Source: an uncultured archaeon
GTDB taxonomy: Archaea > Halobacteriota > Methanosarcinia > Methanosarcinales > Methanoperedenaceae
Reading direction: 5' to 3'
Length of the DNA: 39,429 nucleotides
Assembly (NCBI GenBank): GCA_902386255.1
Contig: CABMII010000056.1
Coordinates: 1-39,429, forward strand
In this document: one piece after another, positions 1-39,429 of the stretch
Layout: each line of letters begins with the position of its first letter
How positions within the stretch are numbered: position 1 is the stretch's first letter
The notes under the pieces: generated by a model
What the model was told of the DNA's origin: nothing
Databases searched by the model: none
The model's input: only the letters and a program-made list of their open reading frames with translations
Made by a program: the position numbers and the translations under genes

Positions 1-45
1 AAATTCTTAAATGTCGGTGATATAGTAACCATGGTGCGCAAGTAG
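1..45 (+). CDS. C-terminal end of an unidentified protein (partial)
   Basis: The first 45 bases read as an open frame ending in TAG (14 residues, ending GDIVTMVRK). The start lies outside the window. The residues look like ordinary protein sequence, but the stretch is too short to assign a family, and it could be chance. Confidence 0.3.
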   Translation, partial: KFLNVGDIVTMVRK

Positions 46-132
46 TATCATTGCATTAAAGGATAAATAATTATTTATTGTGATGATATTACTTTATTAT
101 TCATAACTGAATTATGGAACTGTGCCAATGGT

Positions 133-291
133 TTGATTGATTATATATCTGAAATTATAGGATTATTAGCTCTTGTATTCCTTATTATTTTAACTTATGA
201 ATGGTTTAGAGTATTGCATCCGAAAAATAAGAAGAAAAATGATAAAATTATAGAATCATTTAACCTTAATCTGCATAGACTTAGAGGTTAA
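133..291 (+). CDS. Possible small single-span membrane protein (52 aa)
   Basis: A TTG-initiated frame of 53 codons gives a peptide with one strongly hydrophobic stretch (about residues 6-24, containing GLLALVFLIILTYEW) followed by a basic tail rich in Lys and Asn. The pattern fits a one-pass membrane protein with a positive cytoplasmic end. There is no ATG in the frame and no clear ribosome binding site, so the start is a guess; the open frame reaches back to about position 67. I do not recognise a family. The surrounding 800 bases otherwise carry no gene, so this may be a decayed remnant. Confidence 0.28.
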   Translation: MIDYISEIIGLLALVFLIILTYEWFRVLHPKNKKKNDKIIESFNLNLHRLRG

Positions 292-329
292 ACGGTTCTA
301 TGCCGCCGGATAAGCTTTGAATTTTGTAT

Positions 330-387
330 GAGGCTGGCAGAAAAAAAAGCTTTGGTATGGGTGTGGTGGTATATTGCTGCCAGCCTC
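330..387. repeat. Hairpin element 1 (11-bp perfect arms)
   Basis: The arm GAGGCTGGCAG at 330-340 pairs perfectly with CTGCCAGCCTC at 377-387 around a 36-base loop. The loop opens with eight A residues followed by GCTTTGG and contains GGTATGGGT and GGTGGT. A second element with different arms but a similar loop lies at 485-540. It could be a structured RNA on the plus strand, or a small DNA repeat element. It does not look like a simple terminator, because the loop is long and no U-tract follows. Confidence 0.45.
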
Positions 388-484
388 GCAATTAGAGTAT
401 ATTACCTAAACGATGATAAGTCATTTAGACCATTATCATTTTGTGAGAATATCAAAAAAAAGATACCTTCAAGGAGAAGTTGTT

Positions 485-540
485 GAGGAACCAAAAAAAG
501 TTTTGACGGAATGGATAGGTGGTGGTTACGTTGGTTCCTC
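485..540. repeat. Hairpin element 2 (10-bp perfect arms)
   Basis: The arm GAGGAACCAA at 485-494 pairs perfectly with TTGGTTCCTC at 531-540. The loop has an A-run, then GTTTTG, then GGAATGGAT and GGTGGTGG, in the same order as in the element at 330-387. The outer GAGG/CCTC base pairs are shared while the inner arm pairs differ but remain complementary. GTT before the element can also pair with AAC after it, across a short bulge. Confidence 0.45.
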
Positions 541-816
541 TTAACCATAAGGTTAGATTGACTACATATAGTAATTTTCCAATATTATACCTGATTTTTA
601 CCATAATTAACTTTTACTTTAAGCTGCATGGAGTTAGAGGTAAATGGCTCTATCTCTACCTGTGATTAACAAGCTGTGTGATTATCATAAATCTGATAAT
701 TATAATCTTATATTTACAAAAGTAATTTCATAAAAAGTAAATAAAAATCGGGATTGCTCCGATTATAACAGCACGACCAAAAAAATATTAAGTATTCACT
801 AATTTTTAATGCTTAT

Positions 817-2268
817 CTAATATGTTTTAGCCATTATCGACATATTTCCCGTTTCTTTATTGCATATCGGGCAATTCCCGGCGCCCCTGCCAAGCTCGCC
901 TTCAGGCACTCCCAATATGCCTGCACCCACTGCTTCTTCCATCGCAAGTCCGCATCCGCGTTCACCGCACCATGGAATCCTGGCGATACCATTTGAAATT
1001 TTATCTTTCACTTCTTCAAGCGTTGCGCAGTTTATAATGCGTTCATTCAACGAAATTCTGGCTTTTTCCAACAGGTTTTCGCGAATAGCCTCGAACCTTT
1101 TTTGGATTTCCTGTGTAATATTATCCAGCGGGACTGTTTCCTTACTTGCGCTATCTCTCCTGACCACGGTCGCCGCATTGTTCTTGAGGTCGCGCGGGCC
1201 GATTTCTACTCTCAGGGGCACACCTTTCATTTCCCATTTGTAGTATTTGGCTCCGGGGCGCTCGTCGCTGTCATCAAGAACCACTCTCATGCCATTCTCT
1301 TTCAGTTTGTCTGCCACATCGCGACATGCTTTCAATATCTCCTCGCTCTTCCCGAACAAAATCGGGATGACCACTACCTGTATTGGCGCCACTTCAGGCG
1401 GGAATACAAGTCCCTTATCATCTCCATGAATAGAAATCAACGCTGCAATGCTGCGTTCCGAAATCCCGTAGCATGTCTGGTGGGCGTATTGCTGCCCGCC
1501 GTTTAAATCTTCATATTTTATGTCAAATGTCTTTGCGAAATTGCTGCCCAAATGGTGCGCCGTTCCTATCTGTAATGTTTTGTTATCGGGCATAAGCGTG
1601 TCCACAGCCATCGTGTAATCCGCCCCTGGGAATTTATCCCAGTCAGGACGTTTTGAGACGATTGTGGGGATTGCAAGCCGCCTGTAGAATTCCTGGTAAA
1701 TGCGCGTGGCTTCCTCGACCTGCGCTGCGGCTTCATCCCATGTGGCGTGGACTGTGTGGGCTTCCTTGAAGGAAGTTATCTCGCGAAGGCGGATGAGGGG
1801 GCGCGTGTGTTTTGTCTCGTACCTGAAAGTGTTCACTATCTGGTATATCTTGATTGGTAAATCCGCATGGGAGCGCACCCATACTTTGTACATTGGATAA
1901 ATAGCGGTTTCACTCGTGGGGCGAAGAGCCAGCTTGACGTCAAGCTCGTTCTTGCCGCCGTGAGTTACCCAATAAACCTCATTCTCAAAGCCTTTTATGT
2001 GCTCTGCTTCCTTCATGAATTCGGTCTCAGGGATGAGCAGGGGAAAAAGCGCTTCCTTGTGGTCTTTATCAAGCAACTCGCGGATTATCGCATATGTGCG
2101 CTTTCGCACATCAAACCCGAACGGGAACCAGACATACAGCCCTTTGACAGGATAACGGACATCCATTATTTCCCCCATCAAAAGTAGTTCGTTATACCAT
2201 TCGCTGAAGTTTGATTTTGCGGGAAGCACTGCTTTTTTTTCTTCTGGTTGTGGTTGCTTTTCTGCCAT
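817..2268 (-). CDS. proS: Prolyl-tRNA synthetase, archaeal/eukaryotic type
   Basis: Cytoplasmic class II aminoacyl-tRNA synthetase that attaches proline to tRNA-Pro. The 483-residue length matches the archaeal short form without the bacterial editing insertion. Class II core signatures are visible: [13 protein letters not shown] near residue 118, [20 protein letters not shown] near 150, then the anticodon-binding domain after about residue 290. The C-terminal zinc-binding region typical of this form has paired cysteines (WCGERGC, then CPIC), and the chain ends in the family-typical Tyr. The ATG is preceded by GGTGA at a 4-base spacing, the same ribosome binding site geometry as the RuBisCO gene. 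It stands alone. Family-level assignment is secure. Confidence 0.96.
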
Positions 2269-2467
2269 TGTGTCACCGTTGGGCTTCGTGCTAGTACAGT
2301 CTTATTGGCTATAAATTTTTTTGACGGATGGTTGTTTTTTAGGAGTGGGTAATGGATTGAAAAGTTGTGTTGAGGATTACAACGATATTATAGGAATATG
2401 ATTGGCTGATTGTAAAAGAGAATCCGTCCTGCCTTTGGACAAAATCGAAGGTGTTTTTAACATTTTA

Positions 2468-2590
2468 TTAAAAATCAAATAAGGATTTCTTCTTTTTAGT
2501 TTTTGATTCCTCATCTACCAGCAATAGATTTGGAAGTTGAAATTCTCTTTCGAGTAATCTTTCAAAAGAAATTTCCTCCTTCTTTTCCAT
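2468..2590 (-). CDS. Small charged protein (40 aa), unknown function
   Basis: A 41-codon frame begins with ATG preceded by GGTGA at a 5-base spacing, the strong local ribosome binding site pattern, and ends in TAA. The product starts MEKKEEISFERLLEREFQLP and finishes with a lysine-rich run and SLFDF. It is very charged, probably helical, and has no membrane segment or cysteine. An A/T-rich TATA-like stretch and the perfect palindrome TATCATGATA (2611-2620) lie just upstream. The ribosome binding site and amino acid make-up argue for a real microprotein. The terminal SLFDF could be a short interaction motif, which is inference. No family recognised. Confidence 0.55.
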   Translation of the reverse strand: MEKKEEISFERLLEREFQLPNLLLVDEESKTKKKKSLFDF

Positions 2591-2610
2591 AAATCTCACC
2601 ATATCATCAC

Positions 2611-2620
2611 TATCATGATA
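2611..2620. promoter_or_regulatory. Perfect 10-bp palindrome upstream of the 40-aa gene
   Basis: TATCATGATA reads the same on both strands and sits about 20-30 bp upstream of the microprotein start at 2590, overlapping the likely leader or promoter. It could be an operator; short AT-rich palindromes also occur by chance. Confidence 0.3.
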
Positions 2621-2778
2621 ATAATAATACTTAAACTTTCACAACCGGAATAATTGTTGAAAGATATTAAACTCCAAACGATTTTGTTAAGTTTGTTGGC
2701 AAGTGTAAATAGAAACATTAACATGTCGTCACGAATTGAACGAACCAAAACTTTGCTCATCTGACAGTTAAATCTTTT

Positions 2779-2813
2779 AATTTATAAAATAATAGACGAT
2801 GAAAGGTGATTGA
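2779..2813 (+). promoter_or_regulatory. RuBisCO promoter and ribosome binding site
   Basis: An archaeal TATA-like stretch (ATTTATAAAATA, about 2778-2789) lies about 25-35 bp before the start codon. It is followed by GGTGAT, four bases ahead of the ATG at 2814. This sets the RuBisCO start and predicts a short leader. Confidence 0.55.
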
Positions 2814-4103
2814 ATGGCTGAGAAAATTGATTGGTACAGTGAATTCGTTGATTTGAATTATACCCCTGCAAAAAATGATCTGGTATGCCTATATTATTTC
2901 GAACCCGCAAAAGGAATAAGCGCGAAAGAAGCCATCGGGAGAATTGCCTCTGAAAGTTCAGCCGGGACATGGACTACCCTGCATGATTTGCCAGCAAGGG
3001 TAGAAAAGATAAAAGCACGGGCTTTTGAACTGGATGATAAATATGTAAAAGTGGCATATCCGATTGACCTATGGGAACCGGAAAATGCGCCGCAGCTTCT
3101 AAGCGGCATAGCAGGGAACATCTTTGGCATGAAAGCGCTGCGGAACTTAAGGTTAATAGATGTCTCTCTTCCTGCAAGATATATCAGCTCCTTCAAAGGG
3201 CCACATCACGGTATCGCGGGAATCAGGTCTCTATTGAAGGTAAAGGAAAGACCCATAACAGGCGCCGTGCCGAAACCAAAAATCGGCTTCAGTGCTGCCG
3301 AACATGCAAAAGTGGCGTATGAAACCTGGATGGGCGGGTTTGACCTTGTGAAAGACGATGAGAATTTGACATCCACTTCTTTTAACCGGTTTGAAGACAG
3401 GCTTTCCCGGATGACAAAATTGCGGGACAAAGCCGAAAAGGAAACCGGCGAGCAGAAAGATGCCCTCCTCAATATCACAGGTGAAACAAAAGAAATGATT
3501 CGCAAGGCGAAATTGCTCCACGATTCCGGATGGAGATTTGCAATGATAGATGTGGTCACATGCGGGACGGCCTCTGTCCAGACCATGCGCGAGGAATGCG
3601 GCGATCTGGGTCTGGCTATACATGCCCACAGGGCAATGCATGCTGCATTTGACCGGAATCCAAAACACGGGTTGACCATGTATTTCCTTGCAAAACTTAT
3701 GAGATTGATAGGGGTTGATGAAATCCATTCAGGCACAGCGATCGGAAAACTGGTCGGGACAAAAAATGAGATAATAGGGATTGCGAATGTCCTCCGGGAT
3801 TCTCACATAAAAGAACCCTTCCTTTCACAGGATTGGGGTAAAATAAAACCGGCTCTTCCTGTTTCTTCAGGAGGCCTCCATCCTGGTTTAATACCGTCGG
3901 TAATGGGAATTCTCGGGAATGATTGCACGATTCTCGTAAGCGGCGGCATACACGGGCATCCGGAAGGAACACGCGCAGGGGCAAAAGCAGTGATGCAGGC
4001 AATCGAGGCAACAATGGAAGGGATTGAACTTCCGGATTATGCGGGGGAAAATAAGGAATTACAGCAGGCGCTTCTTAAATGGAAATATTACAGGCCTAAA
4101 TAA
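2814..4103 (+). CDS. rbcL: Form III ribulose-1,5-bisphosphate carboxylase large subunit
   Basis: Archaeal form III RuBisCO, 429 aa. In archaea this enzyme carboxylates RuBP formed from nucleotide ribose (the AMP pathway) rather than running a Calvin cycle. All catalytic residues are present: the lysine of KPKIG (Lys154), the carbamylated lysine with its metal-binding partners in VKDDEN (Lys180, Asp182, Glu183), HRAMHA (His272), the loop-6 lysine in IGKLVG (Lys312) and SSGGLHPG (Ser352). A form IV RuBisCO-like protein would lack several of these. No small-subunit gene is nearby, as expected. The ATG is fixed by GGTGAT four bases upstream. AMP phosphorylase and ribose-bisphosphate isomerase genes are not in the window. 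Confidence 0.93.
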   Translation: MAEKIDWYSEFVDLNYTPAKNDLVCLYYFEPAKGISAKEAIGRIASESSAGTWTTLHDLPARVEKIKARAFELDDKYVKVAYPIDLWEPENAPQLLSGIAGNIFGMKALRNLRLIDVSLPARYISSFKGPHHGIAGIRSLLKVKERPITGAVPKPKIGFSAAEHAKVAYETWMGGFDLVKDDENLTSTSFNRFEDRLSRMTKLRDKAEKETGEQKDALLNITGETKEMIRKAKLLHDSGWRFAMIDVVTCGTASVQTMREECGDLGLAIHAHRAMHAAFDRNPKHGLTMYFLAKLMRLIGVDEIHSGTAIGKLVGTKNEIIGIANVLRDSHIKEPFLSQDWGKIKPALPVSSGGLHPGLIPSVMGILGNDCTILVSGGIHGHPEGTRAGAKAVMQAIEATMEGIELPDYAGENKELQQALLKWKYYRPK

Positions 4104-4172
4104 TTGTCTTAGGCTTCATTGAATTTTATGTAGAAGTATCTAGCTCTCCCCTTCAGCATAAATCGACAAGTT

Positions 4173-4206
4173 TATCTTTTAAAAACATGTGATATAAACT
4201 CTGGCG
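4173..4206 (+). promoter_or_regulatory. Promoter of the lipoprotein gene, probably leaderless
   Basis: TTTTAAAAA at about 4177-4185 is centred roughly 26 bp before the ATG at 4207, and no good ribosome binding site intervenes. That spacing places transcription start at or next to the start codon, suggesting a leaderless mRNA. Confidence 0.4.
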
Positions 4207-4998
4207 ATGAATATGGTACAATATAAATCAATTTTTTTTATAACTTTCCTTGGCCTGGTAGTTTTCTTTTCGGGATGTACAGGAAAACAAGTAGGTACAC
4301 CAACTCCAACTCTAACTCCGACACCAACAGTAACAGTCGCACAAACTGTAACGGTACCTACTTTTCCTGAAGCTACACCAACAGGCAACCAGACGCTCGT
4401 AAAATTGGATAGCAACAGAGGTTTTATTCCCAATAATGTAACAATCAAAGCTGGAGATGAAATCGTGTGGGATAATTATGATACTAATACGGTTACCCTT
4501 GCCAGTAATGATGGATTTTTTGATGCTCAGGTATTGGCATATCACCAGCAATATCGATATATATTCAAGAAATCGGGAGCTTATACGTTCTACCTTGAAC
4601 AAAATAAAAACCTGAGTGGCACTATAATCGTAGAGGCTCAGCCAATTCCCACTGCTACACTCCCGCCAACGGTCAATGAACTGCCACCGGGATCTCTCTA
4701 TGTGGATGCACGAATGAAAAAACCTGCGATCTGGGGAATTGACAAATACGAGCTTAATTCATTGCAGGTACAAATGTTTAACCAACAGAGTGTTCCATTA
4801 TCGATTACAGCTCAGATTGTTAATAGTGGGCAGGTACTTGAAGAAAACACATTCACCCTTGAAAGCCAAGGTAGCTCCTATAGCTTTACGAATCAAAAAA
4901 CGCATTTTATCAATAATACTAATGTAACTTTGCGGTTATTGATTCAGGGGTATCAACCAGTTGAATATAATTTCACTGAAGTGAATAGTCTAAGTTAA
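4207..4998 (+). CDS. Secreted lipoprotein with a degenerate cupredoxin-like domain
   Basis: The first 23 residues are a signal peptide with a lipobox-like FSGC (Cys24), followed by a Thr/Pro linker with TPT repeats (about 31-47). Residues about 65-142 follow the plastocyanin-like pattern (FIPNNVTIKAGDEIVWDN, then DGFFDAQV, then a closing GTIIVE). The copper ligands expected in this family are missing: the His after the first tryptophan strand is replaced (NTVTL), and the C-terminal Cys-His-Met loop reads FYLEQNKNLSG. A second beta-rich region fills 150-263. It should be anchored outside the membrane, but cannot be an ordinary type I copper site. ATG 4213 is an alternative start. Confidence 0.65.
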   Translation: MNMVQYKSIFFITFLGLVVFFSGCTGKQVGTPTPTLTPTPTVTVAQTVTVPTFPEATPTGNQTLVKLDSNRGFIPNNVTIKAGDEIVWDNYDTNTVTLASNDGFFDAQVLAYHQQYRYIFKKSGAYTFYLEQNKNLSGTIIVEAQPIPTATLPPTVNELPPGSLYVDARMKKPAIWGIDKYELNSLQVQMFNQQSVPLSITAQIVNSGQVLEENTFTLESQGSSYSFTNQKTHFINNTNVTLRLLIQGYQPVEYNFTEVNSLS

Positions 4999-5018
4999 TA
5001 GAAAGAAACCTAAATAGG

Positions 5019-5609
5019 TCAAATATTCTCACCGATTAGACTTTTTTTCTTTTTACCTGCCTTTTTCCGGGATGCAGGTTTTGTTTCCTTTTTAGCTGCC
5101 GGTTCTTTTTTAACGGGTTTCTTTTTAATCTCTTTTTTTTCTGGCTTCTTTTCTTCTTTTCCAGGTTCCGGTTCTTCAAATTTAAATTCAATTTTTTCCG
5201 GGATTTCAATTTTTTCAAGAGGAACTTCGGGATTTTCCGTTACTACTTCTTCAGGAACTTTCTTTTCTTCCTTTTTAGTAGCAGCCCGTTTTTTCCTGGG
5301 AGCCTCCTCAACTTCAGGGAGTTCATCTTCAAGCTTGAGTTCAGCAATTTTACCTGCCTCTATTTTTTCCTCTTCGCCTGCTCCAGTTGTTTTTTCAGGA
5401 ATCGGTATTTCCTTGTGCTCTATCCCGAATCTTTCCGGATTGAATTCCACCGGTGTTATGTTTGCGATTCCTGAAATTTCCGTTTGCTCTTTTTTTTTAG
5501 GTTCCGGTTTTTTCCCAAGTTTTCTTAATCGTATAAACAAATAAATTGCAATTATAATGAAAACAATATTTGCAACCAGCATGATTATTTCTAATGGTGA
5601 TAGTGCCAT
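5019..5609 (-). CDS. Membrane-anchored Lys/Glu/Pro-rich protein
   Basis: A 196-residue protein with one N-terminal transmembrane helix (about residues 5-27) followed by RLRKLGKK and a long cytoplasmic-looking tail dominated by Lys, Glu and Pro, ending in a very basic stretch. The tail has no recognisable fold and is probably disordered or coiled, with TonB- or histone-tail-like composition. GGAGATATT just before the ATG supports the start. No family recognised. The basic C-terminus could bind nucleic acid or acidic surface, which is inference. It is convergent with the lipoprotein gene, leaving about 20 bp between the stops. Confidence 0.6.
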   Translation of the reverse strand: MALSPLEIIMLVANIVFIIIAIYLFIRLRKLGKKPEPKKKEQTEISGIANITPVEFNPERFGIEHKEIPIPEKTTGAGEEEKIEAGKIAELKLEDELPEVEEAPRKKRAATKKEEKKVPEEVVTENPEVPLEKIEIPEKIEFKFEEPEPGKEEKKPEKKEIKKKPVKKEPAAKKETKPASRKKAGKKKKSLIGENI

Positions 5610-5689
5610 AATATCTCCTTCATTTTTGATTCAATATTTATATTATAGCACTTAATGTTTTTGATAGCTAAGCTAAAGGATTCTGATAT

Positions 5690-6430
5690 TTACTCTGTCG
5701 GTATTCTTTCAGGTTTGTATCCTGTCATATAATCCACCTTCAGCTTCTTAAGCCTCTCAAGAACTGCCGGGTAAAGAATGAGTTCTTCTACCTCAAAATC
5801 TCCGAATGCCGGGTTTATTGAGCTTAATTTCTTCCTCAAAGCTGCAATATTTTCAGGCGGGGAGAAGCTTATCATGCAGGCAGGATGGGCATTTACTTTA
5901 CATTTTGTAAGGTTTTCAAGCGCCTTAAGCTGCAGTTGAAACCCTTCAGGTGCCGCGCCTGTTAATCTTGAGAATTCCTCCTCGCATGTGCCTTTTAGGC
6001 TCACCCTTACATAAAGATTGGAGAACCTTGAGAGTTCCTCAGCATAGGTCATGTCACTGCCTATAAGTATTCCGTTGGTTTCAAGAATAAAAATAAGATC
6101 TTCCGGTATCAGTTCGAGGACTTTTATCAGGTGTTCCCTGCATATGGTCGGTTCGTTTCCGCTAATCCTCAACTGACGCAATTTTTTGCTTTTAGCAATT
6201 GCAATAAGTTTTCCTGCAGCTTCCTGCGGAGAGTAGAATTTCCCGCAAACCTCAGGGCTTGCTACCACGTTCCATGCCCAGCAGAAGACGCATCTTAAGC
6301 AGCAGCCCACACAGTCCGCTGTCGCTATGCCGCCGTAGAATCTTGATGAGCGGAAGCGGTAGTATTTTCTGTGGTTGTTTTTGCAGACGATGTTGCGGGT
6401 GAGTTCTGCAAGTTCGATAGGGTTGAACAT
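5690..6430 (-). CDS. Radical SAM protein
   Basis: The iron-sulfur motif CX3CX2C that binds S-adenosylmethionine is present as Cys43, Cys47 and Cys50, inside a stretch with five cysteines and CVFCW. The context FYGGIATADC before it and ISGNEPT about 50 residues later (the GGEP-like SAM motif) are typical of the family. I chose the ATG at 6430 (246 aa); an in-frame TTG five codons upstream would add MRLLL. Neither start has a good ribosome binding site. The length fits a minimal radical SAM barrel without a SPASM domain. The substrate is unknown. It lies 37 bp downstream of the GYD-domain gene on the same strand, so the two may be co-transcribed. Confidence 0.75.
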   Translation of the reverse strand: MFNPIELAELTRNIVCKNNHRKYYRFRSSRFYGGIATADCVGCCLRCVFCWAWNVVASPEVCGKFYSPQEAAGKLIAIAKSKKLRQLRISGNEPTICREHLIKVLELIPEDLIFILETNGILIGSDMTYAEELSRFSNLYVRVSLKGTCEEEFSRLTGAAPEGFQLQLKALENLTKCKVNAHPACMISFSPPENIAALRKKLSSINPAFGDFEVEELILYPAVLERLKKLKVDYMTGYKPERIPTE

Positions 6431-6467
6431 GAGAAGAAGCCGCAAGGAAACGAATCTAAATATTGCT

Positions 6468-6752
6468 TTATTTAAGCGATTCTATCATTTCATCTATAGG
6501 TATCGCCTTATAAGTCGCCGTCTTTATACTACCCCGCGATAAAATTTCAACAGCCGCCTTCGCGACAGCGGATTCATCCTCCGCTTCCACGATGGTCAGG
6601 AAATCAAAATTTCCCAGCACTGCATATTGATCCAGCACATTTACACCCATTTCCTTGAGTTCATCATTTACTTCTTTTACCCTGCCGGGATTTTTCTTAA
6701 GGGTTTTAGCGCCCTCATCCGTCAGGTTAGAGATTATAATATATCTTGACAT
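6468..6752 (-). CDS. GYD-domain small protein
   Basis: A 94-residue alpha/beta protein resembling the GYD domain family (small ferredoxin-like-fold proteins). It has the N-terminal strand YIIISNLTDEGAKTLKK and a central GNFDFLTIVEAEDE where the family usually has G-Y-D. The role of the family is unclear. It is divergent from the peptide-deformylase-like gene and upstream of the radical SAM gene, so it may share that gene's transcript. Confidence 0.72.
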   Translation of the reverse strand: MSRYIIISNLTDEGAKTLKKNPGRVKEVNDELKEMGVNVLDQYAVLGNFDFLTIVEAEDESAVAKAAVEILSRGSIKTATYKAIPIDEMIESLK

Positions 6753-6788
6753 AATTTACCTCCAATTCCCATTAGTAAATCAGTGCTT

Positions 6789-6801
6789 ATTGTATATAAA
6801 T
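6789..6801 (+). promoter_or_regulatory. TATA element of the deformylase-like gene
   Basis: TTGTATATAAATTC is a good archaeal TATA box. It overlaps the first codons of the longest possible frame, which argues that translation really begins further downstream at 6846. Confidence 0.45.
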
Positions 6802-6845
6802 TCTATAGCTGCGAGCTTTTTAAGCTTCATGCAAACAAGTATATT

Positions 6846-7388
6846 ATGAATATGCAAAATCTCAAGAAAACAATAGAATTCACCAATGAAGAGAGAAAAC
6901 TGATTTCAGGTTTTAACTTACCTGCAGATGCTTTTCTCCCGCTTCTGCTCTCGTTAAGGGATGGCGGCGACTGGAGCTATTCATCCGTGAATATAAAGAC
7001 CATTGCAGTATTGGACAAGACAACAGTTTACGATGACGCTAAAAAATTAGGATACTCACTTGAGGAAATTTACCTGTTCGTGAATCCTGTCCTAAAAGAA
7101 GAGGAGGGAACGGTTCACAGGCTTGAAAAGTGTGGTGATGAGGAAGTCAGGATGCTGGTCGTGCGACCTTATAAAATAAGAATAGGATGCGACCATATTA
7201 TTAAAGCGACTGTTCGTCCTGTTGAAAAAGAGATAAAAGTTGAAGAACTTACCGCAAGAGAACTTGTTTTTGAAGGTTCTACCGCTTATGATATAGCCCA
7301 TGAGATAGAGCACTTAAAACATGAAGAAATCAAGGGCGAAAGTCTGTGGGAGTTTAAATTTAAAGGAGTCTCGGTGCCTGCTCAATAA
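6846..7388 (+). CDS. Peptide-deformylase-like metalloprotein
   Basis: A 180-aa protein (start ATG 6846; ATG 6852 is an alternative; the frame extends to 6783 but overlaps the TATA box). It resembles peptide deformylase in motif order: VNPVL near residue 80, EKCGDEE (Cys96) where the enzyme has EGCLS, VRPYKIRI, then AHEIEHL (His152, Glu153, His156), equivalent to the HExxH zinc site. The glycine-rich first motif GxGxAAxQ is not seen. Archaea do not formylate initiator methionine, so a true deformylase role is unlikely; another metal-dependent amide hydrolase function is inference. No operon partner is obvious; the next gene starts about 55 bp downstream. Confidence 0.6.
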   Translation: MNMQNLKKTIEFTNEERKLISGFNLPADAFLPLLLSLRDGGDWSYSSVNIKTIAVLDKTTVYDDAKKLGYSLEEIYLFVNPVLKEEEGTVHRLEKCGDEEVRMLVVRPYKIRIGCDHIIKATVRPVEKEIKVEELTARELVFEGSTAYDIAHEIEHLKHEEIKGESLWEFKFKGVSVPAQ

Positions 7389-7442
7389 ATTTTCAGTAAT
7401 CTTTTAATCTAAAGCGGTCACTTATGGTGTGAAGGTGATATT

Positions 7443-7754
7443 ATTCAGGAGTACTCATTCAAACGAGGTTTTTCGCAGGATGTCGGGCGAATCAGGGCAG
7501 AACTTGAGAAGAATTTTCCAGCGCAAATAAAGGAAGAGAACGGGAAATCCACAATAAATTACGGCGCTTTCAAAAAGTTAACCATTTGGATTGAAAACAA
7601 AAAGCTGTTCGTGGAAACCGAATCCAGCAAAGATGTTAAAGACGATGTCATTCTCGATACCAACAAGCGCTACAGGATCTTCCTCGAAGATGCCACTGGC
7701 TATACCGCCAAGGAACGACTCAAAATGGCAAAAAAAGAAGTGCAGGGAGCCTGA
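7443..7754 (+). CDS. DUF5611-like small protein with a probable ATT start codon
   Basis: A 103-residue alpha/beta protein, largely conserved-looking (YSFKRGFSQD near the start, ETESSKDVKDDVILDTNKRY in the middle, ATGYTAKERL near the end). It resembles a Methanosarcinales family I recall as DUF5611; function unknown. No ATG, GTG or TTG opens this frame before about 7612. GGTGA at 7434-7438 is followed after exactly four bases by ATT CAG GAG TAC, the spacing seen at proS and RuBisCO, so ATT is the best start and would give MQEY. A one-base error in an original ATG is the alternative. The stop is two bases before the next gene's TTG start, so the two are probably coupled. Confidence 0.6.
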   Translation: MQEYSFKRGFSQDVGRIRAELEKNFPAQIKEENGKSTINYGAFKKLTIWIENKKLFVETESSKDVKDDVILDTNKRYRIFLEDATGYTAKERLKMAKKEVQGA

Positions 7755-7756
7755 AT

Positions 7757-8254
7757 TTGTGGGATGCGCTTAAACGACCGGATATTCCCGCATGTCTGCG
7801 CATCTGTGCAGGCACTGACGGCTCGGTCACGCAGCTTCTTGAGGTACTTACCGGGAAAACGATAGAGGTAAAAACCCTTGAGCAAACTATAATAAAAGCA
7901 ACGCCTGATATCGCAAAGCTTCTTGATATTGAAGTTGGGGACGAGGTTAACAGCCGCCTTGTGACATTGGATGCCGGAGGGACTATTTACGTTCTTGCAA
8001 AATCGCTGGCGCCGATTAAAAGAATGCCAAAAGCGATGAGTGACGACCTCATGAAAGCCGATATCCCGATAGGAAGGATTCTGCGTGAGCACAAGCTTGA
8101 AACCAGGCGTGATATACTGAATATGAAAATCGTGCGGCAGGATTTTTTTGGAGATGTGCCTGTGCTTTCAAGGGAATACAGGATAATCTATGAGAATAAG
8201 GTGCTTATGTGGATCAATGAGTGTTTTCCTGTTGATGACAGGTGGAAGATGTGA
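7757..8254 (+). CDS. Chorismate-lyase-like (DUF98) protein
   Basis: A 165-aa protein resembling the archaeal DUF98/chorismate pyruvate-lyase family. Bacterial UbiC cleaves chorismate to 4-hydroxybenzoate; in methanogens a 4-hydroxybenzoate supply is needed for methanopterin. The conserved patch is IPIGRILREHKLETRRDI (about residues 108-125), followed by the beta-sheet SREYRIIYENKVLMWINECFP. The start is TTG at 7757, with AGGGAG seven bases upstream, immediately after the previous stop. Translational coupling to the DUF5611-like gene is likely. It is convergent with carA; only three bases separate the two stops. Confidence 0.7.
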   Translation: MWDALKRPDIPACLRICAGTDGSVTQLLEVLTGKTIEVKTLEQTIIKATPDIAKLLDIEVGDEVNSRLVTLDAGGTIYVLAKSLAPIKRMPKAMSDDLMKADIPIGRILREHKLETRRDILNMKIVRQDFFGDVPVLSREYRIIYENKVLMWINECFPVDDRWKM

Positions 8255-8257
8255 AAT

Positions 8258-9355
8258 TTATTTAACCACTACTTTCATCTTTTTCACTGTTTCAGCCACC
8301 CTGTCAAAGAATATCTTCTCAGTATCATGAGGCCCGGGGTGCGCTTCAGGGTGATATTGCACCGACATTATTTCCAGCTTTTTATGCTCAAGCCCTTCAA
8401 CCGTTCCGTCATTGGTGTTTAGCTGCGTAATGGTCACATCTTTTTCATCAATGCTCTTCTCATCTACCGCATATCCGTGGTTCTGCGATGTGATGTACAC
8501 GATACCTCTCTTTTTGTCTTTCACAGGCTGGTTGGCTCCGCGGTGCCCGAATTTCATCTTGTATGTCTCTCCCCCGAGCGCCAGCGAGATAATCTGGTGT
8601 CCGAGACAGATACCGAAAATGGGTAATTGCCCTGCAAGCTCTTTCACGACCGAGATGCCGTTCACCGCCTGCTGCGGGTCTCCCGGCCCATTGGAGAGGA
8701 GCAGGGCATCTGGCTCGTAATTCATGATATCATTTATTTTTGTTGTTGCAGGAACAACAGTGACATTGATTCCCCGGTTGTTCAGGCTTTTTACGATGTT
8801 TCTCTTTGCGCCAAAATCCATGAGCACGACGTTGCCGCCGTCTTCCTGTCCTTTTACATGGTACGGCTCTTTGCAGGTGACTTTACTAATCAGGTCAAGA
8901 CCCCCTATATCAGGCTGCTCCCTTGCAAGCCTCACTGCTTCCTCTCCGTCATCATCCCCGACAATTATTGCGGCTTTCATGGTGCCGTGCTCTCTTGTTT
9001 TTATCGTGAGCATACGTGTATCAATTCCCATGATACCTGATTTGCCCTCATCCTTCAGGAACTCGTAGATGGAGCGGGTGGATTTATGATGTGAAGGATG
9101 GCCGCAGGCTTCCCTCACAACCAGTCCTTCCGCCTGCATGCGGTCTGACTGGAAAGTCTCGCCGCTTATACCGTAGTTGCCTATGAGCGGATACGTGAAC
9201 ATCAATATCTGGCCTTTATACGATGGGTCTGTAAGGGCCTCCTCGTAACCTGTGTATTGAGTGGTAAAAACAAGCTCGCCCTGGACAATTCCCTCTACTC
9301 CCAAGCCCTCTCCTTTAACAAATGTTCCGTCCTCAAGCCCGAGTACCGCTTTCAT
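8258..9355 (-). CDS. carA: Carbamoyl-phosphate synthase small subunit
   Basis: The glutaminase subunit (365 aa) hydrolyses glutamine and passes ammonia to CarB for carbamoyl phosphate, feeding pyrimidine and arginine synthesis. The N-terminal CPSase small-chain domain includes FTTQYTGYEEALTDPSY. The class I amidotransferase triad is intact: Cys250 in GICLGHQ, and His335 and Glu337 in YHPEAHPGP. SNGPGDP (about 221) is the family oxyanion-strand motif. Full length, normal for the family. carB is not in the window downstream or upstream, so the pair is either split or outside. Confidence 0.95.
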   Translation of the reverse strand: MKAVLGLEDGTFVKGEGLGVEGIVQGELVFTTQYTGYEEALTDPSYKGQILMFTYPLIGNYGISGETFQSDRMQAEGLVVREACGHPSHHKSTRSIYEFLKDEGKSGIMGIDTRMLTIKTREHGTMKAAIIVGDDDGEEAVRLAREQPDIGGLDLISKVTCKEPYHVKGQEDGGNVVLMDFGAKRNIVKSLNNRGINVTVVPATTKINDIMNYEPDALLLSNGPGDPQQAVNGISVVKELAGQLPIFGICLGHQIISLALGGETYKMKFGHRGANQPVKDKKRGIVYITSQNHGYAVDEKSIDEKDVTITQLNTNDGTVEGLEHKKLEIMSVQYHPEAHPGPHDTEKIFFDRVAETVKKMKVVVK

Positions 9356-9435
9356 GGTTGCTTAACTGTAAAGGCAGGGTAAATAGATTACGATTTGGGG
9401 AAAAATAATCAAATTCATCATCATTAATTATTTTA

Positions 9436-9451
9436 TTCGTATCTATACGAA
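9436..9451. promoter_or_regulatory. Palindromic operator-like site before the 52-aa ORF/mcrD
   Basis: TTCGTAT and ATACGAA form perfect 7-bp inverted arms around CT. The site lies just upstream of a TATA-like TTTAATATG (9460-9468), about where an archaeal regulator would block or assist TBP/TFB binding. It lies between the divergent carA (start at 9355) and the plus-strand ORF at 9498, so it could serve either side. Confidence 0.5.
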
Positions 9452-9497
9452 CCAAAATCTTTAATATGCTGCACAGCGTTTACACCAATTGTAAAAC

Positions 9498-9656
9498 ATG
9501 ACGCGATGCGCGAGAAGAAAAACAAATGACAGATTGCACTGCACGTACAGTGCGATAATTGACACACTTGAGATGGAAATCAACAGGGAACCGACAGCAG
9601 AAGAAGTAAACAACCTGATATTATCGATAGGTGACCGTGGAGCTTCAAACAAATAG
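9498..9656 (+). CDS. Small protein (52 aa) upstream of mcrD
   Basis: The frame runs from ATG 9498 to TAG 9654-9656, eight bases before the mcrD ATG. An in-frame TAA at 9492 fixes the start. The product begins MTRCARRKTNDRLHCTYSAI, very basic with two cysteines, and ends with an acidic helix-like part (LEMEINREPTAEEVNNLIL). There is no ribosome binding site; the TATA-like TTTAATATG about 30 bp upstream suggests a near-leaderless message. Its own stop overlaps the TAGGAG that serves mcrD, so the two are probably co-transcribed. I do not recognise the family. Confidence 0.5.
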   Translation: MTRCARRKTNDRLHCTYSAIIDTLEMEINREPTAEEVNNLILSIGDRGASNK

Positions 9657-9664
9657 GAGCTAAA

Positions 9665-10186
9665 ATGTCAAAAACTACCACAACTGTAGAAAAACCTATC
9701 CAGATAAGAGTATTTCCAAAGCGATTATTACAGCCCGATACTGCTGAAAAAGTATTAAATGAAATTGACCGGGTCGAAGGGGTAATAAGAATGCTCATCA
9801 ATGGGAAGAACCTGCCCAGAAAAGTAACATCCGGACCAGGGACAGGAACAGATGTAAACCATCCGGACAGAAAGCTCATCCATGTCGGTGATTGCGCATT
9901 TGAATTGCATATAATCGTGGGAGAAATACTGGTCGAAGTGGATGATGAAGCCGCCGTGGAAGGAGTGAGAGGGGCGTGTGAACGTGCACTTCCTTTCTCC
10001 TTTGAATTCAAGCGAGGACATTTCATAAAGAGAAGACCGACTCTTGCTGATTACGGCAAGTACGGGTTCAGGAGCAAGACAGATGAATGTATCAATCTTG
10101 AAGACGAGCGCATACTTGGCTTAATAGACCCGCATGTAAAAGCGGAAGGCAATATCTGTGTAGTCGGAACAGATGAAAAAAAATAA
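9665..10186 (+). CDS. mcrD: Methyl-coenzyme M reductase operon protein D
   Basis: McrD is a small cytoplasmic protein, non-structural in MCR, thought to bind apo-MCR and help assembly or activation. This 173-aa protein shows the family layout: QIRVFPKRLLQPDTAEKVLN near the N-terminus, VEGVIRMLINGKNLP, VNHPDRKLIHVGD, LPFSFEFKRGHFIKRRPTLADY, and a closing RILGLIDPHVK. GGAG precedes the ATG. None of mcrA, mcrB, mcrC or mcrG is in the window, so this copy is separated from the mcr structural genes, unlike in most Methanosarcinales, where mcrD lies inside mcrBDCGA. It may be the sole copy moved away or a second paralog. Confidence 0.9.
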   Translation: MSKTTTTVEKPIQIRVFPKRLLQPDTAEKVLNEIDRVEGVIRMLINGKNLPRKVTSGPGTGTDVNHPDRKLIHVGDCAFELHIIVGEILVEVDDEAAVEGVRGACERALPFSFEFKRGHFIKRRPTLADYGKYGFRSKTDECINLEDERILGLIDPHVKAEGNICVVGTDEKK

Positions 10187-10251
10187 TTCATAATATTTTT
10201 GGAGCGAGCAAGTAACATTATTAATCATGATGCTGTGGCGTTAAAATCGAA

Positions 10252-10321
10252 ATGTTTAAAACCAATTATACCCTTTAATTAAGAAACGTTATAAACCCCA
10301 AAGAAACGTTGGTGGCTATAA
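10252..10321 (+). promoter_or_regulatory. Promoter region of the hdr operon with a 20-bp-spaced direct repeat
   Basis: A TATA-like TTTAAAACC occurs near 10255. Downstream, AAGAAACGTT occurs twice (10281-10290 and 10301-10310), exactly 20 bp apart, or two helical turns, so both copies face the same side of the DNA. The second copy abuts GGTGG (10311-10315), the ribosome binding site of the first gene. The position suggests a repressor or activator site controlling the whole operon. Confidence 0.5.
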
Positions 10322-11350
10322 ACGAGTAATGTACAAACCTGTTACCAGTGCGGTAAATGCACATCTATCTGCCCGATGCGCCGAGTTTCAAAAACATCTC
10401 CGCGCGCCTCTATTTATAATGCTAATGTTTACGGGCTTGAAACTAAGGATATCTGGACATGCCTGACGTGCGGATTATGCCCGCAGGGATGCCCGCAGCA
10501 GGTGGATTTCTTAAGTTTTATTAAGGAAGAAAGGGCAGGGAAACAGCCGCTTGAGATCGCTCACCTCGGGGTTTTCACTGAATTTGCTGAATTGAGCTCC
10601 AGACTTGACGGCGCAACAAAACAGGAAAACAGCGATTCCAAATACGGCTACTTCCCCGGATGCGTGGATTCGCTTGGCCTATTCTTGCATGATGTCAAGA
10701 CTGATTTCGGGGAAATTACAACTTCATCGCTTAAGCTTCTTGATAAAATCGGCATCAAACCCCAGGTATTGCAGATGAAATGCTGCGGCCATGATGTACT
10801 CTGGCAGGGGAAAAAGGACGTTTTTGACAGGCTTAAGAATTATAATACAAAATACCTCAAAGATAGCGGCATAGATACACTTATCACAAGCTGCGCCGAA
10901 TGCTACCGCACCTTTTCAAAGGATTACGACCTTGGAATAAAGGTTGTCCATATTTCCGAACTTATGGATAAACTCGGGTTGAAAATAAACGCAGACGTGA
11001 CATACCACGACCCCTGCAGGCTTGGGAGGCACATGGGAGTATATGACGCACCTCGTAAAGCGCTTACCGCAAACGGCGCAACGATAAAAGAAATGGAACA
11101 CTCAAAAGAAAATTCCATGTGCTGCGGCGTCAGCAGTTTCATGAATTGCAACGAGCAGACAAAAGCGCTTCGTATAGCGAGAATGGATGAAGCGCAGGCG
11201 ACCGGGGCAAAAACGTTGATAACAACATGCTCAAAATGCCTTGCTCATTTTAATTGCCTGAAGAATGAAAAAGATGCCACAAAGAAATATGACCTTGATG
11301 TTGTTGACCTGAGCGTGTTCCTTGCACGACAATTGGAGGCTGGCAAATGA
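10322..11350 (+). CDS. HdrD-like heterodisulfide reductase (HdrC-HdrB fusion type)
   Basis: The gene joins an N-terminal 2x[4Fe-4S] ferredoxin part (CYQCGKCTSICP, then CLTCGLCPQGCP) to two CCG domains (FPGC with KCCGHD and SCAEC; DPCRLG with MCCGV and CSKC), as in HdrD. Such subunits carry the noncubane clusters that reduce heterodisulfide or related disulfides. The first cluster motif lies upstream of the first ATG (10376). In frame, a TAA at 10319-10321 is followed directly by ACG AGT AAT GTA CAA, so with GGTGG six bases upstream the start is probably ACG (reading MSNVQTC), or a mutated/miscalled ATG. It overlaps hdrC by ATGA. About 342 aa. Confidence 0.8.
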   Translation, partial: TSNVQTCYQCGKCTSICPMRRVSKTSPRASIYNANVYGLETKDIWTCLTCGLCPQGCPQQVDFLSFIKEERAGKQPLEIAHLGVFTEFAELSSRLDGATKQENSDSKYGYFPGCVDSLGLFLHDVKTDFGEITTSSLKLLDKIGIKPQVLQMKCCGHDVLWQGKKDVFDRLKNYNTKYLKDSGIDTLITSCAECYRTFSKDYDLGIKVVHISELMDKLGLKINADVTYHDPCRLGRHMGVYDAPRKALTANGATIKEMEHSKENSMCCGVSSFMNCNEQTKALRIARMDEAQATGAKTLITTCSKCLAHFNCLKNEKDATKKYDLDVVDLSVFLARQLEAGK

Positions 11351-11916
11351 TTAAAACAAGCGAACTTGACCCAGATTTCAAGTACGAAATAGCCAATGAA
11401 CCAGGCGGTGAGAACATCAAGAAGTGCTTTAACTGCACCGGCTGCACTGTGGGATGTCCTGTCACCGAAATAGACGGCGCATATAATCCGCGCAAGATAC
11501 TCAGGAAAGCGCTTCTGGGGATGCGCAACGAAGTCCTGACCGACGATTCCCTCTGGCTTTGCGCTTCCTGTTATATATGTTATGAAAGATGCCCCCAGAA
11601 TGTAAAAATCACAGAAGTGATGGGGGCGATACGAGCGATTGCGCAGCGTGAGGCAAAAGCAGGTAAAATCAAGCTCAATAATCCGAAACCTGTTTTTGAT
11701 AATCTTTTCATCGATTCTGTGAAAAGCAATGGAAAATGGTATGAAGCAGGCGTCAGCGGTACGTTCATGCTCAAGACAAAAGGGCTTGGCGGTTTGATAG
11801 GCTATGCCCCGATGGGCATGGAATTATTCAAGAAAGGAAAATTGGGCATCATGCCGCATAAGATTAAAGGCACAAAAGAGATAAAACGCATTTTTGAGGA
11901 AGTGGAGAAAAAATGA
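11347..11916 (+). CDS. hdrC: Heterodisulfide reductase subunit C
   Basis: HdrC (189 aa) carries two [4Fe-4S] clusters that pass electrons from HdrA to HdrB. Both motifs are intact: CFNCTGCTVGCP (about residues 28-39) and CASCYICYERCP (about 71-82). KITEVMGAIRAIAQREAKAGK following the second motif is typical. It is soluble, with no membrane helix. The start overlaps the previous stop (ATGA) and its own stop overlaps hdrB (ATGA), so translation is coupled and the subunit ratio is probably held near one to one. Confidence 0.92.
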   Translation: MIKTSELDPDFKYEIANEPGGENIKKCFNCTGCTVGCPVTEIDGAYNPRKILRKALLGMRNEVLTDDSLWLCASCYICYERCPQNVKITEVMGAIRAIAQREAKAGKIKLNNPKPVFDNLFIDSVKSNGKWYEAGVSGTFMLKTKGLGGLIGYAPMGMELFKKGKLGIMPHKIKGTKEIKRIFEEVEKK

Positions 11917-12824
11917 AGCTTGCATATTATCCCGGATGTACCTTGCACGGCACTGCGCGCGAATACGACGCTTCCACAAAAGCGGTATGCAAAGCGGCAA
12001 ACGTAGAACTTGTTGAGATAGAGGACTGGAATTGCTGCGGCGCGCTTGAGGCTATTTTCGATAAGGAATTATCCATGGGACTGTCGGCAAGGAACAATAT
12101 GAAAGCACAGAAAACCGGGCTTGACCTCGTGATTCCGTGCAGTATATGTTCGCATAATCTCTCAAGAGCCGATAGCGCGATGAAAAATGATAATGTCTTT
12201 CGGGAAAAGATTGAAAGGGCACTCGGGGAAAAATATGAAGGGGTTAAAATAAAACATCTTCTTGATGTCATGGTAAATGATGTTGGCGTGGATGCTTTAG
12301 CCAAAAAATTCATAAAACAGTTAAAGGGTATTAAAGCCGTACCATATTACGGCTGTCTTCTTGTGCGTCCCTCCGAAGTAAGCAAGTTTGATAATCCCGA
12401 AAATCCACAATCACTTGATAACCTGATTAAAGCCACAGGAGCCGAATGTTTACCTTTTACCCAGAAAACCAGATGCTGTGGCGGCAACCTTCTCATGAGC
12501 AAGCAGGACTATGCCTTTATACTCACAAAGAAGCTGTTCGATGAAGCAAAATCAGCAGGCGCAAATTGCATAGTGGTCGCATGTCCCATGTGCCACATGC
12601 TGCTTGACGGCCAGCAGGCAATGGTCGGGAAGGCGCATAATGCTGTTATTGACATGCCTGTGCTGTATTTCACCCAGCTTATCGGGCTTGCCATGGGATT
12701 GAGCGAGAAAGAACTTGAACTTGATAAAAACATGGTCACAACTACGAAACTTATTGATTCCATTGGCAAAGAAGAGAAAAAAACTGAGGCAAAAATCGAA
12801 ACTAAAGCGGAGGCGGCGGAATGA
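11913..12824 (+). CDS. hdrB: Heterodisulfide reductase subunit B
   Basis: HdrB (303 aa) binds two noncubane [4Fe-4S] clusters through paired CCG motifs and reduces CoM-S-S-CoB (or, in methane oxidation, forms it). Both CCG domains are complete: YYPGC/NCCGA/CSIC in the N-half and YYGC/RCCGGN/CPMC in the C-half. The C-terminus adds a Lys/Glu/Ala-rich tail (after about residue 285). The last bases form ATGA with the start of a 36-codon ORF instead of running straight into hdrA. Confidence 0.93.
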   Translation: MKLAYYPGCTLHGTAREYDASTKAVCKAANVELVEIEDWNCCGALEAIFDKELSMGLSARNNMKAQKTGLDLVIPCSICSHNLSRADSAMKNDNVFREKIERALGEKYEGVKIKHLLDVMVNDVGVDALAKKFIKQLKGIKAVPYYGCLLVRPSEVSKFDNPENPQSLDNLIKATGAECLPFTQKTRCCGGNLLMSKQDYAFILTKKLFDEAKSAGANCIVVACPMCHMLLDGQQAMVGKAHNAVIDMPVLYFTQLIGLAMGLSEKELELDKNMVTTTKLIDSIGKEEKKTEAKIETKAEAAE

Positions 12825-12931
12825 AAAACTTTAGGAAAGTTTTATCACACGACGGGTATGGTGCACCATACCCGGACACGTCCTCCCGAGACGTGACTCG
12901 GGACGTCATAAAGGGGCGTAACCCTTTATGA
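12821..12931 (+). CDS. 36-aa mini-ORF coupling hdrB to hdrA
   Basis: The frame begins with ATG at 12821 (overlapping the hdrB TGA), preceded by GGAGG. Its TGA at 12929-12931 overlaps the hdrA ATG at 12928. Thus both ends have the ATGA junction seen throughout the operon. The peptide starts MKNFRKVLSHDGYGAPYPDT and ends RDVIKGRNPL; it is basic, polar and unlike known families. Almost all of it is made of DNA hairpins (12825-12843, 12853-12874, 12885-12902, 12906-12931). It may encode a peptide, or serve mainly to bring ribosomes to the hdrA start. Confidence 0.5.
   Translation: MKNFRKVLSHDGYGAPYPDTSSRDVTRDVIKGRNPL
12825..12902. repeat. Three consecutive hairpins in the hdrB-hdrA junction
   Basis: Three perfect inverted repeats follow one another: AAAACTTT/AAAGTTTT with a 3-base loop (12825-12843); a 22-bp uninterrupted palindrome with arm CGGGTATGGTG (12853-12874); and CCCGAG/CTCGGG around six bases (12885-12902), with ACGT on both sides. 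In RNA they would fold into a tandem array. They resemble a palindromic repeat that landed in frame between two genes, and could act as an mRNA stability or processing signal. Confidence 0.6.
12906..12931 (+). promoter_or_regulatory. Hairpin sequestering the hdrA start codon
   Basis: TCATAAAGGG (12906-12915) pairs perfectly with CCCTTTATGA (12922-12931) around GCGTAA. The 3' arm contains the hdrA ATG (12928-12930) and the 5' arm contains most of the only nearby Shine-Dalgarno-like sequence (AAGGGG). When folded, hdrA cannot be initiated directly; a ribosome finishing the mini-ORF would open it, giving strict translational coupling. The structure is seen in sequence; the regulatory consequence is inferred. 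Confidence 0.6.
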
Positions 12932-15900
12932 AAGGTTCGGTAGCAGTAGTCGGGGGCGGCATAGCCGGGATACAGGCTGCGCTTGACCTTGCGGATAGCG
13001 GATTCAAGACATATCTCATAGAATCAAGACCAAGCATCGGGGGAACGATGTCCCAGCTTGACAAGACCTTCCCCACCAACGATTGCGCCATGTGCATACT
13101 TTCACCGAAACTCGTTGAAACCGGAAGGCACCCGAATATTGAGTTGCTTTCATACAGCGATGTAAAATCCATATCAGGCAAAGCCGGGGATTTCAAAGTA
13201 AAAGTCGTAAAAAAAGCGCGCTACGTGGATGACACAAAATGCACAGGATGCGGCACCTGCACCGAGAAATGCCCTTCAAAAGTCCCGGATGAATACAATG
13301 CAGGCATGAGTAAACGCAAATCCATATACATTCCTTTTGCCCAGGCAATTCCCAGGGTTGCGACCATCGATGCAGTTCATTGCTTATTTCTCACAAAAGG
13401 CAAATGCGGTGTCTGCAAGAAAGTGTGCGGGCCAAAAGCTGTGGATTATGAGCAGAAGGATAAAGAGATTGAACTTAACGTGGGTTCAGTCATCCTTGCT
13501 ACCGGTTTTAAGCCATTTGACCCTACAGAGCTAAAACAGTTCAGGTTTGATCATCCCGATGTTATCACAGCGCTTCAGTTCGAACGCCTTCTTAGCGCCA
13601 GCGGCCCGACGCAGGGGCATGTCACAAAACAATCCGACGGCAAGGTCCCGAAGAAAATAGCATTTATCCAGTGCGTTGGCTCACGCAACCCGCGAATCAA
13701 CAGGAAGCACTGCTCTTCCGTGTGCTGCATGTATGCCACTAAGGAATCAATCATCGCAAAAGAACATGACCCTGAACTTGATATCACCATATTCAATATC
13801 GATATACGGGCATTTGGAAAGAATTTCGAGGAATTTTATAACCGTGCACAGAGGGAATACGGAATAAAATACAACAACTCCCGCCCTCCCGAGGTCATCG
13901 TTGATGCAAAAAATGCTCTCTCTTTGAAATACGAGGATTTTAATAGTGGCGACATTAAAACCCAGAATTTCGATATGGTCGTACTTTCCATAGGACTTGA
14001 CCCTGCAGATTCGACCCGGACGCTTGCGCAGTCTTCAGGTATCGCGCTTGATGATTTCGGAAATATCGCCACAACTATTGAGAATCCTGTGGAAACAAGC
14101 GTCAGTGGCATCTATGTTTGCGGCGTTGCCCAGGGGCCGAAAGACATCCCTGATACAGTGGCGCAGGCAAGCGCAGCGGCGGGAAAGGCGGCAGCACTCC
14201 TCTCAAAAGAACGCGGCACGATGATAAAAGAGAGGAAATTCCCTGAGGAAAAGCCGCTCTCGCCCGAACCAAGAATTGGCGTTTTCGTTTGTCACTGCGG
14301 AATAAACATAGGCAGCGTGGTCAATGTCCCGAACGTAGTCGAGTATGCAAAGACACTGCCGGGCGTTGCACATGCGCAGGAGATGCTGTATGCCTGCTCT
14401 TCGGACTCGCAGGTCGCGATAAAAGACGTGATTGCCAAGAACAACCTGAACCGCGTGGTTGTTGCCTCATGTACGCCCCGCACCCATGAACCTCTTTTCC
14501 AGAATACATGCCGCGAGGCAGGACTCAATCCATATCTTTTCGAACTGGCAAATATCCGTGAGCACTGCTCATGGGTACACATGAAAGAAAAGGAAAAAGC
14601 CACCGGGAAAGCAAAGGGAATAGTCCAGATGGCAGTGGCTAAATCCGCTCTGTTCCAGCCACTCTACAAGCAAAAGGTTTCGTTAATCAATAAAGCGCTT
14701 GTGTTGGGCGGAGGCATTGCAGGCATGACAGCGGCGCTTGATATTGCTAATAATGGTTACAGCGTGACCCTGGTCGAGAAGGAAAAAGAGCTCGGCGGTA
14801 TGCTTTTGGAAATGACCTAATTATACGATGGGAAGAAACCATCCGATGTATTAAAAGAACTCATCAGCAAGGTTAACGGGAATAAGAATATCAAAGTTGT
14901 AAACGAGGCAAAACTCTCAAAGGTCGAAGGCTATCTTGGCAACTTTAAGGGAATTGTTGCTGTAAAAGGAAAAGAGATGGCTGTTGATTTCGGGGCAGCT
15001 GTGGTTGCAACGGGCGCAAGGAACTTTGAGCCTTCGGGGTTATTCAATTATGGGAAAGATTCGCATGTAGTAACGCAGGCACAGCTTGAAAAAATGCTCG
15101 GCAAAGGCATCAGCGCAAATAATATCACAATGATACAGTGCGTAGGGGCGCGCAACAAGGATAGGGAATACTGCGGAAGGACTTGTTGTATAGACGCTGT
15201 CAAGAATGCCACTAGAATTAAGAAAGCAAATAGCAGCGCCAATGTCTATGTCCTCTACCGTGATATGAGAACATACGGTGTAATGGAAAAACTATACGAG
15301 AATGCAAGAGACCTCGGTGTAATATTTATCAAATACGATGCAGGGAATCCCCCCGGAGTTCAGGATGGGACGGTAGTTGTTCACGATACCATGCTCAACG
15401 AGGACATCGAGATAGCATCTGACCTTGTGGTACTGAGCACGCCGCTTGTAGCCGGGGAGAATGAAGAGATAAACCAGCTATTCAAGATACCACTTGATAA
15501 GAACAAGTTCTTCCTCGAAGCTCACCCGAAACTGCGACCCGTGGATTTTGCCACCGATGGCGTTTTCCTGTGCGGAAGCGCGCAGGCGCCCAAACTCATG
15601 GATGAGGCCATATCACAGGCAAGCGCAGCAGCCTCGCGCGCGTGTACCATCTTATCCCGCAAGTTCATCGAAACAGAGGGTGCGGTTTCCGTGGTCAATG
15701 AAGCAAGATGCATAGGCTGCGGGACATGCGTCACTGCCTGTCCCTACAATGCGCCCCAACTTCAGGAAGTAACAGTGAAAGCCGAAGAGGTCACATATAC
15801 AACAAAGAAGTCGCGCATCAATGCTGCTGCATGCAAAGGATGCGGTTCATGTGCCGCGGCATGTCCAGCCGGAGCTATAACAGCACAGCATTTCTCATCA

Positions 15901-15987
15901 AAAGAGATAGGCGAGGCAATAGATGCTTTTGATAAGGGCGTAAAGAGCATTTCTATTGAGAAAGGCGTGGTTGAGGTGACGGTATGA
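12928..15987 (+). CDS. hdrA: HdrA-HdrA fusion, split by an in-frame TAA
   Basis: HdrA is the FAD-containing electron-bifurcating core of soluble heterodisulfide reductases. This 1019-codon frame holds a first HdrA-like flavoprotein part (VVGGGIAGIQAALD at residue 7, NDCAMC, CTGCGTCTEKCP), then, from about residue 450, a second part with its own N-terminal domain (GVFVCHCGINIGSVVNVPNVV), a second FAD fold (VLGGGIAGMTAALD) and two terminal ferredoxin clusters ([24 protein letters not shown]). At 14818-14820 a TAA interrupts codon 631, just after GGMLLEMT; reading resumes in the same frame with LYDGKKPSD and no other lesion. Without readthrough or reinitiation the last third would be lost. Ends in an ATGA overlap with mvhD. 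Confidence 0.85.
14818..14820 (+). other. In-frame TAA within hdrA
   Basis: TAA sits between well-conserved coding sequence on both sides in one frame. A single C-to-T change from CAA would explain it. TAA ends other genes in this window (RuBisCO, the lipoprotein), so it is not a generally reassigned codon. It is not TAG (pyrrolysine) or TGA (selenocysteine). No ATG follows closely; the next in-frame ATG is at 14977, within the flavin domain. Confidence 0.9.
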
Positions 15988-16433
15988 GCTCGGAAGTTGC
16001 TCCCGAAATACCAAAAGGGAACGGCTGGGAGCCGAATATCCTTGCGTTCTGCTGCAACTGGTGTTCTTATGCGGGCGCAGACCTTGCAGGCGTGAGCAGG
16101 TTCCAGTATCCCCCGACAGTCAAGATTTTGAGGGTCATGTGTTCAAGCAGGGTCGAACCTGCATTCATACTGAAAGCTTTGAATGATGGCGCTGACGGCG
16201 TGCTGATTGCAGGCTGCCACATAGGCGATTGTCATTATATCGACGGCAACAAGAACGCCGAGGTAAGGATAAATAACACGAAGAAAGCGCTGGCAAAACT
16301 CGGGTTTGATAAAAGGCTCAGGCTTGAGTGGATATCTGCCAGTGAAGGATTACGATTTTCAGAAGTCATTAGGGATTTTACAGAAGAAATTAAAAAATTG
16401 GGCCAAAACCCGGTCAAGGAAGTGAAGAAATGA
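15984..16433 (+). CDS. mvhD: MvhD-type [2Fe-2S] electron-transfer protein, copy 1
   Basis: MvhD (149 aa) connects an electron input module to HdrA. The cysteine pattern of its [2Fe-2S] domain is complete: [12 protein letters not shown] (about 26-37), VMCSSRVEP (about 51-59) and [10 protein letters not shown] (about 74-83). No [NiFe] hydrogenase genes accompany it, so input is probably from the FrhB/FdhA-like proteins encoded downstream rather than H2. Coupled to the flanking hdrA genes by ATGA overlaps on both sides. It is clearly paralogous to the copy at 18433. Confidence 0.9.
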   Translation: MSSEVAPEIPKGNGWEPNILAFCCNWCSYAGADLAGVSRFQYPPTVKILRVMCSSRVEPAFILKALNDGADGVLIAGCHIGDCHYIDGNKNAEVRINNTKKALAKLGFDKRLRLEWISASEGLRFSEVIRDFTEEIKKLGQNPVKEVKK

Positions 16434-18436
16434 GCGATATTAAAGGTACTGAAACGAAAAGTACTATTCAGGATAATGAAGAAAAACGGGTCGGTGTGTT
16501 CGTATGCGAATGCGGCGTGAATATCGGAGGCGTAGTTAACACAAAAGCTGTGGCTGAATATATTGGAACTCTGCCAGGCGTGAAAGTAACATCGGTTAAC
16601 AAATTCACTTGCTCTGACTCAGGTCAGGCCGATATCCAGTCGAAAATAAAAGAGCATAATCTTAACCGCGTTGTAGTGGCGGCGTGCTCTCCGAAGACCC
16701 ATGAACCCACATTCCGCGCATGCATCGAGCAGATGGGATTGAACCAGTACTTCCTTGAATTCGTAAATATCAGAGACCACTGCTCATGGATACACATGTG
16801 GGAGAAGGAGAAAGCCACCGAGAAGGCAAAAGACCTTATCCGCATGGGCGTTGAGCGGGCAAAGCTTCTTGAACCGCTGCAGGCAAGCGAAGTCCCTGTT
16901 ACAGATAAAGCGCTCGTTGTGGGCGCAGGCGTGGCAGGAATGCAGGCTGCTCTTGACCTTGCTGATATGGGTTTCCAAGTTTATCTCGTTGAGAAGGAAC
17001 CCTCCATCGGCGGCAGGATGGCGAGGTTTGACAAGGTATTCCCCACGAACGATTGTTCTATTTGCATCCTCGGGCCGAAGATGGTGGAAGTGGCAAGGAA
17101 CAAGAATATCAAGATAATGAGCTATTCGGAAGTGAAAGCAGTGGACGGATACGTGGGCAATTTCAATGTAAAGGTCGAACATAAACCCAGGTACCTTGAT
17201 GTTACAAAATGCACGGGATGCGCAAAATGCAGCGAAGTTTGCCCTGTTGAAGTGCCTTATGATTTCAACGAAGGATTCGGTACGAGAAAAGCAATATATG
17301 TTCCTTTCCCGCAGGCAGTCCCGCTTCGCGCCGTGCTTGATAAGGAGAACTGCATCTCATGCAAAGCGTGCGCCAAGGCGTGCCAGAGTGGTGCGATAAA
17401 TTATGACATGCAGGCTTCGTATACTGACCTGAACGTAGGCGTCATAATAGGGGCAGTGGGTTTTAAGACATATGACCCTGAACCAAGGCATGATTTCGGA
17501 TACGGGTTATACGATAATATCATTACGGCGATGGAGTTTGAGCGGCTTCTTAATGCCGCCGGGCCCACAGGCGGGCACGTTGTGCGCCCATCGGACTGCA
17601 AAGAACCAATACGCGTGGGATTCGTGAACTGTGTTGGTTCGCGCGATAAGGCTACCAATATTTATTGCTCGGGCGTATGCTGTATGTACACAATCAAGAA
17701 TGCACAGCTCCTTAAGGAAAAAAGACCCGAAACTGACCATACTATAATGTATATGGATATCAGGACTACCTTCAGGGGATATGAGGAATCATACAACAGG
17801 TCACGAAACCTTGGCGTGAAATTCCTGCGCGGAAGACCTGTGGAAGTGAAAGAAGACCCTGTTACCAAGAATATCAAGGTGCGGGTTGAGGATACACTAG
17901 CAGGTGAAATAAGGAATCTTGAGTTCGATCTTCTCGTACTTGCAACAGGCATTGTCCCGAACGAAGGGATCGGTCAGATACAGCAATTATTGAAATTATC
18001 AAAAGCAGCGGATGGTCTTCTGATGGAAGCTCATCCCAAATTAAAGCCAGTGGATACCACTATCGATGGCGTGTTCCTCGCTGGCTGCGCTTCAGGGCCC
18101 AAGGATATTCCATACGCAGTCTCCCAGGGCAGCGCATGCGCAAGCCGCGCCACGATTTTGCTTAAGAATAAGAAAGCTATAACAGAAGGCATCACTGCAG
18201 TCGTTAATCCTGATGTGTGTGTGGGATGCCAGGTTTGCATATCTATGTGCCCGTTCCAGGCTATCAAATTGGATGAACAGGCTGGCAAGGCAAATGTGGT
18301 AAAAGCACTGTGCAAAGGGTGCGGAACATGTGTTACAGCCTGCCCGACAGGTGCGCTTGAGCAGAGCCATTTCAAGAATAAACAGATACTTGCGCAGGTC
18401 AAGAATGTGTTTAAGTTCCAGGAGGTGGCGGCATGA
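16430..18436 (+). CDS. hdrA: Heterodisulfide reductase subunit A, second copy
   Basis: Complete single HdrA, 668 aa. Domains in order: N-terminal HdrA domain ([20 protein letters not shown], about 23-42), FAD-binding thioredoxin-reductase-like fold ([17 protein letters not shown] near 163), NDCSIC, inserted ferredoxin ([24 protein letters not shown]) and C-terminal two-cluster ferredoxin ([24 protein letters not shown]). All cluster cysteines are present. In a fusion-plus-single arrangement it may form the second half of an HdrA heterodimer with the upstream protein. Joined to both mvhD genes by ATGA overlaps. Confidence 0.93.
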
Positions 18437-18894
18437 GCTCAGAAGCTGTTACGGCTCAACCCGCGCCGAAAGGGAATGGCTGGGAACCCAAAATCGTGGC
18501 ATTCTGCTGTAACTGGTGTTCATACGGAGGCGCTGACAGCGCGGGGATGGGAAGATTCCAGCAGCCTGCTTCAGCGAGAATAATACGGGTAATGTGTTCA
18601 GGCAGGATAGACCCGCTGCATGTGTTCAATGCATTCCTTGAAGGCGCTGACGCCGTACTTGTGACAGGATGCCATATAGGCGACTGCCATTACGTTAACG
18701 GCAATGATAAGACAAAAATAAAATACAAATATATTGAAAACGTTGCGCGTGAGCTTGGTCTTGAAAAAGAGAGGCTCCAGCTTAACTGGATATCGGCAAG
18801 CGAAGGAGAGAAGTTCGCAAATTTCATCCGAGATGTCACAGAGCAGATTAAAAAGATAGGTCCGAGTCCCTTGAAACCTGAGGGGGTGGCGTAA
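18433..18894 (+). CDS. mvhD: MvhD-type [2Fe-2S] electron-transfer protein, copy 2
   Basis: 153-aa paralog of the gene at 15984, opening similarly (MSSEA..., then [20 protein letters not shown]). It keeps the [2Fe-2S] cysteines in [19 protein letters not shown] and [10 protein letters not shown]. The two HdrA-MvhD units in tandem suggest the pair was duplicated as a block and diverged. It overlaps the next gene by TAATG. Its position directly before frhB makes it the more likely contact for the F420-oxidising subunit, which is inference. Confidence 0.9.
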
Positions 18895-20048
18895 TGCAAA
18901 AGGGTGAGATGTATGTTGGCTGGTCAACTAAAGACGATGTGAGAAAACGCGGAGGATCCGGCGGTCTTGTTACTTCCATGCTGGCTGCTGCGCTTGAAAA
19001 GAAATTAGTGGACGCTGCTGTGGTGCTGAAGAAAATAAATGAGTTCGAGGCTGTCCCGATAATCACCTCTGATATTAATGAAGTCTTGAATTCTGCGGGT
19101 TCCTTGCACTCGGTTCCGAGTAACTTTGCAAAACTCATCGCAAATAAGAACCTGAAGGTCGCTCTTCCTGCAAAAGGATGCGATGTGCGTGGTATAATCG
19201 AGCAGGGTAAGCGCAATGCGATAGCTCTTGATAATACATTTATAATCGGCCTTAATTGCGGCGGCTCGATGCACCCTGTTGTAACGCGTGAAATGCTTGA
19301 AGTGATGTACAAGATAAAACCGGAAGATGTTCACGGCGAAGAGATTGAAAAGGGCAAGCTCATTTTTGAGACAAAAGACGGAAAAGAGCATGCCATAACC
19401 ATTGACGAACTTGAAGAGAAAGGTTACGGAAGACGTGAAAGCTGCCGGTACTGCACGATAAAGATACCAAATAATGCCGATATCGCCTGCGGTAACTGGG
19501 GCGTGACCGGAGACCTTGTCGGTAAAGCCACATTTGTGGAGATTAATTCCGAAAAGGGAGCAAAACTCCTGCAGAATGCGATTGATGCAGGATATGTGCA
19601 GGTTCAGAAAACTGATGAGAAAGGAGTTGCAATGCGCACCAAGATAAAAGGCGTGATGGAAGACCTTGGCAAGAAATGGAAGGCGAAATTGTTTGTGCCG
19701 ATTGATAATGGCAGACTTGAGTATTTCAGGAAAGAGCTTGAGAATTGCATAGACTGCGGCGCCTGCAAGGCTGTGTGCCCGACATGCTCATGCGGCGATG
19801 TTTCAAAATGCACCGAGTACCATTCCCGCGGCGACGCTTATAAGATGTCGATGTACCATCTGGTGCGCTTCTTGCATCTTGCTGATTCATGCATCGGATG
19901 CGGGCAGTGCAGCGATGTGTGTCCTGTGGATATTCCGCTCACAAGGCTGTACAGGCGGTTTGCCAACCCTGTGCAGGAGCAGTTGAAGTATGAGCCCGGA
20001 ATGGATATGCGAAAACCGCCGTATTTCGAGGTGAAGTTAAATGATTGA
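18894..20048 (+). CDS. frhB: F420-reducing hydrogenase/dehydrogenase beta subunit (FrhB/FdhB-like)
   Basis: A 384-aa flavoprotein that exchanges electrons with coenzyme F420. The N-half has the FrhB glycine-rich nucleotide/flavin region (RGGSGGLVTSMLAAALE near residue 18) and the conserved ESCRYCTIKIPNNADIACGNWG (about 183-204). A C-terminal ferredoxin part carries CIDCGACKAVCPTCSC and CIGCGQCSDVCPVD. The layout is FdhB-like. GGGGTGG precedes ATG 18894; a second ATG five codons on is possible. In this operon it would link the F420 pool to the HdrA/MvhD chain. Ends with an 8-bp overlap into the next gene. Confidence 0.92.
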   Translation: MQKGEMYVGWSTKDDVRKRGGSGGLVTSMLAAALEKKLVDAAVVLKKINEFEAVPIITSDINEVLNSAGSLHSVPSNFAKLIANKNLKVALPAKGCDVRGIIEQGKRNAIALDNTFIIGLNCGGSMHPVVTREMLEVMYKIKPEDVHGEEIEKGKLIFETKDGKEHAITIDELEEKGYGRRESCRYCTIKIPNNADIACGNWGVTGDLVGKATFVEINSEKGAKLLQNAIDAGYVQVQKTDEKGVAMRTKIKGVMEDLGKKWKAKLFVPIDNGRLEYFRKELENCIDCGACKAVCPTCSCGDVSKCTEYHSRGDAYKMSMYHLVRFLHLADSCIGCGQCSDVCPVDIPLTRLYRRFANPVQEQLKYEPGMDMRKPPYFEVKLND

Positions 20049-20466
20049 AGATACTAGTTTTAATAAGAACCAGAAAAAGGAAGAAGTGCGCAAACTTGCT
20101 CCGGATCTATTTGGTTCATTGGGAGAAGGGATGTTAGCTAAAGAGGATATAGAGATATTAAGAAAATCTTCCGGATTAACTCCTCTGGGGTTTGGTGTTG
20201 ATGTTCGTGATAGAGTTCTGAATAGATGTTCCATGGGTGAGGGATTTTCTACCACAGAGGTCACAGAGAACACAGAGATACTTAAGAATTCATCTGGATT
20301 ATCACCACTTCGTCCATTTGGCGAGATTCACAATACAAATTTTAAGAGCAGTTCTTTGGATGAGGTATTTCCAGCCACCGAAGACGCAAAGACAGTGAGA
20401 AATTCTTCAGGGTTGACTACATTGTGCCCCGGCAGCGAGATTTACAAAAGACGGGTGATTAAATGA
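20041..20466 (+). CDS. Unknown 141-aa protein with three internal repeats
   Basis: The protein consists mostly of three degenerate repeats of about 36-41 residues, each with a core like LRKSSGLTPLG (about residues 40-50), LKNSSGLSPLRP (about 80-91) and VRNSSGLTTLCP (about 118-129). Each core is preceded by an acidic Gly/Phe segment (GEGM, GEGF, DEVF). It is Ser/Thr rich, has two cysteines, no membrane helix and no known fold. DNA inside repeat 2 (ACCACAGAGGTCACAGAG, near 20259) looks like a common dispersed genomic repeat, so the gene may have grown from repeat DNA. It overlaps frhB by 8 bp and the FdhA-like gene by ATGA, so it is translated as part of the complex operon. No homolog recognised. 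Confidence 0.55.
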   Translation: MIEDTSFNKNQKKEEVRKLAPDLFGSLGEGMLAKEDIEILRKSSGLTPLGFGVDVRDRVLNRCSMGEGFSTTEVTENTEILKNSSGLSPLRPFGEIHNTNFKSSSLDEVFPATEDAKTVRNSSGLTTLCPGSEIYKRRVIK

Positions 20467-21878
20467 CCGGTAATGTTTATTCAACAATATGTCCTGGCTG
20501 CAATTTCGGCTGCGGGCTATACGTTCGAGAAAATGGCGCTCTTGAAGTTGATTTCAGGAAATCATCACCCGCAAATGCTGGAAAGCTGTGCAGGTTCTGG
20601 ATGAGCCTTCCGCGCCTGTATGCGCCTGTTAAATCTATGATTGAGGGCAAGGAAACTACGCTTGATGAGGCTGCAAACGAAGCGGCTAAGAGGATTTCAG
20701 CAAGTAAAGGTTCGGTGGCTTTCCTCTCATCGGGGAATACCACATGCGAAGAGCTTCTTGCATTCCGCAATATCGCTGAATCATATTTGTGCACAGGAGC
20801 AGGTTTTGAGTCGCTGCCCAAAGATGCATACCAGACATTGAGCGTGGGAATTCCGTACAGTGATATCGAGGCTTCAAAACATATCGTGCTTTTCATAGAC
20901 CCATATGAGCAGTATCCCCTCATCGTGCGGCGCCTACTTTGCGCCAAAAAGAGAGGTGCGAAGGTAACTTCGGTGTGGTGGAAGGATATGCCGCTGGCTG
21001 ATGAGAATATAAGACCTGCCGATATTTCAAAATTGCAGCTTACAAAGGATTCGCTCATTATTTCCGATTTCCATCCGCTTTTGGATGCCGAACAGGTAAA
21101 AAGTATGCTTGCCCTTGCAAAGAATGCAGGCGCAAGAATAACATTTTTGAAGCCTTTTGCGAATTCTACAGGCGCATATTTATTGTATAAGGATGCAAAG
21201 CAAAAGTCACCGGCGCAACTTGTTGATGACATCAATAAAGGAACGATAAAGACCCTGTTCTGTCTTGAATCCGACCCGTCTGCGCTGATACCATCCGAAA
21301 CCCTTTCAAAACTAACGAACCTGATAGTCCAGACCGGGCAGGCGGCCATGGCAAAAGCGAATATAATTATTGCCCACGAGCCGCTTTATAAGAAAAAAGG
21401 CACGCTTATCAACAACGAGGGACGGGCGCAGGCTCTTGGCGGCGCAGGCACAAGCGGGCTTGATGCGCTTGGGATTATTGCAGGCGCCAAATTTGATTTC
21501 AATGCTCTTCATGAATCCGTTAAAAAGGCGATTGGCGTTTCGGTAATCGATGAATTCACAATCCCGAAGTACGAAAGACCTTCTTACGGTGCGATACAGG
21601 GTGCCGCTAAACTGGCTGAAGCCAAAACGGCGCTTATTAGCGTGTACAACCCGTTCATGTGGTTTGGTTTAGTAGATGACAACGATTTTGTAGAGTTGAA
21701 CCTGAACACCGTGAGGGCGCTAAAGCTCCTGAAAGGCGGGACGCTAAAGATAAAATCCAACGGCAGCGCAATAGAAAAGAAGTTCAAGGTGGCGCCTGTG
21801 CAGGATAATATTTTGCTGACAGGCAGGAAGTTTGGCATTGAAAAGGGGATTCTCACGCCAGTTGAGATTTCGAGGTGA
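20463..21878 (+). CDS. FdhA/NuoG-like molybdopterin-oxidoreductase-family protein
   Basis: A 471-aa protein with the N-terminal [4Fe-4S] motif of the family (Cys10, Cys13, Cys17, Cys43) and a Rossmann-rich body; GTLINNEGRAQ near residue 319 is typical of FdhA/NuoG. It is shorter than formate dehydrogenase alpha subunits (about 680 aa) and appears to lack the C-terminal cofactor-capping domain. The region that should hold the Mo/W-ligating Cys or selenocysteine reads FESLPKDAY, with neither residue. It may be an electron-carrying or structural relic, as in NuoG, or use a different substrate; formate oxidation is doubtful. Next to frhB it mirrors an fdhBA arrangement. Confidence 0.75.
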   Translation: MTGNVYSTICPGCNFGCGLYVRENGALEVDFRKSSPANAGKLCRFWMSLPRLYAPVKSMIEGKETTLDEAANEAAKRISASKGSVAFLSSGNTTCEELLAFRNIAESYLCTGAGFESLPKDAYQTLSVGIPYSDIEASKHIVLFIDPYEQYPLIVRRLLCAKKRGAKVTSVWWKDMPLADENIRPADISKLQLTKDSLIISDFHPLLDAEQVKSMLALAKNAGARITFLKPFANSTGAYLLYKDAKQKSPAQLVDDINKGTIKTLFCLESDPSALIPSETLSKLTNLIVQTGQAAMAKANIIIAHEPLYKKKGTLINNEGRAQALGGAGTSGLDALGIIAGAKFDFNALHESVKKAIGVSVIDEFTIPKYERPSYGAIQGAAKLAEAKTALISVYNPFMWFGLVDDNDFVELNLNTVRALKLLKGGTLKIKSNGSAIEKKFKVAPVQDNILLTGRKFGIEKGILTPVEISR

Positions 21879-21883
21879 TAAGT

Positions 21884-22135
21884 ATGGCAGAAGAGACAGC
21901 AGTTAAAGCATCGCCGGAAGTTAAAGCTGAGACACCGAAAGCCGACCCGAACAAGGAGTTCGTGGATGGAATCATGGCAGAGATGAGCTTGAAAGGCGCA
22001 TCAAAGAAGCGGCTTATCAAGAAGCTGGGTGAGCAGTATGGTTTTGATAAGCAGAGGGTTATGTTCAAACTGAAGAGGGCGCTGATTACAGAGAGGTATG
22101 CGGCGGCGCATGCGGAGAGCGGCGCGGGGCATTGA
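21884..22135 (+). CDS. Small basic helical protein (83 aa), end of hdr operon
   Basis: GGTGA lies five bases before ATG 21884, so this start is preferred over the GTG at 21875. The N-terminal 25 residues are acidic and Ala/Pro-rich (likely flexible), followed by a basic helical domain (GASKKRLIKKLGEQYGFDKQRVMFKLKRALI). It resembles a small winged-helix or Hdr-associated accessory domain, but I cannot assign a family. It overlaps the region of the FdhA-like stop and ends only 11 bp from the convergent hsdM, so it marks the operon's end. Confidence 0.6.
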   Translation: MAEETAVKASPEVKAETPKADPNKEFVDGIMAEMSLKGASKKRLIKKLGEQYGFDKQRVMFKLKRALITERYAAAHAESGAGH

Positions 22136-22146
22136 CTTATTAGAAA

Positions 22147-23655
22147 TTAAGTCTGTTTTAGCAAGCTTCTTAATTCACTAATATTACTTTTTATTTTTTT
22201 CTCCAGCCCCTCAATTTTTTCCATTATAACTTCCGGCTTTTCATACGTTACTTCTTCATATTCAATCTCTTTATACTTCGAGATAGAAAGGTCATAACCA
22301 TTTCTTTTAATTTCCTCAAAAGGAACAAAGAAGCACTTCCCTTTCCTATCTACAGGTTTTTCCTCATACCGATTTTTGAACCTTTCGATTATGTCTGGAA
22401 TATCTCCCTTCCCGTCAGTGAAATTCCTTTTATCATCAAGAGAATAGCCGTCTGCATCCATATCATAGAACCATACCTTGTCTGTCTTATCCCCTTTTAT
22501 GAAAACAAGCACAGCCGTTGAGACGCCAGCGTATGGTTTGAATACGCCTGAAGGCATGGAGATAACAGCCTCAAGCTGGCATTTTTCAAGCAGTAACTGC
22601 CGTAGTTTTTTATGTGCATTTGAAGTCCCGAACAGCACCCCGTCAGGGACTATGACACTGCATTTTCCTCCAATCTGAAGGAGGTTCATCATCCTTTCCA
22701 CAAAGAGAAGCTCGGTCTTGGTCGTTCCTACGGTCAGGTGGTCGTTGATATCACTCTTATCAATGCTTCCTTTAAATGGCGGATTCGCAAGGACAACGGT
22801 ATATTTGTTTTCTTCCGTGAACCTTTTGGAAAGGGTATCCATCAGTGTAATATTTGGCGTCGGTATGCCGTGAAGTACCAGATTCATGAGGGATATTCTT
22901 ATCATCGTGGAATCAAAGTCGAACCCGTAGAAGGAACTCCACAAAATGCCCCACGCTTTCTTGTCCGTTATCTTGTCGCCGTACAATCCGTAATGCTGCC
23001 CTTCATCGTCCTCACAGACCATATCCTGGCTTGTATGTTTCCTGATTATGTGCTCGTAGGCATTGATAAGGAATCCTGCCGTTCCGCATGCTGGGTCACA
23101 TATCCTGTCTCCGATATCTGGGTCAACAAGTTCCACCATCATCCTGATTATATGCCTTGGCGTCCTGAACTGGCCATTCATCCCTGAGGTCTTCAGTTCG
23201 CTTAAGAGGTATTCGTAGATGTCCCCCTGCGTGTCCCGGTTCTGTGCTGTAATATTAAGTTCATCAAGGATTGAGACTGCTTCCTGAACAAGAGAAGGCT
23301 TGGGGATAATGAAAACTGCATCCTTCATGTGCTCCGAGAAGAGCGTCTTTTCACCGTCATGGATGTTCTTGATGAAAGGAAACACTACGTCCCTCACATG
23401 GATTAGCATCTTCTCGGCTGGATAGTGTTTCCAGCTTGACCACCTGCAATCCTCATGCCCTTCAAAGACGGACTTATAGGGCTGTTTGCTTGCGCGTGCC
23501 CTTTTCTGTTCTGCCGCGTCCATATCCTCAAGGCGCTTCATGAAAATCAGGTATGACATCTGCTCGATGGAGGAGAGAGGGTTTGATAAGCCGCCGCTCC
23601 AGAATTTGTCCCAGAGGGCGTCTATTTTGGATTTGAGTTCGGGAGCGAGTTTCAT
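22147..23655 (-). CDS. hsdM: Type I restriction-modification methyltransferase subunit
   Basis: HsdM (502 aa) is the N6-adenine methyltransferase subunit of a type I R-M complex. The N-terminal helical domain (LKSKIDALWDKFWSGG, about 8-23) is followed by the SAM site DPACGTAGF (about 192-200) and the catalytic NPPF (about 297-300), then a C-terminal coiled segment that contacts HsdS. It appears complete and active. Its first 46 codons are present a second time at 24507-24644, on the other side of a PIN-domain gene pair. It is separated from hsdS by about 4.1 kb of inserted genes. Confidence 0.94.
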   Translation of the reverse strand: MKLAPELKSKIDALWDKFWSGGLSNPLSSIEQMSYLIFMKRLEDMDAAEQKRARASKQPYKSVFEGHEDCRWSSWKHYPAEKMLIHVRDVVFPFIKNIHDGEKTLFSEHMKDAVFIIPKPSLVQEAVSILDELNITAQNRDTQGDIYEYLLSELKTSGMNGQFRTPRHIIRMMVELVDPDIGDRICDPACGTAGFLINAYEHIIRKHTSQDMVCEDDEGQHYGLYGDKITDKKAWGILWSSFYGFDFDSTMIRISLMNLVLHGIPTPNITLMDTLSKRFTEENKYTVVLANPPFKGSIDKSDINDHLTVGTTKTELLFVERMMNLLQIGGKCSVIVPDGVLFGTSNAHKKLRQLLLEKCQLEAVISMPSGVFKPYAGVSTAVLVFIKGDKTDKVWFYDMDADGYSLDDKRNFTDGKGDIPDIIERFKNRYEEKPVDRKGKCFFVPFEEIKRNGYDLSISKYKEIEYEEVTYEKPEVIMEKIEGLEKKIKSNISELRSLLKQT

Positions 23656-23662
23656 AATATCT

Positions 23663-24160
23663 CTATTTTTGAAAAATCTCTTTTGTGCTTAAAATTTCAT
23701 TCATGTGAACTGCATTTATTCCAATCTTTTTACACATACCGAATAATGGAAAATCATCTGTTAGAACTAATCCATTATTTTTCCTTGCAGCCACGACAAT
23801 TGAAGTATCGGTAAAACCAAATTTTATTAATTCAGTCTCATTGAGAAGATTTGTTTTTGATACATATTCTTCATCTATTTTTTCAAGTACGGGTCTATTT
23901 GCGTCAATGAATTCAGAGAATTTATTTTCTTTTAATTTTGTTGCAAAATTTGATACTTCGGTTAAAATATGAGGGGTAACTATAATTTTTTTCTTTGCGA
24001 TGAATTGCAGAAGTAATTCATAATCCTCTATTTTATAATTTTTATTTGAAAGTCTTTTAAAATTAGTTATGCACTCTTTGTCGTACAAACCCATTAGTAT
24101 CAATAATAATGGACTTGTATCCGGTATTACGGTCTTGCTTTTAGTATATAAATTTGGCAT
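23663..24160 (-). CDS. PIN-domain protein (probable toxin RNase)
   Basis: A 165-aa protein with the acidic residues of a PIN nuclease in order: IPDTSPLL (Asp14), LTEVS (Glu68), FTDTSIVVAA (Asp118) and LVLTDDF (Asp135/136). PIN proteins cleave RNA and are often toxins (VapC type). It lies 13 bp downstream of a small partner gene, a typical antitoxin-toxin arrangement, and 7 bp upstream of hsdM. Lower G+C than hsdM suggests acquisition. Confidence 0.75.
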   Translation of the reverse strand: MPNLYTKSKTVIPDTSPLLLILMGLYDKECITNFKRLSNKNYKIEDYELLLQFIAKKKIIVTPHILTEVSNFATKLKENKFSEFIDANRPVLEKIDEEYVSKTNLLNETELIKFGFTDTSIVVAARKNNGLVLTDDFPLFGMCKKIGINAVHMNEILSTKEIFQK

Positions 24161-24173
24161 AAAAATGTTTTCT

Positions 24174-24416
24174 TTATAGGCTATTAGCAGACAAAGGCGT
24201 TATCTCTGTGACATAAAGAATATCTCCTGTCTTATTATCCACGCCAACTTTAAATGAGTGAGGTATATCTTCAAAAACATTTTGAATCACACATATAACT
24301 ATCCATTTTTTATTTGATTCATCAAGCTTAACATTCTTTACTTCAAAGAAAAATTTTATTTTCTTAATATTTTCAAAATATTCCCTTACAGCCATCGTAG
24401 CCTGTTTTGCATCCAT
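24174..24416 (-). CDS. Small partner of the PIN protein (80 aa)
   Basis: GGTGAT precedes ATG 24416 (DAKQATMAVREYFENIKK...); two in-frame GTG codons upstream are part of the ribosome binding site itself. The product is alpha/beta with an N-terminal helix and a curved sheet (FFEVKNVKLDE, KWIVICVIQNVF, FKVGVDNKTGDILYV), resembling small PepSY-like or antitoxin-like folds. I do not recognise a named family; the antitoxin role is inferred from position before the PIN gene. Confidence 0.5.
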   Translation of the reverse strand: MDAKQATMAVREYFENIKKIKFFFEVKNVKLDESNKKWIVICVIQNVFEDIPHSFKVGVDNKTGDILYVTEITPLSANSL

Positions 24417-24485
24417 TAAAATCACCACTTATAACTTTGTGTATTAAAATCGTGCTCTAAGCAATAAACTTTTGTTTCCCTTATC

Positions 24486-24644
24486 CTATTTTTTCTGCTC
24501 GGTCATGTCCATATCCTCAAGGCGCTTCATGAAAATCAGGTATGACATCTGCTCGATGGAGGATAGCAGATTTGATAAGCCGCCGCTCCAGAATTTGTCC
24601 CAGAGGGCGTCTATTTTGGATTTTAGTTCGGGGGCGAGGCGCAT
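24486..24644 (-). pseudogene. Duplicated 5' end of hsdM
   Basis: This minus-strand frame reads MRLAPELKSKIDALWDKFWS and continues like the N-terminus of the intact HsdM at 23655 for about 46 residues, then diverges (MDMTEQKK) into a TAG stop. The DNA match spans 24507-24644 against 23518-23655, a constant offset of 989 bp, with only about nine differences. The two copies flank the PIN gene pair. This is a 5' gene fragment, not a functional methyltransferase. Confidence 0.9.
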
Positions 24645-24690
24645 TGTATGTTTCCCTTAGATATTGTGTATATTCTTTAAGTTATGTTTC

Positions 24691-25047
24691 TCAATCAATT
24701 TCGTGGCGTATGCGGATGGTTCCTATTGTAACTACAGAAAATGCATTCAGCAGTGCCGTACCATGCTTTTTGATTGTATCAACAACTATCTGTGCTTTCC
24801 GTTCCGGAGTTAGACCAGCTAATCGGATTAGCACAACGCCACATGTAATTTTCCGCTGACGAAAAACAAGCTCGCCAAAGTCCTTATCAGCGGTTAATAA
24901 TAACAATTCTTCCCTGTTTGCAAGATCAAGCACTTCATCGTCAGAAATCCCGGCATCTGTTTCAGCACTATACCTGACATCATAATTCTCATGACGGAGT
25001 CGCTCAACAATCTGTCGGTCAACATTCTCGTCTGCAAGGAAGTTCAA
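24691..25047 (-). CDS. DUF5615 PIN-like toxin
   Basis: A 118-aa protein of the DUF5615 (Mut7-C/PIN-like) type: FLADENVDRQIVERLRHENYDV at the start, GISDDEVLDLANREELLLLTADKDFGELV in the middle (acidic residues of the presumed nuclease site), ending in a beta-rich tail. Such proteins pair with DUF433 antitoxins. It overlaps the upstream antitoxin gene by 4 bp, so the two form a coupled toxin-antitoxin unit. Target RNA is unknown. Confidence 0.82.
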   Translation of the reverse strand: MNFLADENVDRQIVERLRHENYDVRYSAETDAGISDDEVLDLANREELLLLTADKDFGELVFRQRKITCGVVLIRLAGLTPERKAQIVVDTIKKHGTALLNAFSVVTIGTIRIRHEID

Positions 25048-25280
25048 GAAACTGCCTCAGCAACAGGATAGACTACATCAGCGCGCAAAGCCCGAGCTGC
25101 AAATGCAAGGGCTGCCCTTATTGCTTCTTGCGTAAGCCGGGGATGAGCTTCAAGTATCTGTTCCTCTGTTTCACCGGCGGAAAGCTTTTCAAGGATCATC
25201 TCAACTGTGATGCGTGTTCCTGCTATGACAGGTTTTCCCATCATAATTTTGGGGTCGGATATGACTAATTTTTTCTGCAT
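25044..25280 (-). CDS. DUF433 antitoxin-like protein
   Basis: A 78-aa helix-turn-helix protein with the classic DUF433 signature ISDPKIMMGKPVIAGTRITVEMILEKLS followed by ETEEQILEAHPRLTQEAIRAAL. DUF433 proteins are usually encoded just before DUF5615 toxins, as here. It probably binds the toxin and its own promoter. A GGAGG-like sequence (GGAGGTTC in the message strand) precedes the start. Confidence 0.85.
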   Translation of the reverse strand: MQKKLVISDPKIMMGKPVIAGTRITVEMILEKLSAGETEEQILEAHPRLTQEAIRAALAFAARALRADVVYPVAEAVS

Positions 25281-25478
25281 TTTGAACCTCCGTTACTGAA
25301 CAGTATGATACATCGGCGAAATAAATTGTATTCCAGAATATGGTTGATTCAAATTTATAATCTCTTATCTCAGTCTTTGCTAACTGTATATATAGAAAGC
25401 TATGAATCTATTTATCCTAGCAATCCAGTAAATCCCATGTGGAAAAGCCATAGCTAAAAATATTAATCATAACATACT

Positions 25479-25892
25479 ATGAAAAAAAGATAAAAAGGGT
25501 GGTTCTTTTCCCCGCCAAAACCTCCCAAACCCGAAGCGCCTGAAAAGTTAAAGGCAGAGGTAGAAACAAAAGCAGTGGAACTTATTGAATCGTTTCTAAA
25601 GCCAGAATATATCAAGCCTTTGCATGAAGATATGCTTTTCAATTACCTCGTGGACATTTATGGAAATTGGTATCGCAACTACTTTCACTTCTGCGCCAAG
25701 TACCGCTCCCCCGGCCCGAATGCTATATCACCGTTTTTTGAAACAAAATTCGCGCGTCTGGAATATGCTGGGAATGGTCTATTCAATCTCTCATACATGA
25801 GACACACAGGGCAATGGTTAGAACTCTATACGGGCTTATCTTTGGAAGAATGTCTAAAGGAAATCAAAGATGATCCGCACTTCATGCCATGA
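25479..25892 (+). CDS. Conserved small protein of unknown function, with in-frame TAA at codon 5
   Basis: From GTG 25575 the frame gives 105 residues with strongly conserved-looking segments (DIYGNWYRNYFHFCAKYRSP, then ISPFFETKFARLEYAG, then RHTGQWLELYTGLSLEECL, DDPHFMP). Coding sequence clearly extends upstream (KGWFFSPPKPPKPEAPEKLK) back to ATG 25479, but codon 5 is TAA (25491-25493). I recall related hypothetical proteins in Methanosarcina with an N-terminal Pro-rich region of this kind. Either the gene is a recent pseudogene, the TAA is a base error, or translation begins late at the GTG. Function unknown. Confidence 0.6.
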
Positions 25893-25935
25893 ATCGAACC
25901 TACCGATGACGCGATTAAATTTCCTTCACATCGCT

Positions 25936-26058
25936 TTACATTTCTTCCCGGAACGCCTTCTGCATCAGGGCGCTGAACAAGTCCTCAATCTGCTGCTTTG
26001 ATTGAGCCTGACTTCCGCGCATGGATTCGATTTTCTCGACGATGCGGGCAAATTTTTG
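25936..26058 (-). pseudogene. Duplicated 3' end of hsdS
   Basis: The minus strand reads QKFARIVEKIESMRGS and continues through IEDLFSALMQKAFREEM to a TAA, closely matching the last 40 residues of the intact HsdS (27777-27900 region). DNA identity is about 80 percent, lower than the hsdM pair, so this copy is older or came from a different allele. The rest of the gene is absent. The YgiT/DUF4258 pair and the nucleotidyltransferase gene lie between the two copies. Confidence 0.88.
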
Positions 26059-26118
26059 TATATCTAATTAAAAAAGTAAATTAGAATTCAAATAGCATAA
26101 ATACATTGTGATTAACAG

Positions 26119-26138
26119 AGTGTATACACTTTTATACA
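26119..26138. promoter_or_regulatory. Inverted repeat at the nucleotidyltransferase promoter
   Basis: TGTATA and TATACA are inverted arms around CACTTT and overlap a TATA-like TTTTATACAA about 15-20 bp before ATG 26150. This could be an autoregulatory operator, as is common for toxin-antitoxin genes. Confidence 0.35.
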
Positions 26139-26149
26139 ATAAAAGCGTA

Positions 26150-27080
26150 ATGGTCTTCAATAAGAAAAGGCAATTACAGATTCAGGCGTCCGCGCTGTTG
26201 CGGAGCTATGATGGTCTCGGCGTACGTCAGGCATGGGAGATTATCCCCCGGTTTAGAGAAGGTTGGAATATACTGCACGCGATGCAGGAGGTTTGAAATC
26301 GAAAGACCCTTACAGCCAGCCCTTATTGAATTTATTAAGAAATTTCCAATCCTTAAGCATGTGACTACTTCATTGAAGCCTTACATGAATACGGTCAGAG
26401 GACTATATTTTCACGGCAGCAGGGTAAGAGGAGACCATAGGGAGGACTCGGATTATGATCTTGTGCTTATCACCCGTGATAAAATAGGCGATGAATTAAA
26501 GACCGAGCTTAAGGAACATAATATCCAGGTGGAAGTTTTTACTTTAAGCCAGGTAAAAAAACAGCTTGGGCTAACCCCATCGTATTTGCTGACAGTTCTC
26601 AGGGAAAGTGTGCCTTTGATAGGAGTTGAGTTGAGGGATAAGCTGGTTAGAAAGAAAATGAATGATATCGCTCTTCAGGTTGAACTTAAAGACTGTATAA
26701 AACAGCTTGAATATCTCAAAAAGATGCTAAAGAATGAACCTGATGATTATATTAAAGCCCGCGTGATTCATTCCGCTATCCTGCGCCTGAGGCAGGCATA
26801 TTCGATCAAGCGGCTGTATTATAAGGACGTGCCGGAGCTTTCTCTGGATTTCACATATTCCAAAGGCAATTTTGATGAGATTTATGAGCTTTACAGGATT
26901 GTAAGAGATATGGTTCATGGTAAAGGATTGAACGAAGAAGAGATACCCGAAATGGTCAAAACACTAACAAGGGACGAGCTTAAAGGGCTTGTCAGTTCAG
27001 TGGATGCTTATGCAAAGGATGTATTTGACCGGATAACAGGATCAATGGGACGCGAAAAAATTAATGTAAATCCAGAATAG
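26150..27080 (+). pseudogene. Nucleotidyltransferase (MNT-like) with HEPN-like C-terminus, frameshifted twice
   Basis: Three frames join into one protein: MVFNKKRQLQIQASALLR through RFREGW in the first frame; YTARDAGGLKSKDPYSQP in a second (about 26273-26328); then IEFIKKFPILKHV onward in the frame that runs to 27080. Each switch is repaired by adding one base in a short run (an A near 26270, a C near 26326). The catalytic motif of minimal nucleotidyltransferases is intact (FHGSRVRGDHREDSDYDL), and the C-terminal 150 residues are helical with RDMVHGKG, as in HEPN-like partners. Such proteins AMPylate targets in toxin-antitoxin systems. It is either a decaying gene or an intact one with two consensus errors. 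Confidence 0.7.
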
Positions 27081-27095
27081 CCCCATGCATAGCGA

Positions 27096-27443
27096 TTAAT
27101 ACACTTCTGCCACTATCTTATCATCCTCAAGCCAGATATCGACATTCTCTTTTTTCCCAAGAGCCCTGTCAATTTCCTCAGGTATGCCAAGCACCCGCCT
27201 TCCTCCACTCTTCGTTATCTTGCGCTTGAAAACTACAGCAGGCTTGCGGAATTTCTTTATTACCTCTTCTACCTTCTCAGCAGATTCAGCATCGGCATAT
27301 TCCTCGCCGCATGTGGGGCAGCGCGTGCCTGTTAGCCCTGTGATTACGACCTCTCTTCCTTCAACTGCCGTGACGAGGGTAATATCAGTTGCTTCTTTTG
27401 TCTGACTTGCGCATTGTACACACTTAATTTCTATTTCGCTCAT
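27096..27443 (-). CDS. YgiT/MqsA-like zinc-finger antitoxin
   Basis: A 115-aa protein with two CxxC pairs (CVQC near residue 8; CPTCGEEY near 42) typical of YgiT-type zinc fingers, followed by a helix (AEKVEEVIKKF) and an AbrB-like end (ITKSGGRRVLGIPEEIDRAL). It is one base away from the upstream DUF4258 gene, forming a toxin-first pair like mqsRA. It should neutralise the toxin and bind the promoter. Confidence 0.8.
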   Translation of the reverse strand: MSEIEIKCVQCASQTKEATDITLVTAVEGREVVITGLTGTRCPTCGEEYADAESAEKVEEVIKKFRKPAVVFKRKITKSGGRRVLGIPEEIDRALGKKENVDIWLEDDKIVAEVY

Positions 27444-27444
27444 A

Positions 27445-27735
27445 TTATTTCATCTCTTCTTCCCGTATTACAGTTATAATTATCAGGACATCTTTAAGTA
27501 TGAACGTGATCCGAATATTTTTGCTTTCATGGTCCCATCCGCGCATGGTGTATCTGGTATCTCCAAAGGTATCTATTTCTTTTTTATAGAGTGAGCCGTG
27601 AAGCAGTACAAGTTTGATATCTGAGGGATAAATACTTCTCTCAGCCATTCTTCCAAGCGAGTGCACACGCAGAAGGTATTTCCTCTGTTCGAACAATTCA
27701 AGTGCTTTCGTTCGGATTTCTTCAAACTCTTCCAT
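27445..27735 (-). CDS. DUF4258 toxin-like protein
   Basis: A 96-aa protein of the DUF4258 type (RelE/MqsR-like fold): LLRVHSLGRMAERSIYPSDIKLVLLHG then GDTRYTMRGWDHESKNIRITFIL and a closing strand LIIITVIREEE. The conserved His and Arg near the N-terminus fit a ribonuclease site. Coupled to the YgiT-like antitoxin immediately downstream, and about 40 bp downstream of hsdS. Confidence 0.8.
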   Translation of the reverse strand: MEEFEEIRTKALELFEQRKYLLRVHSLGRMAERSIYPSDIKLVLLHGSLYKKEIDTFGDTRYTMRGWDHESKNIRITFILKDVLIIITVIREEEMK

Positions 27736-27776
27736 AACACTATATTTTCTCTTATGTATCTCTTTACATATATGCT

Positions 27777-29015
27777 TTATGTCTCCAGTTCCCCGCGAAA
27801 CGCCTTCTGCATCATGGTATTGAATAAGTCCTCTATCTGCTGCTTTGATTGGTTCTGGGATTGGCGCATGGATTCGACTTTCTCGACGACGCGGGCGAAT
27901 TTTTGCTGGAGGGGGAGAGGTGGTACTGGAATTAAAGTCCGATTTACTGCACCCACATTAAGATGTTTTTGAGCTATCCCAGTTTGAAAAGATAATGTTT
28001 GATTTTTCCCACTCGACGAATTAAAGTAGGCACAAAGGTAATTGCTTTCTACAATTCTTTGATTCGGTCTTGCGATAATAAGGTCAATACAATTAACTCC
28101 ATCTAATTCTTCAGGAACAACGCAAGCTGTTCCTGGATAACCTGTTCTTACAATTAAAACATCGTGTTCTTTGATAATTGATTTCGAGAGCTTTGAATTA
28201 TTATCTTCTTCTGAAATAAATACAAGCTTTTCTAAATTTATACCATATTCTTTTATATTCAATGACCTTAATGCTGGCACACCACTCGGAACATAATAAC
28301 TGGCTGGTCTTATTACAATCCCCACAGTTATGGATTGGCACACTTCTTTACACTTAAACAAAGTCCATCCTTTCGGGTTAGTGGCAGGGTCCCCGAACAT
28401 CTCCAGAAACACGCTTTGAAGCAGCCTGTTCGTAAGCTCATCCGCCTGCGCCCTCAGCCTCTTCGTCTCCTCGGCTTTTTCGAGGATTGACACGATGCGG
28501 CGCTGGGTTGGGAGAGGTGGAACAACTATATTAAATTTCTTAAGGTTAATTATATTGAATCCTGGTTGTGCAGATTTAAAACTAACAGACCACATTTGAT
28601 TTTGGAAGAACGAAGTGTTCATGAAATAGACTAAAAATTTTGGAATCATCTTGGTTTTATCTAATGTAATCTTGCCCACAGAAGAAGTTGTATTTGCCAA
28701 AGGAATTTCATTTGGAATAATCGCCACTTTACCAATCGTAGCACCTGTTTTTGAAATAATTATATCATCTGGATGAAGCTCGCTTTTTAAATTTTTTTCA
28801 TGTATATCTTTCGAGATATATACTAGCTTTTCCTTTTTAATTTCACCCTCCGAAATATCAGCCACTCGAATGTAAGGTATGCCCGAATTTGTATACATAG
28901 ACGGTTTTATTTGTCCATGATCACCATCTCCAATAGGGTATTTTGTTTTTGAAGCAACTTCCAATAGTTCATGCCATTCCCATCCCTCCGGCAGCGCCCG
29001 CCGCTCATTATCCAT
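27777..29015 (-). CDS. hsdS: Type I restriction-modification specificity subunit
   Basis: HsdS (412 aa) recognises the DNA target and organises two HsdM and two HsdR. Two target-recognition domains begin at PEGWEWHELLEV (about residue 9) and PKGWTLFKCKEVC (about 214), each followed by a conserved helical spacer: LPTQRRIVSILEKAEETKRL (about 169-188) and LPLQQKFARVVEKVESMRQS (about 369-388). It appears full length. The last 40 codons are also found at 25936-26058. Its upstream region contains a short dispersed palindrome (29036-29077). Confidence 0.93.
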   Translation of the reverse strand: MDNERRALPEGWEWHELLEVASKTKYPIGDGDHGQIKPSMYTNSGIPYIRVADISEGEIKKEKLVYISKDIHEKNLKSELHPDDIIISKTGATIGKVAIIPNEIPLANTTSSVGKITLDKTKMIPKFLVYFMNTSFFQNQMWSVSFKSAQPGFNIINLKKFNIVVPPLPTQRRIVSILEKAEETKRLRAQADELTNRLLQSVFLEMFGDPATNPKGWTLFKCKEVCQSITVGIVIRPASYYVPSGVPALRSLNIKEYGINLEKLVFISEEDNNSKLSKSIIKEHDVLIVRTGYPGTACVVPEELDGVNCIDLIIARPNQRIVESNYLCAYFNSSSGKNQTLSFQTGIAQKHLNVGAVNRTLIPVPPLPLQQKFARVVEKVESMRQSQNQSKQQIEDLFNTMMQKAFRGELET

Positions 29016-29035
29016 CGCTCAGCCCTCCGCTTTGC

Positions 29036-29077
29036 ATTCTTCGCGCTCTTTGCGGTACGCACCGCAGAGGACGCAAA
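29036..29077. repeat. Dispersed GC-rich palindromic repeat, copy near hsdS
   Basis: The stretch contains TTCGCGCTCTTTGCGGT followed by ACGCACCGCAGAGGACGC, with inner arms TGCGGT/ACCGCA. The left half recurs at about 33590-33613, upstream of hsdR. It resembles a repeat type found scattered between genes in many genomes. Confidence 0.6.
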
Positions 29078-29195
29078 GAATATTTTTTATATAAAATGCA
29101 AAAGACACTCTGAAACTCCTTTCTTAGCTCATTTCCATAATAACGACTCGATGGACAATAAGTTTTAACTTATCATAAATCTTAAGGTATATTTA

Positions 29196-29495
29196 ATGTG
29201 TAGCGAAGACACTGTCTCGGAAATTACCTCTGAACTCAGCAATGTAATAGGTTTACCTGAACCTGAACTTATTCACAGAGGCTTGATATCCTTCATTGAA
29301 AAAGAAATACGGCTCGCAGAATCTGACATATCTGATATCATAGATAGGTATAATGTCCCCTCAAAAGAGGATCTATACAATGCGATAAAGTCTAAAAAGA
29401 TACCAAGCCATCCCGCGTGGGAAGATTATATCGTCTGGAAAAATAAAGAAAAATACATCAAAGACCTGAAAGCCCGCCTTGGCAAGGTTCAATAG
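29196..29495 (+). CDS. Antitoxin-like partner of TumE (TumA-type)
   Basis: A 99-aa, mostly helical, acidic protein (ETISEITSELSNV-like start; LIHRGLISFIEKEIRLAESDISDIIDRY in the middle; WEDYIVWKNKEKYIKDLKARL at the end). It precedes the TumE-family gene with no gap, as TumA antitoxins do. The family is inferred from context and from helix-rich composition. Confidence 0.6.
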   Translation: MCSEDTVSEITSELSNVIGLPEPELIHRGLISFIEKEIRLAESDISDIIDRYNVPSKEDLYNAIKSKKIPSHPAWEDYIVWKNKEKYIKDLKARLGKVQ

Positions 29496-29879
29496 ATGCT
29501 TTTAATATATCAAACTCTTGAGAAGACAGCGCAGACTGACTTTTCAGGTATCGTTAAAGACACTGCTCTGATTGGCGGAAGGTCTGCACAACCTAATAAG
29601 CTGAGAGTATTTTTGATTGATGGCAGTTTCCTTGATGTCTGGCTCAGTGACGATAACGATTATTCTTTTCACTGGGAGCAGAGGGCTGTGCGGGGATTGA
29701 TTCATCGATGGGATAATGCGCCAGATCATCCAGAGATTGAGACTTTTCCACATCATTTTCATGATGGAAAAGAGAAGAATGTCCGGAGCAGCAAATTAGA
29801 CACGAATTTCAAGATTGCATTTAAAGAAGTTCTTATATTTATAAAAACTGAATTAAATATTAAAAAATTAATTTATTAA
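29496..29879 (+). CDS. TumE-family toxin
   Basis: A 127-aa protein with the TumE-type pattern: LRVFLIDGSFLDVWLSDDNDYSFHWEQR followed by HRWDNAPDHPEIETFPHHFHDG. The His/Trp/Asp cluster is the family hallmark. TumE proteins are toxins of TumE-TumA modules carried on mobile elements. The start is immediately after the antitoxin stop (TAG then ATG). It ends six bases from the duplicated hsdR fragment. Confidence 0.75.
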   Translation: MLLIYQTLEKTAQTDFSGIVKDTALIGGRSAQPNKLRVFLIDGSFLDVWLSDDNDYSFHWEQRAVRGLIHRWDNAPDHPEIETFPHHFHDGKEKNVRSSKLDTNFKIAFKEVLIFIKTELNIKKLIY

Positions 29880-29885
29880 GTTTTG

Positions 29886-29919
29886 GCATATATTTCCTTC
29901 TCCAATGCACCGCAGAGAT
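29886..29919 (-). pseudogene. 34-bp duplicate of the hsdR 3' end
   Basis: Bases 29886-29919 match 30593-30626, inside the last codons of hsdR, with one difference (33 of 34, offset 707 bp). The block corresponds to the C-terminal LCGALEKEIYA of HsdR but has no gene around it. The two copies flank the DUF104/PIN pair. Confidence 0.8.
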
Positions 29920-29927
29920 GCGAAGGT

Positions 29928-30368
29928 TCAATCTAAAGTTTTTAAAATATCGGAAGGAGTAAGCCTTTTCAATCCTTTTATCTTATCAAAATGCTTATCA
30001 TAGCTTATTATTGACGCTTTCAGCCTTTTTGTAACAAATGATTGCAAGGCATCATCAAAATCAAGTCCATTCTCCGTCTCCTCAATAGCCTCAAGCTCTT
30101 CTTCCAGATTCGTGGTATAAACAAATAACCCTTCGAAATCGATTATGCTGCCCAAAAAAATCTTGAGTTCTTTTTCTTTATTGAAATTACTCAATATGAC
30201 TTCTATTGAATGAATGGAAAATGAAGATACATAGACCTCCAAATTGCCAATCTCCACTTCCTTAAGCAGCCGTGCACAATCATTTTTAAAAGCTCTATTT
30301 AGAAGAAGCTCAAGAAAAATATTCGTGTCAATGAGATAAGCTTTTTTTTGCCCAGACTTCTTTTGCAC
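29928..30368 (-). CDS. PIN-domain toxin (VapC-like)
   Basis: PIN nuclease with YLIDTNIFLELL near the N-terminus (first Asp), SIHSIEVIL (Glu), GLDFDDALQSFV (Asp) and SYDKHFDKIKGL (Asp) as the expected active-site order. The frame is open to a TTG at 30392; I prefer GTG 30368 (146 aa), which still overlaps the upstream antitoxin gene by about 40 bp. Such overlap is usual in vapBC pairs. It probably cleaves tRNA or rRNA, as known for the family. Confidence 0.78.
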   Translation of the reverse strand: MQKKSGQKKAYLIDTNIFLELLLNRAFKNDCARLLKEVEIGNLEVYVSSFSIHSIEVILSNFNKEKELKIFLGSIIDFEGLFVYTTNLEEELEAIEETENGLDFDDALQSFVTKRLKASIISYDKHFDKIKGLKRLTPSDILKTLD

Positions 30369-30531
30369 TGTGCTGTAATTCGACCGAATCAATATCTATA
30401 TCTCCCATAAGACCTGCAAGTCTGTCCACTTTGGATTTTCGTATTTCTATGGTAACTTCTTCGCCTTCGGCGAGGTTCAACCTTTTCTTAGGCTTCAATA
30501 TTCTATCCCTGTATATCGCTCTTACTCTCAT
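30328..30531 (-). CDS. DUF104-type antitoxin
   Basis: A 67-aa protein with the DUF104 (AF2212-like) pattern: RAIYRDRILKPKKRLNLAEGEEVTIEI forms a small swapped beta-barrel, followed by a helical tail (DRLAGLMGDIDIDSVELQHSA) that would wrap the toxin. It pairs with the PIN gene that overlaps its 3' end. It lies about 50 bp downstream of hsdR. Confidence 0.8.
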   Translation of the reverse strand: MRVRAIYRDRILKPKKRLNLAEGEEVTIEIRKSKVDRLAGLMGDIDIDSVELQHSAKEVWAKKSLSH

Positions 30532-30582
30532 TTTATTAAAGAAGGTTGCCTTCGTATATAGTATTTATGATTAAAAGGCTCT

Positions 30583-33423
30583 TCAAGCCTCCGCATATAT
30601 TTCCTTCTCCAATGCGCCGCAGAGATTAATAAAATCATTCAATTCATTTTCTGTGAACATAGGCATAGGTGCATTCACACCGAAGTTGGTGAACGGAGCA
30701 TCAAATAGCTGGGAAAATTCTATATGCTTTCTCTTTGTAAAAACCGTCTGGACCGTCCTGATAAAGTTAAGCTGGTCTGCACTATAGTTCCTGTTGTTCT
30801 CGATTATATAAGTATCAAATGCGTCCTTTATCCTTTTTTCAGGCTCAGGGAATTTGTATAAACCCAAAATACTCTTGACAAACTTCACAAGCGTGCCCTT
30901 ATTCTGGTTATACGCCTTCTGCAATACATCCTCTGTAATATACAATTCAGGGCTGTTAAGGGTCTCCTCAAGTGCCCGCAGGTCTGCCTCGGTCAGCACC
31001 TCATCCTTTTTGATTTTGATGATTGCCGGATGCTCATCAGCCATCTTCTTTATCCTGTCCTCCACTTTCTCCTTATAGTCCAGGACATACTCCTGCTTTG
31101 CATCAGGTCCATACTCGATAAGTTTTCTCTGCTGAATCACGTCATCAATATCGAGAACAATGGGTTTTCGGGGTTCGGAAGCCATGTATTTCATCAGCTT
31201 TGCAAGTTCCGATACCAGCATCTGCGAATCCTCAAACGATACAGCCTCCCAGAACGACCTTGAAAGCACCTTTTCTTTAATCGGAATCTTGGGTTTGATT
31301 ACGTTTAACTCGTCAGGCAGGCATTCCACCATTTCCCCTATTTTCGGTTTCAGGCGTTCAATCTCCTCCAGGTCTTTCCGCAGGACAGCGACACCCAATT
31401 TTTCACATTTGAGCGTAAAGGACGCCTCATTCAGGTTAACATCCTGCTGAAATTTCATCAGGGGAGTGATTTTCTTCTTCATGAATTCAACAGGGTCAAT
31501 TCCCACATTGTCCCATAGTTTTGGAGACAGTGCTTTCTCGATATCCTTCAGGTTCTCCCTGACGCTTACGGAATCCTTCGGCAGTGATTCAATATCTTCA
31601 AGGACTTTCTTCTTTATCCTTTCGGCATTTTCCACATCTCCGATTAACAATAAATGCTGTAATTGTGCCAGCCGTGTAAGGAATATTTTGCTTGTAATAG
31701 CCTCTCCGAACTCTTTCTGGTCGCCTTCGGGATGCATATCCCAGTACTCAAAATTTCCCCAGAAATCAAATACCTTGAAATATTCCTTTTTCCCTTCAGG
31801 AAGCCATTCCTTATGCCTGCACGCTTTATCAGACCGTGTTCCCCTTCCCAGCATCTGCCAGAATTTGATTCTTGAGAATACAGGTTTTGCAAAGACAAGG
31901 TTGCAGACTTCCGGAATATCGATGCCCGTGTCCAGCATATCTACGGATATTGCCACTCTTGGCATCGGTTTTTCTTTAAATTCCTTAATGGAATCCTGTG
32001 CCCTCGGGTCATCCGATACAATCACTCTCGCAAGCCGTCCCTTGTATTCCGGATAGAGCCTTTCAAATGCCTCCCATAATCTCCTTGCGTGCATTTTTGA
32101 AATGGCAAATATTATGGATTTTGCAGGGAGATTTCCGGACTGGTCTGTCTGGCAGTTATCCATAAACTCCCTGATTAAGGCTTCGCTTGTTCCTTTTACA
32201 GCGACCTTTTTTTCAAGTTCCGTTCCTTCAAAGTTTATCTCGTAAGGATCAATTCCTTCCTGAGATAACCGGTTTATTTCGCCAACAGGCAAATCGGCTG
32301 TTTTAACGCCAGCAATCTGGAAATGTGTCTGTGCGCCTGAAATATTTTTCCTGAAGTCGCACAAAACGCCATCTCTCATAGCGTCCTCATAATCATAGAG
32401 TGCTGTTGCTACTTTATTTTCGCAGTTAAAGAACCTGAAAGTATCCCTTTCGATAAAATCAGCAGGTGTTGCCGTCAGACCTATCTGGATTGCATCAAGA
32501 TAAGTGAAAACATCCTTCCATTTGTTGTATATGGAACGGTGGGCTTCGTCTGAGATAACAATATCGAACTCTGAAGGGGAAATCAGATATTTCCCTGAAC
32601 TGTCCTTTTGATTGTATATCTCCATGAATGTCTGGATTGTGGATACATAGAGCCTTGAATTCTTGTCAAATACGCCGGAAAAAATCTTTGATTTTGATTC
32701 TTGTGGAAAGAACTGCATAAATCCGTCATCATATGCCTGGTTACGGAGTGCCTTTCTATCTGCAAGAAACAGAATCTTTTGAGCCCAGTTCGCTTTCAAA
32801 AGAACATCAATAATTGCCATAGCAACTCTTGTTTTTCCAGTTCCTGTTGCCATGACGACGAGCGCCTTGCGGTTTCCTTTCTCAAGATGTTCTACCACCC
32901 TTTTGGCGCATTCTATACTTTTTGGACGGTCAACAATTCTTCTGTCGATGTCAATATCCGTTAGTTTTTTCCTTGTTGTGACCTGAAACTTGAATCTCTC
33001 AAGGTCTTTTTGTGAAAAGAATCCTTTCACAATTCTCGGACCGTAACGCTCCCTGTCCCAGAACCAGATTTCATACCCATTAGATAAAAAAATAAAAACA
33101 TCCTTTCCTGTTTGTTTTTGTATATCATTTGCATACTCTTCAGCCTGTTTTTGTGCCGTGAGAATGGGGTCTCTTGATGTTCGTTTTGCTTCAATTATTG
33201 CTATGGGCGACCCGAAACCATCGAGAAGCAAATAATCGACATATTTGCTTTCCATATCGTTTTTAAGCGTCTCTGAAACTGTTTTATAATTCTGGGCACG
33301 AAAATCTGATTGTTTTGTATCCACTTCTATGATTATTTTTCCTCTATCTCCGACCACCCATCCCTGCTCTTTGAGCATGACATCAATCATTTGTTTTCGA
33401 GTTAGAAATTCATTCAGTTCCAT
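30583..33423 (-). CDS. hsdR: Type I restriction enzyme R subunit
   Basis: HsdR (946 aa) cleaves DNA after ATP-driven translocation. N-terminal nuclease: VDYLLLDG then AIIEAKR (Asp, Glu-x-Lys; about residues 62-80). Motor: Walker A MATGTGKTRVAM (about 192), DEAHRS (about 290), LTATP, then the second RecA domain with DMLDTGIDIPEVCNLVFAKPV and QMLGRGTRSD. The C-terminal helical region binds HsdM/HsdS. Full length. It is transcribed toward hsdS, but about 1.6 kb of toxin-antitoxin genes, some on the opposite strand, now lie between them. Confidence 0.94.
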   Translation of the reverse strand: MELNEFLTRKQMIDVMLKEQGWVVGDRGKIIIEVDTKQSDFRAQNYKTVSETLKNDMESKYVDYLLLDGFGSPIAIIEAKRTSRDPILTAQKQAEEYANDIQKQTGKDVFIFLSNGYEIWFWDRERYGPRIVKGFFSQKDLERFKFQVTTRKKLTDIDIDRRIVDRPKSIECAKRVVEHLEKGNRKALVVMATGTGKTRVAMAIIDVLLKANWAQKILFLADRKALRNQAYDDGFMQFFPQESKSKIFSGVFDKNSRLYVSTIQTFMEIYNQKDSSGKYLISPSEFDIVISDEAHRSIYNKWKDVFTYLDAIQIGLTATPADFIERDTFRFFNCENKVATALYDYEDAMRDGVLCDFRKNISGAQTHFQIAGVKTADLPVGEINRLSQEGIDPYEINFEGTELEKKVAVKGTSEALIREFMDNCQTDQSGNLPAKSIIFAISKMHARRLWEAFERLYPEYKGRLARVIVSDDPRAQDSIKEFKEKPMPRVAISVDMLDTGIDIPEVCNLVFAKPVFSRIKFWQMLGRGTRSDKACRHKEWLPEGKKEYFKVFDFWGNFEYWDMHPEGDQKEFGEAITSKIFLTRLAQLQHLLLIGDVENAERIKKKVLEDIESLPKDSVSVRENLKDIEKALSPKLWDNVGIDPVEFMKKKITPLMKFQQDVNLNEASFTLKCEKLGVAVLRKDLEEIERLKPKIGEMVECLPDELNVIKPKIPIKEKVLSRSFWEAVSFEDSQMLVSELAKLMKYMASEPRKPIVLDIDDVIQQRKLIEYGPDAKQEYVLDYKEKVEDRIKKMADEHPAIIKIKKDEVLTEADLRALEETLNSPELYITEDVLQKAYNQNKGTLVKFVKSILGLYKFPEPEKRIKDAFDTYIIENNRNYSADQLNFIRTVQTVFTKRKHIEFSQLFDAPFTNFGVNAPMPMFTENELNDFINLCGALEKEIYAEA

Positions 33424-33739
33424 GCTCAGGTTTTCCTCATGTTATTTTCCTTATATTCTTAGAAGTAGCCAGTCATACTTAAATTTTTTTGACACATTTA
33501 TGTGCATGCATGACGGCAAAGCTTCAAGCCGCTGAGTTCGTACGAGTTCGTTTTGAGTTCGTTGTTTATAAAAAATTGCTGACCATCTTTGCGTTCTTCG
33601 CGCTCTTTGCGGTGACCGTTGTGGTTGCATCTTTTTTCTACCGGCGCCACAACTGCTATAATAAGATTATACTGTATTATCCCTACAATATTATAAGATT
33701 TTATATTTTTGATGAATTGTAGGGGTAAGAACCCATTTT
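33424..33739. other. Intergenic region hsdR / nar-like operon end
   Basis: No gene is visible. The region holds three copies of GAGTTCGT (33534-33541, 33544-33551, 33555-33562) spaced 10 and 11 bp apart, a TATA-like TTTATAAAAAA next to them, and a copy of the dispersed TTCGCGCTCTTTGCGGT repeat (about 33597-33613). The hsdR promoter should lie within the first 100 bases. Confidence 0.6.
33534..33562. repeat. Three direct repeats of GAGTTCGT
   Basis: The octamer occurs three times with periods of 10 and 11 bp, close to one helical turn, so all copies face one side of the DNA. This is the geometry of a cooperative protein-binding site. The next bases include TTTATAAAAAA. What it controls is unclear: hsdR is about 110 bp away on the minus strand. 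Confidence 0.5.
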
Positions 33740-34408
33740 TTATCTATCTTTACTTACACTCAATAGTTCAGCGGCAATAAACCGTGAGGTAATCTGGGCA
33801 AGCAGAGGATAGAAAGCTAAACTTTCAGATTTTTGAAGTTTATTGCAAAATCCGGGAACCCACTGCATCAGGTGCCGCTCCAGAAAATCCCTCTGCGCCA
33901 GGAGATAGCCATTGAGCGCTTCGTTATCCCAGGTTTTCATTGCGCGAGCCTCCTCAAAGGTAAGGAAATGCAAAAACTCAAGTTCTGCAGAGATATGGTC
34001 AGGAAATTCCCGTTTTCCTTGTTCCTGGCTCATACGCAGGCCGAAACAATTATAGAACTCACTCACCTCCAGCATGACAATGCTTCTTGGTTTTTCGAAA
34101 TAATAACCCTCGTATGGCGGGCAGGGGGGTACAGGGGCGCCTGAGTCAAATGTGCGGGTAAATTCAATCCCGAATCCAGCATAAGTCATTTCTTTCAATG
34201 CATCCCTCACCTGTCTGAGAACATGTTCTGGCGTTTTGAGCCGAGGAATTGAGGATATGTTGTACATCAGTTCATCCAGGAATTTCCCGTTTTGAAAAGT
34301 TTTAAAGAGCCCCGGGGTCGGATAGCGGAAACCACTTGAGAGTAATTTATACAGGGTACTGGAAACGATAGGATCTCTTTGGACGCGTTGAGGCATATTA
34401 TCACTCAA
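33740..34408 (-). CDS. TorD/NarJ-family molybdoenzyme assembly chaperone
   Basis: A 222-aa all-helical protein of the TorD/NarJ/DdhD type: LYKLLSSGFRYPTP near residue 19, PCPPYEGYYFEKPR near 93 (the family usually has a similar tyrosine-rich loop), then SEFYNCFGLR and a conserved DHISAELEFLHFLTFEEA. These proteins bind the apo catalytic subunit and permit molybdenum-cofactor insertion. It overlaps the heme-subunit gene by 8 bp and is the last gene of the operon. Confidence 0.85.
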   Translation of the reverse strand: MSDNMPQRVQRDPIVSSTLYKLLSSGFRYPTPGLFKTFQNGKFLDELMYNISSIPRLKTPEHVLRQVRDALKEMTYAGFGIEFTRTFDSGAPVPPCPPYEGYYFEKPRSIVMLEVSEFYNCFGLRMSQEQGKREFPDHISAELEFLHFLTFEEARAMKTWDNEALNGYLLAQRDFLERHLMQWVPGFCNKLQKSESLAFYPLLAQITSRFIAAELLSVSKDR

Positions 34409-35051
34409 TAGAAAGAGCTTGCCACTCCGAAACTATTTTATGCCCGCCCCTTTCTGCATACGCGCCGCCTTTCCAGTTTGCAAAAGCTATCCTGTAACTT
34501 CTTCCGCGCGCGAAAGAAACCTGGTTCTCCGAAGCGGCAGCCATCGGCCGGGTTATGACCAGGCTCCATGTTCCATTCTCCCATTTCTGGTAATGCCTGA
34601 TGTTCCGGGATGCCGCATCAGGGCTTGTTTGCGGGGTTCCCATACCGCCGGCAACAATATTTTCCGGCGCAGGTAAATCGGCTCTCCAGAAAATAATGTT
34701 CACGGGTTTGTCCATTGCTCCCATCCAGAGAGGGCTTTCTTCTGTGAATAGAGGTATCTCCATTGCAAAAGCATCCGCAAAGATAGGATAATCGCCAACT
34801 GAATTGTTTTCTGAGGCAGCGTTCCATTGGTAGAAGAAAAAAATATCCGTCCCGTTATGCGCCGCTTTCACTTTTGCCTGTCTTACCTCATCAGGGAGGA
34901 ATGTGGTCCTTGCGCCGACTTCATTAAGTCGCCTGCTGAATATGATAGTAGTTTCCGGGGCATTATGCCATACAGGGTCTTCAGGGTCAAGTGATATTGT
35001 CCCGGGTGTATATGCTGCTTTAATTTCCGCCGGCGGGTCGCTATCTGCCAC
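34401..35051 (-). CDS. Heme-binding gamma subunit (EbdC/SerC/DdhC-like)
   Basis: A 216-aa protein matching the ethylbenzene-dehydrogenase-type heme b domain: DPEDPVWHNAPETTIIF at the start, VKAAHNGTDIFFFYQW, DAFAMEIPLF, WMGAMDKPVNIIFWRAD, and a closing IAFANWKGG. In characterised relatives this subunit carries a b heme and passes electrons to or from a cytochrome. The start is GTG 35051 with AGAGGT upstream; the frame upstream has no other start and ATG 35079 leads to a stop. No signal peptide is seen, although known relatives are periplasmic. Confidence 0.85.
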   Translation of the reverse strand: MADSDPPAEIKAAYTPGTISLDPEDPVWHNAPETTIIFSRRLNEVGARTTFLPDEVRQAKVKAAHNGTDIFFFYQWNAASENNSVGDYPIFADAFAMEIPLFTEESPLWMGAMDKPVNIIFWRADLPAPENIVAGGMGTPQTSPDAASRNIRHYQKWENGTWSLVITRPMAAASENQVSFARGRSYRIAFANWKGGAYAERGGHKIVSEWQALSIE

Positions 35052-35088
35052 AGTTAAAACCTCTTTGTTATTATTTTCATAATTTACC

Positions 35089-36126
35089 TTACACCTGAAT
35101 CCGGTCTGCCTCCGAATGCGGTATCAATATGTCAATTAATTCCGAACTTCTTCCCGATGCTACTTTTTCCCTTTCGCTCAGAATGGTGCTGAATATCTCC
35201 CTTATCCGCCCAACGCGCTCATCAAAGCTCTGCTCTGCCGTATCACCGAATAATTTCGCAAGCATTTCAACCGGGATGCGCTGATTTTCAGTAAGTTTCC
35301 CGGTCTGAGTATACGCCGGGGGGGAAAGAGGAGGGATGTAAAATACATTGGGGTCTGTCTTGAATTCAGGATGCAGCCGCAAAGCCACTTTCCATGTGTT
35401 CACCAATTTATACACGCTGCTTGCCGTATCATCTGCAAAGCCCACATGATGTATACGACCTACGCACTGGGTTGCACATAAATTCCCTTTATGTTGCTCT
35501 ATCCTTGGATAACAGAATATGCACTTCTGGGAAATTTTCTCTTCGGGATTATAGTATATTTTTTTATACGGGCATCCTTTAATGCAATAGCGGTAGCCCC
35601 TGCATCGTTTCTGGTCAACAAGGACTATCCCGTCCTCCTTACGTTTATAAACCGCCTGGCGCGGGCAGGCATCCACACACGGGGGGTCGCTGCAGTGGTT
35701 GCATATACGCGGCAGGTAAAAATAATAGGAATTGGGGAATTTTCCATCGCCCACATCCTCATCCCAGTTGCTTGCGTAAGCGCTGCCGCCTAAGGGTTTT
35801 GGATTTGGAATCAATACGGATGCCGGGGCATCTCCTCCATTGGTTTTCAATACTTCGCCATAGTTATATTCCCAGGGGGTGCCATAGCTTTCATTTATAC
35901 CTGGAAGCGGTATGCTGTTCTTGTCCTTTGTGTTAAACCACCCGCCCAGGGTTTCCCAGTTCTTCGGATAACCCTGCCCTGGCTGCGTTTCCACATTGTT
36001 CCAGTACATATGCATCTGGCCTTTATTCCTGTCAGTCCACATGGTTTTGCACGCCATTGTGCAGGTATGGCAACCGAGGCATTTGTTCAGGTCTGCCACC
36101 ATCCTGACCTGTTTTTGTACAGGCAT
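35089..36126 (-). CDS. NarH-like iron-sulfur beta subunit
   Basis: An electron-transfer subunit of about 345 aa with four Fe-S cluster motifs: CLGCHTCTMAC, CNHCSDPPCVDACP, CRGYRYCIKGCPYKKIYYN and CIFCYPRIEQHKGNLCATQC. In the third motif a Tyr replaces one Cys, as Trp does in NarH, implying one [3Fe-4S] and three [4Fe-4S] clusters. I place the start at ATG 36126, which overlaps the preceding stop as TAATG and has GAGGAGGT upstream; the longer frame to 36192 overlaps narG. Compared with bacterial NarH (about 510 aa) it is shorter, closer to SerB/DdhB/EbdB. Confidence 0.9.
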   Translation of the reverse strand: MPVQKQVRMVADLNKCLGCHTCTMACKTMWTDRNKGQMHMYWNNVETQPGQGYPKNWETLGGWFNTKDKNSIPLPGINESYGTPWEYNYGEVLKTNGGDAPASVLIPNPKPLGGSAYASNWDEDVGDGKFPNSYYFYLPRICNHCSDPPCVDACPRQAVYKRKEDGIVLVDQKRCRGYRYCIKGCPYKKIYYNPEEKISQKCIFCYPRIEQHKGNLCATQCVGRIHHVGFADDTASSVYKLVNTWKVALRLHPEFKTDPNVFYIPPLSPPAYTQTGKLTENQRIPVEMLAKLFGDTAEQSFDERVGRIREIFSTILSEREKVASGRSSELIDILIPHSEADRIQV

Positions 36127-38957
36127 TATTTTACCTCCTCGTATTTTCGGATCTCTACGCGGGTATCTTTCTGGTTTCCCGTGGGACCCCAATAATTAGG
36201 GTTAAACTTAAGATGCCCGTAGCCTCCGACAAGCTGCGTCGGCTTGATGCGGATAGTCGTAGGGCTCTGGAAGCCGCCTTTTTTAAAAGTGTAGCGCTCC
36301 CAGCCTTGGTACATCAGGGTCAAGCCTTCAGGCATCCGGGGCGATATGCAAAGATTGGCGATTATTGCCCCGCTGTCGTTGTATATCTCAACCGAATCGT
36401 TATCCGAAAGTCCGCGGGCAGCGGCGTCATCCGGGTTTAAGTACACAAGCGGGTAACCCCTCTGTAACCGCAACTGGTACTTTGCATCCCTCCACAGCGA
36501 ATGTATGCTCCACCGTCCATGCGGTGTGAGAAAACGAAGCTTGTATTTAGTCCCATCCACTGGCGGTTTGTACACAGGCAGTTCCTCATGGAACTCGGTG
36601 AGGTACCAGTCATGGTCGATGTAGAACTGCTGCAGCCCTGTAAGTGTGCTAAGAGGATGTTTCAATTCGAACATCCTCTGGAAAGCATAGTACGCTTCCC
36701 CCTCCTTTATATCGCTTGTCCATCCATCATATGTTGCCAAAAAACGCCTGGGCTTGTCGTTCAGCATATCCATTGTCATGCCTCTTGTTTCCACTGAATT
36801 GTCAAGGATGAATTGCCCTGCGCTCTTATCCTCCGCAAGGGTGCCGTGTGCCGTGAACTCATCCGGCAATGTTGAGAAATCACGCTTCGTGCCTGAGCCG
36901 TCAGGCAGCGTATCCTCAAAAGAGAACTTTGTGTTTGCAAGCGCCCGGGCAAGTTCCAAAAATATTTGCCAGTCGGTCTTGCTTTCAAGCAGCGGAGGGA
37001 TTATCGGGGTGAACGGGTTGATGTATGAGTGAAGGTCAGTTGTGCTTAAATCCCACTTCTCGAACATACTTGATGAAGGCAGGATAACATCTGCGTATAA
37101 ACCAGTAGTATTCATGCGAAAGTCAATATCCACGATAAGGTCAAGTTTTGGCCAGAGGTTAGTCAGGATAGATTCCGCTCCTTTTGCCTGGTTAAGATAG
37201 TTGGCGCCCCATACGATGAGAACCTTTGGCGTTTTACCTGTGTCCAGCGTCCCTTTCGGATACAGCGGCATCCAGCCATTCTCGACGCTTTCACGAATAT
37301 ATTCGCTGACGGGACGCGGCCAGAGGGTCTGGGTTTCAGGGTCTCCTTCAATTTTTGAGTGAACGTATGTCCACAGTGTGGTCGGCTGGAATCTCTGCTT
37401 TGCATTGCCAAGCGGAAAAGCAAGTTTGAAAAACCCTTCTTCGCACCAGAATTTTTCCTGGCCTACATAATGGTCAAAGCCGCCGCCCGGTACTCCGACA
37501 TTGCCTGTAAGGGCGGCAAGCAGTATCATGCTCCTGTTCATGAGGTCATTGTGGTAATAGTGGTTCACACCGGCGCCCTCGATAATCCTTGCGGGTTTTG
37601 CGGATGCGAATTCGCGTGCCACCCGTGTAATCAGGCCGGCGTCCACACCTGTAATGCCTGAAACGCTCGCCGGGTCGTAACTTTGGAGTTTCTTCAGAAG
37701 CAGTGAAAAAACAGTTGTCACTTCAACTTTTCCTGAAAGCGTATCTACCATGAAGGTTCCATGAAGTGCAGGATTTATCGTGCCAATATCCAGCGTCTTA
37801 TCCTGGCAATCGATTGTGCCGGGTGCCAGTACCGCCGTTCCTGTATTTTCATCCCAGAAATAGAAATTACCTGCCTTCCCCTCCAATTCGACATCGCTTT
37901 CCCTGAGGAACTTGCCGTTATCCGTCCGCACAAGCATCGGCATATCGGTGAACCGTTTCAGATAGTTCTCATCATACAACCTCTCGTTCACGATTACATT
38001 TGCCATTCCAAGAGCCAGTGCGCTGTCGGTTCCTGCTTTCACCGGGATGAAGATGTCCGCATGTATCGAGACAGGGTTATATTCGGGAAATATTGCGACT
38101 ATCTTTGTGCCGTGCATTCTGGCCGCTGTCACAAAATGGGCATCGGGAATGCGTGTCTCAAGCAGGTTTGAACCCCAGATTATTATGTATTTTGAGTTGA
38201 ACCAGTCCGCAGCTTCGCATGAATCGGTCTGCACGCCCCATGTGATTGGCTCACCGGGCGGCAGGTCTGAAACCCAATCGTAGAACGTACAAACCACGCC
38301 GCCGATGAGATTTGCCAGGCGTGCGCCTGCTGCGTAGGAAACCAGGAATTTCGCAGGATTGGCTGAGTAGAATGTCACAGTATCGGGACCATAATCGGAT
38401 ATGGCAGCAACAATTTTGTTCGCAATGTAATCAAGGGCCTCTTCCCATGCGGCTTTGCGCCATTTTCCTTCGCCCCGCTCGCCAGTCCGTATCAAGGGAT
38501 ATTTCACGCGCTGCGGGCCATAAACGTATTCCTTGTAATTTGCGCCCTTCTGGCATCCTCTCGGATTGTATGTGGGAAGAGTTGAGTTGATATCGGGATA
38601 ATCAGCATACTGCTCCTCCTTGAATGCAATATTGTTCCTGACGTAAACCTTCCATGTGCAGGAACCTGTGCAATTGATTGAATGTGTTGTCCTGCCAAAA
38701 GAATCGTACTTCCACTGCTCGCGGTACAGTGATTCCCATCCTTCGTAGGGGTATTCACCGATGGGTTCATGCACCTTTTCCAGAAGGTCAAGCGCCAGAG
38801 CATGTTTGGCAGCCTGTGCCCCCCGCTCCAGGATGGCGTGTGCGCGGTCATGCCTTGCTGCCAGGGTTTCTGTCGATGGCTCAGCCTGTGCATTTTTTGT
38901 AGGGTCATCCGCCCCAATGATCGCCTTGTTTGATATATCCGGAATTTCCCCCGCCAT
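36126..38957 (-). CDS. NarG-like catalytic subunit of a type II DMSO-reductase-family enzyme
   Basis: A 943-aa bis-MGD molybdoenzyme. The FS0 cluster ligands are His92, Cys96, Cys100 and Cys135 (THSINCTGSC, then NPRGCQKG). The molybdenum-ligating aspartate is Asp231 in YDWVSDLPPGEP, which places it in the nitrate/selenate/chlorate/ethylbenzene group. The following WGVQTDSCEAADWFNS and WGSNLLETRIPDAHF closely resemble nitrate reductase. It is shorter than bacterial NarG (about 1240 aa), like archaeal and periplasmic relatives. No twin-arginine signal is present, and an in-frame TAA two codons before the ATG rules out an upstream extension. Substrate (nitrate most likely by similarity and context) is not proven. 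Confidence 0.88.
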   Translation of the reverse strand: MAGEIPDISNKAIIGADDPTKNAQAEPSTETLAARHDRAHAILERGAQAAKHALALDLLEKVHEPIGEYPYEGWESLYREQWKYDSFGRTTHSINCTGSCTWKVYVRNNIAFKEEQYADYPDINSTLPTYNPRGCQKGANYKEYVYGPQRVKYPLIRTGERGEGKWRKAAWEEALDYIANKIVAAISDYGPDTVTFYSANPAKFLVSYAAGARLANLIGGVVCTFYDWVSDLPPGEPITWGVQTDSCEAADWFNSKYIIIWGSNLLETRIPDAHFVTAARMHGTKIVAIFPEYNPVSIHADIFIPVKAGTDSALALGMANVIVNERLYDENYLKRFTDMPMLVRTDNGKFLRESDVELEGKAGNFYFWDENTGTAVLAPGTIDCQDKTLDIGTINPALHGTFMVDTLSGKVEVTTVFSLLLKKLQSYDPASVSGITGVDAGLITRVAREFASAKPARIIEGAGVNHYYHNDLMNRSMILLAALTGNVGVPGGGFDHYVGQEKFWCEEGFFKLAFPLGNAKQRFQPTTLWTYVHSKIEGDPETQTLWPRPVSEYIRESVENGWMPLYPKGTLDTGKTPKVLIVWGANYLNQAKGAESILTNLWPKLDLIVDIDFRMNTTGLYADVILPSSSMFEKWDLSTTDLHSYINPFTPIIPPLLESKTDWQIFLELARALANTKFSFEDTLPDGSGTKRDFSTLPDEFTAHGTLAEDKSAGQFILDNSVETRGMTMDMLNDKPRRFLATYDGWTSDIKEGEAYYAFQRMFELKHPLSTLTGLQQFYIDHDWYLTEFHEELPVYKPPVDGTKYKLRFLTPHGRWSIHSLWRDAKYQLRLQRGYPLVYLNPDDAAARGLSDNDSVEIYNDSGAIIANLCISPRMPEGLTLMYQGWERYTFKKGGFQSPTTIRIKPTQLVGGYGHLKFNPNYWGPTGNQKDTRVEIRKYEEVK

Positions 38958-38969
38958 GGTTTATACTTG

Positions 38970-38990
38970 TTTTCGTTTTAATATAAGGGT
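38970..38990 (-). promoter_or_regulatory. Promoter of the nar-like operon, probably leaderless
   Basis: On the minus strand CTTATATTAAAAC is centred about 24 bp before the ATG at 38957, and no ribosome binding site is seen. This predicts transcription starting at or close to the start codon. Confidence 0.45.
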
Positions 38991-39046
38991 TATGGATTTG
39001 AGAGAGTAATGACTTGAAATCTTTCGGAAAGTTTTATTTTTTAAGT

Positions 39047-39072
39047 TGAATGAATTTTTGAACCTTCATTCA
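39047..39072. promoter_or_regulatory. Inverted repeat upstream of the nar-like operon
   Basis: TGAATGAA and TTCATTCA are perfect 8-bp arms around a 10-base spacer, about 90-115 bp upstream of the operon start. It may be a regulator-binding site or a terminator-like stem of the gene further right. A shorter inverted repeat, CTTTCGGAAAG (39021-39031), lies between it and the promoter. Confidence 0.4.
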
Positions 39073-39185
39073 CCCGTGCCGTCTGAGTCGTGACCGCAGG
39101 CATTAGGTTGCGTGCATCGTTGACCTATTTTGAACAAGAATACCATTTGTAGAACTTGGCAAGGTTAAACAGTAACTCTCCCTTT

Positions 39186-39287
39186 TTATGCAGCGTTCAA
39201 CACATTTTTGAACGTGTCAAAAACAACCTCGATATCGACACGACTTTTCAGCTGCTCTAAAATCTGGGCGGTGACGAGGTTTTTCAT
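39186..39287 (-). CDS. Possible 33-aa ORF
   Basis: ATG with a strong GGGGGG-rich ribosome binding site just upstream opens a 34-codon frame (MKNLVTAQILEQLKSRVDIE through TFKNVLNAA). The composition is helical and normal for protein. It lies 17 bp downstream of the LamG-type gene. It may be a remnant of a larger gene such as a transposase, but nothing identifies it. Confidence 0.35.
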   Translation of the reverse strand: MKNLVTAQILEQLKSRVDIEVVFDTFKNVLNAA

Positions 39288-39304
39288 TCCCCCCGGTATG
39301 ATAT

Positions 39305-39429
39305 TTATGTTCCCTGCAAATACTCATCAGTTATTTCGCTCGCACTCAAAGAACGGTTGTAGATTTTTACTTCGTCTATTTTTCCGCTGAAATAACCAAA
39401 ACTTGCCGAAGAGCCGCCGATAAATATAT
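39305..39429 (-). CDS. C-terminal end of a LamG/concanavalin-like protein (partial)
   Basis: The last 41 codons of a gene entering from the right. The residues end FSGKIDEVKIYNRSLSASEITDEYLQGT, the typical final strands of a LamG-type jelly-roll domain (consensus IDEVRIYNRALS.EEI). Such domains bind carbohydrate and are usual in large secreted archaeal proteins. The rest is outside the window. Confidence 0.75.
   Translation of the reverse strand, partial: IFIGGSSASFGYFSGKIDEVKIYNRSLSASEITDEYLQGT

Follow-up and report, generated by a model that had tools for sequence, protein, structure and literature searches.

In the published model of Candidatus Methanoperedens the canonical nitrate reductase works outside the membrane (PMC4683180). 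Every haloarchaeal NarG is described as carrying a twin-arginine (Tat) signal (PMC8301774), and ethylbenzene dehydrogenase (EbDH) is described as a periplasmic enzyme (PMC8840923). An alpha subunit family close to Haloferax NarG and PcrA was reported in 2021 as common to the LFLS Methanoperedens (NarG_LFLS / PcrA_LFLS; PMC8561730). It is the same family, TIGR03479, in LFW genomes, as the one treated here, but the passages searched in that report deal with alpha only and not with localisation, the gamma subunit or a channel, and its main text makes no mention of Tat, a signal peptide, a cytoplasmic location or Brocadia. Unassigned CISM proteins of ASW-3/ASW-6 and CMD-1, described as clustering with Brocadiales (PMC7327174), may belong to this family as well. 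A cytoplasmic nitrate reductase of Methanoperedens was not found described in the titles and abstract openings of the open-licence PMC literature.

The window, which is the whole stretch of 39,429 nucleotides analysed here, is DNA of Ca. Methanoperedens and represents contig C56 of a 2.6 Mb genome with 96% completeness. Its nearest named relatives are the LFW MAGs, Candidatus Methanoperedens and two Ca. Brocadia genomes. At the end of the window the minus strand carries a compact operon in the order alpha, beta, gamma, delta, which encodes a type II DMSO-reductase-family enzyme; all four open reading frames lie where an earlier note, made from the sequence alone, had placed them (33740-38957). 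The catalytic Mo-bisMGD subunit alpha (36126..38957) comprises 943 aa and starts 472 bases from the end of the contig. The beta subunit with four Fe-S clusters (35089..36126, 345 aa) overlaps with its start the stop codon of alpha (TAATG). For this gene the TTG start of the open reading frame list had to be corrected to the ATG at 36126, which is preceded by GAGGAGG. It is followed by the EbdC/NxrC-like heme b subunit gamma (34401..35051, 216 aa, GTG start) and by delta, a TorD/NarJ-type maturation chaperone (33740..34408, 222 aa, TTG start). A TATA-like TTATATTA (38979..38986, minus strand), read from the sequence, has its centre some 26 bases ahead of the alpha ATG, a spacing that would be compatible with leaderless archaeal transcription from this ATG. 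Compared pairwise with the window, alpha, beta and gamma have dN/dS values of 0.05-0.15, and delta has values of 0.11-0.28. They come from the pairs with measurable dS, which is mostly saturated for the Brocadia set; judged by these ratios the operon is under strong purifying selection. No relatives of the enzyme were confirmed in the viral contigs searched. In the genome of the window mcrA was not found, while 28 of the 31 genomes of the genus sample have a match. As several other genus genomes hold mcrA in pieces only, some of them at contig ends, a gap in the assembly is likelier than a true absence.

In profile searches alpha exceeds the curated cut-off of TIGR03479 (1076 against 984.75 bits) and stays far below those of the NarGHI-type model TIGR01580 (589 against 1084 bits) and the EbdA equivalog model (405.6 against 2000 bits). 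Over the full length its best solved relative is PcrA (PcrAB, 4ydd/5e7o; 870 bits), followed by NarG. The nitrate-reductase-type Asp ligand and FS0 site, which the earlier note had read in the catalytic subunit, are both present: D231 is the Mo ligand and H92/C96/C100/C135 are the FS0 ligands, and together with N95, H466 and the DLPP motif they are the same as in NarG. Y226 and a gate residue, E501, are also present. The substrate funnel was compared residue by residue as that note had proposed. The position of the PcrA gate Trp is occupied by Glu in nine of the ten clade rows and by Asp in the tenth (L007), the DLPP motif and the His being kept. Glu is the NarG state at this gate, for which roles have been described (PMC8301774). 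A PcrA mutant with Trp replaced by Glu is reported to have lost its affinity for nitrate (PMC8301774), and the gate Glu alone is therefore no proof of nitrate as substrate. Chlorate or perchlorate are possible substrates as well. Among the substrates considered before, nitrate stands as the preferred reading and a hydrocarbon is unlikely, because Asn and Glu of the NarG type are conserved and the ethylbenzene dehydrogenase model is missed by far. The AlphaFold model of alpha (mean pLDDT 34) was set aside.

The three smaller subunits have their top matches in the corresponding models of the same enzyme type, each slightly under the cut-off: beta in TIGR03478 (459 against 480.7 bits), gamma in TIGR03477 (150.3 against 169.85 bits) and delta in TIGR03482 (133.5 against 152.3 bits). 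In addition gamma matches PF09459 and delta PF02613, and at the sequence level gamma also matches EbdC (2ivf_C). No membrane helix is found in gamma. Its structural model is of moderate quality (pLDDT 72.5, built on 10 sequences, with low confidence around M110) and matches EbdC (2ivf_C, E=1.4e-12, TM 0.75) as well as NxrC (7b04). M110 and K205 are invariant in 10/10 aligned sequences and align with what we take to be the heme ligands of EbdC. On the basis of sequence and model, gamma would be a heme b subunit of the EbdC/NxrC type with M110 and K205 as putative heme ligands. In the fold and the ligand positions of gamma the enzyme resembles EbdABC, from which it differs in alpha.

Export signals were looked for by motif and hydropathy. 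Alpha has no Tat motif, a TAA lies in frame one codon ahead of its ATG, and no Tat-like segment occurs in any of the three frames within 300 bases upstream; the claim that a twin-arginine signal is missing and that the in-frame stop excludes an overlooked start is thereby upheld. By the same three-frame search none of 13 close alpha loci has a Tat-like segment, so that the Tat-bearing orthologs which would have pointed to a misassembled start were not encountered. These loci come from eight Methanoperedens genomes, including the window, and five Brocadia-type genomes; L011, in which the N-terminus of alpha is missing, was left out, and L106 was counted, although its frame lacks a usable start codon and seems frameshifted near the N-terminus. 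In the comparison rows the motif test detected Tat in 39/39 of the exported type: 17 haloarchaeal, 11 Archaeoglobi-like (a tentative label for group f8, which includes the Methanoperedenaceae row L093), six canonical Methanoperedens, three of a second haloarchaeal type, ClrA and the Brocadia NxrA. All four rows of the NarGHI type were negative, and so was L099, a distant row. The gamma subunit, for which the earlier note had likewise seen no signal peptide, has no hydrophobic N-terminus. Its best 15-residue Kyte-Doolittle mean within the first 70 residues is 0.25, in comparison to 2.03 for ClrC and 2.49 for a Halobaculum gamma. By this measure 0/14 gamma loci have a signal; their best means reach 1.58, the highest of them including residues ahead of the likely start. 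The third control, the gamma of the haloarchaeal locus L041, gives only 0.73 at the annotated start and has a hydrophobic in-frame extension upstream. Beta and delta have no signals either. Out-of-frame Tat-like strings precede beta in the window and delta in locus L004, and neither opens a subunit frame. A wrong start and a frameshifted or separately encoded signal were rejected in view of the adjacent stop, the three-frame search and the 0/13 loci. A second NarG in the same genome was also rejected, as the search for paralogs suggested before returned one further TIGR03479 match only, a weak one (21 bits, C72).

The alpha subunits form a fully supported clade of eight Methanoperedens and two Brocadia rows in a broad tree and of seven and two rows in a careful tree. 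For the latter 28 of 55 rows were kept; ClrA and L099 were dropped due to long branches, L008 as its gene is split late by stops, and the rest as near-duplicates. The phylogeny confirms the clade and its separation from Nxr (100/100 in the careful tree). Its place among PcrA, haloarchaeal NarG and NarGHI is less firm: it groups with PcrA and haloarchaeal NarG at 81/84 at best, and the AU test rejects neither a grouping with the NarGHI type (p 0.112) nor with haloarchaeal NarG (0.166) or PcrA (0.409). For this reason the loss of Tat independently of NarGHI, as the tree suggests, is rated likely and not higher, and p-AU 0.112 would also allow a common Tat-less ancestor of both. In the Brocadia phylum 4/392 genomes carry the clade, with 75-76% identity. 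Around the two named Brocadia loci lie genes of common metabolism, e.g. for transketolase, serine hydroxymethyltransferase and glycerol-3-phosphate dehydrogenase, and this speaks against misplaced archaeal contigs. From these data, lateral transfer between Methanoperedens and Brocadia-type genomes, in either direction, is likely.

The haloarchaeal enzymes are the nearest relatives outside the clade. Locus L041 has the same alpha-beta-gamma-delta order, with an EbdC-like gamma; the alpha subunits are 46-48% identical to the haloarchaeal ones and share the Glu gate. In contrast, haloarchaeal alpha subunits carry Tat in 17/17 cases, and in L041 gamma has a C-terminal membrane helix and genes for a Rieske protein and a cytochrome b precede alpha. 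PcrA differs not only by its Trp gate but also by a removed leader, which is absent from the alpha described here; its 28 residues follow from the numbering of the gate as W461 in the solved chain and W489 in PMC8301774. With NarGHI the enzyme has in common the lack of Tat, the nitrate-type active-site residues and a NarJ-like chaperone, but instead of NarI it possesses a soluble EbdC-type heme b subunit. The clade also differs from anammox-type Nxr, as FS0 is bound by His and three Cys, whereas in L095 Asp is an FS0 ligand.

It had been noted before that NarI is missing. Indeed none is encoded in the operon, and the only PF02665 match in the genome is weak (20.9 bits, below cut-off); among the genus genomes more than 200 bits are reached only in G004 and G030, beside narGHJ genes of their own. 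In the clustered and scanned ORFs of relatives, no gene for electron transfer is repeatedly found next to the operon, and a conserved neighbour was therefore rejected as electron donor. Neither a Rieske protein nor a cytochrome b was found among the Pfam-scanned neighbours in relatives, a survey that covers part of the flanking ORFs and in the window is bounded by the contig end. NrfA-like matches above 440 bits are confined to G001, G003, G004 and G030 and are found in 0/9 genomes with the clade enzyme, G026 showing partial hits at 77 and 51 bits; weak hits to multiheme proteins are numerous. We know of no donor to a cytoplasmic EbdC-type heme b, which counts against a cytoplasmic reading. 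Candidate donors to gamma may be soluble, linked to ferredoxin or F420; a cytochrome b in the membrane, accessible from the inside, is another candidate.

Genes for SLAC1-family channels (PF03595) are present in eight of the 31 genus genomes. Eleven genomes encode a Tat-less Nar, nine of them the clade enzyme (G000, G015-G018, G025, G026 as a fragment, G028 and G029; the gene is split in G016) and two the NarGHI type (G004, G030). SLAC1 is found in 7/11 of these genomes vs 1/20 others (Fisher p 0.0009) and, for the clade enzyme alone, in 5/9 vs 1/20 (p 0.0055), values that are indicative only, since the genomes are related and the p values overstate their independence. In five genomes the channel gene is linked to nar genes: 51 bases from alpha in G016, 73 bases in its sister lineage G015, 2.8 kb in G029, and, in G004, at a distance of 20 bases after narI in a Tat-less narGHJI operon, an order also seen in G030. 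It is unlinked in G017 and G028. In the lone exception, G027 (74% complete), it adjoins the citrate synthase gene, as it does in G029. None of the four genomes with only a Tat-type NarG (G001, G002, G003, G014) has it. The match is also absent from the genome of the window and from three of the other eight genomes with the clade enzyme (together G000, G018, G025 and G026), which counts against the channel as the importer in these genomes. NarK was rejected as nitrate importer, since 0/31 genomes have a match above cut-off. SLAC1-type channels are passive. Nitrate would thus need a steep gradient to flow inward, and export of nitrite through the channel seems as plausible as import of nitrate. 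The association fits an enzyme that would need passage of its substrate across the membrane, or an exit for nitrite.

We therefore consider it probable, with moderate confidence, that the product of the operon is a relative of the exported haloarchaeal and PcrA-type nitrate reductases which works in the cytoplasm and would need passage of oxyanions across the membrane; location, nitrate as main substrate, direction and the role of the channel are inferred from the genes. Delta, being of the TorD type, would insert Mo-bisMGD into alpha, and the complex of alpha, beta and gamma would then stay in the cytoplasm, since alpha and gamma both lack a signal. The route for nitrate to enter and for nitrite to leave would be an anion pathway, probably the SLAC1-family channel in several of the relatives. 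Electrons would be taken up by the heme b of gamma and travel via the Fe-S clusters FS4-FS1 of beta and then FS0 to the Asp-ligated Mo, where nitrate would be reduced. Against nitrate it has to be said that it was reported below detection at one of the sites where Methanoperedens carries the gene (PMC8561730). A bolder proposal, which we put forward as possible and quite tentative, is a topologically inverted type II nitrate reductase: alpha, beta and the heme b subunit, a type of subunit otherwise known from outside the membrane, would have been moved inside together, gamma would be fed by soluble carriers from reverse methanogenesis rather than by cytochrome c, and the enzyme could represent a second, independent route to, or an intermediate towards, the inward-facing architecture of NarGHI that has moved between methanotrophic archaea and anammox bacteria.

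An enzyme which is cytoplasmic, but mainly reduces (per)chlorate, selenate or another oxyanion in respiration or detoxification, appears rather unlikely to us. PcrA is the best solved relative, haloarchaeal NarG is reported to accept chlorate and perchlorate (PMC8301774), and (per)chlorate was raised for the alpha family by the authors of PMC8561730; however, Glu or Asp stands in place of the PcrA Trp, and according to the same report chlorite dismutase is absent from the LFLS MAGs. Use as a nitrite oxidoreductase in reverse is a far weaker candidate in spite of the common fold of Nar and Nxr and a Brocadia relative that also holds a Tat-bearing NxrA, because the clade stands clearly apart from Nxr and a methanotroph oxidising nitrite would have no obvious acceptor.

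Concerning location, the earlier note had left the choice between a soluble cytoplasmic enzyme and an unusual export route. The former fits better, as no subunit has a signal and the anion-channel gene tracks the Tat-less Nar. For export by a Tat-bearing partner encoded elsewhere, which would carry the folded complex, or by a non-canonical signal, one may argue that beta subunits of the family are assumed to leave the cytoplasm together with alpha (PMC3578206) and that the known gamma partners are extracytoplasmic. In known cases, however, alpha itself bears the signal, while here alpha and gamma lack one across the clade and the operon has no carrier gene, which renders export improbable. A signal hidden by misassembly or by an incorrect start could be suspected from the nearby contig end and from the seemingly frameshifted alpha genes of L008 (late) and L106. 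Given the adjacent in-frame stop, the three frames searched and the agreement of independent assemblies, this is largely refuted and its probability close to negligible.

The site of nitrate reduction decides whether nitrate-coupled methane oxidation builds up an ion gradient, and it decides on the need for nitrate import and on the place where toxic nitrite arises. If the enzyme is indeed inside in a lineage of Methanoperedens and in Brocadia-type anammox bacteria, another electron route and an oxyanion channel would be needed in these organisms. The operon also provides a natural example in which two subunits of the same complex have lost their signals.

The nitrate-reductase-like operon is directly adjoined by the type I restriction-modification genes HsdM, HsdS and HsdR (window 22147-33423), between which a nucleotidyltransferase similar to MntA/HalB is encoded. 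A cluster at window positions 10376-21878 comprises genes for CCG-domain (HdrB-like), HdrA-like and F420-binding FrhB-like proteins as well as for a short molybdopterin-dehydrogenase-like protein, and looks like an Hdr-formate dehydrogenase-type complex. The window also carries a RuBisCO large-chain gene (2814-4103), here in a methanotrophic archaeon.

Matches to mcrA are present in 28 of the 31 genus genomes, and none was found with two models in the whole of the window's own genome, where the missing gene is probably due to an assembly gap.

Two other Methanoperedens genomes, G004 and G030, each contain an E. coli-type narGHJI operon without Tat signal (loci L088 and L089). In both, a gene for a cytochrome c that apparently carries a signal stands before narGHJI, and a SLAC1-family gene follows directly after narGHJI.

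In three relatives a glutamate dehydrogenase-type gene, assigned by Pfam scan for one locus and by similarity for the other two, is found near their copy of the window's nitrate-reductase-like operon (L045, 14618-15892; L047, 6533-7816; L049, 5286-6560). This repeated neighborhood could be a hint of nitrogen assimilation.
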